Shown in pieces: positions 1-64,000 of a stretch of 64,000 nucleotides of DNA. Source of the stretch: Caulobacter soli (GTDB taxonomy: Bacteria; Pseudomonadota; Alphaproteobacteria; Caulobacterales; Caulobacteraceae). The DNA lies in the NCBI RefSeq assembly GCF_011045195.1, contig NZ_CP049200.1, positions 356,518-420,517 of the forward strand, given 5' to 3'. Positions within the stretch are counted from its first letter, which is position 1. Every line of letters begins with the position of its first letter. The notes under the pieces are model-generated. The model made no database searches, was not told where the DNA came from, and saw only the letters and a program-made list of their open reading frames with translations. The translations under genes were made by a program, and so were the position numbers.

Positions 1-442
1 TCATCCTGATCGGTCCAGCGGGGGTGTTGATGGTGTCGAGATGGAACTGCGGATCGTTGACCTTGGCGTTCAACCAGAAATCGGCCCGTTTGACCGCCGG
101 AAAATCGTCGAGGAGGCGGGGCGAGCGGACCATCTCGCGCGCCATGGGGCCGTAGGCGATCTGATGACCTCGATCATCGCGTATCAGGAACGAAAGCTGG
201 GGTTGACGGCGCTGCAGGTCGTGCAATTTTCGGCTCGGCGTCAGGCGCAAGGCTCCATCACCGGTCCGTGAAAGCGAACCGGCGATGGCCTCGGCGGCGA
301 AGTGGCCGCTCTTGTCACGCAGCAGGCCAGCGCTCCAAAGAGAGCCGAGCACCAATGCGACAGCCGCGAGCATGAGGACGGCCTGCGCGAAGACAAGACG
401 GCGGATCAGTTGCCATCGCATCGAACGCCGCGGTCTTGTCAT
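1..442 (-). CDS. Two-component sensor histidine kinase, N-terminal part only
   Basis: The reading frame starts at 442 and runs off the left edge, giving about 147 residues. The start is MTRPRRSMRWQLIRR, followed by a hydrophobic helix (about residues 13-37) and then a soluble segment that looks like an extracytoplasmic sensor region. Its ATG overlaps the stop of the upstream response regulator (ATGA at 442-439), the usual coupling of a regulator-kinase pair. The dimerisation, histidine and ATPase regions are outside the window, so the kinase call rests on the position behind an OmpR-type regulator and on the membrane topology. It is inferred to sense an envelope signal and phosphorylate the neighbouring regulator. 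Confidence 0.75.
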   Translation of the reverse strand, partial: MTRPRRSMRWQLIRRLVFAQAVLMLAAVALVLGSLWSAGLLRDKSGHFAAEAIAGSLSRTGDGALRLTPSRKLHDLQRRQPQLSFLIRDDRGHQIAYGPMAREMVRSPRLLDDFPAVKRADFWLNAKVNDPQFHLDTINTPAGPIRM

Positions 443-1113
443 GGCGCGGCTCGGATCAAATAGCCGACGCCGCGGATGGCGTGGATCTCCACGCCGGCCG
501 AAGCTTCGACAAGCTTGCGGCGAAGCCGCGAGATGTGGGCGTCAAGCGTATTGGACTGGATGTCGTCGTCGAACCCGTAGACGGCGTCCTCCAACGCGCT
601 GCGCAGCACGGTCCGGCCACGACGCCGCATCAAGGTGACCAGGACCCGCAGTTCACGCCGAGGCAGATCAAGACGGCGGTCTCCAACCTGAGCTTCGTCG
701 TTGGTGAGATCGTACTGAAGGCGCCCAAGCCTTACCGGTTCGGTGATCATGGTGACGGGACGACGCCGCACCGCGCGCACTCTGGCCAAGAGTTCCTCGA
801 CGGCGAACGGCTTGGCCAGATAGTCGTCGGCGCCGAGATCAAGACCCGCTACCCGATCCGACATTTCTCCGCGCGCGGTCAGGACAATGATCGGAACACC
901 GGGGCGGCGCAGACGCAGAATGGGAATGAGGCCAAGGCCCTCGCCGTCGGGCAAGGCTCGATCCAGCAGCACCGCGTCGTGATCTCCCGATTGGGCTGCT
1001 TCTTCGGCGTCGGCGAGACTGCCGACATGATCGACGACCAATCCGTGACGCTCCAAGGCCGCGCACAGCGCGGAGGCCAGCTCAAGCTCATCTTCGATCA
1101 GCAACACCTTCAC
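439..1113 (-). CDS. OmpR/PhoB-family DNA-binding response regulator
   Basis: The 224-residue protein has a receiver domain (about 1-115) with the acidic pocket IEDE near residues 6-9, the phosphoacceptor Asp51 in LLDRALPDG, and the conserved Lys in DDYLAKPF. A winged-helix OmpR-type DNA-binding domain follows (about 125-224, ending DAHISRLRRKL...IRGVGYLI). I chose the GTG at 1113, which gives MKVLLIEDE, the normal N-terminus for the family; an upstream ATG at 1149 would add 12 residues and has no visible ribosome site. It overlaps the downstream kinase gene by 4 bases. The gene upstream on the same strand encodes an outer-membrane barrel, a plausible but unproven target. Confidence 0.9.
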   Translation of the reverse strand: MKVLLIEDELELASALCAALERHGLVVDHVGSLADAEEAAQSGDHDAVLLDRALPDGEGLGLIPILRLRRPGVPIIVLTARGEMSDRVAGLDLGADDYLAKPFAVEELLARVRAVRRRPVTMITEPVRLGRLQYDLTNDEAQVGDRRLDLPRRELRVLVTLMRRRGRTVLRSALEDAVYGFDDDIQSNTLDAHISRLRRKLVEASAGVEIHAIRGVGYLIRAAP

Positions 1114-1152
1114 GGCCACATCCCGTTGAAATCGCCCGGAGGATCGCATCCT

Positions 1153-1180
1153 GCGCCGCCCGCTTCGGCGCGGGCGGCGC
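1153..1180 (-). terminator. GC-rich hairpin after the outer-membrane barrel gene
   Basis: Perfect 11-bp arms (1153-1163 and 1170-1180) with a 6-base loop lie just downstream of the stop at 1192 on the minus strand. There is no strong U tract. It could end the barrel mRNA or attenuate read-through into the response regulator gene. Confidence 0.5.
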
Positions 1181-1191
1181 TCGCACGCCGA

Positions 1192-1794
1192 CTAGAACCC
1201 AAACGAGAAGCCCACCTGGGCTTTCGAGGATGAAAAGTCGTCGTTGTACTTCACCCGACTATATTCCGCCCGCAGGAACGCTCCCTCGGATACGGCGGCT
1301 TCAAGGCCAACGCCGTACAACAGGCCGCCCTCGGTGTAGCGATCCTTCACATCCTTGAGATTGGCCACGAACTCGGTCTTCTCCTTCACGCGCAGCCAGC
1401 TGTAGCCGGCGCGGCCGTAGAGCAGCGCATTGGGCAGGGCCAGAACGCCGACCCGGCTGGACACATCCCATGTCAATCCGGGCTCCAGCTTGTAGGACCC
1501 GACGGTGTTCTCGAGCTTGAGTTTGCCGCCGCCGCCGCCGAAGCCGGCTTCGGCGCCGACGACCGCTCTCCCAAATTGGGCGTCGAGCCCAAGACGGCCG
1601 CGATATCCAAAGCCGCCCTTTTTCCGGTCCAGGTCCGCGCCAAGGGTCGTCACGCGATAGTCGCCATCGTGCCATCGATAGTCGGCGTCCGCGCCCATCT
1701 TCAGGCCGCTAAAATCCGCGTGATGCGCCGACTGCGCCCAAGCGCTCGCAGGCAGTACAACACAAGCAAGCGCCGCAAGTATCCGAACCGTCAT
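1192..1794 (-). CDS. Outer-membrane beta-barrel protein (OMP_b-brl type)
   Basis: This 200-residue protein has a clear signal peptide (MTVRILAALACVVLPASAWA, cleavage before QSAHH). The body alternates polar and aromatic residues as in a small 8-strand barrel, and the C-terminus GFSFGF ends in Phe, the BAM recognition signature. It resembles the alphaproteobacterial Omp25/31 'immunogenic' porin-like group. The start at 1794 is set by GAGGAGA immediately upstream; the open frame extends further but without signal-peptide character. It lies in tandem ahead of a two-component pair. No ligand or pore function can be read from sequence. Confidence 0.8.
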   Translation of the reverse strand: MTVRILAALACVVLPASAWAQSAHHADFSGLKMGADADYRWHDGDYRVTTLGADLDRKKGGFGYRGRLGLDAQFGRAVVGAEAGFGGGGGKLKLENTVGSYKLEPGLTWDVSSRVGVLALPNALLYGRAGYSWLRVKEKTEFVANLKDVKDRYTEGGLLYGVGLEAAVSEGAFLRAEYSRVKYNDDFSSSKAQVGFSFGF

Positions 1795-2060
1795 TGGCTT
1801 CTCCTCTATTGAACCGGGGAAGAACTCACAGCGACTCTCTTTGGCCGCCGCGATCCATGACCAACTAGGCTTGACGAATTGCCGCAACATTGCGCTCCGG
1901 GCGGGAGCCTTCGCCCTGCGATCGGTGAACCAACTCGCGATCGGAGGCCAAACCCCTGGCGGCCGTTCAACCCATGTCAGGTGGACGCAATGTCCGCGGG
2001 CCTTCTTGGCGCTCAGCGGCGACACGCTTCCCTGTCGCGTCTGAGCTTTGGAAGACGATC

Positions 2061-2519
2061 ATGCCCTTAGGATTCAAGCGTTCCGTAGTCGCGACCAGCA
2101 TCCTGGCGCTTCTCGCATCGGGGACCCCGAGCCTGGCCCAACAGTCGGGATCACGCCAAGGGCATCCCGACTGGTCCGGCGGGCCGCCGCCTCGACCGAT
2201 GTCGCCCGCCGCCGTCGACGATTGCGGACGGCTTCAAGGGGGCGACCGGAGACGATGCGAGGACCGGCGCGACCGTGACCGCCGCGAGCATGCCCGGCGC
2301 GAGAGCGAACGCAGAAAGGACGCCAAGAACAAGGGCGTTGTCGCCGGCGTCGTGGGGACGGTGATCGGGGCCGCCGTCATCGGCGCGCTCATAGACGGAA
2401 ACAAGAAGAACAAGCAGGCCGAGGAGCGTCGTCGCTACTGCCTGAGCCGCTATGGCAACTACGACCCGAGCACCGACAGTTATCGAGCTAACGATGGCCG
2501 TTCCTATCGTTGCGAGTGA
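2061..2519 (+). CDS. Secreted glycine-zipper protein with C-terminal BA14K-like motif
   Basis: The 152-residue product begins MPLGFKRSVVATSILALLASG and has a signal peptide ending near SLAQQ. An Arg/Asp/Glu-rich charged stretch (about residues 55-92) follows, then a glycine-zipper helix (VVAGVVGTVIGAAVIGALI, about 95-113). It ends in CLSRYGNYDPSTDSYRANDG..C, which matches the two-cysteine BA14K signature CxxRYxSYDPxxGTYxGxDGxxxxC. BA14K proteins are exported lectin-like proteins first described in Brucella. The charged linker and glycine zipper together are less usual and suggest membrane insertion or oligomerisation. Its stop is 4 bases before the next start. Confidence 0.7.
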   Translation: MPLGFKRSVVATSILALLASGTPSLAQQSGSRQGHPDWSGGPPPRPMSPAAVDDCGRLQGGDRRRCEDRRDRDRREHARRESERRKDAKNKGVVAGVVGTVIGAAVIGALIDGNKKNKQAEERRRYCLSRYGNYDPSTDSYRANDGRSYRCE

Positions 2520-2523
2520 CGCC

Positions 2524-3080
2524 ATGCGCCGAGATTTGCACCTCATCTTTATGATCGCGGCTATCTCGGTCCCTGCCTTGGCGGTCGCGGGCCCATGCTC
2601 GGGTTCCTACTATTTCAGGATGAGACAGGACGTCGAAACCACGGTGCTGGATAACCAGGGTCGCCTGAAGAGCCGCAAGCGGCTCTCGGTCACCGACGTC
2701 TTCGGGACGCCGGACGCGCCGCGCTCGACGATCTCGACCAAGACCTACGACGCCGGCGACAAGCTGGCGCACACCGCCTTCAGCGAAGCCCGCTGCGGCG
2801 GCAATGATCTGCTGCTCGATGTGGGCGGCGGCTTGCCGGCTCAGGGCGGTTCGCCCCTGGTGGACGAGGATGAGCCGGCCCAATCCTGGCTCTCCTCTCC
2901 ATGGGGCTTCCCTACATCAATGTGGCCGTCAATCAGATCGTCGGCGGCGTTAGCGCTGGTGAAGACCTAAGAGATTTGACCCGAGATTATCAGGCTATGG
3001 GACAGTCGATCGCGCCTGAAGGCGAGGCGGCGCCTGATCTTGATGGCGAAGCGAAGGAGCCGTCGTCAGAGCACGACTAG
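2524..3080 (+). pseudogene. Secreted protein of unknown function, apparently frameshifted
   Basis: Starting at 2524, a signal peptide (MRRDLHLIFMIAAISVPALAVA) leads into a mature domain beginning GPCSGSYYF. This frame is coding-like to about VDEDE (near 2873) and then becomes unnatural before stopping at 2970. A second frame, entered after an in-frame TGA near 2871, is strongly coding-like (ILALLSMGLPYINVAVNQIV... to the stop at 3078-3080) and carries a hydrophobic segment followed by an acidic tail. The simplest reading is one gene split by a single-base indel near 2870-2890. A -1 programmed shift or a sequencing error cannot be excluded. The family is not recognised. It sits 4 bases after the BA14K-like gene. 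Confidence 0.55.
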
Positions 3081-3448
3081 ACGGTCGCCTTCTTCTGGCT
3101 GGCTTGGGTTTGTCGCCTGGAGCGTCCGTGGCGGCCGTCTCTGAGGCTTGGTCGGGCTCTGCGCGCGCACGCGCTAGGTGACCCGGACCAACACATGGCC
3201 CAGGGCGTTCCGCCGGGGCCGAGACAAACCTGGGGCGAACCAGAGCAGTCCCGTCACGCCGTTGAGTTCAGCGCCGTGCCGGCGTTTGGACCATCCTGGC
3301 TTGTTCACGGCGACGGCGCCTTGGCGGTGGGGCGTAGCGCCGTGAGGCATAACAATCCAGGCGGGATAATAGATTTTCCGTCGATCTACAGTAGAATAAC
3401 GGCGATATTTGAACTACGCTTTCCTCTGTTCAGGACAGGGGGAACAGC
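3081..3448. other. Intergenic region, promoter for the lipoprotein gene
   Basis: There is no convincing gene in these 368 bases. The right half (about 3360-3420) is AT-rich for this genome and probably carries the promoter of the lipoprotein gene at 3449. An 85-codon open frame here has no coding character and overlaps the next start. Confidence 0.5.
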
Positions 3449-4792
3449 ATGAAAAAACATGTTGCGATGATCGCTGGCTGCTTGGCCGTCAGCGGATGTA
3501 CGACCGTCGAGGTGAGCTACGACAGGCCCGCGACTTTCGACAAGGCGGCTGACGTCGCCGCCCAAGCCAAGAAAGGTCTAGCCTTCTACGCGCTGCAGAG
3601 CGTTGAGGTCCAAGTCGGCCCCAAGCCGGCCGAGCCTGCTGCGCCGTCGGCGACGCGCTCCGGCTCGACAGACTCGACCAACGGGTTGGGGAATGGCGCG
3701 TCCGGCTCGTCTAGCACGACCGGGACCAGGACCGGCCCAGTCAGAGAGGATGGGATCAATCTTGGTGGCGGCGCTTCGTCGGGAGGCGGCGCGAGTAGCG
3801 GAAAGACGGGTAAGTCTACTGGATCCAAGTCCGCTGCCACCACGGGGGGCAAGACCTCGACGACCGGCAAGGACGCTCCGACCAAGACGCCTACCACGGG
3901 CAAGGACGGAGCGGCTGCCGATCCGGGAAAGGACACCGCGCCGGCCGCCACGCCAGCGGCGGCGCCCACGACGCCAGATCCGGTAAGCGTTTCGATCGCC
4001 GGCAAGGACATCCAAGCCAAGCTGGTGGCGCTCGCCGACCCGGCCCATGGCGTGATGATGGGCGGCACCAATGGCTTCTGGAAGAAGACCTCCGTTTCGG
4101 GCGCGCGCTACGCCAACTCCGATCGCGTCCAGAGCGTCAGCATCAAGGCTGAGAACTTGACGGCCAAGCGGATTGGTCAGTTCGCCACGGTGGTCAGCCC
4201 CTTCATCAAACCAGCCACGCCCACGTCCGAAGCCGCCGGCGGTCCGCCTGAGCTTCCGAGTTTCAACTTCGTCGTCTCCGCGGCGGAGGCGAACAAGGAA
4301 GTTCAGATCAAGGACTCGGTTTGGAAGCGAACCCTGAAGTTCGATCCCACGCCGGATGGTGCGGTGTCCTTCGACAACTTCCTTTCTCAGACCGCGGGCA
4401 AGAAGGTGAATTACTTCCCGGTGCCCGCCTGCTTGCCCGCCACGCTCGAATTGAAGGCCGGCGTGTACAGCTACACGTTCCCGGCTTTCGTCGTGTCGAC
4501 GCCGGAAATCGTCAGACTGGAACCGCTGCCGATCGACGGCAAGCTGAACCTTTCGGCGATCTGTAGCAGCACCACGGAAGGCGCCGTCACGGCCGATCGC
4601 TACGACCAGGCCTTCGACACCCTGGCGGCGGTGCAAAAAGCCTATTCGGACCTGAAAGACAAGAAGGACGGCGAAGCCGAGACCGACGCCGCCGCACCGG
4701 CCAAGGACGGCCAAACGACAGATGGCAAGGCAGGTGATAACGGGGCTGCGGACGGCAAAACCTCCAAAACTGGCTCCAACTCAGGCGGCTGA
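3449..4792 (+). CDS. Low-complexity lipoprotein of unknown function
   Basis: The 447-residue protein starts MKKHVAMIAGCLAVSGC, a type II signal with lipobox VSGC (lipidated Cys17). A conserved-looking short segment (TTVEVSYDRPATFDKAADVAAQAKKGLAFYALQSVEV) follows. Then comes a Gly/Ser/Thr/Lys-rich low-complexity stretch (about residues 62-175, repeated TTGKD units). A globular region follows (about 180-390, containing VSVSIAGKDIQAKLV, and three Cys). The tail is again low complexity (DGKAGDNGAADGK). It is inferred to be an envelope protein with flexible linkers; no family or activity is recognised. The ribosome site is the purine run AGGGGGAACAGC before the ATG. It converges on the protease pair through a shared terminator. 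Confidence 0.75.
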   Translation: MKKHVAMIAGCLAVSGCTTVEVSYDRPATFDKAADVAAQAKKGLAFYALQSVEVQVGPKPAEPAAPSATRSGSTDSTNGLGNGASGSSSTTGTRTGPVREDGINLGGGASSGGGASSGKTGKSTGSKSAATTGGKTSTTGKDAPTKTPTTGKDGAAADPGKDTAPAATPAAAPTTPDPVSVSIAGKDIQAKLVALADPAHGVMMGGTNGFWKKTSVSGARYANSDRVQSVSIKAENLTAKRIGQFATVVSPFIKPATPTSEAAGGPPELPSFNFVVSAAEANKEVQIKDSVWKRTLKFDPTPDGAVSFDNFLSQTAGKKVNYFPVPACLPATLELKAGVYSYTFPAFVVSTPEIVRLEPLPIDGKLNLSAICSSTTEGAVTADRYDQAFDTLAAVQKAYSDLKDKKDGEAETDAAAPAKDGQTTDGKAGDNGAADGKTSKTGSNSGG

Positions 4793-4807
4793 ACCAGTCG
4801 GCCGAAG

Positions 4808-4838
4808 GATCGTCGCCGCGCAAGGCGCGGCGACGATC
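4808..4838. terminator. Perfect hairpin between convergent genes
   Basis: Arms GATCGTCGCCGCGC (4808-4821) and its exact complement (4825-4838) flank a 3-base loop. The hairpin lies between the lipoprotein stop (4792, plus) and the serine protease stop (4842, minus), so it can serve both strands. Confidence 0.75.
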
Positions 4839-4841
4839 GAC

Positions 4842-6044
4842 CTAGTTGAGCAGCGCCTTCAATTGCGAGACGCGAACGCCGGAATTGTAAGGACATCCCG
4901 TTGTACGGCAGGCGTTGCGATAAGCGACTACAGCGGCCTGCATGGAAAGTTCGTCGTCGATAAAACCGTCCGTATGGACGCCGACAACCTCGCCGTTAGC
5001 GTTGAGGATCGGTCCCCCCGAATTGCCGCCCACGGTGTCGCAATTGTGCTCCAACCGCCCTGGGGCGACGAGAGACTTCACCGAGCAAGACAGCGACGCG
5101 CCCATTGGAAAGCCGTAGGGGTGGCCCAGGACGTTAACGACGCCGCCCGCCGCCGGATCGGCGCTGGCCAGCTTGAGGATCCGGCCGCCGCCGCCGGCGA
5201 CAGGCGGCGCGGGCTCGCTGAGCGTCAGCACCGCGACGTCGGCCTTGGCGGGGTCAGCCTTGACCGACAGGCAAAGCGGATTGCGAACAGCGCCGTAGGG
5301 ATCACGGATGTAGTCGAAGCTGATTGCTACATCGCTGCAGGTCCTTGCGCTCTTGCCCTGCGAGCCGACGTAGCTCACCGAATTATCGAGGCAATGATGG
5401 GCCGTGGCGATCTTATCGGCGGCGACCAGGAACCCCGTGCAGGCATGATTTCCATGGATCGTCAGCTTCACGACCCCGCGAGCCCAAGCCATCGCCGGGT
5501 CTGTCGCGGCGAGATCCTCGACCCATTCGATGTTTGGGCCAATCGACTGCGACTTGGTGGTCGCTTTGGAGGTCGAGACCAACATCGTCTTGACGGTGAA
5601 GCGAAGACCCGGCGCGCCTGACGGCGCGGTGACGACGATGTCGATCTGTTTGGGCTTGAGTTGAGGGCTGGTGAAGCTTGGATTTTCCGCCAGGAATGCG
5701 GCGGGAAAGGCGGCCAGAACACGGCCGTCATTGTCTTGCAGTTCGATCGCATAGTCGCCGTCGGCCTTGGCTTCGACGCCCTCGAACAATAGCACCGCAT
5801 AGCGCGGCTCTGGTTTGGTTGGCGGCGTCACCGACGCTTGCCAGCGCGTGGTCTTAGCGGCGGCTTGCTCGGGGCCATACGAGACCGGTTTGAACGACGT
5901 GACAGCTATGGCCGCATCACGCGTATCGCGGGCTTGGATGGCGTCGCGGGCGTCAGCGGCCACAGCCGCCTGGCCGATCGCCAACGCGCAGATCACACCG
6001 GCGATCATTTGAGTACAGACGGACAGATAGGCTGGAAAGCGCAT
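4842..6044 (-). CDS. Secreted trypsin-like (S1/S1B) serine protease
   Basis: The 400-residue protein has a signal peptide (MRFPAYLSVCTQ...AVAAD). An N-terminal domain of about 140 residues is followed by a chymotrypsin-fold domain with the triad His217 (TAHHC), Asp269 (ADVAVLTL) and Ser342 (GNSGGP), as in V8/HtrA-type trypsin-like peptidases. No PDZ domain is visible. I chose 6044 because AGGAG lies 8 bases upstream; this makes a 40-base overlap with the upstream S8 gene. An alternative ATG at 6008 overlaps that gene's TGA (ATGA) but lacks a good ribosome site. It is co-transcribed with the subtilase and ends at a shared bidirectional hairpin. Mutual activation of the two proteases is inference. 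Confidence 0.85.
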   Translation of the reverse strand: MRFPAYLSVCTQMIAGVICALAIGQAAVAADARDAIQARDTRDAAIAVTSFKPVSYGPEQAAAKTTRWQASVTPPTKPEPRYAVLLFEGVEAKADGDYAIELQDNDGRVLAAFPAAFLAENPSFTSPQLKPKQIDIVVTAPSGAPGLRFTVKTMLVSTSKATTKSQSIGPNIEWVEDLAATDPAMAWARGVVKLTIHGNHACTGFLVAADKIATAHHCLDNSVSYVGSQGKSARTCSDVAISFDYIRDPYGAVRNPLCLSVKADPAKADVAVLTLSEPAPPVAGGGGRILKLASADPAAGGVVNVLGHPYGFPMGASLSCSVKSLVAPGRLEHNCDTVGGNSGGPILNANGEVVGVHTDGFIDDELSMQAAVVAYRNACRTTGCPYNSGVRVSQLKALLN

Positions 6045-8353
6045 GCCGTGAACTCCTGGAGATCGTGGACATAGAGGCTTCGGGCCGCCTTGTTGGCGTC
6101 GGAGAAGCGGATCTTCTCGTCGTTGCGAATAAAGCCGTAGAAGGGGGGAGCGACCTCGCGCGGCGCCGCGCCGGACTTGGCCTCCAGGAACACGACGACA
6201 TAGCGGGTGCGAGGATAGGTATCGTCTCCGATCGCCTGGAGGCGCAGAACGTCGCGCCATGGGATGGTGCGCCCTGGTCCATTTTCGGTTTCGACCGTGA
6301 GGCTCGTCCCGTCGTTCCGGTTGAGGGTCAGGCTTGTCAGCCGGCAAGGGCTGGTCGCCGGCGGACAAGCGGTATGCGTCTCATCGCGAAGTTGGACGAC
6401 ATCGGCGTCAAACTGCAGGGCGCGCCCAAAGTTGATCGCGCCGTACCTGGCGTAGCCCCCGCCATCGCCGTCGCGGCGAGGATCGGCTGTGGCGAGCATG
6501 CGTGCGCGCACGTCTAGGGCGGCGGGGGCGGTGCGCAGTTTGCCGCCTAGCGACGCGGGCTTGACTACCGCCGCGATCAGCAAGGAGGCCAAGGAGGCGA
6601 CACGCGGCGCGGCGAATGACGTGCCCAAGTCGACACCGAAGGCGTCGCCATAGAGGGTTGTGACCGCCACACCTGGAGCGGCCAGCTCGAACTGGTCGCC
6701 AAAGTTCACCGCCGGCTTTGAGCCGTTGGCTCCCGAAGGGCAGGTCGAGCTCTCGATGCCCTGCTCGGTGAGGTCGCTGCAGCGCAGGATGTCGGTGCCA
6801 GCCGCGTTCAGAGCCGTGACCGTGACCAGCGCCGTACCCTTGGCGCGCTCGCCAATACAGGCAGGATAGAGGCTCATCGGGCAAAGATCGCCCGCCGCCC
6901 CCGTGTAGCGGCCGCCCTGGTTTCCAGCGGCGGCGACGACGACGATATCGGTGGCCATGCGGCCTTTTCCGCTCGACCCATCGCCGAACATGATCCGATC
7001 GAACTGGGTGCCTTCGCCAGCTTCCATGGTCTGGCTGACGTTGATCACCGAGACGCTCGTCCCAGAGCGGATCATAAAGGCGGTGACCGGGTCTTGCCCC
7101 GGTCCGGACGCCAGAAGGTCCTCGATGTCGGCCGCCCATAGCTGCGCGCGCGGGTTCAGCCCCTCGGGGCCCTCGCCGACCGGAAGTGCGGCGATAACGC
7201 CGGCGACCGCGGTGCCGTGGTCGACGACCGGTTCGCGCGCGACGCGCCAGCTTTGACAGCCGCCGCCGGGCGTGACGAGTCCCTCATACTTTGGCTTGAG
7301 GCGCGTGCGCGCGTCATCGTCAGGGTATGCAACAACCGAGACCCCGTTGGCCTGAAACGCGCAGTGGCCGCCATCGACATATTTATCCCACACGCCCACC
7401 ACGACATTGGGCAGGGCGGCGCGCGCCTTGCGGCCAGCATTGGTCACATACGGGTAGTTCAGCGTTCGCAGGATCGCGTTGCTAAGGTCCTGGCCATCGG
7501 AAAGCCCCGCTACGCCCTGTGACTGGCTCAAGTGTCCGCCTTTGGGCTCGGCCGTGAACACCGCATAGTGTTCATGGGCGTCCGAGAACGCTGCTCGCGC
7601 GACGAAGGCCTCAAAGAGCGCCGATCCGCGCGTCTGAAGCGCCTCGAAGCTTTCGCCGCCTCGCGCTGGGATTCGAATTTGCAGAGCCCGAAAGGGCAGG
7701 CGGATCGGTCCATCATATTTCGAGGGCGCGACCTGCGTGGCTTCGGGACGGGCGGTGTTGAGGTTGTCGACCAGCTTCTGGCAGGCCGCATCCCAGTCCG
7801 TGCAGCCCATCAGCACTCTGCTGACCAGCCGGCCAAGGCCGACATAGCTCTTTCGGCTACGGTCGATGCGCCGGACGAGCGTCTCCTGGTAGCTGTCGAT
7901 CTGCACTGTTGGCAGGCAAACGACCCAGCGCGGCAGTTGTCCATCGCACCGCAAGCCCTGGATGGATCGAGCGCTGGGCGGCGCCTTCTGATTGATCCAG
8001 CGGGGGCCCTTGGACGTGATGGAGCAAATATGACGATTGTGTTCGCACACATACATCTCGAGGCTCGAGACAGGCCCCATGGTGAAGCCCCACTCACGCT
8101 CCCAAAGTCGTTGGGGTACGAGCCCCTTGCCATTGTCGACAGGCGAGAACGAGAGATCTCCGCGCCCTTCCATGACGCTGAAGAGTTCGCCGAGCTTGCC
8201 GACGCCGGGATCGGTCAGCAGTCGGATACTGACACAGCAAGCATCGCTGTCTGGTTTGGGAGAGGCCGCCTGCGCAGCCATGACTCTGGGAGCGGCGAGC
8301 GCGCTCATCGCCGCCACGAGCAGAGCACCGACGAGGCCGAGACGTCGCGCCAA
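6005..8353 (-). CDS. Secreted subtilase (S8 family) serine protease
   Basis: The 782-residue protein starts with a signal peptide (ARRLGLVGALLVAAMSALAAP). A long N-terminal region of about 310 residues precedes the peptidase S8 domain. Catalytic elements are visible: Asp323 in VVVGVWDKYVD, His379 in DHGTAVAGV, oxyanion Asn478 in AAAGNQGG and Ser579 in GTSFAAP. The Asp motif departs from the usual VIDTG form. A C-terminal domain of about 150 residues follows. The start codon is TTG at 8353, preceded by GGGGGGACAGA. The gene overlaps the following trypsin-like protease gene, so the two form a protease operon. Substrate is unknown. Confidence 0.85.
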   Translation of the reverse strand: MARRLGLVGALLVAAMSALAAPRVMAAQAASPKPDSDACCVSIRLLTDPGVGKLGELFSVMEGRGDLSFSPVDNGKGLVPQRLWEREWGFTMGPVSSLEMYVCEHNRHICSITSKGPRWINQKAPPSARSIQGLRCDGQLPRWVVCLPTVQIDSYQETLVRRIDRSRKSYVGLGRLVSRVLMGCTDWDAACQKLVDNLNTARPEATQVAPSKYDGPIRLPFRALQIRIPARGGESFEALQTRGSALFEAFVARAAFSDAHEHYAVFTAEPKGGHLSQSQGVAGLSDGQDLSNAILRTLNYPYVTNAGRKARAALPNVVVGVWDKYVDGGHCAFQANGVSVVAYPDDDARTRLKPKYEGLVTPGGGCQSWRVAREPVVDHGTAVAGVIAALPVGEGPEGLNPRAQLWAADIEDLLASGPGQDPVTAFMIRSGTSVSVINVSQTMEAGEGTQFDRIMFGDGSSGKGRMATDIVVVAAAGNQGGRYTGAAGDLCPMSLYPACIGERAKGTALVTVTALNAAGTDILRCSDLTEQGIESSTCPSGANGSKPAVNFGDQFELAAPGVAVTTLYGDAFGVDLGTSFAAPRVASLASLLIAAVVKPASLGGKLRTAPAALDVRARMLATADPRRDGDGGGYARYGAINFGRALQFDADVVQLRDETHTACPPATSPCRLTSLTLNRNDGTSLTVETENGPGRTIPWRDVLRLQAIGDDTYPRTRYVVVFLEAKSGAAPREVAPPFYGFIRNDEKIRFSDANKAARSLYVHDLQEFTACAFQPICPSVLK

Positions 8354-8457
8354 AATCTGTCCCCCCCAACAGACTGGTTAACCTCGCGACCCTAGCGCCG
8401 ATTGAAATGCACGTCTAGAAAGTGCGATTGATAATCTGCAACCGTCGGCGGTGCGCC

Positions 8458-8886
8458 TTAATCTTGGCGTAGGTGACAAGCAGGCGCCGGGCTTCGAAAG
8501 CTTCGGTCGCGACCATGGCACGGGTCGGTGCAAGTGGTCAACTTATTTGACTTATAGCATATCTTATTGGGAATACTAGAAACTTTCTCTTCTACGAGAA
8601 TGCTTTCATAGTCCTGACCTCCGTAGAATATTCCGATGATGATAACTTCAGCGTCTTTCACGGTGTAAGTGATGGTGGTCCGCCGAAAGGGGAGGGTGCG
8701 TAGGCCGGGCCTTACGTCGAACCTTGGGGCGCCACGCTCAGGGAAGGCGCTCAACGTCTCGCATCGATCCACGATCGCATTGGTGAAGCGGGTCGCCGTT
8801 GCTGACGAGGCCTCCGCGGCAAGGACCGATAGAGATCAACGAGCTGAGCTTCCACTTCAGGTGTAGGCTATCGTGCGGATGGGCAT
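8458..8886 (-). pseudogene. ParE/RelE-type toxin, disrupted by compensating frameshifts
   Basis: From the ATG at 8886 the frame reads MPIRTIAYT and stops at TGA (8859-8857). The expected next ParE segment, EVEAQLVDLYR, is found one frame over (about 8856-8827). The rest (LAAEASSATATRFTNAIVDR, RPGLRTLPFRRTTITY, IFYGGQDYESIL) returns to the first frame and runs to 8458. Put together this is a normal ParE fold, including the hallmark RPGLRT and FYGGQDYE motifs, plus an unusual 35-residue tail. A truncated product could start at GTG 8772 but would lack the first helices. The upstream minus-strand frame ending at the overlapping TGATG (8888-8884) reads QDIRATLTAEQERATKA, perhaps the end of a cognate antitoxin. 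Confidence 0.7.
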
Positions 8887-9073
8887 CAGGCCTTGGTCGC
8901 GCGCTCTTGTTCTGCCGTTAGCGTTGCGCGGATATCCTGGCTCGACCTTCCGCGCGCTCGCAAGGTTTGCGAACAGCGACAGTCGCAGGGTTTGGAGTCA
9001 GAAAATCAGCCTGGATCGGGCTCGAAATTTTTCGCGTCTAACAATAGTTATCGGAAGAAAGTGCGTTGCAGGC

Positions 9074-9448
9074 TCAGTGAGCGCGCCTATTCGCGCTTAT
9101 TTGTTCCTGCAGCGCTCGGGCCACTGAGCGAGCCGTTTCAGGACCGTCTTCATGTTCGATCTTCCGCACCATGCGGATCTTCTCACGCTCCCACATATCC
9201 TCCGCGAGGCGGTTGAAAATTGTGAAAAAGCCGATCCAGATGCCGGCCACAAGCGGCAAGCAGCCGAGCATCGTGATCCAGCTTGTGAGATTGGTGACGA
9301 GCATTGCTTCCGGATGATCGTTGGGGGTCCTGAAATTCAGGCACCCGACACCAATGACCAGGAGGACGGCCGCCACCGTAATGCGCTGGGCTGGGCGAAA
9401 GTTTGTTTTCATTGGGTTCTTTGGTGCAGAAAAGGGTCGCATACTCAC
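9074..9448 (-). CDS. Small two-helix membrane protein, unknown function
   Basis: The frame gives up to 124 residues. Two hydrophobic helices (about residues 24-42 and 57-78) are followed by a charged amphipathic tail (NRLAEDMWEREKIRMVRKIEHEDGPETARSVARAL). The start is uncertain: GTG at 9448 or ATG at 9412 (MKTNFRPAQ), and neither has a strong ribosome site. No family is recognised. It follows the membrane protein at 9553-10209 on the same strand by 104 bases. Confidence 0.5.
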   Translation of the reverse strand: MSMRPFSAPKNPMKTNFRPAQRITVAAVLLVIGVGCLNFRTPNDHPEAMLVTNLTSWITMLGCLPLVAGIWIGFFTIFNRLAEDMWEREKIRMVRKIEHEDGPETARSVARALQEQISANRRAH

Positions 9449-9552
9449 GTGAGGGTAGCAAATCGGAATTACAGCCTGTTGTATGCGCTTGGACCGGCCT
9501 TTTTGATGTCTTATCGGAAATTGGTCAACTTAATTGACCACATTGAGCTTGG

Positions 9553-10209
9553 CTAGTTGGACGGACGTCGGTTGCGATATCGAGCGGGAGCGACCCGACA
9601 GTGAGGCCGTGCGGCTGATCCAACAGTGAATCCCGTCCCCCGTTGTCGGTATCCCGGGACGCTTGATCTTGCTCGGCTCGATGTCGGTCCTGTGGCGGAC
9701 GACGAGAGGGCGTCGATATATAGCGTCAGGAAGCGCGGTGGCTTGATCTTCCGCCACCGCAGGAAGGTTCTAATGCCGAGGGCCACAACCAGACTGTATC
9801 CAAGGATGAGCTTTAAAACACCGAAGAGTACCAACGCACCCATGATCGAAAGAACAAAAACACCGCCAATACCGGGGCTGGCTCGTTTGCAAACCTGATA
9901 TCCCAGCACTAAACCCAAGACTTGAATCGCTAGGCTGGACGCAATTGCGAGAATGATCCATGACCATCTATCAACCTTGCCCGGCGCTCCACTCCCGATT
10001 GGTTTACTTGCCTGCCTTGCCAAATCGGTTGCTAGCAAGGATACGCCACTGATGCCCAAGAGAGCGGCTGCTACACCGTACATCAAAGCTTCGGGATTCT
10101 TGCTGGCGTCCCCACTGGTCACCCCCTCCAGCAGCACGGCGAACGCCAGCGCCAGGCCGTAGGTCGGGGTCATCTCGAAAGCTTGATGCTTGTCCGACAC
10201 TTCGCTCAT
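9553..10209 (-). CDS. Multi-pass membrane protein, unknown function
   Basis: The 218-residue protein has about four hydrophobic segments (residues 17-29, 43-62, 82-106 and 113-145). The last 55 residues are Ser/Arg-rich and do not look like a folded domain; they might be the result of a frame change, but no alternative frame is clearly better. The start at 10209 is supported by CGGGGGAGT upstream. No family is recognised. Confidence 0.55.
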   Translation of the reverse strand: MSEVSDKHQAFEMTPTYGLALAFAVLLEGVTSGDASKNPEALMYGVAAALLGISGVSLLATDLARQASKPIGSGAPGKVDRWSWIILAIASSLAIQVLGLVLGYQVCKRASPGIGGVFVLSIMGALVLFGVLKLILGYSLVVALGIRTFLRWRKIKPPRFLTLYIDALSSSATGPTSSRARSSVPGYRQRGTGFTVGSAARPHCRVAPARYRNRRPSN

Positions 10210-10361
10210 GACTCCCCCGAGGGTATAGCCCGCCGACTAAGGCGCAGCTTCAAGCTCTGAGTTCTGCACGGCTAGCGAGGGACGGTCCAGCGCGAGACGC
10301 CAGATCACATGTGGGCGCCTTGTGCTCGATGAGCCGGTGGGATTTACGTTGTCTGACTGAT

Positions 10362-10823
10362 TTAATTGAGCTTTTCGATCTTCAATTCGCGAAGCAGCTG
10401 TTCGGCCAAGCCCTTTGCCTTGCCAGGATCGGCGACCAGCTCTTCGATCTCCGCCCTGCGGTCGGCAGGCATCCGCTCAAGCCAATCTTCGCTTTTCATG
10501 TCGTAGTACAGCGACACCACCACGTTGTGGCCGGTCTGCCGAACGTGACGTTCAGCCCAGAGCTTGGCGTTCGGTCGGTTCTTTTCGCCGCAGTCCTGAC
10601 GCTCGGCCTTTTGCGCCATCAGCGTCTCGGTACAGACGAACGGCGTGTTGGTCGGCGCCGGCGGGATCTCGGCGGCTTCCATCGCCTCCCCGATCAGCGT
10701 GATGATCTTAGCCTGAAGGGAGCGTCCCGACTTGGCGCTCTGAGCATGGAGGAAGGCCTCCAACTGGGGGTGCAGTGTGAGCGACACCGCAGTCCGGCCA
10801 TCCACAGTCACATCGTTCGCCAT
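10362..10823 (-). CDS. Ribbon-helix-helix (Arc-type) DNA-binding-like protein
   Basis: The protein is about 153 residues. Its N-terminus (AVSLTLHPQLEAFLHAQSAK, then SGRSLQAKIITLIGEAM) matches the strand-helix-helix pattern of Arc/MetJ RHH proteins, with the 'SGRSLQAKI' turn typical of Arc-like antitoxins or regulators. The remaining hundred residues are unfamiliar, with a helical C-terminus (ADRRAEIEELVADPGKAKGLAEQLLRELKIEKL). The start could be GTG at 10835 or ATG at 10823; neither has a clear ribosome site. No partner toxin is adjacent, although a ParE remnant lies 1.5 kb downstream. A role as transcription regulator is inference. Confidence 0.55.
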   Translation of the reverse strand: MANDVTVDGRTAVSLTLHPQLEAFLHAQSAKSGRSLQAKIITLIGEAMEAAEIPPAPTNTPFVCTETLMAQKAERQDCGEKNRPNAKLWAERHVRQTGHNVVVSLYYDMKSEDWLERMPADRRAEIEELVADPGKAKGLAEQLLRELKIEKLN

Positions 10824-11120
10824 CGGTCGAGCCACCGTCGGATGTTGTGTGTGGAGATCATGCTCGCGAGTCGGGTAAATCCCAAGCAGACTCGGCGCTA
10901 ATAGATGTAAGGCCCCGTTGAATTTGGCTGCGGCTCCCCTGCTCTAGCGGCGCGGTCAGCGGCCTGTGGGAAGCTTGTGCTACACCCACCGACGTGCTTC
11001 CTGGAAAGCGGTAAGGGTTTCCGTTGTCCACTGCGCAAGCGCTAACTGGCCCCTGGCTTCGGGCGACGACACCCTCCCAGCACGAGCAAGCTCGACGCGG
11101 GAGGGCCTTCGCCGAGGGGC

Positions 11121-13526
11121 CTAGAACCGCAAGGACACTTCGGCCCCGAATTCCTGCGGCCGCCCCGGCGTGTAACGATCGATGCCGAAGCCGCCGAAGT
11201 AGCCCGTGCGGGCCACCTGGTAGAACTTGTCCAGGACGTTGGTCCCGTAGACGCTCGCCTTCCAGCCGCTGCTGGCGCGGGGCACGTAGTCGAGCCGGAA
11301 GCCGACCAGCGCATAGGCCGGCAGCTTGCAAGTGAAGGTCGCGCCCGACGGGCAATCCCACTTGGAGCTGATGCCCTTGACGTCGACGGCGGGGGTCAGG
11401 GTGCCGCCGGCCTGGCCGACATGGATGTCATACTGGATCGCGGCGCTGTAGCTGACCTTCGGTGCGGTGTTGACCGGCGTGTCCAACGTCAGCGACACGG
11501 CGTTGGGAAAGATCTTGTCGTACTCCTGATGCAGGACCGCGACGTTGCCCCGGATCGTCAGGTCGCGCACCGGCCGCCAGAGGACATCGCTCTCAAGACC
11601 CAGTTCATGGGCCGTGGCGGCGCTCTGGACCTGGCGGGTCGAAACCCCGCCGATCAGCACGTTCACGTTCGACTGGATGTCGCTGTACTTCTGATAGAAG
11701 CCCGACAGATTGAGCAGCAGGCTGCGCTCGAACAGCTCGGCCTTGATGCCGGCCTCGTACGACCACAGCTTTTCGGGGTTGTAGTAGGACAGGAACTTGC
11801 CGTCGGCCGGTTGCCCGCCCAGCTGCTGGTTGAACCCGCCCGCATTGTAGCCGTGCGCGGCCGACAGGTAGGTGAACACCTGGTCGTTCCAGCGATAGGA
11901 CAGCTGGACCTTGGGGTCGAAGCCCTCCCAGCTATGGCTGTCGGCGGCGGTGAAGGCCGGACCGGCGCAGTTCTTCACCCCGCCCAGGAACGAGTTGATG
12001 AACCAGCCGCAGGTCAGGGTCTGGGGCGTGGTCGAGCCGGGCAGCGTGCCCACGAAGGTCTTGGTGGTGTCCTCGGCGAAGAAGACGTAGCTCGACCCGG
12101 CCTTGTGATCGTGGGTGTAGCGGCCGCCCACCGTCAGTTCCAGCTTGGGCGTGACCTTGTAGGACGCCTGCGCGAAGGCCGCATAGCTCTCGTACTTCAG
12201 CGAGCTGTCATAGATATAGCCCAGCGGATCGATCCAGTCGGGCCCGGTGTCCTGCAGGAACGTCGTCTTCTGGTTGGCGTAGTAGAGGCCGCCCACGAAG
12301 TTGAGACGGTCGTCCAGCGCCGAGCCGCCCAGCGTCAGTTCCTGGGTGAACTGTTTGGTGCGGGTGTCGTCGTTCTCGGCGTAGATGTCGTTGGGGGTGT
12401 TGTCGCGGGGGGTGTAGTAGGCGGCGCGCGAGTCCCGGTAGGTCGTGACCGAGTGCAGCGCCAGATCGTCGGTGAGCTGATAGTTCAGCCGGTCATTGAA
12501 CGTATAGACCCGCGTGTGGTTGTAGGGTCCCTGACCGGCGTAGCGCCCCGGCGTGGCCGAATCCCCGCCCTTGCCCAGATCGGTGATCAAGCTGCTGGTC
12601 GGCGCGCTCAGGGTCGCCCCGCCATAAACCTGATACTTCTTGCCCAGCACCGGATAGGCGTCGCAGTACGAGACGCTGTGCAGGGCGTTATAGTTCTGGA
12701 TGTAGCCGGCGTTGTTGTCGCAGGCGATGGGAATGGTCGCGCCGCCGTCCGTGCGCGACTGGTTGTACTCGGCCAAGAGGTCGTTGGTCAGACGGCCCTG
12801 ATCGAAGCGAAGCTGGCCGCGCACCGAGCGGTTGTCGATATCGCCGCTGCGGCCGTCATCCAGGACGTGGGTGATGAAGCCCTTGGCGTTCTGGGTCCGG
12901 AAGCTCAGGCGGCCGTAGAGCCCGTCGGCGATCGGCACGTTGAGCGCGCCCTCGGTGTCGATCCTGTCGTAGCTGCCATAGCGGGCCTGCACGTAGCCGC
13001 CGAAGGTCCCGGTCGGCCGCTGGGTCGTCAGCAGCACCGCGCCGGCCGTCGTGTTCTTGCCAAACAACGTGCCTTGCGGGCCCTTGAGCACCTGCAGCGA
13101 GGCCAGGTCATAGAAGTAGAGATCGTTGCCCTCCTGGCGGCTGACATACATCTCGTCGACATAGAAGCCGGCCTTGGCGTCGGAGTTCACCTGGTTGGCG
13201 ACCTGGCCGATGCCGCGGATCGTGAAGCTGGCCGAACCGGACTCCTGGGGCAGCACCTCCAGGTTCGGCACGGCGCCGCGCAGGTCTTGGAAGTTACGGA
13301 CGTTCTGCTGGGCAAGATTGGCGCCCGACAGCACCGTGGCCGACACCGGCGTCGTCGCCAGCTTCTCGGTGCGCTTGCGCGCCGTCACCACGATCTCGCT
13401 GACTTCCGGGGCGCTCACGCCTTCCGAAGCCGAGACGTCCTTCGCCAGGGCGGCGCCGCCCAAGAGGCTGACGGCCAGCGCCGCGCTCGACACCGAAATC
13501 CACACATTCGTCTTTGTTCTTGTCAT
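11121..13526 (-). CDS. TonB-dependent outer-membrane receptor
   Basis: The 801-residue protein has a signal peptide (to about ALAK) and then the short TonB-box-like stretch EVSEIVVTARKR. A plug domain follows (about 50-160, LRGAVPNLEV, IRGIGQ, VLKGPQGTLFGKNTTAGAV), then a 22-strand-type barrel ending EVSLRF with terminal Phe. I chose 13526 because GGGGGA precedes the ATG and the signal peptide begins there. It belongs to the Caulobacterales/sphingomonad TonB receptor expansion that imports carbohydrates, aromatics or siderophores. The neighbours (patatin, 3-hydroxybutyrate dehydrogenase) do not identify the ligand. No SusD-like partner or FecR/sigma pair is present, so regulation is probably by a distal factor. 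Confidence 0.92.
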   Translation of the reverse strand: MTRTKTNVWISVSSAALAVSLLGGAALAKDVSASEGVSAPEVSEIVVTARKRTEKLATTPVSATVLSGANLAQQNVRNFQDLRGAVPNLEVLPQESGSASFTIRGIGQVANQVNSDAKAGFYVDEMYVSRQEGNDLYFYDLASLQVLKGPQGTLFGKNTTAGAVLLTTQRPTGTFGGYVQARYGSYDRIDTEGALNVPIADGLYGRLSFRTQNAKGFITHVLDDGRSGDIDNRSVRGQLRFDQGRLTNDLLAEYNQSRTDGGATIPIACDNNAGYIQNYNALHSVSYCDAYPVLGKKYQVYGGATLSAPTSSLITDLGKGGDSATPGRYAGQGPYNHTRVYTFNDRLNYQLTDDLALHSVTTYRDSRAAYYTPRDNTPNDIYAENDDTRTKQFTQELTLGGSALDDRLNFVGGLYYANQKTTFLQDTGPDWIDPLGYIYDSSLKYESYAAFAQASYKVTPKLELTVGGRYTHDHKAGSSYVFFAEDTTKTFVGTLPGSTTPQTLTCGWFINSFLGGVKNCAGPAFTAADSHSWEGFDPKVQLSYRWNDQVFTYLSAAHGYNAGGFNQQLGGQPADGKFLSYYNPEKLWSYEAGIKAELFERSLLLNLSGFYQKYSDIQSNVNVLIGGVSTRQVQSAATAHELGLESDVLWRPVRDLTIRGNVAVLHQEYDKIFPNAVSLTLDTPVNTAPKVSYSAAIQYDIHVGQAGGTLTPAVDVKGISSKWDCPSGATFTCKLPAYALVGFRLDYVPRASSGWKASVYGTNVLDKFYQVARTGYFGGFGIDRYTPGRPQEFGAEVSLRF

Positions 13527-14132
13527 TCCCCCGACCCCTGCCGCGACGCAGCGCAACGCTGCGTTGGTTACTCCTACTGGTTTGGTGGACAATTGGGTCG
13601 CAGAAAAAGTTCACGCGCCTAGAGCCCAGGTATCCCTGGTCAGATCGCGGCTAGCGCCTCCAGCCCCCCCCCAAGCGCCTTGAGCAAAGCGGGATCGACC
13701 ATACCCGCTGCAACGATAGGAAATCCTCCAGGGTTCGTGTACGGGCCCCGCCTATCGTGAGAAAAACTCGTGCCGCATGACGGGGCCGAAACCTGGAAGG
13801 GCGCGGCGAAACAATCGGGTGCTCGAAGAATCCATCCGGACAGGTTGCGGCGTCGTCCTAAAGCGGCGCGGTCGCAAGGAATGGCGCGCTGCGTCGGCCT
13901 CGCTCCACAATCCAGCACCCAAGGGGCGCCGCAGACCGCCTCGCGCGTCGGGTCTGCGGAGATTGGGCGGCTAAACTGACGTTCCCGACGCCCTATTGGA
14001 TGGGACCGGGGTGCGTTCGCGTTCAACAAGACCTGAACGCCGCGAAGCCGCCACGATCTGGGGAGCTTGCTGCACCGCACCATCTGACGATGGTCAGGTT
14101 GGTCGTCGCCCCAATCCCCGGAAGGATCCCTG
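13527..14132. other. Intergenic region between divergent genes
   Basis: These 606 bases separate the receptor (minus) from the operon starting at 14133 (plus). Open frames here have no coding character except perhaps a short minus-strand tail near 13640-13700 (VDPALLKALGGGLEALAAI) with a GGAGG-like site upstream; that may be a gene fragment. Both promoters must lie here. Confidence 0.4.
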
Positions 14133-14699
14133 ATGCGCCTGCCTCTGATCGCGCCCGCCGACCTCACCCCCGAGCAGAAACCCCTCTACGACGACATGCG
14201 ACAGGGGATCGCCGGCCACTTCAACGCCTTCAAGGTCGAGCGCGAGGACGGCGCGCTGATGGGCCCCTGGAACCCTTGGCTGCACGAGCCGTCGATCGGC
14301 AAGGCGATCTGGGACTTCACCCTGGCCATGACCGCCAATGCGGTGCTGGCCGACAATGTCCGGCAGATCGCCATCCTTGTGGTCGGCGCCCGCTACGACG
14401 CCGCTTACGAGATCTACGCCCACATCGCCGTCGCCGAGAAGGAAGGCATGCCGGCCGAGCGCCTGGCCACCCTGGTCGCCGACCTCAAGCCCAACGACCT
14501 GGCCAAGGACGAGAGTGTCGCCTTCGACGTGGCCTACGCCCTAAGCCGCGGCGGCGTGCTGCCCGAGCCGCTCTACGCCCTGGCGGTCAAGACCTTCGGC
14601 CAGCACGGGACCAACGAGCTGATCTATCTTGTCGGCCTCTACGCCCTGGTCTCGGTGACGCTGAACGGCTTCAACGTGCCGGTCCCCGAACGTGAGTAG
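14133..14699 (+). CDS. Carboxymuconolactone decarboxylase (AhpD-like) family protein
   Basis: The 188-residue all-helical protein contains LADNVRQIAILVVGARYDAAYEIYAHIAVAE, which matches the core helix of the carboxymuconolactone decarboxylase family. It lacks the CxxC of AhpD peroxidase partners, so it is closer to the 4-carboxymuconolactone decarboxylase-like enzymes found in many catabolic operons. The start follows GGAAGGA. It overlaps the patatin gene by 8 bases and heads a three-gene operon with bdhA. The actual substrate is unknown. Confidence 0.8.
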   Translation: MRLPLIAPADLTPEQKPLYDDMRQGIAGHFNAFKVEREDGALMGPWNPWLHEPSIGKAIWDFTLAMTANAVLADNVRQIAILVVGARYDAAYEIYAHIAVAEKEGMPAERLATLVADLKPNDLAKDESVAFDVAYALSRGGVLPEPLYALAVKTFGQHGTNELIYLVGLYALVSVTLNGFNVPVPERE

Positions 14700-15891
14700 T
14701 CGCCCGCAGAAGGCCGCCGCGCCGCCTGAGAAGCCCAAGGCCAACGCCACCGCCTTCGAGAGCGTGACGCTGCTTCTGCAAGGCGGCGGCGCGCTTGGCG
14801 CCTACCAGGCGGGAGTCTACGAGGCCTTGCTGGAGGCCAATGTCGAGCCGACCTGGATCGCCGGCATTTCGATCGGGGCGATCAACAGCGCCATCATCGC
14901 CGGCAACGCCCGGGAAAACCGCATCGCCCGGCTGCGCGAGTTCTGGGAGATCGTCAGCGCGCCCCGCGACGGCGGTTTGTCGAGCTTCTGGTCAGACATG
15001 CTGAACGGCGACGCGGCGCGCGGCTGGGTCAACCAGCTGGCGGCCGGCGAGATCATGGCCAAGGGCGTGGCCGGCTTCTTCCAGCCCCGCGTGCCGCCGC
15101 CTTTCCTGATGCCGGCCGGGGTGAGCGGATCGACCAGCTGGTACGACACCTCGGCCCTGCGCCCCACCCTGGAGCGGCTGGTCGACTTCGACCGCATCAA
15201 CGCCAGAACCATGCGCTTCAGTGTCGGGGCCGTGAACGTGCGAACCGGAAACTTCGCCTATTTCGACAACGAGACCGACACGATCCGGCCCGAGCACATC
15301 ATGGCCAGCGGCGCCCTGCCCCCGGCCTTCGAGGCGATCGAGATCGACGGTGAGTTCTACTGGGACGGCGGCATGGTCTCCAACACCCCGCTGGACTGGG
15401 TGCTGTCGGCGCGGTCGGACCTCGACACCCTGATCTTCCAGGTCGACCTGTGGAGCGCCCAGGGCGTGCTGCCGCGCGACCTGTCGGAGGTGGCGGTGCG
15501 GATGAAGGAGGTGCAGTTCTCCAGCCGCACCCGCGCGGCCACTGACAGCTTCAAGAAGCTGCAGAAGATGCGCGCCGCGTTCAACGAGCTGCTGGCCCAG
15601 ATGCCGCCCGAACTGGCCGCCACGCCCCAGGCGCGGCTGCTGGCCGAGGCCTCCGACCCGGCCGTCTACAACATCGTTCAGCTGGTCTATCGCTCGGCCA
15701 CCTATGAGGGCCAGTCCAAGGACTACGAGTTCTCGCGCCGGACGATGGAAGAGCACTGGGCGGCCGGTCGCCGCGACGCCTTGGCCACTCTGTCCCACCC
15801 CGAGGTCCTGACCCCGCCGACGGCGGCCCATTCGGTCCAGACCTTCGATTTCACCGCCCCCACGCCCTCCCCCGCAAAGGATCGACCATGA
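14692..15891 (+). CDS. Patatin-like phospholipase / lipid-ester hydrolase
   Basis: The 399-residue protein has the patatin oxyanion loop [12 protein letters not shown] (31-42), the nucleophile elbow GISIG with Ser60, and the catalytic Asp in DGG (Asp225, [10 protein letters not shown]). A C-terminal extension of about 110 residues is the kind found in the DUF3734 patatin group. The start is GTG (14692) inside the end of the previous gene. The stop overlaps the next ATG (ATGA at 15888). Tight coupling to 3-hydroxybutyrate dehydrogenase suggests a role in polyhydroxybutyrate or ketone-body turnover; that link is inference. Confidence 0.88.
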
Positions 15892-16670
15892 GCCTTCAAG
15901 ACAAGGTCGCCGTCATCACCGGCGCCGCCAGCGGCATCGGCAAGGACATCGCCAAGGAATTCCTGGCCAGTGGCGCCAAGGTGGCCATCGCCGACCTCAA
16001 TATCGAGGCGGCCAACGCCACCGCCCTGGAGTTCGATCCGAGCGGCGAACGCGCCTTCGGCGTCTCGATGGACGTCACCGACGAGGCCCAGGTCGAGGCC
16101 GGCATCGCCGCCGTCGCCGCCAAGTTCGGCGGCATCGACATCTTGGTCTCCAATGCCGGCATCCAGATCGTCGGCCCCATCGAGACCTACAAGTTCGCCG
16201 ACTGGAAGAAGTTGCTGGCCATCCACCTGGACGGCGCCTTCCTGACCACCCGCGCCTGCTTGCAGCATATGTACGCCCAAGGGCGCGGCGGCAGTGTGAT
16301 CTATATGGGCTCGGTGCACTCCAAGGAGGCCTCGGTGCTCAAGGCCCCCTACGTCACCGCCAAACACGGGCTGGAAGGACTGGCCAAGGTGGTGGCCAAA
16401 GAAGGCGCAAAGCACGGCGTGCGCGCCAATGTCATCTGTCCCGGCTTCGTCCGCACGCCGCTGGTCGAGAAGCAGATCCCCGAACAGGCCAAGGAGCTTG
16501 GCATCAGCGAGGAAGACGTCATCAAGACCGTGATGCTCAAGGACACCGTCGACGGCGAATTCACCACCGTCGACGACGTGGCCCGCACGGCGGTGTTCCT
16601 GGCCGGGTTCCCGACCAACGCCCTGACTGGCCAGTCGATCGTGGTCAGCCATGGCTGGTTCATGCAGTAG
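15888..16670 (+). CDS. bdhA: D-3-hydroxybutyrate dehydrogenase (short-chain dehydrogenase)
   Basis: The 260-residue classical SDR has the cofactor motif TGAASGIG (11-18), NAG (89-91) and catalytic Ser142, Tyr155 and Lys159. The C-terminal half carries features specific to 3-hydroxybutyrate dehydrogenases ([30 protein letters not shown]). It would oxidise 3-hydroxybutyrate to acetoacetate with NAD+, the last step of polyhydroxybutyrate use. It is the third gene of the operon and starts inside the stop of the patatin gene. Confidence 0.88.
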
Positions 16671-16715
16671 AGATAGGCAGCTTGGCCTTCTCTTCCGTCG
16701 CGTCGATCGGCTCGC

Positions 16716-17648
16716 CTAGGCGTCGGGTGCGAGCGCTTCCGCCATCTCACGTAGGCGAAAGACCATCTTCTGATCGCTCTCGGCCAGTTTTTCGTAGCCC
16801 GCCCACGCCATCTCCTCGCTCAGGCCCTCGCGACCAGTGATGACGTGCCGGATGGGGTCGAAGTGCTGGAGCTGACCGATGAAGTGGCGGTTGTAGTATC
16901 GCGCCTCATCCACGCTCATCATGGTGTTAGAGAACGCGCCGTCGAAGTTGCCTAGCGCCAGGATCACCAGCGTGCAGGGATCCAGAGGCAGCATGTCGAC
17001 ATAGGGCGTCATGCCCGGCAGCGGCATACTGAGCGCGGGGTTGGAGGGCGCGGAGATCGTGAGAACGGGCGTGGTTGAAGCCCGCAACGGGATTGGCGAG
17101 CGCAGCACCCAAAGCCCGCAGCTCTCGAACTCTTCGCGGCTCCACAGCATGTTGGCGGCCATCAGGTTCATGAACGCCTTGGCGCCACCAGGCCGAGCGC
17201 GGATCGCGGCGTACATCGTCCGCTCCTCGTCGGTGAACGGGATCTTGCTATTGGGATCGGCCGCCATTTCGATCAGCTCCAACGAGGTCTGGAGCGCATG
17301 GGGCGTGCGGGCTTTGAAGTGCCGAACGAGCGCGTAGAGAACAGAGCGATCGCTGTGATCGAGGCTGTCTGAACGCCCCTCGGCGATCTTGCGCCAAGTG
17401 TCGCTTCTCGAAATCGGGGTTTCGATGCGCCTGTTGATCGTCGTCTCCACCGAGACCGGCGCGCCCTCGCCGTAGTGAACGTAGAAGTCCCGCTCGAACC
17501 CCAGGGTCTCGATCGACCGGACACTCCAGATCAGCCGCGAGCCGTTCTTGGCGACCGTCGCGATCTTCTTGCGCTCGGCGTCGACGGCAAAATTCCGCAG
17601 ATAGAACTGCGGGGCGTAGTGGTGATCGCGCGGTTCCGACGAGTTCAT
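16716..17648 (-). CDS. DUF4238-family protein
   Basis: The 310-residue soluble protein opens with DHHYAPQFYLRNFA, the diagnostic start of DUF4238 proteins (HHYxPxFYLRxF). There is no signal peptide or membrane helix. Members of this family are scattered in bacteria, often in variable regions, and have no established activity; conserved His/Asp residues make a nuclease-like role imaginable but untested. The start follows GAGG. It converges on bdhA and diverges from the tubulin-like gene, from which it is separated by 493 bases. Confidence 0.75.
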   Translation of the reverse strand: MNSSEPRDHHYAPQFYLRNFAVDAERKKIATVAKNGSRLIWSVRSIETLGFERDFYVHYGEGAPVSVETTINRRIETPISRSDTWRKIAEGRSDSLDHSDRSVLYALVRHFKARTPHALQTSLELIEMAADPNSKIPFTDEERTMYAAIRARPGGAKAFMNLMAANMLWSREEFESCGLWVLRSPIPLRASTTPVLTISAPSNPALSMPLPGMTPYVDMLPLDPCTLVILALGNFDGAFSNTMMSVDEARYYNRHFIGQLQHFDPIRHVITGREGLSEEMAWAGYEKLAESDQKMVFRLREMAEALAPDA

Positions 17649-18141
17649 GCAAGCCTCGGACTATCTCAAGATGAGGCTGGCGGGATTTTGGGCGGCCTCC
17701 ATCGCGTCACCGACTTCACCGGCCAATCGGCCACCGGAACGTCGCGCGCTATCGGTCGCATCCCTCGATCTGATGTTGTCGCCCAAGAGGATGGGCCCGA
17801 GTCGCCGAATTTCGAAATGGCGTTCGCTGAAACGCCGTCGCTGGGATGAGCGCCGACGAACTGACCGACGCGGCTGGCGATTGGAGCGGACATGACCTGA
17901 TCGAAACGCGGCATCTCTGCCGTCGAACGTCATTCGACAAGGGCGCCATAGCCGGGTGTTCAGCCAGCGGGTCAATTAAGCCAGATGGGGAACGGTGTCA
18001 GGAGCTGCACATCAGCGGGAAGGTTCCCGCTCCGGTTACCGTTGGTCAGTGCAGGCGCCACACAACCTTACACGGCATTGGCGATCGTCACAAAACCTTT
18101 GCGGCAGGTTGTTAGCGATTTCCCGCTTGGGGGAAATTCTT
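17649..18141. other. Divergent intergenic region before the tubulin-like operon
   Basis: I see no credible gene here; the open frames on both strands lack coding bias. The region must hold promoters for the DUF4238 gene (minus) and the tubulin-like operon (plus). CTTGGGGGAAATTCTT at its right end is the ribosome site for the latter. Confidence 0.5.
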
Positions 18142-21117
18142 ATGAATCATTTGCTGATCGGGCTGGGCGGCACCGGCGGCCGAGTCCTCAAGGCGTTCCG
18201 CAAGGCCGTCTATGAGGGGCATCGGGACGAGGCGCCTCCGAACGTCACGCTGGACTATCTGTTTGTCGACTCCGACCCTGAATCCTTCCGGGACAAAGGC
18301 GATTGGACGGTGTTGGGCAAGTCGTTGTTCCTGCCCAACCGCTGTCACTTCCCGATCTCGCGCGGCGACCTGAAGTCGGTGCTCGACGACATCAACCAGC
18401 ACCCGAACGTCGCGCCGTGGCTGGGCGACCGTGCGGCTTGGGGAGATATCCTGGCCGGCCTGAAGGAAGACTCCGCTGGCGGCCAGAAGCGTCGGTTGGG
18501 GCGTTTCCTGTTCGCGCTGCGGGCCAAGGCCTTCGTCGCGGCCGTGCGCGCCGCGGTGGGGGACATGCAGACCCGCTCCAAGACGCCGGACATCACCTTT
18601 CACGTCTTCACCGGCTTCGCGGGCGGCACCGGGTCGGGCTCCGTGATCGACGTGGTGGCTCAACTGCGCAAGGAATATCCCGAGATCGGTCGCCACAAGA
18701 TCATTCTCTACGGCTACATCCCCGATCTCAGCCCGCCGCAGAATTGGCTGGCGGGCGGCAACTATTTCGCGAACGGTTACGCGGCCATCCAGGAATTGAA
18801 CGCCTTGCTGGCGGGCGCTTGGAAGCCCTTCGACGTGGTCACCGGTGAGCGCATGAACCTGCCCACCGAGGTCTGGACCGACTGCACCTATGTGTTCTCA
18901 GACGACAATGATCGCGGATATCGCGCCAGCATCCAGACCGAGTTGATGGATATCCTGGCCGATTTCGTCTACCACAAGATCGTTCTGGCCAGCCGGACCA
19001 ACTGGGGCGCGCTGAAGCGCGCCGAAGCCTTCGAGAACGTCGCCGCGACGCCGGAAACCGACGGGGCCTCGCGCAAGGGCCAGCGGGCGGTGCAGTTCCT
19101 CAGCTTCGGAATGCGGCGTATCGCCTTCCCCGAGCAGCGCATTCGCGAATACCTGACCTTCGACTTCGCCACCCAGGCCTATCGCCAGCTGCAGTTCAAC
19201 AACTGGCAGGCCGACAGCGGCTTTCTCGAACAGCCCAGACCCCGGGCCGACGCGGAATTCGCCGCGGACCGCAAGCAGATGGAGGACTGGCGCCTCACGG
19301 ACGATCAGTTGCGCCTGAGCCGGCCGATCATCGAGACCGAGAACTCCAAGCGCTGGCTGCGGTTCGACGAGGAGTGGGCCGCCTGGGAGACCAACCTTGT
19401 CTCGCGGTCCCACACCGGAGACCGCACCTCGTGGCTGGGGGAGCTGCGCAAGCTGTACCAGACCGCCTGGGACCAGGGTTACCGCTCCTCGGGCGTTCAG
19501 CAGTTCTTCCAGGTCGCCGAACGCGACCAGAAGAACTACGCCGATGAAATCCGCAACCGCGTGCAGCGGACCCTGTTCGACCAGTGGCAGGGCGGGGAGC
19601 GATCGCTCAACGAGGTCGGCCGCGTGGTCACTGCGGTGATCCACCAGTTGGAGGCCCGTGCGCCGGTTCTGGAGAAAAGCGGCGTCGACCTCGATGCGTT
19701 GGATCAGGACCTGACCCGCCAGCTAAGCGAGCTACAGGTGCGCTGGTCGAAGATCGCCCTGGGCCTGCTGGGCGCCCACAAGCGCGAATTGCAGAACGCC
19801 GGGCTGTTGCTGCGTCAGCAGATGTCGGCGCGAACCAATCTGGCCGGAGCACGGTTCGCCCGCGCCCTGATCAACCAGGTGATCGCGCGCCTGCAGGAGC
19901 TGAAGGCCCAGATCGACAGCGCCGAGGCCCTGATCGACGCGGCCGGCCGGCGCGCCCTGGAGGTGGCCCAGGCGCGATCGGGCCAAGATCAGGACGGCAC
20001 GACGACGGACGGGTACGTAACCACGGTCGAAGACGCCAAGGCCGTGGCCGCCACTCGGCGCCGCCTGGTGTTGGACGAGGGCGAGCAGCGCACTCACACG
20101 ACGGCCGTGCGCCAGGCGGTGATCGCGGCCCTGGGCCAGGAGCCCGATTTCCGCGGCCTGAATCGCCGGCTGGGCGAGGTCGACGTCCGGGACGTCATCG
20201 TGGCGACCTGCGCGCGGAACGTGGCCTCCAGCCACGCCCGGCTGGTCCGCGAGGACAGCGACCGGGTGATCGGGGTCTCGATCATCGAGAAGCTGGTCCA
20301 CCTGTGGGGAGACAATCCCGCCAAGCTGCGCCGCGAGGTCGAGGATATCGTTCGCAGCGCCGGCCGTTTCGTGGTGTTCGACGACACTGAAAAAAACAAG
20401 AAACAGACGGCCGCGGCGCGGGCCATCGAGGCCTACGCCATCATGATGCCCGAGCCCAAGGAGCACGGCGAGTTCGTCAAGGCCCTGAAGACGGCGTTCC
20501 GCGACGCCTGCAACGCCGCCAGCGTCGAGTTCGTGCCGGTGGAGGGCGATCGCCAGAACGAGATCAGCCTGATCGGCATCGTCTACCTGTTCCCGCTGCG
20601 CTACATGCGCCTGCTCAAGCAGTTGAAGGGCAAATACGAGGAACGAGTGGCCCAAAGCCCGCCGGGCCGCGCCGCCCTGGAGATCCACATCGAGGACGGC
20701 GGCAAGCTGCCTTCGCTGTTCCTCAAGGACTCCAAGAGCACGGCTGAGGAGGTGCGGCGCCGGCTATTGCTGGCCTATGGCGCGGGCCTGATCCTGGAGG
20801 TCGGCTCCGGCAAGGATCGGCGGCTGGTCATTCCGCGCAAGGACGATCTGGGCCTCGACCTGGAGCCGATCGAACTGGGTCGCAGCCTGCCCGACGCCGC
20901 CGACCAACTGACCGAGGAGCGCTCGGCGGCCCTGGCGGGTGAGCTTGAGCGCCGGCTGTCGGCCGCCGACACGAGCACCGCGCGCGAGGCCGTCCTCAAG
21001 GTCGTCGGCGTGATCCGCACCGACCGGAACGACGATCCCAGCGACAAGGTGGTCCTGGCCTGGAGTCAGGCGGCCCGCGAAGCCATCGCGATTCTCGAAG
21101 GAAAGGCTTCCCTGTGA
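18142..21117 (+). CDS. Tubulin-like GTPase (Tubulin_2 / FtsZ-like family) with long helical region
   Basis: The 991-residue protein begins with NHLLIGLGGTGGRVLKAF, the tubulin/FtsZ nucleotide loop T1. It has FVDSDPESF near residues 39-47 (loop T3 region) and GFAGGTGSGS near 158-167, the tubulin signature (GGGTGSG). This matches the 'tubulin-like' family, a bacterial FtsZ/tubulin branch proposed to act in membrane remodelling. After a GTPase core of about 300-350 residues comes a helical, coiled-coil-like middle (about 490-640) and a C-terminal domain with no family I know. It is about twice the length of FtsZ. The start at 18142 has GGGGGAAA upstream. The stop overlaps the GTG of the next gene, so the two are translationally coupled. 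It is cytoplasmic by sequence. Confidence 0.85.
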   Translation: MNHLLIGLGGTGGRVLKAFRKAVYEGHRDEAPPNVTLDYLFVDSDPESFRDKGDWTVLGKSLFLPNRCHFPISRGDLKSVLDDINQHPNVAPWLGDRAAWGDILAGLKEDSAGGQKRRLGRFLFALRAKAFVAAVRAAVGDMQTRSKTPDITFHVFTGFAGGTGSGSVIDVVAQLRKEYPEIGRHKIILYGYIPDLSPPQNWLAGGNYFANGYAAIQELNALLAGAWKPFDVVTGERMNLPTEVWTDCTYVFSDDNDRGYRASIQTELMDILADFVYHKIVLASRTNWGALKRAEAFENVAATPETDGASRKGQRAVQFLSFGMRRIAFPEQRIREYLTFDFATQAYRQLQFNNWQADSGFLEQPRPRADAEFAADRKQMEDWRLTDDQLRLSRPIIETENSKRWLRFDEEWAAWETNLVSRSHTGDRTSWLGELRKLYQTAWDQGYRSSGVQQFFQVAERDQKNYADEIRNRVQRTLFDQWQGGERSLNEVGRVVTAVIHQLEARAPVLEKSGVDLDALDQDLTRQLSELQVRWSKIALGLLGAHKRELQNAGLLLRQQMSARTNLAGARFARALINQVIARLQELKAQIDSAEALIDAAGRRALEVAQARSGQDQDGTTTDGYVTTVEDAKAVAATRRRLVLDEGEQRTHTTAVRQAVIAALGQEPDFRGLNRRLGEVDVRDVIVATCARNVASSHARLVREDSDRVIGVSIIEKLVHLWGDNPAKLRREVEDIVRSAGRFVVFDDTEKNKKQTAAARAIEAYAIMMPEPKEHGEFVKALKTAFRDACNAASVEFVPVEGDRQNEISLIGIVYLFPLRYMRLLKQLKGKYEERVAQSPPGRAALEIHIEDGGKLPSLFLKDSKSTAEEVRRRLLLAYGAGLILEVGSGKDRRLVIPRKDDLGLDLEPIELGRSLPDAADQLTEERSAALAGELERRLSAADTSTAREAVLKVVGVIRTDRNDDPSDKVVLAWSQAAREAIAILEGKASL

Positions 21118-22643
21118 TTCAGCAAGGCCGTTGCACCAATCTTCCGCAGATGTGCAGCCTATCGGCGAGCGGCGAACTGATTGAGATGCCTTCGCCGGAT
21201 ACGCGTTGTCCCGGATGCGGCATGCCGCTGCAGGCCATGCGGCAGGCCGACAAGGCCGGCGGCCTGAAGGTGGGCGCCTGGGCGCGGCCCGCCGCGATCA
21301 TCGGCGGCGCCGTCTTGGCCCTGGTGCTCGCCGGGTGGCTGCTGAGCCTGGTGGTGAAGCCGACCACGGGTCAGGTGGACTTGGTGCTGTCGGGGTCGAA
21401 TTCGATCGGCGGCAAGCTGGGACCGGCCTTGGCCAAGGCCTGGCTTGAAAGCGAAGGCGGCCAAAAGGTGCGTGTCGAAGAGACCGGCGAGGAAGAAGCG
21501 CGGGTCAGCGGCCGGGTGAATGGCGAAGCTGTGACCATTGTGGTCAAGGCGCACGACACGGGAAGCGGCTTTAAGGACGCAGCGGCGGGCCGGGCGGACA
21601 TCGTGATGGCGTCGCGATCGATGAAGGGCAAGGAAGGCGACGCCCTGGGGCCGGCCTGGACCAATCCGACCGCCGAGCACGTGATCGCCTATGACGGCAT
21701 CGCCGTGATCGTATCGCCGCACAACACCGTCGAAACCCTCTCGATCCGCCAACTGCACGATATCTACACCGGTCAGATCACCGATTGGGGGCAGGTCGGC
21801 GGCTTGTCGGGCCGCCGTATCCGCGTCTTCGCGCGCGAACAGGGGTCGGGCACTCGCGACGGCTTCACGGCCAAGGCGCTGCAAGGCGACGACATCGTCG
21901 GCGCGACCGAGATCAAGGACAGCGCCAAGCTGGAGAGCATGGTGGCCGAGGATCGCGACGCCATCGGCTTCGTCGCCATGCCCTATGTGAAAACCGCCGT
22001 CGCCCTCTCGATTTCGGCGGGTCAGGTCGATGCCTTCGCGCCGACGATGTTCACCGTGCGCAGCGAACGCTATCCGCTGTTTCGTCGCCTTTACCTCTAC
22101 ACCACCGGCGACAACCCACGCGCCGACCCGTTCCTGGCCTTCGTCCGTTCCGACGCCGGTCAGAAGGTGGTCAAGGAGACCGGCTTCGTGGACCTGCGGG
22201 TCCAGACTGATTTCACCCGTGCTGAGAGGGTGAGTGAGCACGAGATTGGCCGCTGCGGCCTGTCCAGCCGCTGGGATGGCGATCCCAATGAATATTGCAG
22301 CTTGATCAAGACGGCCAATTTGCAGCCGGCCGTCATCAAGTTTCGGAGCGGAAGCGATGAATTGGACAGCTTGGCCCGAGACGACGTGCAGCGCTTTCTG
22401 CGGGCCGCTCAGGCCAACCCCAACCGCACACTCATTCTGGCGGGTCACGCCGACAGCTTGGGGCGCTATAAGACCAACTGCCGGCTTTCCCTGTTCCGAG
22501 CGGAGGCTGTCCGCAAGGTGCTGGCGCAGAACGGCGTGACCAACACCTCGATCCGCGGTTTCTGTGACGAAATCCCGCGGGGCGACAACGAAACGCCTGA
22601 CGGGCGTGACGCCAATCGGCGGGTAGAACTGCTGGTAAAATAG
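21114..22643 (+). CDS. Zinc ribbon - membrane helix - PstS-like binding domain - OmpA-domain chimera
   Basis: The 509-residue protein starts at GTG 21114 (GTGA overlap with the tubulin-like gene). Domains in order are: a four-cysteine zinc-ribbon-like head (Cys at GRC, QMC and RCPGC, residues about 7-36); one membrane helix (about 61-81, AAIIGGAVLALVLAGWLLSLV); a PstS-like periplasmic phosphate/anion-binding domain (about 88-375, VDLVLSGSNSIGG, ADIVMASRSMK, REQGSGTRDGF); and a C-terminal OmpA peptidoglycan-binding domain (about 405-508, IKFRSGSDELD, AGHADSLGRYKTNCRLSLFRAEAVR, ANRRVELLV). The inferred topology has the ribbon in the cytoplasm near the tubulin-like partner and the binding and cell-wall domains in the periplasm. 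The protein would link a cytoplasmic GTPase to the wall. Confidence 0.85.
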   Translation: MIQQGRCTNLPQMCSLSASGELIEMPSPDTRCPGCGMPLQAMRQADKAGGLKVGAWARPAAIIGGAVLALVLAGWLLSLVVKPTTGQVDLVLSGSNSIGGKLGPALAKAWLESEGGQKVRVEETGEEEARVSGRVNGEAVTIVVKAHDTGSGFKDAAAGRADIVMASRSMKGKEGDALGPAWTNPTAEHVIAYDGIAVIVSPHNTVETLSIRQLHDIYTGQITDWGQVGGLSGRRIRVFAREQGSGTRDGFTAKALQGDDIVGATEIKDSAKLESMVAEDRDAIGFVAMPYVKTAVALSISAGQVDAFAPTMFTVRSERYPLFRRLYLYTTGDNPRADPFLAFVRSDAGQKVVKETGFVDLRVQTDFTRAERVSEHEIGRCGLSSRWDGDPNEYCSLIKTANLQPAVIKFRSGSDELDSLARDDVQRFLRAAQANPNRTLILAGHADSLGRYKTNCRLSLFRAEAVRKVLAQNGVTNTSIRGFCDEIPRGDNETPDGRDANRRVELLVK

Positions 22644-22811
22644 GGAACACAGGCGCGTTTTACCCAGATCGAAATGCCCGTTTCTCGCTGTCGAGGCCCA
22701 TAAAGTCTTCGGCCTGTGGCCGAAGTCGCGCGAGCCGGGATCCTCGCTCTCTGTGGGCTGAGGTTCCGCCGATCTCCAGATCATGGGGCCAGCGCCGGGT
22801 CGAGAAGACTC

Positions 22812-22835
22812 GGGCGGCCATGCCCGAGGCCGCCC
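22812..22835. terminator. Candidate hairpin between convergent genes
   Basis: GGGCGGCC (22812-22819) and GGCCGCCC (22828-22835) form an 8-bp stem with an 8-base loop between the PBP-OmpA gene (ends 22643, plus) and the small membrane gene (ends 22887, minus). There is no U tract. Confidence 0.45.
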
Positions 22836-22886
22836 TGGTGTTTGGCTGCGGCCCCACGTCACGCAACGGCTTTTGACGACGGTGCT

Positions 22887-23171
22887 TCACCGCGCGGCGG
22901 CCTTGCCGCCCAGCATGCCGATGACGCAGGCGAGCGCCATCAGCAACACCTGCTTGAAGACGTCGATCGCCGGCTGAAAGCGCGGCCAGGCCTCGGATGT
23001 CGCCAGCAGCCCGCCCGACAAGGTCAAGACCATGATCGACACCACCGACAGGATCATCACGGCGATCAGTCCCATCAGGCAGATCACGAAAATATCGAGT
23101 TGAACGCGCTCCTTGGCGTTGGCGCCCGGCGCCGGCGGCGTCGGTGAAGATCGCACGGCCCGCTCTCTCAT
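22887..23171 (-). CDS. Small two-helix membrane protein
   Basis: The 94-residue protein has a basic, Pro-rich N-terminus (RERAVRSSPTPPAPGANAKERV) and a long hydrophobic helix (about 27-55, DIFVICLMGLIAVMILSVVSIMVL). A second helix lies near the C-terminus (about 73-90, VLLMALACVIGMLGG). ATG at 23171 follows GGGAGTGAGTAGG; an upstream in-frame start at 23213 is less likely. It lies 117 bases downstream of the CHAT protease gene on the same strand, so it may belong to that operon. No family is recognised. Confidence 0.6.
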   Translation of the reverse strand: MRERAVRSSPTPPAPGANAKERVQLDIFVICLMGLIAVMILSVVSIMVLTLSGGLLATSEAWPRFQPAIDVFKQVLLMALACVIGMLGGKAAAR

Positions 23172-23288
23172 CCTACTCACTCCCTGTGTCCGCGGGATGC
23201 GGCGTGAGCTCATGCTAGAAGCGGCGACCTCGCCGGGGTCGGCAATTATTTGCTCGCATCGGTCCCCGCGGCGCGGTCTTCGTCGCCC

Positions 23289-25685
23289 TCAGAACGAGGC
23301 GGCCGCTCGGCCGGAGAAGCCGCGCCAGTTGCCGGTCAGCATGGGAGCGGCCCAATAATAAGGGCGGGTCCAGTCATCGCGCCCGTGGGGGCCCTGGATC
23401 TCGCCGGCGATCATCCGACGCTGGATGCTCGCCAAGGCCTCGTCCTTGCCCACGCCGTCGATCAGCCAGTGGTCGAAGAAGCTCAGGATCAACTGGGTCT
23501 GGGCGTCGTTATCGACCTTCCAAGCGGTCGAGATGACGGAGCGCACCCCGGCTGCGCTGAGCAGTCGATCGACCGACATGTCGCCGCCCGGCACGAGACT
23601 GGCGCCCGAGCGGCCCGTCGCACAGGCGCTGAGGACGACCAGATCAGCCGACGATCGCTCTTGGGCGAGGTCTTCGAGTGGGATTGTCGAGCCGTCGCCG
23701 AGCAACAAGCGCGAGCGGCGGGGTGAAAGCGTGTCCGGCAGGCAGTGGGCGGCGCAGGCCACGACAGAGTGTGTCGCCATGGCGTTCAGCACGGCCTGGC
23801 GCGTGAAATCGCGCTCGACCGCGAAGGTGATCTCGCCGAAGGCTTGCGCGGTGCGCCGGACGCCTTCCAGTTCGGACATGATCTGGATCGGGCCGGCCAG
23901 ACCGGGCGCGCCGCGGCCAGTTCCGCCCAGGAAGAAGCGCGGCGGTCGCACGAGATCCTGCGCCAGGATCTGAGCGTCGGTCGGTGCGCGGCAAATGGTC
24001 AAACGCTCGACCAGCCAGGATTTGCCGTCGTGAAGACTCGACCAGGGCAGGACTTGCAACGCGCCGCTGGCCGCGATCACGAGACGCTCGACGCCGTCCT
24101 CGCGCAACGCCGCCTCCACCGGGGTGATCAAATGGTCGAAGAGATGGGCCAGTTCGGGAAGGTCGGCCAGCGCAGCGCGCGCTTCGATGTTCTGAAGCGC
24201 GGCGAAGACCCAGGCGTTGATCTGTCGCGCCGACACGGGCAGCTGCCGCGACAGGGTCCGCTTCGACGTCCTGAGGATCAGGCTGGTTTGTTCCGCGCCC
24301 GGCATGACTTGGATCAGGGCGTCGCTCGCCATGAACGCCGTGGGCAAATCATGGAAGATCGGCCGGGCGCTCGCCGTTTCCGCCTGTTCGAGCGCTAGCC
24401 GTATGTGGTCGCCAAGTTCCGACATCAAGGTCAGCGCCCGGCTCGGCTCGCCAGCGTTTCGGGCGGCGTAGTAGATCATCGCCGCGGCGTTCTCGGGCCC
24501 GAGCAGCAAGGCGGCGCCTGGATCAAGACCACTACGCTCATCACCGGCTTCGGGAGCGATTTCGTTCTGGCGCCTGAGGGCCATGACCATGCTCGCCTCG
24601 GCCAGACGTCCTTCGGCGATCAGATCGGACACCAGGTGCGAAAACAGCCTGGCGAGCCGGCCATCCTCGTTCACGCCCAAGCTATCGTCGATGCTCGCCA
24701 AGTCCGAGCGAAGCGAAATGACTTCGGCCACGGCCAACTTCGCCAGCAGGATGCGCTCGGCGGCGGAGCCCGCTGAAGCGCCGAGCAGGTCCAAGACCCG
24801 CCAGCGCAACGCCTGCTTGTTGCGAACGTCGCGTGCGAAGACCAAAGCTTTGCAGACGATGTTGCGAACCTTCGTCGGGTCCGCGCCCAGGTCCAACACC
24901 ACCTCGGCCCGCCCCAGAAGAAGCTCTGGCGCAAGATCGTAGCTGACCTGACCCATGCGCCAGGCGGCCTCGGCCTCGGCGACGGCCGTTCGCACGATGG
25001 CGTCGACGTCCCGGGCGTCGAGCGCCTCGTAGCTATCCTTCATGGCCGCCATCAGACCTATCCAGGGCGAGGCCTGCCTCGCGGTCTTGCCCCGGCGATT
25101 GCGATGGGCCAGCAGCTCCGCGTCGAGGACGCTGATCGCCTCCTCGGTTCGCCCGGCGTGCCAGAGGGCGTCGGCGGAAGACATGGCCAGGAGCCAGGGC
25201 GGCGGCGGATTAAGTCGCTGAATCTCCGCCTCCAGCTGGTCCCAGAGACGATCGCAATAGGCGGCGTTTTCAGCTTCGCCCAGAGCCCGGTAGGAAGATC
25301 CCAGCGCCGCGAGCAATTCGAGCCGCTCCACCCTGGCGCCGTCACGGTCTTGCAGATCGCCGAGCGCCGGGACGCCAAAGCCGATGCATTGGCCATAGTC
25401 GCCCGCCTGGGCCAAGGCCACCGCGTAGAGCGCTCCGGCGCGCGTCAGCGCCTTGCGATTTTCATCGTCCAGCCGGAGGAGCGCGTCGGTGAACTCTTGC
25501 GGATGCGGCCGCGTCTCCAGCCGGACCTCTATACGCGCGAGCTTGATCAGGATGACGCAGGCGTGCGCCGCCAACACCCGAAATTGCAGCGCCTCGCCGG
25601 ATTTCTGCATCCGCTCGGCCTTGGCCCGCGCCGCGGCCGAGCTGATGCGGGCGAAGGTTGAATCTAGCGCCTTCCAGCCCGTCAT
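23289..25685 (-). CDS. TPR-like helical protein with C-terminal CHAT protease domain
   Basis: The 798-residue protein has a long helical N-terminal region resembling degenerate TPR repeats (about 1-480, many ALAxxG and AxYCDRLWDQLEAE helices). A CHAT (caspase-HetF-associated-with-TPR) domain follows, with catalytic His647 in VVACAAHCLPD and Cys688 in LVVLSACATGRSG, and the family tail VRSVISTAWKVDNDAQTQLILSFF. CHAT proteases are caspase/separase relatives used in bacterial conflict and cell-death pathways. The ATG (25685) overlaps the stop of the 308-aa gene upstream (ATGA). It is convergent with the tubulin-like operon. A partner substrate is not evident; gasdermin-like or Csx-type neighbours are absent. 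Confidence 0.85.
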   Translation of the reverse strand: MTGWKALDSTFARISSAAARAKAERMQKSGEALQFRVLAAHACVILIKLARIEVRLETRPHPQEFTDALLRLDDENRKALTRAGALYAVALAQAGDYGQCIGFGVPALGDLQDRDGARVERLELLAALGSSYRALGEAENAAYCDRLWDQLEAEIQRLNPPPPWLLAMSSADALWHAGRTEEAISVLDAELLAHRNRRGKTARQASPWIGLMAAMKDSYEALDARDVDAIVRTAVAEAEAAWRMGQVSYDLAPELLLGRAEVVLDLGADPTKVRNIVCKALVFARDVRNKQALRWRVLDLLGASAGSAAERILLAKLAVAEVISLRSDLASIDDSLGVNEDGRLARLFSHLVSDLIAEGRLAEASMVMALRRQNEIAPEAGDERSGLDPGAALLLGPENAAAMIYYAARNAGEPSRALTLMSELGDHIRLALEQAETASARPIFHDLPTAFMASDALIQVMPGAEQTSLILRTSKRTLSRQLPVSARQINAWVFAALQNIEARAALADLPELAHLFDHLITPVEAALREDGVERLVIAASGALQVLPWSSLHDGKSWLVERLTICRAPTDAQILAQDLVRPPRFFLGGTGRGAPGLAGPIQIMSELEGVRRTAQAFGEITFAVERDFTRQAVLNAMATHSVVACAAHCLPDTLSPRRSRLLLGDGSTIPLEDLAQERSSADLVVLSACATGRSGASLVPGGDMSVDRLLSAAGVRSVISTAWKVDNDAQTQLILSFFDHWLIDGVGKDEALASIQRRMIAGEIQGPHGRDDWTRPYYWAAPMLTGNWRGFSGRAAASF

Positions 25686-26608
25686 GTCTTGAGGCCCAGC
25701 GTGAAAAGGCCCCGGTAGACCGTGGTCTGGAGAGACTGATCGGCGATCTGTCGCGCCAGAAGGCGAATGGTTTCCAGACCAAGCCACGCAAAGTTTCTGT
25801 CTGGCGCGGGCCGGGGCAGCGCCGTCAGGGCGCGATCGGTCACCACCCCCACGGTCGTGCAGCGGGCAAAGCGATCCGACATCGTGAACCCGGTGCGCGC
25901 AGCGCTGCTGAACGGTTCGGGAACAAGGGTGGGATTTGCAAAGCGGAGTTCGGCATGGAGCGGGGAAGGCGCGACCATGGCGCAGGCGGCCTGGCGCCCG
26001 CGCGCGTCGGACGAAATTTCGAAGACATAGAGGAAGCCTGTGACTTTCCGATCCATGCCCAATCGGTATGCGTAGGACGCGCCCGGCGGCAGACGGCGCA
26101 GGAGGGCTTGTTCTTCCAGTTCGTCGCGCTCGGCCGCTCCGCGCGCCCGCGTCAGCTCGAGCACTTCGATGTCGAGGGGCGCAGCCGAGAAAGCCATCAG
26201 CGCATGGAGGAAATCGGCCGCCGTCGCGCTGTCCCCGGCCGGTGTAGGGAGTATGCCTCTATAGGATTCGAAGGTGCCATAGGCATTCTTGACGAGGCGA
26301 AGATTGAACTCTTCATAAGAATACTGATCTGTCAAAAGCCTCCATGCCTCCTCTGAGGGTTCGGTCAACTCATGGAGATGGAAGAATTTGGCGATAATCC
26401 TCAGTTCGGCTTCCTTGAAGATTCTGGGATCGGCGCAGCGTTTCGACCAGGTCGACTGATCACGAAACCCGATGAGCGGTATGAACTGTTTCTCAAAACC
26501 CTCGACGACGACTTTCTGAAGCCTTGCATGCTCCAGAGGGTTGGTGCTGTAGCGCTGGGGCGAATAGAGCCTGCGCAAGATCGCGATCTTGTTCCTAAAA
26601 TCATTCAT
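25682..26608 (-). CDS. Unknown protein coupled to the CHAT protease
   Basis: The 308-residue protein begins MNDFRNKIAILRRLYSPQRY at 26608, where AGGGCGG precedes the ATG. It is soluble and mostly helical in the first half (KRCADPRIFKEAELRIIAKFFHLHEL), with a mixed second half (SYAYRLGMDRKVTGFLYVFE...). The first part recalls the short helical adaptor domains that sit before effector modules in bacterial conflict operons, but I recognise no named family. Its stop overlaps the CHAT gene start by 4 bases, so the two are made together, and it is likely the regulator or sensor of the protease. That role is inference. Confidence 0.65.
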   Translation of the reverse strand: MNDFRNKIAILRRLYSPQRYSTNPLEHARLQKVVVEGFEKQFIPLIGFRDQSTWSKRCADPRIFKEAELRIIAKFFHLHELTEPSEEAWRLLTDQYSYEEFNLRLVKNAYGTFESYRGILPTPAGDSATAADFLHALMAFSAAPLDIEVLELTRARGAAERDELEEQALLRRLPPGASYAYRLGMDRKVTGFLYVFEISSDARGRQAACAMVAPSPLHAELRFANPTLVPEPFSSAARTGFTMSDRFARCTTVGVVTDRALTALPRPAPDRNFAWLGLETIRLLARQIADQSLQTTVYRGLFTLGLKT

Positions 26609-26904
26609 CCGCCCTGCCCTATCCCCGTGTCCTTGGCGTCGCCGCACCCGAGTAGTTCCGTGGACTGCTCGCCCCCCTGGCGCTTTCCGGGCCAGGTGAG
26701 ATGGCTGGGCGCGCAAGCTCGCCGGACCCGAACCGTCGCCGTTTCATGCCGCCCAGGGGCGCCTGGCCTCGGATGTGGGAGCGGCGGCTCTGCTCACAAG
26801 CGAAGTTTGGAGCGCATCGTCGACGACCCGCAACCCAACATTGCCTCAAGTTCGCTTACGTGCTGGAAAGGGCGAAGGGGCGACCGGTTACCCGGCCGCC
26901 CCTT
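26609..26904. other. Intergenic region upstream of the 308-aa/CHAT operon
   Basis: These 296 bases hold the promoter of the minus-strand CHAT operon and, at the right end, the terminator of the EcsC-like gene. The long open frames crossing it (both strands) have no coding character. Confidence 0.5.
26876..26902 (-). terminator. Hairpin following the EcsC-like gene
   Basis: GGGGCGACCGG and CCGGCCGCCCC pair with a single mismatch around a short loop, directly after the stop at 26905 on the minus strand and followed by a pyrimidine-rich run (TTCGCCCTTT). Confidence 0.65.
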
Positions 26905-27642
26905 CTATGCCGGCAGGAGCTCCGGCGCCGATCCCGCAGCCTCGCCCAAGAAGCCGTAATAGCGTTCGGCGGCGTCCATCAGGCTGTTGAGGAACCAGGC
27001 GTTGATCGTTCCGGCGACGGCTGCGCCGACGATCGGCATGAAGCGTGTCGGGAGGCTGGCGACGATCTTGGCGGCGATCTTGCTGGCGATCAGCTTCGAT
27101 CCGCCCTTGAGCATCAGCTTCTTCCCGACGATCGCCGCAACGGCGGAGCTGAGCATTTGAGTGTTCAGACTGACGGCGGCCTTGGCGATCGCCTTCGTGC
27201 CGGCGGAGCCAGCAAGAGAGCTCGCCAGGGCCCCGCCCAGGTTCGACCCGGCGGCTGCGGCGGCCCCTCCCGCCAGATGGGCGCGGGTCGCCGCGAGGAG
27301 ATCGCCGTCCAGGGCGACAGCGCCAGCCCAAACCGCGAGAATGGCTTCGTAGTCGTCGTCGGACGCCGCGCCTGTGGTGATCGTACCGATGCCGAGGGAG
27401 GCGCGGCTCATGATGTTGAGCAGCGCCGGAATTTCGATCGCCAGGGCGGCGAAGGCGACCGGGCCGCCGATGAGGTTTCCGCCAGCCGCCGCAACCGCCA
27501 GGCCGACATGCTTGGTGCGCCAGGCCGAAAGGGATTGCCCGTGGGCGTCGGCGTTCACCTCGGCCGCGCTGGCCTTGCAATTGAGCACGGCGGATTGCAC
27601 CAGCTCTGCGGTCTTGACCTTCAGATCGTCGATCCAACCCAT
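26905..27642 (-). CDS. EcsC-like membrane-associated protein
   Basis: The 245-residue protein (MGWIDDLKVKTAELVQ...) has the compact Gly/Ala-rich amphipathic architecture of EcsC-family proteins. It opens with a helical segment and GNLIGGPVAFAALAIEIPALLNIMSRASLGIG, with an Ala/Gly-rich hydrophobic stretch (about 118-205) after that. EcsC was first seen in the Bacillus Ecs transporter operon and the family is also found in conflict-type neighbourhoods; its biochemical role is not settled. The start at 27642 follows GGAGCGGG. It sits between the CHAT operon and a sensor kinase on the same strand, with its own terminator. Confidence 0.7.
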   Translation of the reverse strand: MGWIDDLKVKTAELVQSAVLNCKASAAEVNADAHGQSLSAWRTKHVGLAVAAAGGNLIGGPVAFAALAIEIPALLNIMSRASLGIGTITTGAASDDDYEAILAVWAGAVALDGDLLAATRAHLAGGAAAAAGSNLGGALASSLAGSAGTKAIAKAAVSLNTQMLSSAVAAIVGKKLMLKGGSKLIASKIAAKIVASLPTRFMPIVGAAVAGTINAWFLNSLMDAAERYYGFLGEAAGSAPELLPA

Positions 27643-27773
27643 GTCCCGCTCCGGCCAAGCCCTCAGAACAGTGTTCGGTGAAGCTTTGCGCGAGTTCAAC
27701 CGAAATGTTGGGGTCAGGGTGCGATGCGCTCTTAGATTGACAGCCTGAAGCAGCCACCCCGCCGCCGGTCCGC

Positions 27774-30275
27774 CTATTCGGCCGCAAACAGCTCGCGAAT
27801 CCGCGACGCCAAGGTCTCCATCGTGAACGGCTTGGTGATCATCGCCATGCCAGGCTCGAGGAAGCCGGGAGCGAGCGCCGCGTTCTCGGCGTAGCCGGTC
27901 ATGAACAGGATCTTCAGTCCGGGCCGTTGCACGCGGGCGGCGTCGGCGATCTGGCGGCCGTTGAGGCCCGGGAGGCCGATGTCGGTGATCAGCAGGTCGA
28001 TGGATCGGCTCGATTGCAGGACGTCCAGACCGGTGGGCCCATCATCGGCCTCCAAGGCCAGATAACCAAGCTCGCTCAGCACCTCGACGACCAGGGCCCG
28101 GACCACCGGCTCGTCCTCGACCACCAGCACGGTTTCGCCCTGGTGGCCGCCCTCGGACTGGATCAAGACGGCGGGAAAGTCCTGGTCCTCCGCCTCGCCT
28201 TCATCGCGCGGCAAATAGAGCTTGAAGGTCGCGCCTTTTCCTGGCGCGCTGTCGATCTTGGCGTGACCGTGCGATTGGCGCGCGAAGCCGTAGATCATCG
28301 ACAGGCCCAGGCCCGTCCCCTGCCCGGTGGGCTTGGTGGTGAAGAACGGCTCGAAAGCGCGCGCGATGATCTCGGCGCTCATGCCTACGCCGGTGTCGCT
28401 AACACTGATGCAGACGTACCGACCCGGCCGCAGATCGGGCTCGGTGACAGCGTCGACCTGGTCCAGATCGACGTTACGCGTCTCGATCGTCAGCCTGCCG
28501 CCGTCGGGCATGGCGTCACGAGCATTGATCGCCAGGTTGAGCACGGCGTTTTCGAGCTGATTGGGGTCGCATCGCGTGGGCCAAAGGTCGTCGGGCAGCG
28601 ACAGGGTCAGCTCGATGGTTTCACCCAATGTGCGGCGCAGCAGTTCCTCCATGGAGCCGATCAACGGATTGGGGCGGACCGACCGCGGATCGAGCGGCTG
28701 GCGTCGCGAGAAGGCCAGGAGCCGGTGGGTCAAGGCCGCCGCGCGCTGAGCCGAGGCCATGGCTCCGGTCACGTAGCGACCCAGTTCGGCCGTGCGCCCC
28801 TCGTTCAGCCGCCGTTGCATCAGGTCGAGGCTGCCGGTGATGCCTTGCAGAAGATTGTTGAAGTCGTGGGCGATGCCGCCGGTGAGCTGGCCGATCGCCT
28901 CCATTTTCTGGGACTGACGCAGCGCTTCCTCGGTCGAGCGCAACTCGCGGGTGCGGGCCTCGACCCGGATCTCGAGCGTGGCGTTCAAGGCTCGGAGCGC
29001 CGCTTCGGCCTCGCCGCGTTCGATGACCTGGCGAGTGCGTTCGGCCACTTCCTGCATGAAGGCGATCTCATCGGCGCGCCAGAAACGGGCGGGACGGTCG
29101 TTGAGATAGACGATGGTGTGCAAGCGGCCCGCCCGCAGGAAGGGCACGACCAAGATGGCGCGCGTGTCGACGCTCGACGCCGTCGCGCGCGTCTCGGCCT
29201 CGTCGCTGATGGCGTCGGAGAAGAGATCGTCGACGACGACGGTCTCCCCGGCGCCGAGCTTGGCCACGATCTTGCGCCCGAAGGCGTGGGCCGGGAATCG
29301 CCCGAGCAGCGGCGGCACGCTGCCGTCGGTCCAGCAGATCGCATAGTCGAACACGTCCTCGACCGGATCGAGCTGGCCGTAGCCGACCCGCGACACCCCG
29401 AAATAGCGGCCCATCAACGCGCTGGCCGCGTGCAGGGCGACGTCGGTTTCAGAGCCGCGCAGCAGGTCGCTCAGCTCGAGCATGAAGGCGTGGCGCTCGT
29501 CGGCCAGCTTGCCGGCGGTGATGTCGATGGCCGTGCCGACGGCGCGGACGCATCGCCCGTCGAGGTCGAACAGGCCCTTGCCCTTGGCCGCCACCCAACG
29601 CACGGCCCCGTCTTCCTTGCCGATCGTGCGATACTGCACGTCGTAGGTGGCCCTCAGCTCGGGATCCAGCGCCCGCGCGAACGCGTCGGTGGTCGCGGCG
29701 TGATCGTCCGGATGCAGGCCGCCGTAGAAATCGTCGAGCGTGCAGGCCACGTGCGGCGAGATCCCGAACATGGCCTTGGTCCGGTCCGACCAGGTCAAGA
29801 CGCCGGTCAGCAGGTCCAGATCCCAGGTGCCGATCTCGGCGGCCTGGGTGGTCAGCCGCAAGGACTCTTCGCTGAGGATCAGGCGCTCTTGCGCGGCCCG
29901 GCGATCGCTGATGTCGCGCAGAAAGCCGATGAAGGCGGCCGGTCCGCCGGGCGTGGCGATGATCGACAGCTCGACCGGAAATTCGCGGCCGGTCTTGTCC
30001 AGGGCGGTGATTTCGATGCGCCGGTCGACCACGCGCGCCAGGCCCGTCTCCTGGTAGCGTCGAAGGCCGTCATGGTGGCTCTTGCGGTGCTGGGACGGAA
30101 CGATGAGCTCGCCCATGTTCTGGCCCAGCGCCTCGTCACGGCTCCATCCGAAGATACGGACGGCGGCCCTGTTCCAGGCCAGGATGCCGCCGCGGGGGTC
30201 AATCGCCACGACCGCGTCCAACATCGCGTCCATGACGGCCAGCGCGGCTTCGGCGATGGAATCTGGATCGGCCAT
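27774..30275 (-). CDS. Hybrid PAS-PAS-GAF sensor histidine kinase with receiver domain
   Basis: The 833-residue cytoplasmic protein has a PAS domain (about 8-125, [24 protein letters not shown]) and a second PAS/PAC unit (about 140-262). A GAF domain follows (about 275-435, [20 protein letters not shown]). The HisKA helix has His470 in [13 protein letters not shown], next to a HATPase domain ([33 protein letters not shown]). The C-terminal receiver has phosphoacceptor Asp765 ([13 protein letters not shown]). There are no membrane segments. The HDFNN motif is typical of the Caulobacter/Rhizobium hybrid kinases. Start ATG 30275 has CAGGGCAGTG upstream. No cognate regulator is adjacent, so it is an orphan; its ligand is unknown. 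Confidence 0.9.
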
Positions 30276-30673
30276 TGGTCACTGCCCTGCAATCTGGCCG
30301 GCCGGCGCGACGTCGGATGGATTCTCTGACGCGCGTCACGACTGTCGAGCTATGGACGCATGATTGGCACGCCGCCGGGTGTCCTGTCACGATCGCGTTC
30401 CGGACGGTCAGCCCGCGCCCGTCCGGAATGCCTTCCCGCGCCGTCGCGCCCAAGGCCTGGGCGGTCGTCGGCCCAGCGCGGGCGTCGTCGGGGAAAGGTC
30501 TCTTCCGGCGATTAACCAGTCCAGTCCCGGCGCATACGCGATGAGCGCGTCTCATCCATGCACGTAGAGCTCCGAACCAAGCAGCATCAAATTAATCGAC
30601 CGGTATTTCCAACGCGTGTTTGATTTCAGGTCTTCCGATCATCTTGCGGGCATTTCCATGCAAAAGTGGCGAC

Positions 30674-30685
30674 GACAACGTTGTC
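30674..30685. promoter_or_regulatory. CG-centred palindrome, LacI-family-like operator
   Basis: GACAACGTTGTC is a perfect 12-bp palindrome with the central CG that LacI/GalR-family regulators recognise, about 95 bases before the pckG start. A LacI-type sugar repressor controlling gluconeogenesis is inferred; the regulator is not in the window. Confidence 0.5.
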
Positions 30686-30727
30686 AGAATAAATCGACTG
30701 TTTCGACGGTCAATGCGGCCGTTTATG

Positions 30728-30737
30728 TTGTCGACAA
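30728..30737. promoter_or_regulatory. Second palindrome upstream of pckG
   Basis: TTGTCGACAA is a perfect 10-bp palindrome about 41 bases before the ATG. It reuses the TTGTC/GACAA halves of the upstream site in the opposite arrangement. It could be a second operator or chance. Confidence 0.3.
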
Positions 30738-30778
30738 AGGCGGACGCCAGTTTCGCCACATATGCAGCAGGACGAGAC

Positions 30779-32629
30779 ATGCAGACCCAAGGGCTGGGCG
30801 CCAACGCGCCCCCGACGAAACACGCGCGTCTGTTGGCGTGGGTGGACGAAGTCGCCGCGCTGACCAAACCGAAGGCCGTCCACTGGTGCGACGGCTCGGA
30901 CGCGGAATGGGCGGCCCTGACCGACGAGCTGGTCGCCGCCGGCACGCTCAAGCGTCTCAACCCTAATCTACGGCCCAATTCGTTCTACGCCGCCTCCGAC
31001 CCGCGCGATGTCGCCCGTGTCGAGAGCCGCACCTTCATCTGCTCGCAGGACCAGGCCGACGCCGGCCCCACCAACAACTGGCGCGATCCAGTCGAGATGC
31101 GCGGCCTGCTGAACGGCTTGTTCGACGGCTGCATGCGCGGCCGCACCATGTATGTGGTGCCGTTTTCGATGGGTCCGGTCGGCTCGCCGATCAGCGCCCT
31201 GGGCGTGGAGATCACCGACAGCGCCTATGTCGCCGTCTCGATGCGGGTCATGACCCGCATGGGTCAGGCGGCGCTGGAAGCCCTGGGCGACGACGGCTTC
31301 TTCGTGCCGGCCCTGCACACCCTGGGCGCGCCGCTGGCCGAGGGCCAGGACGACGTGGCCTGGCCGTGCAATGACGAGAAGTACATCGTCCATTTCCCCG
31401 AGAGCCGCGAGATCTGGTCGTACGGCTCGGGCTATGGCGGCAACGCCCTGCTGGGCAAGAAGTGCTACGCCCTGCGCATCGCCTCGGTGATGGCCCGCGA
31501 CGAAGGCTGGTTGGCCGAGCACATGCTGATCCTCAAGCTGACCTCGCCGGCCGGCAAGGTGCGCTACGTGGCCGCCGCCTTCCCCAGCGCCTGCGGCAAG
31601 ACCAACATGGCCATGCTCCAGCCCACCCTGCCCGGCTGGAAGGCCGAGACGATCGGCGACGACATCTGCTGGATGCGGTTCGGCGACGACGGCCGGCTGT
31701 ACGCGATCAATCCGGAAGCCGGCTTCTTCGGCGTGGCGCCAGGCACGGGCGTCAAGACCAACAGCAACGCGGTCGACACCCTGCACTCCAACTGCGTCTA
31801 CACCAACGTGGCCCTGACCGCCGATGGCGACGTCTGGTGGGAAGGTCTCAGCGACCATCCGCCCGAAGGCCTGACCGACTGGAAGGGCCGCGCCTGGTCG
31901 CCGGAATCGGGCGAGCCCGCCGCCCACCCGAACGCCCGCTTCGCCGTGCCGGCCGGCCAGTGCCCGGTCATCGCCGACGAGTGGGAAGACCCGGCCGGCG
32001 TACCGATCTCGGCCATTCTGTTCGGCGGCCGCCGCGCCTCGGCCGTGCCGCTGGTCACCGAGGCCTTCGACTGGGAGCACGGAGTGTTCCTGGCCTCCAA
32101 TGTCGCCTCGGAAGGCACGGCGGCGGCCGAGAACAGCATCGGCGAACTGCGCCGCGATCCCTTCGCCATGCTGCCGTTCTGCGGCTACAACATGGGCGAC
32201 TACTTCAATCACTGGCTGAAGGTCGGCGCGTCGGCCGATCCGGCCAAGCTGCCCCGCATCTACTTCGTCAACTGGTTCCGCAAGGACGAGCGCGGCAAGT
32301 TCGTCTGGCCGGGTTACGGCGAGAACAGCCGCGTGCTGAAGTGGATCGTCGACCGCCTGGAGGGCGAGGCCGAAGCCGTCGACAGCCCGATCGGCCGCCT
32401 GCCCGCCCGCGACGGCCTGGACCTGACGGGTCTGGACCTGACCGAGGCCCAGCTGGACCTGCTGCTCACCGTCGATCCCGAGATCTGGCGCGCCGAGGCC
32501 GCCCTGATTCCCGAGGCCTACGACAAGTTCGGCGCCCGATTGCCGCCGGCCCTGTGGGACCAGTTGGACGCCCTGCGCGAACGGTTGGCCCGCGCCGGCC
32601 AGCCCGCCAAGGTGCTGGAGCAGGCCTGA
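30779..32629 (+). CDS. pckG: Phosphoenolpyruvate carboxykinase (GTP)
   Basis: The 616-residue protein is full length for the GTP-dependent class (about 600). It has the P-loop [12 protein letters not shown] with the reactive Cys272, the substrate loop region [29 protein letters not shown], and the C-terminal FVNWFRKD...[18 protein letters not shown]. It converts oxaloacetate + GTP to PEP + CO2 + GDP, the entry to gluconeogenesis from TCA intermediates and acetyl-CoA. The start at 30779 ([21 protein letters not shown]) fits the family; the longer frame upstream is non-coding in character. It is followed after 66 bases by tpiA. Upstream palindromes suggest repressor control. Confidence 0.97.
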
Positions 32630-32695
32630 CGCAAGCCCCTCACACCTTAGAGATAGACATCAAAGCGCCGGGAAGGCCTGGCGCGCGGAGACCGA

Positions 32696-33451
32696 ATGCA
32701 CGTCGCTATGGATAAGCCCGCCCGCAAGTACGTGGTCGGCAATTGGAAGATGCACGGCAACCTGGCCGCCTTGCCCGTCCTGGGCGCCATCGACGCGGCG
32801 GCGCGCCAGACGCCCGCCGTGGACGTGGGCCTGGCCGTGCCCGCGACCCTGATCACCGCCGCCTGGCAGGCCGCGGGCGCGCTGAGCGTCGGCGCTCAGG
32901 ACATCCACGCCGCCGACAAGGGCGCGCACACCGGTTGCCTGTCGGCCCCCATGGTCAAGGACGCCGGCGCCGCCTTCACGATCGTCGGCCACAGCGAATG
33001 CCGGGCGGGCCGCCAGGAGACCGACGCCGAGGTGCGCGACAAGGCGCAGGCCGCGCGCCGGCATGGCCTGTCGGTGATCCTCTGCGTGGGCGAACCGCTG
33101 GACATCCGCGAGGCCGGCCGCGCCGAGGCGGTGGTTCGAGGTCAGCTCGAGAATTGCCTGCCGGCCGACGCCGATGGCGACTGGCTGTCGGTGGCCTATG
33201 AGCCGATCTGGGCCATCGGCACCGGCCGCTCGGCCACCGCGGACGACATCGCCGCCATGCATGCGGTGCTGCGCGAGACCTGCCGGGCGGCCCTGGGCGC
33301 GGCCGGCGACCGCGTCCGGCTGCTGTACGGCGGCTCGGTGACGCCGGCCAACGCCGCCGACATCCTGGCGACCCCGAACGTCGACGGCGTGCTGGTCGGC
33401 GGCGCCAGCCTGACGGCCGAGACCTTCCTGCCCATCATCGCCCACGCCTGA
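32696..33451 (+). CDS. tpiA: Triosephosphate isomerase
   Basis: The 251-residue TIM barrel has Asn16 and Lys18 (GNWKM), the electrophile His99 (VGHSE), the catalytic base Glu169 (AYEPIWAIGTG, flexible loop 6) and the phosphate-binding YGGSV and GVLVGGASL. It interconverts dihydroxyacetone phosphate and glyceraldehyde 3-phosphate. One oddity is GHSECR where GHSERR is canonical (Cys102). An internal ATG at 32708 (MDKPARK) is an equally good start. It lies 66 bases behind pckG on the same strand, a gluconeogenic pairing. It could be the housekeeping isomerase or a second copy. Confidence 0.93.
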   Translation: MHVAMDKPARKYVVGNWKMHGNLAALPVLGAIDAAARQTPAVDVGLAVPATLITAAWQAAGALSVGAQDIHAADKGAHTGCLSAPMVKDAGAAFTIVGHSECRAGRQETDAEVRDKAQAARRHGLSVILCVGEPLDIREAGRAEAVVRGQLENCLPADADGDWLSVAYEPIWAIGTGRSATADDIAAMHAVLRETCRAALGAAGDRVRLLYGGSVTPANAADILATPNVDGVLVGGASLTAETFLPIIAHA

Positions 33452-33565
33452 GCGCTGGCCCGTTGTTGGGGGAAGATGAGGCGCGTGTAGAAATCGACGC
33501 AATCAGTACGCTTGCATTCTCATTAGTACGCGACAAGGTAGAGCTTCTGAACGCTGCGGGGGCGC

Positions 33566-34633
33566 ATGTCACAGTCCGAGGGTCTTAGGGTCGCAACCGC
33601 GGGGAAGGTCCTGGGCTGGTCGCTCGCCGCCGCCGCCTTGGCGGTCGCGATCATCTTCATGAGCGGCGGCGGTAGCGAGAACGGGTTTATCACCTTGCTC
33701 CTGGGCTGTGGCGTGCTTGGCGTGGTCATCGGCCTTGGCATGCTGGTCGTCGCCAGCCTCTCCAAGGTCGGACGCGCCATTGGCGGCGCGGTGAGTCTCC
33801 GCACGGACCCCGAGCGCATCATGCCGCTGGTCGCGGTCGCAGAGATCTTTGCCGATGACCGGGTCCCCCAGCCCACAGTAACTGCGCCTCCTGTCGAGGG
33901 GGCCTGGTTGAGCATTTCTCGGGACCTGGACGCTCTGAAGGGGCACGCCGCTTATCTGGACACCCTCAAGGGCCAAGCCGAAACCTGCGCCAATCAAGCC
34001 GTCAGCACCTTCACCGCCGATCGTGAAAAGCTCCGACACCAGCAGGGCCAGGTGCTCCGATGGGCCCATCGCGGCAAGCAGGCTTTGAAATGGGTCGAAG
34101 GTTTGGAAGGCCTTCGCGCCGATGCGTCCGGCTTGCCCCAGTTGGCGCGCTTGCGCCTGCCGCCCGCTCCGACCTATTTGACCCCCGCCCAGTTCGCGCG
34201 GAAATATTCCATTCTGCCGAGCAGCACCGGTCATGCGATGGGGCGTTTGATGGTCGCCAACGGCGGATTGGGCAATCCCACCAACATCGGCATGGCCGTC
34301 GCGGCGGCCGGCGTGCTGGCCTTGCGCGCCAAGAGCACGGTTTCCAAAGCCAAACGCGCCGTCGCCGACGCTCAAGGCGCGATCGGCGGCTTTTGCCAAG
34401 AGGCGCAATCCACCATTGCGTTGCTGGGGCGAGCCCACGAGGAGATGGTCGACGTTTCGGGTCGACTCAAAGCGGTTGAACGTGAAATCGAGGGCCTGAT
34501 CATTGATGTGACGTCGCAGGTTTCCGCCCGCGTGGCTCTGTCGAACCTGTCGGCGGAGGGACGGTCCAAGGTGGCGCAGCTTTATTATTGGACGCTGGCC
34601 GCCGACCAGGTCGCGCGCCAGGCGCCGGCGTGA
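33566..34633 (+). CDS. Membrane-anchored protein of unknown function
   Basis: The 355-residue protein has two membrane helices close to the N-terminus (about 17-32 and 42-65). A soluble, largely helical body follows, with a Gly/Ala-rich hydrophobic patch (about 225-255, GHAMGRLMVANGG, NIGMAVAAAGVLALRAKS) and a C-terminal coiled-coil-like stretch (EMVDVSGRLKAVEREIEGLI). The start follows GGGGGC. The stop TGA overlaps the GTG start of the next gene. No family is recognised. Confidence 0.65.
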   Translation: MSQSEGLRVATAGKVLGWSLAAAALAVAIIFMSGGGSENGFITLLLGCGVLGVVIGLGMLVVASLSKVGRAIGGAVSLRTDPERIMPLVAVAEIFADDRVPQPTVTAPPVEGAWLSISRDLDALKGHAAYLDTLKGQAETCANQAVSTFTADREKLRHQQGQVLRWAHRGKQALKWVEGLEGLRADASGLPQLARLRLPPAPTYLTPAQFARKYSILPSSTGHAMGRLMVANGGLGNPTNIGMAVAAAGVLALRAKSTVSKAKRAVADAQGAIGGFCQEAQSTIALLGRAHEEMVDVSGRLKAVEREIEGLIIDVTSQVSARVALSNLSAEGRSKVAQLYYWTLAADQVARQAPA

Positions 34634-35046
34634 AAGACATGAAAACGCCTGCCCTTTCTCCGAGCCAGATCATGGTGCGTGACGCTCGCGGCCGCGCTGA
34701 GCCCCTCCCGTTCACCTTGAACAGCGCCGATGTCGTGACCCTGGCGATCGAGGCCCTGCAGCTGGCGAAACTGATCGCCACGGAGGCCCGGGACTTGGAA
34801 GCCATCAGGCTCGACCATGCCTTGAGAGCCCAACGCATGGGCCAACTGCATGACGAGATGATGCTGTTGATCGAGCGGGAATATCAGTCGCGCAGCCAGC
34901 AGGTGGCCTGCATCCACGATCTTGTGAAGCTGTTCATCGCGGCCGGTCAGTTCGAGGTCGCTCAGCAGGTCATGAACCGCCTGACCGACATCCTTGCCGT
35001 CAGTCCCCTGCAGATGGCCCTGCAATACCGCGCTCAGGGTCTGTGA
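34630..35046 (+). CDS. Unknown helical protein coupled to the membrane protein
   Basis: The protein has 138 residues from GTG 34630 (GTGA overlap with the previous stop); ATG 34639 is an alternative start. It is mostly helical (LAIEALQLAKLIATEARDLE, LHDEMMLLIEREYQ, LVKLFIAAGQFEVAQQVMNRL), soluble, and has one Cys. The coupling implies it works with the membrane-anchored partner. No family is recognised. Confidence 0.6.
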   Translation: MKDMKTPALSPSQIMVRDARGRAEPLPFTLNSADVVTLAIEALQLAKLIATEARDLEAIRLDHALRAQRMGQLHDEMMLLIEREYQSRSQQVACIHDLVKLFIAAGQFEVAQQVMNRLTDILAVSPLQMALQYRAQGL

Positions 35047-35163
35047 GGATCAGCCCCGCGCCTGACGGACAGGAACGAACTAAGCGCGGTGGTCGAGAAG
35101 GAGAGGCGCTGGTCTTCCAGGAAAGACGGAGCGAGTCCGATCCGCCGGCCGGACCGACCGGCG

Positions 35164-35448
35164 TCATCGCTGGACTTCGTCGTCGCGCGGCCTTGGCGAC
35201 GGTTCGGTCGGGGCCAAGGGGGCGGTTCTGGGCGTGAGGCAGGCGGTCGTGAATTTGCGTCCTATCGCCAGGCGCCCGACAGGATGAAGGGCGTCCAATA
35301 GAAGGTCGCCCAGGACGTAAAGGATGGCCGGGTCGAGCAGCGTAACGGCTATCTTTCGTTTCAGGATCGCCGCCAGTGCGTTGAGCGTATCGAGCACTTG
35401 CAACGGATCGCCGGCGTCTGACCTCCGGTCACGATGCGCGTCCAGCAC
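35164..35448 (-). CDS. Possible small protein, hypothetical
   Basis: The frame gives 94 residues from GTG 35448 with GGAG six bases upstream. The middle (DPLQVLDTLNALAAILKRKI, then AVTLLDPAILYVLGDLLLDAL) is a plausible folded helical segment with normal hydrophobic spacing, while the last 30 residues are Pro/Arg-rich and non-descript. It may be a real small gene or a remnant of a larger one. No family is recognised. Confidence 0.3.
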   Translation of the reverse strand: MLDAHRDRRSDAGDPLQVLDTLNALAAILKRKIAVTLLDPAILYVLGDLLLDALHPVGRLAIGRKFTTACLTPRTAPLAPTEPSPRPRDDEVQR

Positions 35449-35914
35449 GGCCGCTCCAGCTCATCGCGGGCTTGGGTCGGCCACTTGCGACCGTCGCCTG
35501 TTGAACGCGTCTTATGGCGCCAGCGCCGCCTTCTCCCGTTTGCAGGCGCCGGCTTGGCGCGCGAGCCGCAAGAGCAGGTCAGTCGGGATCAAGCCGTCGC
35601 CTCGACCAGCAGCGTGATCCCTGTCGACAGGGATCGGCGGAGATGCGGTCAAGGGCTGCGATTCGACATTCGACCTTCAAACCAGACGCCGCTGGCGGCC
35701 GCCCAAGGTCTCAAACGCGCCCATTCCACCCGCTCTGGGCGCCGATCCGCGTCGGGCCTTCCCCTGAAGGCGGAGGCTCGGTCGCACGTCTAAGCCCTAC
35801 CCTAGCCTGCCCTGACGATCGGCCGTTCGGAGCGTCTCCGGGCGGGCCCGTTCGGCGCGGCGAGCGTCCAGTCGTTGCGCCGGGCGTGGGGCTGGAAGCA
35901 TGGTGGTCATCAGA

Positions 35915-35963
35915 AAAATGAGTCTCGTTCTCCATTTTGTCCATTGAAATAGGCGATTTTCAA
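35915..35963. promoter_or_regulatory. Inverted repeats upstream of the thiolase operon
   Basis: AAAATG...CATTTT (35915-35938, imperfect inside) and TTGAAA-N8-TTTCAA (35944-35963, perfect arms) lie 40-90 bases before the thiolase start. The first contains AATGAGTC, an octamer also found in the promoter of the FadB-type gene (41050-41057). TetR-type repression is inferred. Confidence 0.4.
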
Positions 35964-36004
35964 ACGTACTGCGCTTACTAACAGGACGCTTCAGGAGGAA
36001 AACG

Positions 36005-37207
36005 ATGCGGGAAGCTGTTATTGTCTCGACCGCGCGAACCGCCGTGGGCCGCGCCCATCGCGGCGCCTTCAACGACACCGAGGCCCCGGTCCTGGCCGCG
36101 CACGTGGTGCGCGCGGCGGTCACGCGCGCCGGCATCGATCCGGCCCGCATCGACGATCTGTTCATGGGAACGGGAAACCAGTGGGGCACCCAGGGTTACA
36201 ACCTGGGCCGCCTGGCGGTGCCCGCCGCCGGCCTGCCCCAGAGCGTGCCCGCCTTCACCCTGGACCGCAAATGCGGCTCGGGCCTCACGGCCTTGGCCCT
36301 GGCGGCGCGGTCGATCATCGCCGGCGACATCGATGTCGCCGTGGCCGCGGGCGCGGAGTCGATCTCCCTGACGGTCAACGCCCACGCCCCGAGGTTCCGG
36401 GCGCGCTCGCAGGCGGTGATCGCCGCCGAACCCACGGCCTATATCCCGATGATCGAGACCGCCGAGATCGTCGCCGATCGCTACGGGATCAGTCGCGAGG
36501 CCCAGGACGCGTTCTCGGCCGAAAGTCATCGTCGCGCCGCGGCGGGCGTCGCCGCGGGTCGGTTCGCCGAGGAGATCGTGCCCCTGACCGTCGAGAAGGC
36601 GATCGTGGAGAAGGACGGGTCGATCTCGGGGCATCAGACCGTGACCCTGACCGCCGACGAGGGCATACGGCCGGACACCACGGCCGAGGGGCTGGCGGCG
36701 CTGAAGACCGTCTGGAAGGATGGCGAATGGGTCAAGGAAGGCCGTTTCGTGACGGCCGGCAACGCCAGCCAGCTGTCGGACGGCGCCTCGGCCCAGGTGG
36801 TGATGGAGCGGGCCGCCGCCGAACGTGAAGGCCTGGAGATCCTGGGCGTCTACCGGGGCTTCCAGGTGGCGGGCTGCGCGCCCGACGAAATGGGCATCGG
36901 ACCGGTGCTGGCGATCCCCAAATTGCTCGAACGCGCCGGCCTGACCATCGACGACATCGGCCTGTGGGAGATCAACGAGGCCTTCGCCAGCCAGGTGCTC
37001 TACTGCCGCGACACCCTGGGCATAGATCCCGCCAAGCTCAATGTCGACGGCGGGGGCATCGCCATCGGCCATCCGTTCGGCATGACCGGAAGCCGGATCA
37101 CCGGCCACGCCCTGATCGAGGGGCGCCGTCGCGGCGTCCGCTACGTCGTCGCCTCTATGTGCATCGCCGGCGGCATGGGCGCGGCGGGTCTGTTCGAGCT
37201 GGTCTGA
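36005..37207 (+). CDS. Acetyl-CoA acyltransferase (thiolase)
   Basis: The 400-residue thiolase has nucleophile Cys90 (LDRKCGSG), the NEAFASQ motif, His356 ([10 protein letters not shown]) and the second Cys386 (SMCIAGGMG). It cleaves 3-ketoacyl-CoA with CoA, the last step of beta-oxidation. Chain length or ring-derived substrate cannot be told from sequence. The start has the strongest ribosome site in the window (AGGAGG). Two acyl-CoA dehydrogenase genes follow at 34 and 2 bases, so this is a beta-oxidation operon. The neighbouring FadB-type enzyme (41073) supplies the hydratase and dehydrogenase steps. Confidence 0.92.
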
Positions 37208-37241
37208 GCGCCTCGCCCGCCTCTGTTTTCAAGGAGTTCTC

Positions 37242-38438
37242 GTGGATCTTTCATTTTCCCCTCAGGAAGAAGCCTTCCGCGCTGAAGTGCGCGCCTTCCT
37301 CGCCGCGAACCTGCCGCCGGAGCTGTCGGGCAAGGTCTGGGCGCGTCAGCGACTGAGCAAGGCCGACATGGAGCAATGGCACGCCATTCTCAACGCCCGG
37401 GGCTGGCTGGCCAGTCACTGGCCGACCCAGTGGGGCGGTCCAGGCTGGTCGGTGATCGAGCGCTTCATCTTCGAACATGAAGCGGCCCTGGCCAATACGC
37501 CGCGGATCGTGCCGTTCGGCGTCAACATGCTGGGGCCGGTGCTGATCAAGTTCGCCGCCGAGGCCCAAAAGCAAGCTTTGTTGCCCAGGATCCTCAACGG
37601 CGCCGACTGGTGGGCGCAAGGGTTCTCCGAACCGGGCGCGGGCTCGGACCTGGCCGGCCTGAAGACCACGGCGGTGCGCGATGGCGACCACTATGTCGTC
37701 AACGGCCAGAAGACGTGGACGACGCTGGGCCACTACGCCAACAAGATCTTCTGCCTGGTGCGCACCGACCCGACGGCCAAGAAACAGCAAGGCATCTCCT
37801 TCCTGCTCATCGACCTGGACGCCGAAGGCGTCCAGGTGCGCCCGATCATCACCTTGGACGGCGAGCACGAGGTCAACGAGGTGTTCTTCACCGACGTTCG
37901 GGTGCCGGTCGGCAATCTGGTCGGGGAGGAAAACCAAGGCTGGACCTACGCCAAGTATCTCCTGACCTACGAGCGCACCAACATCGCCGGGGTCGGCTTC
38001 TCGGACGCGGCGCTGGCTCGTCTCAAATGGATCGCCGAACGGCAGGTGCGCAACGGCCGGCCGCTGGTGGAGGACCCGTTGTTCGCCGCCCGCCTGGCCC
38101 GGGTCGAGATCGATCTGGAAAACATGAAAACCACCAACCTGCGGGTTCTGGCGGCGGTGGCCGGCGGCGGCGTGCCCGGCGCGGAAAGCTCGATGCTGAA
38201 GATCAAGGGCACCGAAATCCGACAGGAAATCACCAGCCTGACCCGCCGGGCGTTGGGCGCCTACGCCCAGCCGTTGACGCCCGAGGAGCTCGACGCCGGC
38301 TCCAACGCCGAACCGATCGGCCCCTCCTATGCGGCCGGCGTCGCCGCCGATTATTTCAACAATCGCAAACTGTCGATCTTCGGCGGTTCGAACGAGGTTC
38401 AGAAGAACATCGTCGCCAAGACCATCCTGGGGCTCTGA
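37242..38438 (+). CDS. Acyl-CoA dehydrogenase (large-type, first of a pair)
   Basis: The 398-residue flavoprotein starts at GTG 37242 with AAGGAG upstream. It contains WWAQGFSEPGAGSDLAGLKTTA, the ACAD FAD/substrate signature, VNGQKTWTTLGHYA, and the C-terminal IFGGSNEVQKNIVAKTILGL. The sequence resembles the FadE-type subunits that pair with a second, shorter ACAD in steroid and side-chain oxidation. The next gene begins two bases after the stop, suggesting a heteromeric enzyme. Confidence 0.92.
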   Translation: MDLSFSPQEEAFRAEVRAFLAANLPPELSGKVWARQRLSKADMEQWHAILNARGWLASHWPTQWGGPGWSVIERFIFEHEAALANTPRIVPFGVNMLGPVLIKFAAEAQKQALLPRILNGADWWAQGFSEPGAGSDLAGLKTTAVRDGDHYVVNGQKTWTTLGHYANKIFCLVRTDPTAKKQQGISFLLIDLDAEGVQVRPIITLDGEHEVNEVFFTDVRVPVGNLVGEENQGWTYAKYLLTYERTNIAGVGFSDAALARLKWIAERQVRNGRPLVEDPLFAARLARVEIDLENMKTTNLRVLAAVAGGGVPGAESSMLKIKGTEIRQEITSLTRRALGAYAQPLTPEELDAGSNAEPIGPSYAAGVAADYFNNRKLSIFGGSNEVQKNIVAKTILGL

Positions 38439-38440
38439 GC

Positions 38441-39565
38441 ATGGACTTTTCCCATAACCAAGACCGGCAGATGCTGGCGCGGACCCTGGATCGCTTCATC
38501 GCCGATCGCTACGCGCCCGAGGTCCGCAACAGGGCCGCCTATGGCCCCGCCGGCTACAGCCCGGACATCTGGGGCCAACTGGCCGATCTGGGGGTGATCG
38601 GCGCGCTGGTGAGCGAGGCCGACGGCGGCTTCGGGGGCGCCGGCTTCGACATCATGGCGGTCTTTGAAAGCCTGGGGCGCGGCCTGGTCGCCGAACCGTT
38701 CCTGACCGCGCTGCTGGCCAGCCGGGCTCTGGGGTTGGGCGGAGGGCGCGCCGCGCTGATCGAGGCGATTGTCGCCGGACAGGCGATCGTGGCGTTCGCC
38801 CATCAGGAACCGGGCGACATCGGCGTTGGCCCAACGCTCGCGACCCTGGCGCGCCCGCTGGGCGAGGGCTGGCGCTTGACCGGCGCCAAGGCGGTGGTCG
38901 GGCATCTGGCGGCCGCCGGTTCGGTCCTGGTTTCGGCGCGGGTCGAAGGCGGCGATCCGGACGCGGTGAGTCTGTTTCTCGTGCCCACGGACGCGGTCGG
39001 CGTTCGCGTGCGCGGCTATGGCGACATCGACGGCGGCGGCTCTGGCGAGCTGACCCTGGAGGACGCCGTCCTGGGTGCGGACGCGCTGGTCGGAAAACTC
39101 CATGGCGCGGGTCCGATCCTCGAGGCCGCGCAGGCGTATGGCGCCCTGGCCCTGGCGGCCGAAGCGCTCGGAGCCATGGAGGTGGTCAAGGACCATACGG
39201 TCGAGTTTCTGCGCACCCGGTTCCAGTTTGGCGTGGCGATCGGCGGCTTTCAGGCCCTGCAGCACCGCATGGCCGATCTGCTGATCGAGATCGAGCAGGC
39301 CCGTTCGGCGGTGATCAATGCGGCGGCGGCGGTCGATGGCCCGCGTCTGGCGCGCGAGCGCGCGGTCTCGGCGGCCAAATACACGGTCGGCAAGGTGGGC
39401 GCGCGGGTCGCCGAGGAGGCGATCCAGATGCATGGCGGGATCGGCATGACCTGGGAGCTGCCGTTGTCGCACTACGCCAAGCGTCTGGTGATGATCGATC
39501 ATCAGCTCGGCGACGAAGACCTGCACCTGGCGCGCTATATCGCCTTGAGCACCCAGACGGCCTGA
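38441..39565 (+). CDS. Acyl-CoA dehydrogenase (second of a pair)
   Basis: The 374-residue protein starts MDFSHNQDRQMLARTLDRF and ends QMHGGIGMTWELPLSHYAKRLVMID. The N-terminal half is diverged from the first ACAD (no full SEPxxGSD motif, instead AFAHQEPGDIGVGPTLAT), as seen in the partner subunits of alpha2-beta2 FadE dehydrogenases. It starts 2 bases after the upstream gene, so it is almost certainly co-translated. It ends at a perfect 20-bp inverted repeat. Confidence 0.9.
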   Translation: MDFSHNQDRQMLARTLDRFIADRYAPEVRNRAAYGPAGYSPDIWGQLADLGVIGALVSEADGGFGGAGFDIMAVFESLGRGLVAEPFLTALLASRALGLGGGRAALIEAIVAGQAIVAFAHQEPGDIGVGPTLATLARPLGEGWRLTGAKAVVGHLAAAGSVLVSARVEGGDPDAVSLFLVPTDAVGVRVRGYGDIDGGGSGELTLEDAVLGADALVGKLHGAGPILEAAQAYGALALAAEALGAMEVVKDHTVEFLRTRFQFGVAIGGFQALQHRMADLLIEIEQARSAVINAAAAVDGPRLARERAVSAAKYTVGKVGARVAEEAIQMHGGIGMTWELPLSHYAKRLVMIDHQLGDEDLHLARYIALSTQTA

Positions 39566-39586
39566 GTCCCCGGGGGGACTGAGGCC

Positions 39587-39644
39587 GGCCCGACGGACCC
39601 ATGACGAGACCAGGCCTGCAGCCGCGTCATGGGTCCGTCGGGCC
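39587..39644. terminator. Perfect 20-bp inverted repeat between convergent genes
   Basis: Arms 39587-39606 and 39625-39644 are exact complements (left arm GGCCCGACGGACCCATGACG) with an 18-base loop. It lies between the ACAD operon (ends 39565) and the tandem TetR gene (ends 39659, minus), so it can terminate both strands. It is longer than a typical terminator. Confidence 0.75.
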
Positions 39645-39658
39645 AGACCTTGATCGGA

Positions 39659-40888
39659 CTAATTCAGGACGCCTGTGAACAGAGGCTTGGCATAGGCGCT
39701 GGACGCCTCGTCCGGCGTGATGCCCGGCGCCCAGAGCGGCAGGTCGGCCGCGCCGTTGATCATCGCCGTCAGGATTTCGGCGGCGATGGCGGGATCGACG
39801 GGCCGCACGGAGCCGTCGATCATGCCGTCGGTGATCTGGCCGGCGAAATGGGCGGTCTGGCGGGCCATGGTCACCATCAGGTTTTGTCGACTGGCGGGCG
39901 GAGAGGCCGCCAGGGCCATGTAACGCAGCAAGGGTCCATGGTCGCTCAGTTGACGCCGCACCAAGGCGTCCCCTTCGGCCGCCAAGCGGTCCATCAGCGA
40001 CGCGCCGGTCGTGACCGAGGCGCGCTGGGCGTCGTGAACGATCTGGAAGCTGCGGTCGAAACACTCGGCGACTAGGTCGTCCTTGGTTTCGTTGTGGTGA
40101 TAGAAGGAGCCCTTGGTCACGTTCAGTCGAGCCGAGATCTTGTCGACCGACGCGCCTTGGAAGCCTTCGGCGTTGATCATCTCCGTCGCCACGCGCAGGA
40201 ACGCCTCGCGGGACACGGCCGCGGGGTCGTAGACCAGCGCGTCGAAACCCTGCAACGGGGCCGGCGGCCAGGACAGGGCGGTCTTGGCGAAGCCCTCGAT
40301 CAGCACGTCGGCCATGCGCTCGGCCGCGCGTGGATAGTCTTCAGGTTGGTAGCGCGCCGCCCAGGTGCGGGCCCACAACACCGTGGACAAGACCAGGTGG
40401 GTGCGCGCGTTCTCTTCCCGGCGCTCGAAGGCCGGGCCAGATATTGGCCGCAGCAACGCGCGCAGCGCGCGAAAGAGTTCGTTGAACGCGGCGTTGACCG
40501 CCTGCGCCTGCGGTCCCGTCAACGCCCGCATGTCATAGAAGTTGATCAACTCGGCCCGGCGGCCGGCGGCGATGTCGGCGAGAAGCTCGAAATATCCCGT
40601 CAGGAACGCGCGCAACCGCCGCTCCGGCGTGGCCTCCGCGGCGGCCCGGGCCAAGGGGGGAGCGAAGGCCTCGGTGCTTCGCATCAGGCAGGCCGCCGCC
40701 AGATCCTCCTTGCGCTTGTAATAGTAGGTCACGCTCTGGGTGATCAGGCCGACCGCCTGACCGACATCCGACAACGTCGCGCCCCGAAGGCCTTTTTCGT
40801 TGAACAGGCGCGCGGCCGCTTCGACGAGCGCCTCGCGTTTGAGCTCATAGCGGTCGGTCTGGCCGTCGGTCGTGGTTCGCCTGGTCAT
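39659..40888 (-). CDS. Regulator with two tandem TetR DNA-binding domains
   Basis: The 409-residue protein carries two complete TetR-type units. The first HTH is at residues 16-66 (KREALVEAAARLFNEKGLRG...SDVGQAVGLITQSVTYYYKRKEDL), followed by a ligand-binding-like helical domain. The second HTH is at 227-275 (SREAFLRVATEMINAEGFQG...KISARLNVTKGSFYHHNETKDDL) with its own C-terminal domain. Ordinary TetR proteins are about 200 residues with one HTH, so this is a natural fusion. It is divergent from the FadB-type gene with 184 bases between them, and downstream of the ACAD/thiolase operon. Control of this fatty-acid or side-chain oxidation block is inferred. Confidence 0.88.
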   Translation of the reverse strand: MTRRTTTDGQTDRYELKREALVEAAARLFNEKGLRGATLSDVGQAVGLITQSVTYYYKRKEDLAAACLMRSTEAFAPPLARAAAEATPERRLRAFLTGYFELLADIAAGRRAELINFYDMRALTGPQAQAVNAAFNELFRALRALLRPISGPAFERREENARTHLVLSTVLWARTWAARYQPEDYPRAAERMADVLIEGFAKTALSWPPAPLQGFDALVYDPAAVSREAFLRVATEMINAEGFQGASVDKISARLNVTKGSFYHHNETKDDLVAECFDRSFQIVHDAQRASVTTGASLMDRLAAEGDALVRRQLSDHGPLLRYMALAASPPASRQNLMVTMARQTAHFAGQITDGMIDGSVRPVDPAIAAEILTAMINGAADLPLWAPGITPDEASSAYAKPLFTGVLN

Positions 40889-41044
40889 GGAGCCGCTCTA
40901 ACAATTCACCGCCGACTAGAACAGCCTGTCGAACCCCGCCCTGCGCATCGGCCGCGCCGGGCCGGTCGAGCCCAGCGTCCGCAAGCTGGCGTTTGTCGCT
41001 CACCTTCGCTTGATTGAGACAAAGAGTATGGGCATTACTGCCGC

Positions 41045-41069
41045 AAAATAATGAGTCATAGGAAATTTT
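41045..41069. promoter_or_regulatory. AT-rich element with AATGAGTCAT in the fadB promoter region
   Basis: AAAAT...ATTTT arms (41045-41049 and 41065-41069) enclose ATGAGTCAT (41051-41059), a 9-bp odd-centred palindrome. The AATGAGTC core also occurs upstream of the thiolase operon (35918-35925). It is a candidate operator for the divergent tandem TetR regulator. Confidence 0.4.
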
Positions 41070-41072
41070 CAG

Positions 41073-43148
41073 ATGCCCGTGATGTCTCCGGCCGCCGATC
41101 CTGTTTCGCTTCGCCGTGACCGTGAGGTTCGGATCATCACCATCGACAATCCGCCCGTGAACGCTTTGTCGACCGCGGTGCGGGCCGGCCTGGTGCGGGC
41201 CCTGCGGCAGGCCGCGGCCGATGACGCCGTCCAGGCGATCGTCCTGGTCTGCGCCGGGCGCTCGTTCATCGCCGGGGCCGACATCTCGGAATTCGGCAAA
41301 CCGCCGCAGGCTCCGTCGCTGCCGGACGTCATCGCCGCCCTGGACGCCAGCCCCAAGCCGATCATCGCGGCCATCCAAGGCTCGGCGCTTGGCGGCGGCC
41401 TGGAGGTGGCCCTGGCTTGCCATTACCGGATCGCCGCGGCGTCCGCCCGCCTGGGGCTGCCGGAAGTCAAGCTGGGGCTGTTGCCCGGCGCCGGCGGCAC
41501 GCAACGGCTGCCCCGGGCGGTTGGGGTGGCCACGGCGCTGGAGATGATCGCCCTGGGCGAGCCGGTGTCGGCGTCGGCGGCTTTGAAATCGGGTCTGATC
41601 GACCGGGTCGCGCAGGGCGAGGACTTGCTCGCCGACGCCGTCGCCTTCGCCCGTGAACAGATCGCCGCGGGCGCCGCGCCCCGCCGGCTCAGCGCCGCGC
41701 CCGCGCCGCTGGCCGAGGCGGCGGTGTTCGAGGCTTTTCGCAAGACGCATGCGCGACGTTTCCGTGGGTTCGCCGCGCCGGCGGCCTGTATCGAGGCGGT
41801 GGAGGCCTCCGCCCGGCTGCCGTTCGCCGACGGCGTCGCGCAGGAGCGCTCCCTGTTCCTGGGCCTTTTGAGCGGAGACCAGTCAGCGGCCCAGCGCCAT
41901 GTGTTTTTCGCCGAGCGCACCGCCGCCAAGGTTCCGGGCCTGCCCGCCGACGCCGCGCCCCGCCCCATCGGCCGGGTCGGGGTGATCGGCGCGGGCACCA
42001 TGGGCGGGGGCATCGCCATGAGCTTCCTCAACGCTGGCCTGCCGGTGGTGATCGTCGAGGCCAAGCCCGAGGCGCTCGAGCGCGGTCTGGCGACGATCCG
42101 GGCGACCTACGAGGCGGCCGCGGCCAAGGGGCGGCTTTCGCCGGAGGCCCTGGAGGCGCGGCTGGCGGCGCTGAGCGGGGCCTTGTCCTACACGGCCCTG
42201 GCCGATTGCGATCTCATCGTTGAGGCCGTGTTCGAGGACATGGCGGTGAAGAAAAGCGTATTCGCCCAGCTCGACGCCGTCGCCAAGCCCGGCGCGATCC
42301 TGGCCTCCAACACCTCCTATCTCGACCTGGACGAGATCGCCGCCGCCACCGGCCGTCCCGAAAGCGTGGTCGGGCTGCACTTCTTCTCGCCCGCTCACAT
42401 CATGAAGTTGCTCGAGGTGGTGCGCGGCGCGAAGACCGCCCCCGATGTCGTGGCCACGGCGATGCAACTGGGCAAGACCCTGGGCAAGGTCGCGGTTCTG
42501 GTGGGGGTGTGCTTTGGCTTCATTGGCAACCGCATGCTCGCCCAACGCCAGCGCGAGGCCACCAAGCTGGTGCTGGAAGGCGCCCTGCCCTGGGATGTCG
42601 ACCGTGTCCTGTATGATTTTGGCCTGCCGATGGGGCCGTTCGCGATGTCCGACCTCGCCGGCCTGGACCTGGGGTGGTCGCGGGAAACCTCCAAGGGCGA
42701 GACGTTGCGCGAACGGCTCTGCGAACGGGATCGTCGCGGCCAGAAGACCGGCGCGGGCTACTACGACTATGACGCCGCGCGTCGTACCACCCCGTCCGCG
42801 GTCACCGAACAGATCATCCTGGACCTGTGCCGCGAACAGGGCCGGGAGCGCCGGTTGATTTCCGATCAGGAGATCTTGGAGCGCTGCCTGTTTCCGATGA
42901 TCAACGAGGCGGCCAAGATCCTGGAGGAGGGCATCGCCCTGCGCGCCTCCGACATCGATGTGGTGTGGGTCTCGGGTTATGGCTGGCCGACCTATACCGG
43001 CGGTCCGATGTATTGGGCTGACAAGATTGGCCTGAAGACCGTCCTGGCGGGGCTGAAGGATCATGCCCAGGCTTTGGGGCCGGAGGCGGCGCCCGCGCCG
43101 CTGCTCGAGCGCCTGGCCGGCGCGGACGGGCGTTTCGCCGACCTCTAG
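41073..43148 (+). CDS. FadB-type enoyl-CoA hydratase / 3-hydroxyacyl-CoA dehydrogenase
   Basis: The 691-residue bifunctional enzyme has an N-terminal crotonase domain (about 1-190; SFIAGADISEF, GGGLEVALACHYR, LPEVKLGLLPGAGGTQRLPR). A Rossmann 3-hydroxyacyl-CoA dehydrogenase domain follows (about 295-480; VGVIGAGTMGGGIAMSFLNAG, LHFFSPAHIMKLLEVV), then two C-terminal dehydrogenase repeats (about 485-690). It performs the hydration and NAD+-dependent oxidation steps of beta-oxidation. The start ATG is at 41073; ATG 41082 is a possible alternative. It is divergent from the tandem TetR and probably shares its regulation with the thiolase/ACAD operon. Confidence 0.93.
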   Translation: MPVMSPAADPVSLRRDREVRIITIDNPPVNALSTAVRAGLVRALRQAAADDAVQAIVLVCAGRSFIAGADISEFGKPPQAPSLPDVIAALDASPKPIIAAIQGSALGGGLEVALACHYRIAAASARLGLPEVKLGLLPGAGGTQRLPRAVGVATALEMIALGEPVSASAALKSGLIDRVAQGEDLLADAVAFAREQIAAGAAPRRLSAAPAPLAEAAVFEAFRKTHARRFRGFAAPAACIEAVEASARLPFADGVAQERSLFLGLLSGDQSAAQRHVFFAERTAAKVPGLPADAAPRPIGRVGVIGAGTMGGGIAMSFLNAGLPVVIVEAKPEALERGLATIRATYEAAAAKGRLSPEALEARLAALSGALSYTALADCDLIVEAVFEDMAVKKSVFAQLDAVAKPGAILASNTSYLDLDEIAAATGRPESVVGLHFFSPAHIMKLLEVVRGAKTAPDVVATAMQLGKTLGKVAVLVGVCFGFIGNRMLAQRQREATKLVLEGALPWDVDRVLYDFGLPMGPFAMSDLAGLDLGWSRETSKGETLRERLCERDRRGQKTGAGYYDYDAARRTTPSAVTEQIILDLCREQGRERRLISDQEILERCLFPMINEAAKILEEGIALRASDIDVVWVSGYGWPTYTGGPMYWADKIGLKTVLAGLKDHAQALGPEAAPAPLLERLAGADGRFADL

Positions 43149-43252
43149 CGGGGCGACGGTCGTCGACGCCCGCGGCCGGTCGGCGCGGGTGTCGGGCTGG
43201 CATGCGCTAGCGGTCCCACCGGCTATGGGCGCGTGACGCGCGCCGTCCTTGG

Positions 43253-44161
43253 CTAGATTCCCTTCGCGGCGAGGGCGACAACCTCGCGAAACCAGGCGTG
43301 AGCGTCGTCGGAATTCCGGTTCGGCGCCCAAAAAAGCGCGATGTCGAGCGTCGCGGCCGGCGTCGGCGGGGGCAGGACCTCCAACCCGGCGAGGTCTTCG
43401 AACCGTCGGGCCAGACGCTCCTGCACCATCGCCAAGGCCGAGGTCTCGCCGACCATGAAGGTCAGCGCCGCGAAGCTCGAGCAGGTCAGCACCGTGGAGC
43501 TCGCGGTTTGGCGGCGAGGCTGCAGCAAGCTGTTTTGATCACCATCCAAGGTAGGGCCAGGTTGGTATCGCACATGGGCCGCGGCCTTGAAGGCTTGCGG
43601 GCCGATGCGCCCGTCGACGATCGCCGGATGCCCCCGCGCGGCTATGCAGACGAGCTCTTCCTGAAACAGCGTGCGGGCGCGCAGGCCCTCGACGGGAACA
43701 TACGACCGCGGGGCGATGATCGCGTCGAGCTTGCCAGCGAGCATGTCGCCGACGCAGTGCTCGGTCAGGTCGACCAGCTCCAGGCGCACATGCGGGGCGT
43801 CGCGCTCGAGTATCTTGAGGATCGCCGGCATCAGGACGAAGGCGGCATAATCGGCGGTGCCGAGCATGAACCGGTCCGTGGCGACAGCGGGGTCGAACGC
43901 GTCTCGCGCCACCGTCCGCTCGATTTGCGCGATCAGGGCGGCGATCTTGGGTTTCAGGGCCTCGGCGCGGGGCGTCATCTGCATTTGCCGGCCGACCAGG
44001 ACCAGAAGCTCATCGCCCAGCGCCGTGCGCAGGCGTTTGAGCGCGCTGCTGGCGGCCGACTGGGTGATGTTCAGCTGGACGGCCGCCCGCGTCACGTTCT
44101 GCTCGCGCAACAACGCATCCAGTACGACCAGCAGATTGAGGTCCAACCCGTTGAGACCCAT
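43253..44161 (-). CDS. LysR-family transcriptional regulator
   Basis: The 302-residue protein has an N-terminal winged helix-turn-helix (LDLNLLVVLDALLREQNVTRAAVQLNITQSAASSALKRLR) and a periplasmic-binding-like effector domain ending before residue 302. The LNLLxxLDALLxExxVTRAA pattern is that of the NodD/NahR-like LysR group, which often controls aromatic catabolism. I chose ATG 44161 because GGGGGG lies six bases upstream; ATG 44167 is also possible. It is divergent from the flavin monooxygenase gene at 44342, the classic arrangement for an activator and its target. Confidence 0.9.
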   Translation of the reverse strand: MGLNGLDLNLLVVLDALLREQNVTRAAVQLNITQSAASSALKRLRTALGDELLVLVGRQMQMTPRAEALKPKIAALIAQIERTVARDAFDPAVATDRFMLGTADYAAFVLMPAILKILERDAPHVRLELVDLTEHCVGDMLAGKLDAIIAPRSYVPVEGLRARTLFQEELVCIAARGHPAIVDGRIGPQAFKAAAHVRYQPGPTLDGDQNSLLQPRRQTASSTVLTCSSFAALTFMVGETSALAMVQERLARRFEDLAGLEVLPPPTPAATLDIALFWAPNRNSDDAHAWFREVVALAAKGI

Positions 44162-44341
44162 CGCCATCCCCCCATCGATCCGCGTTTGTCGGCGGCAATC
44201 CATAAACCAAATTAATACAAGAGAGTAATGTCATCAATTTCACAACTGGGATTGCGGCGCCTAGTCTGGGATCAACCAAGGATCGCGCGGACCTCGAAGC
44301 TCCACCGGTCGCAAATCAAACAGGATGAGGAAGCCGCGCAC

Positions 44342-45520
44342 ATGGCCTACGACATGTCTCCGCACTATTCGATCGACGCCGCCCTGGTGGAGCGCGCGCG
44401 CGGACTGCAAGAGGGCCTGAAGGCCAACTACAAGCGCGGCGACGAAGATCGACGCCTGCCCGAGGCCAATTTCGAGAGCCTGAAGCAAGCCGATCTGCTG
44501 CGGGTCCTGGTGCCTCGCCGGCTTGGCGGACATGGCGCCAAGATGACCACGCAGCTGGCCGTGGCGGCGGCGGTGGCCAAGGGCTGTCCCGCGACGGCCT
44601 GGGTGCAGTCCCTGATCAACATCACTACCTGGGCGATGACCGCTCTGCCTGATGCGGGTCAGCAGGAGGTGTTTCTGGGCGAAGAGCGTCCGTTCGTCTG
44701 CGGCGTCCTAACCCCTGGGGGCGCGGCTCGCCCGACCGACGGCGGCTATCTGGTGACGGGCAAGTGGCCCTACGCCTCCGGATCCTATCACGCCAACTGG
44801 GGCACGGGCGGGGTGATGATCCTGGACGACCAGGGGATGGCGACCGGCGTTGGTACGGCCTGCATGCGGATGAGCGACCTTACGATCCAGGACACCTGGA
44901 AGGTGGTGGGCATGCGCGGGACCGGCAGCAACACCCTGGTGGCCGAGGATGTCTTCATTCCGCACGGGCGTCTGCTTCAAGTCGCGGCCCCGAACAAGAA
45001 GCTCGATTCCGAAGAAGCGGCGGACCATTGGCCGGTTGGCGCGGCGCTGTCGGTGGTGCTGGTGGGGCCTCTGCTGGGCATGGCCGAGGCCGTGCTCGAG
45101 CTCGTCGTCGCCAGCGCCGAGAAGAAGGGCTTCGCCTACACGACGTTCCCGCGCCTGGTCGATTCCCACGTGGCCATGCGCGACATCGGTCAATCGGCCT
45201 CAGAGATCCACGCGGCCAAGCTGCTGGCCTTCGACGCGGCCGCGACGATCGACGCGGGAGGCCCCGGGGTCGAGGTCAGCGTGTTCGAGCGCAATCGACT
45301 GCGCGCCGCCTGCGGTCATGCCTGCGCCCTGCTCAGAACCGCCGTTGATCGCCTGGTCTCGGTGTCCGGCGCCTCGTCCTTCGCCGAGGCGAGCCTGGTG
45401 CAGCGCTACTGGAAGGATCTGAACGTCGCTTCGCGGCACGCCTTCCTCGGCACCGAGCAATCGTTCGAGCAGTTTGGCCGCTCGCTCGTCGGCTCCAGCG
45501 ACATCTTTGTTGTGGTCTAG
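44342..45520 (+). CDS. Flavin-dependent monooxygenase, HsaA/ACAD-like (group D)
   Basis: The 392-residue protein has the acyl-CoA-dehydrogenase fold of group D flavin monooxygenases such as HsaA and the HpaB-like phenol hydroxylases. It contains GGHGAKMTTQLAVAAAVAKGCPATAWVQSL, KWPYASGSYHANW and VVGMRGTGSNTLVAEDVFIP. These enzymes hydroxylate phenols using FMNH2 from a separate reductase, and a reductase-like gene follows at once. The ATG at 44342 is preceded by GAGGAAG; the longer frame to 44228 crosses the LysR promoter. It is divergent from the LysR gene. Exact substrate is not readable. Confidence 0.85.
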   Translation: MAYDMSPHYSIDAALVERARGLQEGLKANYKRGDEDRRLPEANFESLKQADLLRVLVPRRLGGHGAKMTTQLAVAAAVAKGCPATAWVQSLINITTWAMTALPDAGQQEVFLGEERPFVCGVLTPGGAARPTDGGYLVTGKWPYASGSYHANWGTGGVMILDDQGMATGVGTACMRMSDLTIQDTWKVVGMRGTGSNTLVAEDVFIPHGRLLQVAAPNKKLDSEEAADHWPVGAALSVVLVGPLLGMAEAVLELVVASAEKKGFAYTTFPRLVDSHVAMRDIGQSASEIHAAKLLAFDAAATIDAGGPGVEVSVFERNRLRAACGHACALLRTAVDRLVSVSGASSFAEASLVQRYWKDLNVASRHAFLGTEQSFEQFGRSLVGSSDIFVVV

Positions 45521-45524
45521 GCCG

Positions 45525-46115
45525 ATGTCGTCAGCACCGCCCCTGATCGTCGGCTTTGGCGGGACCACTCGCCCCGGCTCCACCACCGAGCGGCTGGTCT
45601 CGGCCGTGCTGGACCGCTGCGCCGCGCTGGGCGCCGAGGTCCAGTTGTTTGGCGGGGCGTTTCTGTCCGCCCTGCCCCACTTCGCCCCCGATGCGCCGGC
45701 GCGCACCGCCGAGCAGATCCGGTTCGTCGCCGCCGTGCGCCGCGCCTCGGGTCTGGTGATCGGTTCGCCGGGCTATCACGGCGGGATCTCGGGCTTGGTG
45801 AAGAACGCGATCGATCTGCTGGAGGACACGCGCCTGGACGCGCGTTGCTACTTCGACGGCTTGCCGGTCGGATTGGTGGTTTCGACGGCGGGCTGGCAAG
45901 CCGGCGGCGTCACGCTGTCGTCCATGCGCGATGTCGTGCACGCCTTGCGCGGGTGGCCCACCCCCGTCGGCATCAGCGTCAACACGGTGGCGCAACGTCC
46001 GTTTCTCGACAGCGGGGATTTGGACGAAGCGATCCTGGGCGCGGTGGAGGAGCAGGCTCGTCAGCTCATGCGTCTGGCGCCGCTGGCCGGCCGTCTGCAG
46101 GTCGATGCGGCCTAG
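45525..46115 (+). CDS. NADPH-dependent FMN reductase family protein
   Basis: The 196-residue flavodoxin-like protein starts IVGFGGTTRPGSTTERLVSAVLD, the phosphate-binding loop of the SsuE/NADPH-dependent FMN reductase family. It also has GSPGYHGGISGLVKNAIDLLED, the flavin-site motif. It begins 4 bases after the monooxygenase stop and probably provides reduced FMN to it, as in SsuE-SsuD or HsaB-HsaA pairs (though HsaB itself is of a different fold). It ends before a strong bidirectional terminator. Confidence 0.85.
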   Translation: MSSAPPLIVGFGGTTRPGSTTERLVSAVLDRCAALGAEVQLFGGAFLSALPHFAPDAPARTAEQIRFVAAVRRASGLVIGSPGYHGGISGLVKNAIDLLEDTRLDARCYFDGLPVGLVVSTAGWQAGGVTLSSMRDVVHALRGWPTPVGISVNTVAQRPFLDSGDLDEAILGAVEEQARQLMRLAPLAGRLQVDAA

Positions 46116-46139
46116 TCCGACCCGGACCCGGCGCGCGAG

Positions 46140-46172
46140 CGCCGCCCCCTCGCGTGTCGCGAGGGGGCGGCG
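46140..46172. terminator. Bidirectional terminator hairpin
   Basis: A perfect 15-bp stem (46140-46154 and 46158-46172) with a 3-base loop is followed by TCGTTTCC. It lies between the FMN reductase gene (plus) and the 98-aa gene (minus). Confidence 0.8.
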
Positions 46173-46179
46173 TCGTTTC

Positions 46180-46476
46180 CTAGGCGCGCTCGCCCGAGAA
46201 CGGGAACGAGCCGAAATTGCCCGCCTTCACCTGACCGGCGATCTTGTCGCCGTCCACGGCGCCGACGAATTCGAGCGTCATCGGAAAGGGCGTGGTGACC
46301 GCCACCTTCCAGGACACGTCGCCGCCGCTGACCTTGCCGTCGGTGATGTTCTGGGTCCCGGCCTGGCCGACCGCTGTGCCGGTCAGCGTCTCGCCGTTGG
46401 CCGCGAGCGTCACGACGCTCTTCTGCGCGCCCATGGGCGAGTTGACCGTGATGTTCCAAACGCCGTCTGCAGCCAT
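46180..46476 (-). CDS. Small conserved protein, probably beta-rich
   Basis: The 98-residue protein has no signal peptide. Its regular strand-turn pattern (WNITVNSPMGAQKSVVTLAA, VSWKVAVTTPFPMTLEFVGAV, GDKIAGQVKAGNFGSFPFSG) looks like a small beta-barrel or lipocalin-like fold. I know similar small 'GAQ...FPFSG' proteins only as hypotheticals, sometimes next to aromatic catabolism genes. It is divergent from the dioxygenase operon; both promoters carry the same palindrome (46491-46508 and 46587-46604). That suggests co-control with the ring-cleavage genes. The function is unknown. Confidence 0.75.
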   Translation of the reverse strand: MAADGVWNITVNSPMGAQKSVVTLAANGETLTGTAVGQAGTQNITDGKVSGGDVSWKVAVTTPFPMTLEFVGAVDGDKIAGQVKAGNFGSFPFSGERA

Positions 46477-46490
46477 GGTGTGTCTCCTCT

Positions 46491-46508
46491 TATGACTATA
46501 CGGTCATA
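46491..46508. promoter_or_regulatory. TetR-type operator, site 1
   Basis: TATGACTATACGGTCATA is an 18-bp imperfect palindrome (TATGAC/GTCATA arms) just upstream of the 98-aa gene start. It matches the sites at 46587 and 54006. Confidence 0.6.
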
Positions 46509-46586
46509 TTATAGAAGGACTGATCTCGATCAAGCTGGTTGAGATCAGGAAATATTTCCCCTTGCGCCGTCGGCGCGATAGCACAT

Positions 46587-46604
46587 AATGACCAAACGGT
46601 CATT
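46587..46604. promoter_or_regulatory. TetR-type operator, site 2
   Basis: AATGACCAAACGGTCATT is an 18-bp palindrome (AATGACC/GGTCATT arms) 23-40 bases before the dioxygenase start codon. A spurious ATG lies inside it, which is why the gene should start at 46627 and not 46588. Confidence 0.65.
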
Positions 46605-46626
46605 TCAAGAACCGCGGGAGGACGCC

Positions 46627-47553
46627 ATGAGCGCCATTAAGGTCGACGAGGTCGCATATGTGCGCTTCCAGGTCCCCGACCTCAACGAGATGCGCGGCTT
46701 TCTCGCCGACTTCGGGTTGCTGGAAGTCGAGCACGAAGGCTCTCGCCTGTACGCCCGCGGGCACGGTCCCGCCCCCTTCCTGCACGTTTCCGAGCCCGGC
46801 GAGCCGGGCTTCGCCGCCTTGGGCCTGAGAGCCTCCAGTCTTGAGGATCTCCATCGTCTGGCCGCCGCCGAGGGCGTCCTGGCCCAGCCGCTTGACGCCC
46901 CGGGCGGCGGCGAATTCATCAGCCTGCGCGATCCGGACGGCCATGTCGTCGAGGTGGTCGCCGGCCAACAGCCGTCTTCACCCCTTCCCTTGCCGTCCCG
47001 CGACGCCTGGAACTACGCCGACGAACGCGGTCGCCTGCGGCGCGTCAAGCGCGTCAGCCCAGGCGCGGCCCACGTCGCGCGCCTGGGCCACTGCGTGCTC
47101 AACGTCTCGGACTTCCGCGCCTCCGAGCGATGGTACAAGGACCGCTTCGGCTTCATCACCTCCGACGAGATCGCCTTGTCGCCGGAGTTCTCGATCGGCG
47201 CGTTCATGCGCCTGGATCGCGGCGACACGCCGACCGACCACCACGCCCTGTTCCTGGTGCAGAGCCCCAGCGGCCCCGGCTTCAACCACGCCGCCTTCGA
47301 GGTGGCCGACCTGGACGACCTGATGGCTGGCCACGCCACGTTGAAGGCCGCGGGCCGCAAGCAGGAATGGGGCGTGGGCCGCCACATCCTCGGCAGCCAG
47401 GTCTTCGACTACTGGCGCGATCCCTGGGGTCACACGCTGGAGCATTGGACCGACGGCGATCAGTTCACCGCCCAGGACGGTTCCAACACCGCCACGATCC
47501 AAGACTTGCTCGGCGTTCAGTGGGGGCCGTCCGCGCCCCCGACCATGGCCTAG
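46627..47553 (+). CDS. Type I extradiol ring-cleavage dioxygenase (vicinal oxygen chelate fold)
   Basis: The 308-residue two-domain protein has the metal-binding facial triad His155 (LGHCVLNV), His221 (GFNHAAFEV) and Glu272 (TLEHWTDGD), with an N-terminal glyoxalase-like repeat lacking ligands. This is the layout of catechol 2,3-dioxygenase/BphC-type enzymes, which open a catechol ring next to the two hydroxyls using Fe(II) and O2. The start ATG at 46627 has GGGAGGAC upstream. It heads a long same-strand operon (FAH hydrolase, MhpA-like monooxygenase, GST, TetR, CoA ligase). The catechol substrate is not known. Confidence 0.88.
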   Translation: MSAIKVDEVAYVRFQVPDLNEMRGFLADFGLLEVEHEGSRLYARGHGPAPFLHVSEPGEPGFAALGLRASSLEDLHRLAAAEGVLAQPLDAPGGGEFISLRDPDGHVVEVVAGQQPSSPLPLPSRDAWNYADERGRLRRVKRVSPGAAHVARLGHCVLNVSDFRASERWYKDRFGFITSDEIALSPEFSIGAFMRLDRGDTPTDHHALFLVQSPSGPGFNHAAFEVADLDDLMAGHATLKAAGRKQEWGVGRHILGSQVFDYWRDPWGHTLEHWTDGDQFTAQDGSNTATIQDLLGVQWGPSAPPTMA

Positions 47554-47594
47554 CGCTTCTCCAAACTCCCCGGCCCATCCCAGGAAAGACCCGC

Positions 47595-48452
47595 ATGAAA
47601 CTCGCCACCTTCGAGTTGGGCGCCGCGCCCGAACTGGGCGCCGTCGTCGGCGACCGCATCGTCTCGATCTCGCGCGCCGCGCCGCGCCTGGCCGCCGACA
47701 TGATCGAGCTGATCAGCCGCTGGCCGCAGATCAAGGGCGAGGCCGAGGCCATCGCCAAGGCGGCTGTCGACAGCTTCGCGCTCGATGCGGTCCATCTGCT
47801 GGCCCCGATCCGCCGACCGGGCAAGATTTTCGCCATTGGCCTGAACTACGCCGACCACATCGAAGAGAGCAAGATGGAGACGCCCGAACACCAGGTGTGG
47901 TTCACCAAGGCCTCGACCTCGACCAACGGTCCGTACGATCCGATTCTGATCCCCAAGCCGATGGGTTTCGTCGACTACGAGGCCGAGCTGGTGGCGGTGA
48001 TCGGCGCGGGCGGCAAGCACATCGCCAAGGATGCGGCCAAGGACGCGATCTTCGGCTATTGCGTCGGCAACGACGCCACCGAGCGCCGGTGGCAGCATCG
48101 TGTTCCGCAGTGGTCGTTGGGCAAGTCGTTCGACAGCCACGCGCCCTTCGGTCCCTGGATCACGACCGCCGACGAGATCGCCGATCCTCACGCGCTGGGC
48201 ATCCGCGCCTTGGTCAATGGCGAGACGCGCCAGAACTCCAACACCGCCAATCTGGTGTTCGACGTGTTCGCGCAGGTCGAGCACCTATCCCAGGCCATGA
48301 CCCTGGAGCCGGGCGACCTGCTGTTCACCGGCACCCCCGGCGGGGTCGGCGCGGCCATGGACCCGCGCCAGTTCCTCAAGGACGGCGACCGCGTTCGCGT
48401 CGAGATCGACGGCCTGGGCCATATCGACAATCCCTGCGCGACCGAGGCCTGA
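47595..48452 (+). CDS. Fumarylacetoacetate hydrolase (FAH) family enzyme
   Basis: The 285-residue protein has the FAH-fold core: KIFAIGLNYADHIEE, FVDYEAELVAVIGAGG and metal-binding acidic residues, DATERRWQ, the SLGKSFDSHAPFGPWI motif, and LLFTGTPGGVGAAM near the C-terminus. FAH-family members cleave or isomerise beta-diketo acids; in ring-cleavage pathways they act on the meta-cleavage product or its hydrated form (as 2-hydroxyhepta-2,4-diene-1,7-dioate isomerase or 4-oxalocrotonate decarboxylase/hydratase relatives). The gene is 41 bases after the dioxygenase gene and 5 bases before the monooxygenase gene. Confidence 0.88.
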   Translation: MKLATFELGAAPELGAVVGDRIVSISRAAPRLAADMIELISRWPQIKGEAEAIAKAAVDSFALDAVHLLAPIRRPGKIFAIGLNYADHIEESKMETPEHQVWFTKASTSTNGPYDPILIPKPMGFVDYEAELVAVIGAGGKHIAKDAAKDAIFGYCVGNDATERRWQHRVPQWSLGKSFDSHAPFGPWITTADEIADPHALGIRALVNGETRQNSNTANLVFDVFAQVEHLSQAMTLEPGDLLFTGTPGGVGAAMDPRQFLKDGDRVRVEIDGLGHIDNPCATEA

Positions 48453-48457
48453 GCCCG

Positions 48458-49969
48458 ATGGCCGAGGCCGATTTCGATGTCCTGGTGGTCGGCATGGGCC
48501 CGGTCGGGGCCATGCTCGGGGCCCTGCTCGCCCGGGCGGGCGTCAAGACCCTGGTGATCGACAAGGACACCGAAGTTTATCCTCTGCCGCGGGCGGCGCA
48601 CTTCGACCATGAGATCATGCGGCTGTTCCAGCAGATCGGGATCGCCGACGAGGTTCGCCCGCACGCCCGCCCGGCGCCGGCCTACGAGTTTCGAACCGCC
48701 GACGGCCAGATCCTGATGAGCTTTGACCTGAGCGGCGAGAATCCGTCGGGCTGGGCCACGGGCTATATGTTCCACCAGCCCGGCGTCGAAAACGCACTGC
48801 GCGCCCGGCTGCAGGCCGCCGAGCGCGCCGATGTCCGCCTGGGCTGTCGCCTGGACGGCCTGGCCCAGGACGAAAACGGGGTCACCGCGACCCTGACGTC
48901 CTCGCAAGGGACGGTCAACGTGCGCAGCCGCTATGTGGTCGGTTGCGACGGCGCGGCCAGTCAGACGCGGCGGCAAGTCGGGATCGAACTGGACGACTAT
49001 CAATTCGACGAGCCCTGGCTGGTCATCGACGCCAAGACCTCGCAGGGCTCGACCTTGCCCAAGGTCAGCCTGCAGATCTGCGATCCGGCCCGACCGGTCA
49101 CCTGCGTGCCGATGGGGCCGGGACGCCATCGTTGGGAATTCATGCTGCTGCCGGGCGAGACGCCCGAAGCGGTGCTCAGCGACGACTTCATCCTGCCCAG
49201 GATCGCCCAGTGGAATTGCGGCGAGATCACGTTGGAGCGGCGAGCCGTCTATCGCTTCCATGGCTTGGTGGCGCAACGATGGCGGGTCGGCCGCGTGCTG
49301 CTGGCCGGCGACGCCGCCCACCAGATGCCGCCTTTCGCGGGCCAGGGCATGTGCTCGGGCATGCGAGACGCCGCCAACCTGGCCTGGAAACTCAAGGCGG
49401 TGCTGCGTGACGGGGCGGACGAGGCCTTGCTCGACACCTACCAGGCCGAACGCGAGGCCCACGTCCGCGGCATCGTCAATTTCGCGATCGGCATGGGTCG
49501 CGTGATCTGCACCCTGGACGCCGACGCCGCGGCGATGCGCGATCAGACCATGCTGGCCCAACGGGCCGCCGGCGGCCCTGGGCTGCCCGCGCCGTCCACG
49601 CGACTGTCCGGCGGATGCCTGATGGCCGGGCAGGACGTATCGGGCGTCATCTTCCCCCAGCCGTGGATTGGCGCTGCGCCCGACGGGGTCGGCCTGGACG
49701 ATCTGTTGGGCGACGGCCCGTGGCTGATCAGCCGCTCGACCCCGGGTGCGGCCGAGGCGGGTCTGCTCGCCATCTCCACCACCGACCCCTTTCTGGCGGC
49801 CGTGCGCAGACCTTTGGAGGCCTGGCTCGACGCCCAGGGCGCCGACGCGGTTCTTGTGCGTCCCGATCGCTACGTCTTTGGCGTCGGAGCGCCAACCGTG
49901 CTGCGGGAGGCCTGGCTGCGGGCGCTCTCGGCTTCTTCTCGCTCCCCTGTTTCGGAACCGGCTCGATGA
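48458..49969 (+). CDS. FAD-dependent aromatic monooxygenase (MhpA/PheA-like, group A)
   Basis: The 503-residue protein begins with the dinucleotide motif VLVVGMGPVGAMLGALLARAG. It has YVVGCDGAASQTRRQVGI (the DG motif) and LLAGDAAHQMPPFAGQGMCSGMRDAANLAWKLKAVL (the GD motif), the signatures of class A flavoprotein hydroxylases. The C-terminal part (about 390-500) matches the thioredoxin-like extension of phenol hydroxylase/MhpA. It would add a hydroxyl to a phenolic ring, using NAD(P)H and O2, upstream of the extradiol dioxygenase. The stop overlaps the start of the GST gene (ATGA). Confidence 0.9.
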   Translation: MAEADFDVLVVGMGPVGAMLGALLARAGVKTLVIDKDTEVYPLPRAAHFDHEIMRLFQQIGIADEVRPHARPAPAYEFRTADGQILMSFDLSGENPSGWATGYMFHQPGVENALRARLQAAERADVRLGCRLDGLAQDENGVTATLTSSQGTVNVRSRYVVGCDGAASQTRRQVGIELDDYQFDEPWLVIDAKTSQGSTLPKVSLQICDPARPVTCVPMGPGRHRWEFMLLPGETPEAVLSDDFILPRIAQWNCGEITLERRAVYRFHGLVAQRWRVGRVLLAGDAAHQMPPFAGQGMCSGMRDAANLAWKLKAVLRDGADEALLDTYQAEREAHVRGIVNFAIGMGRVICTLDADAAAMRDQTMLAQRAAGGPGLPAPSTRLSGGCLMAGQDVSGVIFPQPWIGAAPDGVGLDDLLGDGPWLISRSTPGAAEAGLLAISTTDPFLAAVRRPLEAWLDAQGADAVLVRPDRYVFGVGAPTVLREAWLRALSASSRSPVSEPAR

Positions 49970-50610
49970 CCCTGACCCTGTTTCATGCTCCGCTCAGTTG
50001 CTCGCTCGCCTCGCGGCTGGCGCTGTTGGAGTCCGGCCTGCCGCACGAGATCAAGGTTGTCCACACCACCAGGGGCGAGAACCTCACCGAGGCCTACGCG
50101 CGGATCAATCCGCGCCGCAAGGTGCCGGCCCTGGTGACCGCCGAGGGCGTGATCACCGAGTCGACCGCGATCCTGCCCTACATCGCCGATCGGGCGCCGG
50201 AGCGGGCCTTGCTGCCGTCGCCGGGGACGTACGCGCGAGCGCAAGCTCAAGCCTGGCTCGGTTTCCTGTCGAGCACCGTCCACGCCGCCTTTTCCCCCGC
50301 CTTGTTCCCGGAACGGATCGTCAGCGAGCCGGCGGCGGCCGAGGCCCTGCGCGCCAGCGCCCTTGAGACTCTGGTCAAGGCGCTGACGGAGCTGGACAGC
50401 CATCTGTCCGACCGGCAGTTCCTGCTCGAGGCCTTCAGCCTCTGCGACCTCTATGCTCTGGTCTTCAGCCTGTGGCGCGGCGCGCCCGCCCTCGCCGGCC
50501 GTCTGCCGGCCCTGGTCCACCTCGACGCCTATCAAATGAGACTGATGGGGCGGCCGGGTCTGATGCCGATCATCGGCGAAGACATGGCCGCGCGCGCGGC
50601 CGCCGCATGA
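49966..50610 (+). CDS. Glutathione S-transferase family protein
   Basis: The 214-residue protein has an N-terminal thioredoxin-like domain (TLFHAPLSCSLASRLALLESGL, then NPRRKVPALVTAEGVITESTAILPYIAD with the cis-Pro and the E-S glutathione-binding pair) and a helical C-terminal domain. GST homologues in aromatic catabolism operons act as glutathione-dependent isomerases, hydrolases or detoxifying enzymes. The ATG overlaps the stop of the monooxygenase gene, and its own TGA overlaps the TetR start. Confidence 0.85.
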   Translation: MTLTLFHAPLSCSLASRLALLESGLPHEIKVVHTTRGENLTEAYARINPRRKVPALVTAEGVITESTAILPYIADRAPERALLPSPGTYARAQAQAWLGFLSSTVHAAFSPALFPERIVSEPAAAEALRASALETLVKALTELDSHLSDRQFLLEAFSLCDLYALVFSLWRGAPALAGRLPALVHLDAYQMRLMGRPGLMPIIGEDMAARAAAA

Positions 50611-51296
50611 CCACGGCCGCGCCCCGCACGCCCAAGCGCGGCGCTGGGACGCGCACGTCGCTGGTGGCGGCCGGTCGGCGACTGCTGTCGGCTCGGTCCG
50701 CCGACGCCGTGGCGATCGACGACATCGTCCAATCGGCTCAAGTCTCCAAGGGCAGCTTCTACACCCACTTCGCCGACAAGCAGGCCTTGATCGGCGAGAT
50801 CAGCCGCGAGATTCGCGCCGGCCTCGAGCAGGCCGTCGCGCACGCCAACGCCGACGTGGCCGATCCCGCGCGGCGCGTGGCCAGGGGCGTGTGCGTCCAC
50901 ATTCGTTATGCGATCCAGGAGCCCGAGCGGGCCCGCGTCCTGTTGCGGCTGCAGCACCAACAGGCTTCGCTGACGGCCCCGCTGAACCAGGGCCTCGTCG
51001 ACGACCTGTCGACGGGCCTGGCGCAAGGCCGCTTCCGCGGCGTCGACCTCGAAGCGGGCATGGCGTCGGTTCTGGGCGTGGCGCAGAGCGCCTTGGCGCG
51101 CGCCGTCGAGCGTCCAAGCCCGAACCTGGCCACGCCGCTGGCCCAACAGATTTGCACGATGCTGCTGCGCGGCCTCGGCGTCGACGGCGCCGAGGCCGAA
51201 CAGCTCGCCGCCCAGGCGGCGGACGCGATCGTGCGCAACGACCCAAGCGACCGCCGCCGTTTGTCCTCAATGCTTCCAAACCGGATTTCGTCATGA
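50607..51296 (+). CDS. TetR/AcrR-family regulator, first of two in the cluster
   Basis: The 229-residue protein has an N-terminal HTH (about residues 31-62, ADAVAIDDIVQSAQVSKGSFYTHFADKQAL) and an all-helical ligand domain. The ATG sits in the stop of the GST gene (ATGA), and its stop overlaps the CoA ligase start, so it is embedded in the catabolic operon and probably autoregulated. Likely DNA targets are the AATGACC-N4-GGTCATT palindromes at 46491, 46587 and 54006; a second similar TetR (57344) is the other candidate. Confidence 0.88.
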   Translation: MTTAAPRTPKRGAGTRTSLVAAGRRLLSARSADAVAIDDIVQSAQVSKGSFYTHFADKQALIGEISREIRAGLEQAVAHANADVADPARRVARGVCVHIRYAIQEPERARVLLRLQHQQASLTAPLNQGLVDDLSTGLAQGRFRGVDLEAGMASVLGVAQSALARAVERPSPNLATPLAQQICTMLLRGLGVDGAEAEQLAAQAADAIVRNDPSDRRRLSSMLPNRISS

Positions 51297-52858
51297 CCCA
51301 CGCCCCGCTGTCGCCGTTCGAAGGCTGGGACATCAGGACCCTGATCGACCGGCGCGCCGCCGCCCATGGCGAGCGGACCTGGATGACCTGGGAGCCCTTC
51401 GAGGGCGAGGCGCGCGCCTGGACGTTCGCGACCTTCCGCGAGGCGGTCCGACGCTTCGCCGCGGGGCTGCAGACGCGGGGCGTCGCGCCGGGACAACGGG
51501 TGCTGGTTCACCTGGACAATTGCGCCGAGGGGGTGATCGCCTGGCTTGGCTGCGCCTATGCCGGCGCGGTGCCAGTGACCACCAATTCCAAGTCCAGCCG
51601 AGACGAGATCAGCTATTTCGTGGACCATAGCGACGTCGTCGGCGCGGTCACCCAGCCGAAATTCGTCGATCTGCTGCGAGCCGCCGCGCCCGATCTGCCC
51701 TGGTTGGTCGCCACCGAGACCGACAACGGCGCGCCGGCGGCGGCGTTCTCGGCGGCCGCCGAGCCGTTCGGCGCCGTCGACGCCGATCCGGCCTTGCTGG
51801 TCGAACGTCCTCACGACCCCTGGGCGCCGTTCGGGATCCAATACACCTCGGGCACGACCGCGCGTCCCAAGGCCGTGCTGTGGACCCACGCCAACGCCCT
51901 GTGGGGCGCCCGGGTCAGCGCCATGCATGAGGACCTGCGGGCGGACGACGTCCACCTTGTTCACCTGCCGCTCTTCCACACCAACGCCCAGGTCTATTCG
52001 GTCCTAGCCTCCTTGTGGGCGGGCGCCGGCGTCGTGCTGCTGCCCAAGTTCTCGGCCTCGCGCTTCTGGCCCTTGTCGCTCAAGCACGGCTGCACCTGGA
52101 CCTCGATGGTGCCGTTCTGCTTCCGCGCCCTGATGGAACATCCGGTGCCGGACAAGCATCAGTACCGGTTCTGGGGCTCCCCGGTCTGCGACATGCCCTT
52201 CGACGCGCACTTCCGCGTTCGGAGCCTGGGCTGGTGGGGCATGACCGAGACGATCACCCACGGCACGGTGGGTTCGACCGATCTGGCCGATGCGCCCCGG
52301 TCGATGGGCCGTCCCTCGCTGGCCTATACGATTCATGTCCTGGATGACGCCGGAAACCCGGTGCGCCCCGGCGAGGTCGGCGATCTGCTGATCGCCGGCC
52401 AACGGGGCCTGTCGTTGTTCGCCGAGTACGTCGGCGATCCGGCGGCGACGGCGGCGGCGTTCCGCGAGGACGGCCTTTTCGTCACCGGCGATCGCGTGCG
52501 GCTGGGCGAGGACGGCTGGCTCTATTTCGCCGACCGCTCCAAGGACATGCTCAAGGTCGGGGGCGAGAACGTCGCCGCCTCCGAGATCGAACGGGTCATC
52601 GGCTCGGTGGCGGGCGTGGCCGAGGTGGCGATCGTCGCCAAGAAACATCCCATGCTCGACGAGGTGCCCATCGCCTTCGTGATCCCCCGTTCCGGTGAGG
52701 CCGAGGGGCTGGCCGAGCGGATCATGGCCGTATGCGCCGACAGCCTCAGCGCCTTCAAGCATCCGGCCGAGATCCGCTTGGTCGACAGCCTGCCGCGCTC
52801 GACCCTGGAGAAGGTCGCCAAGGCCGAGTTGCGCACGCTGCTGGCGACGGAGGCTTAG
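51293..52858 (+). CDS. AMP-dependent acyl/aryl-CoA ligase
   Basis: The 521-residue adenylating enzyme has the P-loop YTSGTTARPKAVLWTH, the WGMTETITHGT motif, YFADRSKDMLKVGGENVAASEIE with the hinge, and the C-terminal catalytic Lys in SLPRSTLEKVAKAEL. These enzymes form acyl- or aryl-CoA thioesters from acids, ATP and CoA. In this operon it could activate a carboxylated ring-cleavage product or a side-chain acid for beta-oxidation by the genes at 36-43 kb. ATG at 51293 overlaps the TetR stop. Confidence 0.9.
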   Translation: MTHAPLSPFEGWDIRTLIDRRAAAHGERTWMTWEPFEGEARAWTFATFREAVRRFAAGLQTRGVAPGQRVLVHLDNCAEGVIAWLGCAYAGAVPVTTNSKSSRDEISYFVDHSDVVGAVTQPKFVDLLRAAAPDLPWLVATETDNGAPAAAFSAAAEPFGAVDADPALLVERPHDPWAPFGIQYTSGTTARPKAVLWTHANALWGARVSAMHEDLRADDVHLVHLPLFHTNAQVYSVLASLWAGAGVVLLPKFSASRFWPLSLKHGCTWTSMVPFCFRALMEHPVPDKHQYRFWGSPVCDMPFDAHFRVRSLGWWGMTETITHGTVGSTDLADAPRSMGRPSLAYTIHVLDDAGNPVRPGEVGDLLIAGQRGLSLFAEYVGDPAATAAAFREDGLFVTGDRVRLGEDGWLYFADRSKDMLKVGGENVAASEIERVIGSVAGVAEVAIVAKKHPMLDEVPIAFVIPRSGEAEGLAERIMAVCADSLSAFKHPAEIRLVDSLPRSTLEKVAKAELRTLLATEA

Positions 52859-52988
52859 CGCGGCTATGTCCGATCCGTCCCACGGTCCAAATCGCCGGTT
52901 GGTCGCCTCGATGATCGCGGCCAGCCTGGCTACGCCCGCCCAGTCCAAAGATTCTGTATCCCAAGCCCCCAAGGTCAGGACGCCGACC

Positions 52989-53993
52989 ATGACGACTTCC
53001 GCTCCCAACCCAACGCCGACCGACGCCCGCGTCATCGATCGCATCGACGTCCACGCCCATTTCGTCCCGGATTTCTACGCCCAGGCGCTGCGGGACGCAG
53101 GACATGGCCAGCCCGACGGCATGCCGTTCATCCCGACCTGGAGCGCCGAGGAGGCCTTGAAGGTCATGGACGGCCTGGGGGTCCAGACCGCCATGCTCTC
53201 GATTTCTTCCCCGGGCGTGCATTTTGGCGACGACGCCAAGGCGCGCGACCTGGCGCGACGCGTCAATGACGAGGGTCATCGGGTGCGCCAGGCCCACCCT
53301 TCGCGCTTTGGCCAGTTCGCCGCCCTGCCCCTGCCCGACGTCGAGGGCGCGATCGCCGAGGCGGTCTACGCCTTTGATCACCTGCAGGCGGACGGCGTGC
53401 TGTTGGAGACCAACGCCAAGGGCGTCTATCTGGGCGATCCCAAGCTTGAGCCGCTCTACGCCGAGCTCGATCGCCGCCACGCGGTGATCCTGATCCACCC
53501 GACCTCGCCCGCCTGCATCTGCAATCCGCGCCTGGCGGCGACCTTCCCGCAGCCGGCCCTGGAATTCATGTTCGAGTCCACGCGTTCGGTCACCGACATG
53601 ATCATCGCCGGGGTCCTGGCGCGCTACCCCAACCTGCGCATCATCGTGCCGCACGCCGGCGCGGCGCTGCCGGTTCTGCTCAATCGCATCGAACTGATGT
53701 CGATGCTTTACAAGACCCCCGACGGCAAGCCCGCGCCCTCGGTCCGCGACGCGGTCAAGACCCTGCACTTCGACATCGCCGGATCGCCCGTGCCGTCGCA
53801 GCTGACGGCTCTGCTCGAGGTCGCCGACCCTGGCAAGATCCACTACGGCAGCGACTATCCGTTCACGCCGGCCATCGGCTGCGAATTCCTGGCGCGGCGG
53901 TTCGAGGGCGCGGAGACCATCGGCCAGGATCTGCGACAGGCCATTTTCCGCACCAACGCCCTCAGGCTGTTTCCGCGCCTCGGAACAAGCTGA
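52989..53993 (+). CDS. ACMSD-family amidohydrolase (probable decarboxylase)
   Basis: The 334-residue TIM-barrel protein has the metal-binding motif HAH (His22, His24 in IDVHAHFVPDFYAQ), His170 (ILIHPTSP), His222 (IVPHAG) and Asp289 (YGSDYPFTP), with the family's usual length. This set matches the ACMSD/amidohydrolase-2 family of nonoxidative decarboxylases (such as 2-amino-3-carboxymuconate semialdehyde, 6-methylsalicylate and 5-carboxyvanillate decarboxylases). I chose ATG 52989 because CAGGAC lies before it and the conserved region begins close after; an in-frame ATG at 52866, 8 bases after the ligase stop, would add 41 residues. It likely removes a carboxyl from an aromatic or ring-cleavage acid. 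Confidence 0.85.
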   Translation: MTTSAPNPTPTDARVIDRIDVHAHFVPDFYAQALRDAGHGQPDGMPFIPTWSAEEALKVMDGLGVQTAMLSISSPGVHFGDDAKARDLARRVNDEGHRVRQAHPSRFGQFAALPLPDVEGAIAEAVYAFDHLQADGVLLETNAKGVYLGDPKLEPLYAELDRRHAVILIHPTSPACICNPRLAATFPQPALEFMFESTRSVTDMIIAGVLARYPNLRIIVPHAGAALPVLLNRIELMSMLYKTPDGKPAPSVRDAVKTLHFDIAGSPVPSQLTALLEVADPGKIHYGSDYPFTPAIGCEFLARRFEGAETIGQDLRQAIFRTNALRLFPRLGTS

Positions 53994-54005
53994 ACGCGAT
54001 AAATA

Positions 54006-54023
54006 ATGACCACTTGGTCATAT
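54006..54023. promoter_or_regulatory. TetR-type operator, site 3
   Basis: AATGACCACTTGGTCATA is an 18-bp near-palindrome (AATGACC/GGTCAT arms) in the TonB receptor promoter region, matching the sites at 46491 and 46587. Confidence 0.65.
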
Positions 54024-54077
54024 TGTTCCGGGTGTTTCGCCCTTACCTCGAGAAAACAGGAAAACTTGTCATATAGA

Positions 54078-54098
54078 AAATGACCAAACCGTCCATTT
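54078..54098. promoter_or_regulatory. Degenerate fourth operator-like site
   Basis: AAATGACCAAACCGTCCATTT carries the AATGACC half and a diverged partner half (GTCCATT). A reversed half-site (TTGTCAT, 54066-54072) lies just upstream. It may be a weaker copy of the operator or a spacing variant. Confidence 0.4.
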
Positions 54099-54170
54099 CG
54101 CGCTTGCGCGGCTGGAGTGTCTCCCATACTGTATCCGTCAATAATCAAGAATGCAGATGGGAGGATACGA

Positions 54171-56369
54171 ATGCGTATTCGCAAGCATTGCGTGCGGCTG
54201 GTCGCGCTCTTTACGTCATCGGCGCTAGTTGGAATGCCGGTCTTTGCTTTGGCTCAAACCGCCTCCCCGACGGATGGTGACGATTTCAAGATCGAGGAAG
54301 TGGTCGTCACGGCGCGCAAGCGGTCCGAGACCGTTCAGGACGTGCCCGCCAGCGTCGGCGTGGTCAGCGCCGAGGCCCTGGTCGCCAAGGGGGCGGTGAG
54401 CCTGACGCAACTGCCGGCCGTGGCGCCGGGCGTCAACATGACCAAGTCGCCCAGCTCCAACGAGTTTGGCGTGACCATTCGCGGACTGGGTTCGTCGCCG
54501 GGCAACTCCTCGTTCGACAGCTCCGTCAGCCTGTTCGTCGATGGGGTCTATGCTCCGCGCAATCGCGAATTCGCCGCGGCGATGTTCGATATCGACCGGA
54601 TCGAGGTCATTCGCGGCACTCAGGCGGCTCTGCTGGGCAAGAACACCAGCCTGGGCGCGGTCAACATCATCACCCGTCGTCCGGGCAATGCGTTGGCGGC
54701 GGATCTGCGCGTGGCGCGCGAGTTCGAGGTCGGCGGAAACCTGGTTTCCGGCGGCGTCGACCTGCCGGTGTCCGACACCTTCAAGCTGCGACTGTCAGGC
54801 CAGTACACCGACAGCGACGGGCCGGTGAAGAACGTGGTCACGGGCAAGACCGCCGTGCGGCTGCAGGACGCGGCCCTGCGCGCGGTGGCCACCTGGAAGC
54901 CCACCGATCGCCTGGATGTGACCTTGTTCGCCCAGCGCGATCGGGTCGACAACGACGGCACGCCCGCCGAGTTCGTCGCCACGACCGGCGTGCCCGAACT
55001 GCTCCAGGCCCGGGCCGGGGCCCCCGGCACGATCGACACCAAGCTGGATTGGAAGAACGCCGCCAGCTCGCCCAACAGCGGCGGCGAACAGGCCGGTCAG
55101 CTGATCTCGACCCGCTACGCCGCGACGATCAACTACGATCTTAACGGCTATACGCTGACGGCGATCACCGGCGTGTCGAAGATGGTCAATCGCTCGCACG
55201 ACGACTACGACTTTCAGGCTGGCGACTATTTCTACGGAACCGGCAATGAGATCGGCAAACAGTTCACGCAAGAAGTGCGTCTGGTCTCGCCGGCCAACCG
55301 CCCGTTCAACTACATCGTCGGGGCGCTGTACCTCGACGGGTCGCTCGACATCGATTCCACCCGGATCGCCAACTACCCGTTCGGCCCCGCGCCGGGCGTG
55401 AACGTCGCCGGGGCCTTCGCCCAAACCTTCGATCAGGACACCAAGGCCGTCTCGCTGTTTGGCCAGGGGGTCTACAAACTCACCGATCGCCTGCGCGCCC
55501 AGGCGGGCCTGCGGTGGACCAGTGAGGACAAGGACGTTGATCTGTCACGGAAGATCACCACGCCTGGCCTGCTCAGCACCGTGCTCTATCCGCCGTACGC
55601 GCCCTTCTCCAGGAGTCACGACGAGAAGAATCTCGATTACTCGGCGGGGCTGCAATACGATCTTTCGAGCAACGCCAATCTCTATGTCTCTTATGGCCAG
55701 GGCACAAAGAGCGGCGGTTTCGCCAGTTCGGTGTCCCTGCTCGACAAGGCCGAGTACGACAAGGAAGTGGCGCACACCGCCGAGATCGGTCTGAAGCTCC
55801 AGGGCGAGGGGCGGCGCTGGGTGTTCAATGTCGCCGGCTTCAACACCAAGGTCGACGACTTCCAGCTGGTGACCTTCACCGGCGCGCAGTTCGACATCGG
55901 CAACACCGATCTGCGAAGCCGCGGCGTCGAGGTGGAAACCTACTGGTATCCTGTGCGCGGCCTGCGCCTGTTCGCCAACGGCACCTATGCCGACGCCAAG
56001 GACCTGAAGACCGGCGCGGTCCCGCCGCTGGCGCCCAAACTGACCGCCAGCGCGGGTTTTGCCTTCAGCACGCCGATCTCCGAAGCGCTGGAGTTGAAGT
56101 TGGACGGATCGGTCGACCATCGCTCCAAGCGCTACTACCAGCGCGATACGGCGTCGGCCCCGGCCGGCGAGGCGTTCACCACCCTCAACGCCGGCGTGGC
56201 CATCGCCGCGAGCGATGCGCGCTGGGAACTGCGGCTGATCGGTCGAAATCTGACCAACGAGAACGCGCTCAGCTTCTCCTTCCCCACCCCGATCGTTCCG
56301 GCGGGCAATTACAGCGGGATCTCCGAGCAGCCGCGGACCGTGGCGCTGCAACTGAGCCTGAAATACTAG
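54171..56369 (+). CDS. TonB-dependent outer-membrane receptor of the catabolic cluster
   Basis: The 732-residue protein has a signal peptide (MRIRKHCVRLVALFTSSALVGMPVFALAQT) and IEEVVVTARKR. A plug follows (VPASVGVVSAEAL, IRGLGSSPGNSSFDSSVSLFVDGVY, IEVIRGTQAALLGKNTSLGAVNIITRRPG), then a barrel ending RTVALQLSLKY with terminal Tyr. It is a typical TonB-dependent transporter, inferred to import the aromatic or polycyclic substrate of the surrounding genes. The ATG at 54171 follows GGGAGGA. Two operator-like palindromes stand in its promoter region. Confidence 0.92.
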   Translation: MRIRKHCVRLVALFTSSALVGMPVFALAQTASPTDGDDFKIEEVVVTARKRSETVQDVPASVGVVSAEALVAKGAVSLTQLPAVAPGVNMTKSPSSNEFGVTIRGLGSSPGNSSFDSSVSLFVDGVYAPRNREFAAAMFDIDRIEVIRGTQAALLGKNTSLGAVNIITRRPGNALAADLRVAREFEVGGNLVSGGVDLPVSDTFKLRLSGQYTDSDGPVKNVVTGKTAVRLQDAALRAVATWKPTDRLDVTLFAQRDRVDNDGTPAEFVATTGVPELLQARAGAPGTIDTKLDWKNAASSPNSGGEQAGQLISTRYAATINYDLNGYTLTAITGVSKMVNRSHDDYDFQAGDYFYGTGNEIGKQFTQEVRLVSPANRPFNYIVGALYLDGSLDIDSTRIANYPFGPAPGVNVAGAFAQTFDQDTKAVSLFGQGVYKLTDRLRAQAGLRWTSEDKDVDLSRKITTPGLLSTVLYPPYAPFSRSHDEKNLDYSAGLQYDLSSNANLYVSYGQGTKSGGFASSVSLLDKAEYDKEVAHTAEIGLKLQGEGRRWVFNVAGFNTKVDDFQLVTFTGAQFDIGNTDLRSRGVEVETYWYPVRGLRLFANGTYADAKDLKTGAVPPLAPKLTASAGFAFSTPISEALELKLDGSVDHRSKRYYQRDTASAPAGEAFTTLNAGVAIAASDARWELRLIGRNLTNENALSFSFPTPIVPAGNYSGISEQPRTVALQLSLKY

Positions 56370-56376
56370 GCCGAAA

Positions 56377-56403
56377 GCCATGGCGGGCTCTGCTCGCCAT
56401 GGC
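56377..56403. repeat. Hairpin between receptor and thioesterase genes
   Basis: GCCATGGCG (56377-56385) and CGCCATGGC (56395-56403) pair perfectly around a 9-base loop in the 58-base gap. There is no U tract; it might attenuate or stabilise the mRNA rather than end it. Confidence 0.45.
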
Positions 56404-56427
56404 CGTGCTTCGAGGACGCCATCGCCG

Positions 56428-57249
56428 ATGAACGCCCAGCCCTTCTTCGACCTTGAGGCGACGCAGGACGCCAAGCGGTGGCGCCTGCCGCTCGCCGCCA
56501 ATCTCTGTGTCGGCAAGCCGGGCTACGAGTTCATGTTCGGCGGCGTCGGGATGGCGGCCGCCATCGCGGCGCTGGAGCGTACGTGCGAGGCGCCGGCGAT
56601 CTGGGCGACCGCGCAGTATCTCTCCTATGCGCGTCTTGAAGACACCGTGGACCTTGATGTGCAGGTGGCGGCGTCGGGTCAGTTCAACAGTCAGGCCCGG
56701 GTCGTCGGACGGGTGGGCGACAAGGAGATCTTCACGGTCAACGCCGCGCTGGGTCAGCGGCCGGGATCCCTGTCTCGCCAGTGGATCCAGGCGCCCGACG
56801 CGCCAAGCCCGTCGGACTGTCCGCCGGCCCCCTTCTGGCCAGAGTTGGGCGTCAACAGCCGGATCGAGGTTCGGCTGGCGGAGTTGGCCGACGCCGAGAC
56901 CCTCGCCGCCCGCTACGCCAGCACCGGACGGCTGCTGGTCTGGATGCGCTTTCGCGAAGGCGGTCCGGTAAGCGCCAGCCTGTTGGCGATCCTCGCCGAC
57001 TACATCCCCGGCGCGATCGCTGCGGTGCTGCGCCTGAAGGCCGGCGGCAACAGCCTGGACAACACCATCCGCTTCCGCCGCATCGCGTCGACCGAATGGG
57101 TCCTGTGCGAAATTCGCATCCTCGGCGTCCACGGCGGCATGGCGCATGGCGCGATGAACCTGTTCTCGGAGGATCGGGAGCTGATGGCGAGCGCCAGCCA
57201 GTCGATGATCGTGCGCGTGTCGAAATCAGCCGCCGTCGAAAGCGATTAG
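56428..57249 (+). CDS. Acyl-CoA thioesterase-like protein (double hotdog)
   Basis: The 273-residue protein has two hotdog-like halves: GGVGMAAAIAALERTCEAPAIWATAQYLSYARLEDTVDLDVQVAASG and, in the second half, YIPGAIAAVLRLKAGGNSLDNTIRFRRI...GVHGGMAHGAMNLFSEDRELMASASQSMIVRV. It matches the TesB/thioesterase-like superfamily used in steroid and aromatic acid pathways. It likely hydrolyses a CoA thioester intermediate. It follows the TonB receptor by 58 bases and precedes a TetR gene by 94 bases. Confidence 0.75.
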   Translation: MNAQPFFDLEATQDAKRWRLPLAANLCVGKPGYEFMFGGVGMAAAIAALERTCEAPAIWATAQYLSYARLEDTVDLDVQVAASGQFNSQARVVGRVGDKEIFTVNAALGQRPGSLSRQWIQAPDAPSPSDCPPAPFWPELGVNSRIEVRLAELADAETLAARYASTGRLLVWMRFREGGPVSASLLAILADYIPGAIAAVLRLKAGGNSLDNTIRFRRIASTEWVLCEIRILGVHGGMAHGAMNLFSEDRELMASASQSMIVRVSKSAAVESD

Positions 57250-57343
57250 GGTCCGCCGTCGCGGTTCGGGTTGCGGCGCCCGAACGCGGACAAACGCCGC
57301 ACGATGCGGTAGTACGGACGCCACCGATCGGCCGGAGGCCTGC

Positions 57344-58030
57344 TTGAAAACGTCAGACGCGACCCGTGTCGCCCCCGCTTCTCCCGCGTCCGCCGCGTCG
57401 GGAACCAGCACGCGCCGCGAAAAGACCCGCGAGGCGATCCTCGCCGCCGCCGCCAAGCTGCTCAGCGAGCGCTCTATCGACGGCCTCAGCGTCGACGACA
57501 TCACCCAGGCGTCGGGGGTCGCCAAGGGCACGTTCTACAATCACTTTCCCGACAAGGACGCCTTGGCCGTCGAGATCGGACGCGCGGTGCGCACTCAGTC
57601 GGAAATCGCCGTCGCGAGCCTCAACGACGGCGTCGCTGATGCGGCCATGCGGGTGGCGCGCGGCATGTGCTTCTACGCCAAGATCGCCCTGAGCGATCCG
57701 GTCAGGGCCAGCCTGATGGCGCAGTCGGCGCGTCAGGATCTGAGCGCGGATCTGCGCATCGGATCAGGCCTTGGCGCCGATATCGCCGCGGGCATTGCGA
57801 CGGGCCGGTTGCGGGTGGCCACGCGCGACAGCGCCACGACCTTCGTTGTGGGCGCGGGGTCGGCCCTGATCCTGCGCCTGCTGGCGGAACGCCATCGCAC
57901 GACCGGGGTCATGTTCGCCCAGCAGGTCGTGGCGCTGACGCTCAGGGGTCTTGGTCTGGAGGCCGAAGAGGCCGACCAAATGGCGGCCCAGGCGGCTGAT
58001 CACGTCATCCAGACCGACACTCCCGTCTGA
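57344..58030 (+). CDS. TetR/AcrR-family regulator, second of two in the cluster
   Basis: The 228-residue protein starts at TTG 57344 with GGAGG upstream. Its HTH (about residues 38-68, SIDGLSVDDITQASGVAKGTFYNHFPDKDAL) and the C-terminal domain resemble the TetR at 50607 (same KGxFYxHFxDKxAL helix and the same VARGxCxxxxxAxxxPxRAxxLxx pattern, and 'RGLGxxxxEAxQxAAQAADxxI' near the end). The two are paralogues and may bind the same palindromes. It is the last gene of the receptor/thioesterase run. Confidence 0.88.
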   Translation: MKTSDATRVAPASPASAASGTSTRREKTREAILAAAAKLLSERSIDGLSVDDITQASGVAKGTFYNHFPDKDALAVEIGRAVRTQSEIAVASLNDGVADAAMRVARGMCFYAKIALSDPVRASLMAQSARQDLSADLRIGSGLGADIAAGIATGRLRVATRDSATTFVVGAGSALILRLLAERHRTTGVMFAQQVVALTLRGLGLEAEEADQMAAQAADHVIQTDTPV

Positions 58031-58297
58031 TCGACGCTTGGGGCGCGTCGCCCAACTCGCTTGACCCATGGTCGTCCTGCTCGGCGGCGAAGACGCACGC
58101 CTCCTCGGCGTGCACGGCGGTGGCGTTGCCGCGCGGGCCGCCAAGATCGAAATAGACCGGACCGGGGCTTGGATCGCGCTTTGCATCGCCTGGCCGTTGA
58201 TGACGCGCGCGCGGCTTGCCGACGCTGATCGCGGCCACTCATCCCATCACGCGTCTCCACCGCCACGCAGACGCGCCGCGAGCGCGCGCGTCCTCGG

Positions 58298-59593
58298 TCA
58301 TGCTGGTCGCGAGGCCTGCGGACGGGCGGTCTTCTCGAAAACGGTGACGCCGTTCTTGATGATCCGCTCCAGGTGGGCGTCAGGCCGCAGCAGGACGCCG
58401 ATGTCGGCGACCGGGTCGCCGTCAAGCACCAGCAGGTCGGCCAGCGCGCCAGGCCGGATGCAGCCCAACTGCCCCTTCAACTGCATGATCTCGGCGTTGA
58501 CGGAGGTGGCGGCGCGCAGGGTCTCCAGGTTTCCGCAGATTTGCGCGCGGACCTCCAATTCTTGCAATTCTGATCCGTGCAGTTCGCCCAGCAGGTCCGT
58601 GCCCAGACCCATCCGAACGCCAGCCCTGCGTCCATGCTCGACCGCTGCGACAGCCTGCTCCATCACGTGCTTGGCCTTGTCCAGGGCGCCGGGCGGCAGG
58701 GCCAAGCGCCCGCTGGCCAGGCTGGTGAGGATCAGCAGGGTCGGGACGACAAAGGAGGACGAGGCGGCGACGAAATCGGCCGTCGCGGCGTCCATCTGCA
58801 GCCCATGCTCGATCGATCTGACCCCCAGTTGGGCGCAGCGGCGAACTGACAGGGCGGTCAGGGCGTGGGCCATGACATAGGTGCGTCGTCGCGCGGCCTC
58901 CTCCACGGCCGCGCCGATCTCGGCGTCGGTGAACTGCTCCATCCAGATGGGATCGGTGGGCGAGAGCACCCCGCCCGAAACGAAGATCTTGATCTGGTCG
59001 GCCCCTTGGCGAAGCTGATCGCGGACCGCCAGCCGCATGGCGTCCGCGCCGTCGACCACCATGGACAGCGAGCCGCTGTAGCCGGCGCAGCCGCAGGACG
59101 GCGGCCCGCCGTCGCGGATGTCCCCGTGGCCGCCGGTCTGCGACAGCGCCAGACCCGAGGTGTAGAGGCGTGGTCCGTGGATCAGTCCCTCGGCCAGCGC
59201 GGCCTTCAAACCGGAATCGGCGCCGCCGGCGTCGCGCAGGGTGGTGAAGCCGCGCAGGAGCGAGGCCTCCATATAGCCGCGGGCGTATTGCGCCATGTGC
59301 GACGCCGGCAGGCGGTCGGCCGCCGCGACGTTCAGGGACGGACTGTTGCAATGGAAGTGGGCGTCGATCAGACCGGGCATCACGGTGCGGCCGCCGACAT
59401 CCACCACGATCTCGTCGCTGGCGGCCGGCGCCGCCGGACCGACCTCGACGACCCGTTCCCCTTCGATGACGATCGAACGCCGCAGGACGGGGAAATGCTC
59501 TTCCCCGTCGAACAGCACCGCGTTGGTCAGTCTTATGCGCCGGGGCTTTTCCACAGCTTTGTCTCGTGTCGGTTGGGCGGCGAGGCGAGCCAT
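58298..59593 (-). CDS. Metal-dependent amidohydrolase, imidazolonepropionase/prolidase-like
   Basis: The 431-residue protein has a small beta-sandwich N-terminal domain and a TIM barrel with the metal-binding HFH (His79, His81 in DAHFHCN), a carboxylated-Lys candidate (DQIKIFVSGGV), His in MAHALTA and IEHGLQMD, and Asp in MGLGTDL. The C-terminal part returns to the sandwich (GALADLLVLDGDPVADI). This is the cytosine-deaminase-like amidohydrolase class that includes Xaa-Pro dipeptidase-type and imidazolonepropionase-type enzymes. The start at 59593 has AAAGGA upstream. It has no signal peptide. It is divergent from the class II aldolase gene. Confidence 0.85.
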   Translation of the reverse strand: MARLAAQPTRDKAVEKPRRIRLTNAVLFDGEEHFPVLRRSIVIEGERVVEVGPAAPAASDEIVVDVGGRTVMPGLIDAHFHCNSPSLNVAAADRLPASHMAQYARGYMEASLLRGFTTLRDAGGADSGLKAALAEGLIHGPRLYTSGLALSQTGGHGDIRDGGPPSCGCAGYSGSLSMVVDGADAMRLAVRDQLRQGADQIKIFVSGGVLSPTDPIWMEQFTDAEIGAAVEEAARRRTYVMAHALTALSVRRCAQLGVRSIEHGLQMDAATADFVAASSSFVVPTLLILTSLASGRLALPPGALDKAKHVMEQAVAAVEHGRRAGVRMGLGTDLLGELHGSELQELEVRAQICGNLETLRAATSVNAEIMQLKGQLGCIRPGALADLLVLDGDPVADIGVLLRPDAHLERIIKNGVTVFEKTARPQASRPA

Positions 59594-59713
59594 GCCGTCC
59601 TTTGGGGTCGCGCCTTGCAGCAGCCTTGATGGCGGGGGTTGAAGGCGTCACGCCGCGATGAACGTCCGCACGATTGCGGCTGGACACTCGGGGCGTGATA
59701 CATCATTGGATCT

Positions 59714-59731
59714 TAGACAACTTGTTGTCTA
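59714..59731. promoter_or_regulatory. Near-perfect palindrome before the class II aldolase gene
   Basis: TAGACAACTTGTTGTCTA is an 18-bp palindrome with one mismatched central pair, ending 13 bases before the start codon and overlapping the ribosome-site region (GGAG at 59733-59736). GntR/FCD-type or other repressor binding is inferred. Confidence 0.55.
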
Positions 59732-59744
59732 TGGAGCAACCAGA

Positions 59745-60530
59745 ATGCCGAATTCGATCTTCGGTCAGGACGAAACGCTCGTCCGGAAAGACCTTGATCG
59801 ACGGATGGACCAGGGGTTTTCGACCTCCGCCCTGAGCCTGCGCGAGCGGTTCGCCCTGACATGCCGCTACCTGACCGACCAGGGGCATGCCCGATCGCTC
59901 GCCGGTCAGGTGACCGTCCGGGCGGAAGATCCCGACACCTTCTGGACCACGACCTGGGGTTCAGGCTTTGGCCAGGCGCGCTGCAGCAATCTCGTGCGCG
60001 TCAACGGCGAGATGGAGGTCGTCGAAGGCGTCGGCATGCCAAATCCCGGCGTTCGATTTCATCTGTGGATCTATCGCGCCCGCCCTCAGATCGGGAGCAT
60101 CGTCCATACCCATCCGCCGTTCGCCTCGGCCTTGGCGATGGCCAGGCAGCCGCTGATCGTGGGCCATATGGACGCCACGCCCTTCTACGACGACTGCGCC
60201 TTTCTGCCCGCCTGGCCAGGCTTGCCGATCGCCAATGAGGAAGGTCGCATCATATCGGAAGCGCTCGGAGCCCGGCGATCCATCCTGCTGGCCAACCATG
60301 GGCTGTTGACCACGGGCTCGACGCTGGACGCGGCCTTCTATCGCGCGGTGTTGCTCGAGCAGGCGTGCGAGATGCAGGTGCGGGCCGCAGCCGTCGGCCC
60401 CCTTGAGCCCCTCGCGCGGGATGAGGCCGAGAAAGCTCGCGACTTTCTGCTCAAAGATTCGATCGTGGCGGCGACGACAAACTACTGGTTGGAGGAGGCT
60501 CGGCGCCGCCATGTCGACGCCCTGGACTAG
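59745..60530 (+). CDS. Class II aldolase/adducin family protein
   Basis: The 261-residue protein has the Zn-binding histidines of the L-fuculose-phosphate aldolase/adducin family (His121 and His123 in IVHTHPPFAS, and NHGLLTTG). GSGFGQARCSNLVRVNGEMEVVEG matches the substrate-loop region. Members are aldolases, dehydratases or decarboxylases of sugar phosphates and related compounds. The start at 59745 follows GGAG (9 bases); an upstream in-frame ATG at 59658 crosses the palindrome and is rejected. It is divergent from the amidohydrolase and followed by an XRE-cupin regulator. Confidence 0.85.
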   Translation: MPNSIFGQDETLVRKDLDRRMDQGFSTSALSLRERFALTCRYLTDQGHARSLAGQVTVRAEDPDTFWTTTWGSGFGQARCSNLVRVNGEMEVVEGVGMPNPGVRFHLWIYRARPQIGSIVHTHPPFASALAMARQPLIVGHMDATPFYDDCAFLPAWPGLPIANEEGRIISEALGARRSILLANHGLLTTGSTLDAAFYRAVLLEQACEMQVRAAAVGPLEPLARDEAEKARDFLLKDSIVAATTNYWLEEARRRHVDALD

Positions 60531-60609
60531 CACACGCCCTTTGACGTGATCTCGCCTCGAGGCTAGGCAGCGACGTCACGGACGATGCGCTGGGGAGCGG
60601 CGCAAAAAC

Positions 60610-61206
60610 ATGGTCGCGAACGAACCTCATTCCATGGTCCCGCCAGCAAGCACCGGCGTCGCGGCGGGCATTCGGTCCATCCGTCGACGGCGGGGCCTCA
60701 CCGTGGCCGCGCTGGCCGCCTCGGCGCAACTGAACAAGGGCTATCTCTCGCGGATCGAACGGGGAGAAAAATCCCCCTCGACCAGCGTGCTCCTGCGCAT
60801 CGCCAGGGCGCTCGGCGTTCAGGTCGGCCACTTGTTCGGCGAGACAGCAACGCCTGACGCGGTGACGGTGGTCCGCGCGCAAGATCAGGCGACGCTCAGC
60901 GCGGGCCCAGAAGACCTCGCGCTCAGGCTCGTGCTGCCCGTCAGTCCTGGGCGACGGCTCAGCGCCTTGATCGTGGAGCCGGGCTCCAGCGACGGCGACC
61001 ATCGCGCCGATCACCCCGGCGACGAACTGATCTACGGACTGGAGGGCGAGGTCGAAGTGTTGTTTCTTGATCGAACCGTGCGGCTTGGACCCGGAGACTG
61101 CGTCCATTTCGACGGGCATCTCAAACATCAGCTGCGTCGGCGCGGTTCGGCGCCAGCGCGCGTGCTCGTCGTCGTCTCGCGCGACTTGGCGAACTCTTCG
61201 ACCTGA
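60610..61206 (+). CDS. XRE-family regulator with C-terminal cupin domain
   Basis: The 198-residue protein has an XRE-type helix-turn-helix (about 17-72, IRSIRRRRGLTVAALAASAQLNKGYLSRIERGEKSPSTSVLLRIARALGV) and a cupin barrel (about 100-190, HRADHPGDELIYGLEGEVEVLFLD, GDCVHFDGHLKHQL). This is the PuuR-like/SinR-cupin regulator class that senses small metabolites through the cupin. It follows the aldolase gene by 79 bases and probably controls it and the divergent amidohydrolase. Confidence 0.88.
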   Translation: MVANEPHSMVPPASTGVAAGIRSIRRRRGLTVAALAASAQLNKGYLSRIERGEKSPSTSVLLRIARALGVQVGHLFGETATPDAVTVVRAQDQATLSAGPEDLALRLVLPVSPGRRLSALIVEPGSSDGDHRADHPGDELIYGLEGEVEVLFLDRTVRLGPGDCVHFDGHLKHQLRRRGSAPARVLVVVSRDLANSST

Positions 61207-61326
61207 GCTTTCCGCCAAACGACATCGCGCGGACAACGGACTCGTCTCGCCAAGGCGGACGCATCGCGCGCCCACGTCTGAACGGGCCTGGGGACAGCTT
61301 GACGGCCGGGGCGCCCGGGTCGAGGG

Positions 61327-63066
61327 CTAGGACGATCGCCGGTCTCCAGGCTCCCCGGCGCTTAGGATCTGGCTCAACGCCGACAGCAATTGGCGCGGGG
61401 AGACCGGTTTGGCGACGATCGCCGTCATGCCGGCGCTCAGATAGGCGGCGACATCGGCGGGAGCGACCGCGCCTGTCACCGCGATAATCGGCGCGTCATG
61501 GTTGAAGCCGCCCGACGCCCGCACCTGACGACATACGTCCAATCCGCTCAGGCCGGCCATGTTGACGTCAAGCAACACGACATCAAAAGCCGCCGCTTCC
61601 AACGCCGCGAGCGCCACGAAGCCATCGCTGGCGACCGACACCCGCCCGCCCGCGGCTTCCAAGATCAGGCTCAGGGCTTGACGATTGACCTCATGGTCGT
61701 CGACGACCAGCGCCGTGAATCCGTCCGGCCCGGACAATAGGGTTTCGGCCGCCTCGACGCCGGACAACCGCGCCGGCCGCGTCTGGGACGCCAGCGGCAG
61801 ACTCAAGGAGAAGACGGCGCCCTGGCCCGGCGTGCTGCTTACGGTGAGATCGCCGCCCATCAGGCGGGCCAGATCGCGGCTGATGGCCAGGCCAAGGCCC
61901 GTTCCGCCGTGCGTGCGCGCCGTGTCGGGGCTGGCCTGCTCGAAGGGACGAAAGAGCCGTTCCAATTGTTCGGCCGTGACGCCCCGACCCGTGTCGGCCA
62001 CATGGAGGAGGCGAAGGGCACCAGCGGCGCCTTCGGGAGCTTCGATCCTTATGGTGATCGCGCCCTGCTCGGTGAACTTCAGGGCGTTGGACAACAGGTT
62101 GTTGAGAATCTGGGCAAGGCGGTTGGGATCGCCGCTGCTCCAGGCCGGCAGGTGACGCGCGCCCTCCAATCGGATGCGCAGCCCCTTGCGGTCGGCCTCG
62201 CTCCTCCAGAACCGAAGAGTCTGCAACAGCAACAGTCGCGGATCAAAGCCGATGGTCTCGACCGACAGCCGGCCTGCTTCGATCTTTGACAGGTCCAACA
62301 GATCGTTGAGCAAGGCCTTCATCATCGCGCCGGCCCTGACGATCAACTCGGCCTGCGGTCGCTGAGCCGATGAAACCTGTTCCTGCAGCAGGGCCGCGCC
62401 GGTCAGGATGGCGGTCATCGGCGTGCGGAGCTCGTGGCTCACCACGGCGACGAAGGTCGACTTGGCCTCGGCCGAGCGGACGGCCGCGGCCCTGGCGACG
62501 CGCTCGGCCACGAGCAGGCGCTGCGTAAACCGCCAGGACGAATATCCCGCATAGGCCGTCATCAGGCCTGCGACGCCCAAGGCCGCGACCTGCATCGGCG
62601 AAGCGCCCTTGATCGAAGCCAGCACCGGCAGGCCGGCGATGTAGACGACCTGGGGGACGAAGGTCGCCAGGAAGATGGATCGCGAACCGGAGCTCAGCAT
62701 GGCGCCGCGCAAAATGATCGCGCCATAGAGCAGGGCCGCGCAGGCCGTCCACCATAGATCTTCGGTGTGCGCCTGAAGGAAGCCGCAGGCTCCATAGACG
62801 ATGGAGTTCAGCACCAGCACCACCAGCGCGAGCGGTTCGCGCGCCGTCCAGTCGGATCGTGCGCGACCCGTCGGGCCAAACACCGCGCGCTCGACGGTTT
62901 GCAAACCCAGGTAGATGATCAGCCAGGCGATCGCCGCGTTCCAGCCGACGCTGTAGAGCAACATGGCGGCGGAAAACGCCGCCGTGGCGCACCGCGCTCC
63001 CAACTGCCGAGCGCGTACTTCCAACGCCTCATCGAAGAGCGGACGCTCGCTCGCCAAGTCCATCAT
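61327..63066 (-). CDS. Membrane-bound hybrid histidine kinase with receiver domain
   Basis: The 579-residue protein has an N-terminal membrane domain with about five or six hydrophobic helices (residues about 20-175), without an obvious periplasmic sensor domain. HisKA follows with His211 ([16 protein letters not shown]), then HATPase ([28 protein letters not shown]) and a C-terminal receiver with Asp500 ([13 protein letters not shown]). The start was placed at 63066 ([11 protein letters not shown]) after a CAGGCGA site; the longer frame to 63306 runs through the divergent promoter. It is an orphan hybrid kinase. Confidence 0.88.
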
Positions 63067-63320
63067 TCGCCTGTCTGCTTTCAGGCGTTGATCGACGCCG
63101 AAGTTCTTCGACGCGAGCGTGGCGGCGAACCCTTGTGAATGCGTTGAGCGGCCTTGCGGCCTTCCGCCGCATGCCCGCTCGGCGCTTATCGCCATTGAGG
63201 TCCGGGGCTCGATCCCATCTGTCGTTGCGCGGCGCCTGATCAGCCCGTTCGTGGCCGCCCGCCGCGGGGACTCAATTCCGGGCAGCCATCGCGAGGCCTG
63301 GTCCAAGGCGTAGAGTCGAC

Positions 63321-63347
63321 TTGACAGATAATACAGTACTGTATGAT
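63321..63347 (+). promoter_or_regulatory. Promoter with embedded palindrome before the GGT gene
   Basis: TTGACA (63321-63326) and TATGAT (63342-63347) look like -35 and -10 elements, with a short spacer of about 15 bases. The perfect 14-bp palindrome ATACAGTACTGTAT (63331-63344) lies between and overlaps the -10. A repressor bound here would block RNA polymerase. The 5' leader to the start codon is about 70 bases. Confidence 0.6.
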
Positions 63348-63423
63348 GCGGGGATCGGCGGCGTGGGCCAGAATCCGGCGACGACCGGAGCGGCGGCCGA
63401 CGCGCTTAACGAGGAAGACGCCT

Positions 63424-64000
63424 ATGGACACCCGGCAGCCCCAAGCGGCGCGCGCAATCGATCTGACATCCGCCAGCTGGGCGCCAGGCGAGTACGAGAA
63501 GTACATGGCCGCCCAGGGCGTCGAGCGCACCACGGCCGGCGCGGCCACCGGCAAGAACGGCGCGGTCACCGTCGCCTACGGGGCCCTGGCGGCGCGGGCG
63601 GGCCTGGAGGCCCTCAAGCAGGGCGGCGGAGCGATCGACGCGGCCATCACCGCGGCCCTGGCCCAGGTGGCGCTGACGGCGGGCGCCCCGATCAGCTATT
63701 TTGGGATCATGTCGCTGGTCTATTTCGACGCCAAAACCGGCAAGACCCACACCATGAACGCCGAATGGAACACGGTGAAGGGCGAGACCGACGGCGCGTC
63801 CATCCCCGGGGGAATCCTGTTCGGCAGCGATGAGGCGTTGCGCGGCAAGGGTCCGCCCAGCGGCCGCACCGCCCTGGTCGGCGGCTTCATGAAGGGCGCC
63901 GAAGCCGCCCACAAGCGGTTTGGCAAGCTTCCCTTCGCCAGTCTGTTCCAACCCTCGATCGAGATCGCCGAGAACGGCATGCCGGTCAGCGATCTGCTCG
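63424..64000 (+). CDS. Gamma-glutamyltranspeptidase family protein, N-terminal part
   Basis: The frame starts at ATG 63424 (GAGGAAG upstream) and runs off the right edge, giving 192 residues. It contains NGAVTVAYGALAARAGLEALKQGGGAIDAAITAALAQVALTAGAPISYFG and MNAEWNTVKGETD, matching the N-terminal conserved region of gamma-glutamyltranspeptidases, where GGxAxDAAVA is diagnostic. No signal peptide is visible, so a cytoplasmic or atypical member is possible. The catalytic Thr cleavage site lies outside the window. A palindrome in the promoter suggests regulation by a repressor. Confidence 0.85.
   Translation, partial: MDTRQPQAARAIDLTSASWAPGEYEKYMAAQGVERTTAGAATGKNGAVTVAYGALAARAGLEALKQGGGAIDAAITAALAQVALTAGAPISYFGIMSLVYFDAKTGKTHTMNAEWNTVKGETDGASIPGGILFGSDEALRGKGPPSGRTALVGGFMKGAEAAHKRFGKLPFASLFQPSIEIAENGMPVSDLL

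Follow-up and report, generated by a model that had tools for sequence, protein, structure and literature searches.

What does a bacterial tubulin homologue do when its gene runs directly into that of a membrane protein whose outer part carries a solute-binding and a wall-binding domain? This question is raised by a pair of overlapping genes in a 64,000-nt stretch of the Caulobacter soli genome (hereafter, the window), for which a reading of the sequence alone had proposed a tubulin/FtsZ-superfamily protein coupled to a chimeric envelope partner.

Results

A tubulin-like gene overlaps the gene of a composite membrane protein

The features of the two genes, all on the forward strand, are located in the window as follows:

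18142..21117 (+), tubulin-like protein, Tubulin_2 / FtsZl1, 991 aa (Pfam, sequence)
18160..18180 (+), T1-type loop GLGGTGG, residues 7-13 (each residue in 94/97 alignment rows)
18613..18639 (+), T4-type loop GFAGGTGSG, residues 158-166 (alignment of 97 rows)
19024..19056 (+), segment after presumed H7, residues 295-305, ENxENGDxxPE in relatives (97-row alignment)
19195..20421 (+), helical/coiled insert, ~residues 352-760, inferred limits (DSSP of model)
20425..20727 (+), C-terminal half of tubulin fold, ~residues 762-862, inferred limits (DSSP, VIA ranges)
21114..21117 (+), GTGA overlap of tubulin stop (TGA, 21115-21117) and partner start (GTG, 21114) (sequence)
21114..22643 (+), partner protein, 509 aa: ribbon, membrane helix, PstS-like, OmpA (sequence, Pfam, model)
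21126..21227 (+), four-Cys ribbon, residues 5-38, with Cys 7, 14, 32 and 35 (sequence)
21291..21356 (+), membrane helix, ~residues 60-81 (sequence; low-confidence part of model)
21378..22196 (+), PstS-like domain, ~residues 89-361 (Pfam PBP_like_2)
22323..22640 (+), OmpA-type domain, ~residues 404-509 (Pfam OmpA)

The upstream gene lies in an open reading frame spanning 17995-21117 (+), in which the ATG at 18142 yields a 991-aa product; this start is supported by a plausible ribosome site upstream of it, GGGGGAAA, and by the N-terminus of the tubulin relatives, MNHLxIGLGGTGG. The product matched Tubulin_2 far above the curated cut-off (PF13809; E = 1.3e-48, 166.5 bits against 27; Pfam) and the loops GLGGTGG and GFAGGTGSGS can be read in it, so that its earlier assignment to the tubulin/FtsZ superfamily holds. 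The family signature GGGTG(S/T)G appears as AGGTGSG, with A in place of the first G, a substitution shared by 96/97 rows. Neither NCBIfam nor PADLOC supplied a family name for this protein; a search of phages returned no relative of it, and a search of plasmids a single related record (28% identity).

In the predicted model, DSSP displays the layout of the family, namely an FtsZ-like N-terminal domain, a coiled coil and a mostly helical C-terminal part. Both the nucleotide-binding and the C-terminal half of the FtsZ/tubulin fold are found in this model, with 303-312 aligned residues spread over positions 1..843 (VIA ranges), and the fold looks complete, interrupted by an insert of ~400 residues. 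When a profile of the tubulin alignment was run against PDB sequences, the matches were to coiled-coil proteins, to YejA and, over short stretches, to T4 of tubulins (best E = 0.033), so that the fold assignment depends on the predicted model.

The window copy keeps the T1 loop, differs at one residue of T4 (F at position 159, where 96/97 rows have L) and is altered in the conserved ENGD that follows the presumed H7, the helix before the ENxENGDxxPE motif being taken for H7. Residues 296, 300 and 301 are A, V and A, as compared with N, G and D in 91, 93 and 93 of the 97 rows, window included. With such changes in the T7 region, this copy may turn over nucleotide slowly or not at all; binding without normal turnover is possible.

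In the partner protein, the four-Cys ribbon, the single hydrophobic stretch and the PstS-like and OmpA domains were all recovered as originally described, and the stop of the tubulin-like gene does overlap its GTG. The four ribbon cysteines are invariant across 24 aligned ribbons. The outer domain matches the PBP_like_2 profile (E = 1.3e-29, Pfam) and has a predicted PstS fold, with a score of 170.2 bits against the 206.6 bits of the TIGR02136 curated cut-off, which it does not reach; the OmpA match (PF00691) has E = 1.5e-12 and 48.2 bits (cut-off 27.2; Pfam). Positions that we take, from work on PstS, to line the ligand pocket are kept in nearly all of the 32 aligned rows (R241 in 29, S245 in 32, G246 in 31, T247 in 29 and D162 in 29), as are D447 (31/32) and R462 (32/32), presumably the Asp and Arg that grip peptidoglycan in OmpA. 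Weak ZorB matches to the partner were confined to its OmpA part and were set aside. The protein-database entry for the partner (P0121, 473 aa) begins at a later ATG and for that reason is devoid of the ribbon. A ribbon is present in the nearest relative (P0122, 527 aa) and in the related loci, which supports the GTG start.

A ribbon gene accompanies the tubulin-like gene across phyla

We surveyed 64 loci, consisting of the window and 63 relatives found by scanning a genome collection with an alignment (A1); scanning with the tubulin sequence alone confirmed no locus. Ribbons were sought with a profile that started from ribbons picked by eye and was iterated on the surveyed loci, and is therefore fitted to them. 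With this profile, a ribbon gene was found to start less than 150 nt past the tubulin stop in 46/64 loci, and nearby in 10 more (5 on the same strand 168-935 nt downstream, 4 divergent upstream and 1 upstream on the same strand). The ribbon was absent in 8/64 loci, 5 of which have less than 1 kb of downstream sequence. The true misses at the locus are L053, L062 and L066, and the genomes of the latter two carry ribbons elsewhere (L134, L135). Examining the whole genomes that accompany 50 of the 63 related loci revealed a ribbon in 49/50, the exception being the genome of L053, with none genome-wide; 21 of these 50 had fed rows into the ribbon profile, and 28 of the 29 genomes outside its sources match it. 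The named rows belong to Pseudomonadota, Acidobacteriota, Verrucomicrobiota, Bacteroidota, Thermodesulfobacteriota, Chlorobiota, Nitrospirota, Cyanobacteriota and Fidelibacterota; many rows are MAGs, and single odd placements may hence be binning errors.

A membrane helix follows the ribbon in 67 of 68 ribbon ORFs, the remaining one (L043) being borderline. The mean net charge in these 68 ORFs is +2.2 before the helix and +0.4 after it, in agreement with the topology suggested earlier, in which the ribbon is inside and the later domains are periplasmic.

The outer part of the partner is exchanged

PstS-like and OmpA domains stand beside the tubulin-like gene in 27/64 loci, so that the pair is indeed conserved in relatives; weak PstS-OmpA profile matches in L051, L057 and L061 (46-77 bits) were left out of this count. 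Distances between the tubulin-like proteins and between the PstS-OmpA proteins of these 27 loci are correlated (Mantel r = 0.79, 0/5000 permutations), as would be given by linked genes likewise. In 13/64 loci, the partner is a short ribbon-TM protein, with a TAXI-type protein encoded separately after it (PF16868; 12 by clustering, with Pfam checked on four, and L022 by tblastn), and in 6/64 the partner bears FGE-like domains. Single loci carry SBP_bac_3 with LysM on the ribbon-TM unit (L063), Ig domains (L037) or, on the second of two ribbon proteins, an M48 peptidase (L047); vWA in L049 and L064 is represented by sub-threshold matches only. In the genome of L066, a gene for ribbon, TM, NMT1 and OmpA adjoins genes for an ABC permease and an ATPase, all of them on one strand. 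Four solute-binding Pfam families (PBP_like_2, NMT1_3, SBP_bac_3 with LysM, and NMT1_2 with OmpA) and two wall-binding ones thus occur on or beside the ribbon-TM unit.

On a tubulin tree, we placed seven outer-part labels on 61 of the 64 rows (L069, L070 and L071 were too short and were left out; L022 is labelled "other" though a TAXI gene is present). The labels need 16 changes, as compared with a minimum of 6 and a shuffled-label mean of 30.8, and are therefore clustered yet repeatedly changing; the tree is a quick one and gave long-branch warnings, including for the window's own branch. Four FGE loci are grouped with full support inside an eight-row group whose other members are four PstS-OmpA loci, and this nesting is likely to reflect exchange. 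The ribbon and helix are constant and the outer part is exchanged, a feature absent from the sequence-only reading.

The association is strong from the tubulin side and weaker from the ribbon side

The pair resides on one contig of a two-contig genome. This contig has a repC gene, and the contig bearing P0001 is 420,617 bases long, for which reasons we read it as probably a repABC-type secondary replicon. The genome has one Tubulin_2 match and one clear ribbon, in addition to four ribbon matches at E = 0.6-0.8. The tubulin-like protein was found in 1/101 genomes (its own and 100 relatives), with no relative in those 100, and Tubulin_2 matches in 7/289 genomes of the class and 8/398 of the phylum, own genome included. 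Among the 8 neighbouring ORFs in the window, Pfam detected no permease, transport ATPase or pst transporter gene, no vWA and no GTPase match, families relevant to the last possibly being absent from Pfam. As a query for flank synteny, the kinase gene downstream of the pair matches many paralogues; for the patatin gene upstream, 20 relatives yielded no counterpart at E = 1e-100.

Searching the 398 phylum genomes for the ribbon gave matches in six, two of them at E < 1e-10: the window's genome and G661, in which Tubulin_2 adjoins the ribbon. G609 and G553 have ribbon matches as well, and G066 and G062 have ribbon-TM genes and no Tubulin_2 match, G066 with SH3 domains by Pfam. Tubulin_2 is present in 8 of the phylum genomes, and 6 of these gave no ribbon match, indicating that the ribbon is limited to one tubulin branch. 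In the order of G400 (399 genomes), a ribbon at E <= 1e-6 occurs in three, G400, G1059 and G975, the last with a ribbon-PstS-OmpA gene and no tubulin within the 16 kb covered. The ribbon coordinates in G1059 are identical to those in G661.

The outer module also occurs apart from the ribbon: among the 120 homologues listed, 13 are fusions of a kinase to PstS-OmpA, and secreted PstS-OmpA proteins without the ribbon exist. It had been stated that finding the two genes independently elsewhere would count against their coupling; this holds in part, through the kinase-fused and secreted proteins and G975, and the pair is kept in the 27 loci described above. The tubulin-ribbon tie is thus strong if the tubulin branch is taken as the starting point, and it loosens if the ribbon is, as in G066 and G062, with no Tubulin_2 match, and G975, with no tubulin in the 16 kb covered.

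Discussion

A proposed model for a receptor-coupled tubulin

From the gene order, the domains with their predicted folds and the retention of the ribbon described above, we infer a system in which a ribbon-tethered tubulin-like protein is coupled to exchangeable outer sensors, such that ligand or wall state changes its gathering; we assign this reading a probability of roughly 45%. FtsZ is held at the inner membrane by the tethers FtsA, ZipA and SepF, none of which is known to have a solute-binding and wall-binding outer part. By analogy, the tubulin-like protein of the window would be held at the inner membrane by its partner. It would bind nucleotide and assemble head to tail, and the ribbon of the partner would dock on it from the cytoplasmic side of the inner membrane, in the way that the tethers hold FtsZ. 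Outside, the ligand of the PstS-like domain would be phosphate or a related anion, the OmpA domain would grip peptidoglycan, and engagement of ligand or wall would alter the gathering of the tubulin-like protein at the membrane. Ribbon and helix would serve as a constant plug across bacteria, the outer part being swapped for other ligands. That unrelated binding proteins occupy the same slot fits sensing or capture better than an anchor alone, and the kinase fusions of PstS-OmpA indicate that this module is elsewhere paired with a signalling domain in the cytoplasm.

Alternative explanations

The pair could instead remodel membranes, an FtsZl1-type protein bending or constricting the inner membrane and the ribbon-TM-OmpA protein being its wall anchor only, with ligand binding secondary. 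Neighbouring vWA, OmpA and GTPase genes led to the proposal of such a role for the family (PMC2875224), and the modelled tubulin fold could polymerise. Four unrelated solute-binding families in one slot are hard to fit with a pure anchor, however, and the conserved pocket residues of the PstS-like domain speak against it as well, so that we regard remodelling as unlikely. The pair could also be a scaffold for uptake, in which the tubulin-like protein clusters tethered binding proteins and transporters in the envelope and thereby raises the capture of scarce solutes. The permease and ATPase genes in the genome of L066 and the TAXI-type proteins of 13/64 loci would fit this, and transport or signalling was suggested by a reviewer of PMC2875224. 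The window, though, has no permease or transport ATPase among its 8 scanned neighbour ORFs, and modules such as FGE, Ig and LysM do not belong to transporters, making a scaffold of this kind a poor prospect.

We hold it slightly more doubtful still that the tubulin-like protein and its membrane partner form a stress or conflict system that senses envelope damage and acts with CHAT- or caspase-type proteases. A CHAT gene does lie 645 nt downstream of the pair in the window, convergent with it, and G661 has CHAT, caspase, two ribbon, tubulin, DUF4384 and OmpA genes on one strand; in addition, the Tubulin_2 gene of L053 stands beside AAA and PNP_UDP/VMAP-C genes, of a type described in PMC7159879. 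Against this, the CHAT gene of the window runs on the strand opposite to the pair, PADLOC has no match for the tubulin-like protein, and the CHAT domains of the window and G661 and the G661 caspase, used as queries, matched no locus ORF at E = 1e-4, single-sequence queries being insensitive. That the two genes are functionally unrelated neighbours by chance might be argued from the PstS-OmpA and ribbon genes found apart elsewhere; with a ribbon gene directly after tubulin in 46/64 loci of several phyla, we consider this exceedingly improbable.

Relation to known systems

The sequence-only reading knew of no described pathway with this fusion, a view that needs some qualification: relatives of the fusion occur in several phyla, and the FtsZl1 / Tubulin_2 family (PF13809) was published with its OmpA and vWA neighbours in 2010 (Makarova and Koonin, PMC2875224). 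As given in that paper, the family shares with the window protein an FtsZ-like N-terminal domain, a coiled-coil middle, a mostly helical C-terminal part and OmpA nearby, and a vWA protein is present in the majority of its operons without defining them. T6-H7 and a related C-terminal part are there reported as not found in the family; the model of the window protein seemingly supplies them. A TRAP-type neighbour in Polaromonas, which we take for a TAXI type, is named there only by the reviewer, and such neighbour cases were put aside by the authors as present in few organisms; the main text has no match for "zinc" or "ribbon". The GTPase-centric conflict systems, as described in PMC7159879, likewise combine a tubulin homologue with a coiled coil, membrane-associated partners and zinc ribbons, but their ribbons sit on GTPases and they are centred on TRAFAC GTPases and GAP1 proteins. 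Ser/Thr kinase PstS-OmpA proteins (P0124, P0149) and a secreted PstS-OmpA protein (G351) have the same outer module (~30-44% identity to the window protein), with a kinase or a signal peptide in place of the ribbon.

Neither the ribbon partner nor the exchange was described in the literature searched, a body with few subscription journals. To the published family we add the ribbon tether, the exchange of the outer part and a seemingly complete tubulin fold split by an insert of ~400 residues; the ribbon-TM protein and the split fold of the model are possible answers to points raised on the family. Returning to the receptor-coupled tubulin, we would extend it more tentatively into a generalization, namely that the ribbon-TM unit is a general plug joining one tubulin branch to exchangeable envelope receptors, with the polymer as the cytoplasmic output of ligand sensing and wall contact. 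If true, this would amount to a receptor-cytoskeleton link across the bacterial envelope, and to a bacterial tubulin-type protein whose membrane receptors are swapped like plugs.

Other ORFs of the window and CHAT genes at tubulin loci

Three further ORFs of the window, besides those of the tubulin/partner pair:

11421-13622 (+): 733-aa ORF
16716-17648 (-): DUF4238 protein (E 6.6e-15)
23289-25787 (-): CHAT-domain protein, 832 aa (CHAT protease domain, E 6.6e-36)

The DUF4238 gene is divergent from the tubulin gene, with a 493-nt gap between them. The 733-aa ORF, for which Pfam and NCBIfam scans returned no match, may not be a real gene, because the opposite strand has an overlapping ORF of 823 aa. 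The CHAT gene is convergent to the pair, 645 nt apart. CHAT also occurs at the tubulin locus of genome G661 (L131):

117-10763 (-): CHAT, caspase+DUF4384, two ribbon-TM proteins (four-Cys ribbon, then membrane helix), Tubulin_2, DUF4384, OmpA

Here the CHAT and caspase genes share the strand of the tubulin gene, as do all genes of this closely spaced row. ORFs of the other tubulin loci gave no match to the CHAT domains of the window and G661 (E 1e-4), these single-sequence queries being insensitive.

Proteins associated with tubulin and ribbon loci

A protein of ~255 aa, hydrophobic at both ends (cluster c1), was found in 15 loci (L044:3791-4570 and 14 others), in most of them encoded directly 5' of tubulin; it is absent from the window, and the two members scanned had no Pfam match above cut-off.

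In ten loci (L016, L017, L019-L022, L029, L058, L059 and L065), the short ribbon-TM protein carries a second half-motif (e.g., GNCSEADER) at its C-terminal end, which would be positioned outside the membrane. Ribbon-TM genes, each adjoined by a second TM gene, were also detected in G066 and G062, two genomes of the window's order in which the genome search found no Tubulin_2 match:

7857-10184: ribbon-TM gene with SH3 domains by Pfam (L132, G066)
5739-8342: ribbon-TM gene (L133, G062)

Among the partner homologues listed, 13 fuse the PstS-OmpA module to a Ser/Thr kinase (P0123, P0124, P0132-P0149).

At one locus, the Tubulin_2 protein is 1430 aa long, with a long N-terminal extension:

5313-12556 (+): Tubulin_2 locus (L053)

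A whole-genome search found no ribbon in this genome, and AAA and PNP_UDP/VMAP-C genes adjoin the Tubulin_2 gene; L053 resembles a conflict locus of the vWA-MoxR type, with a tubulin component.
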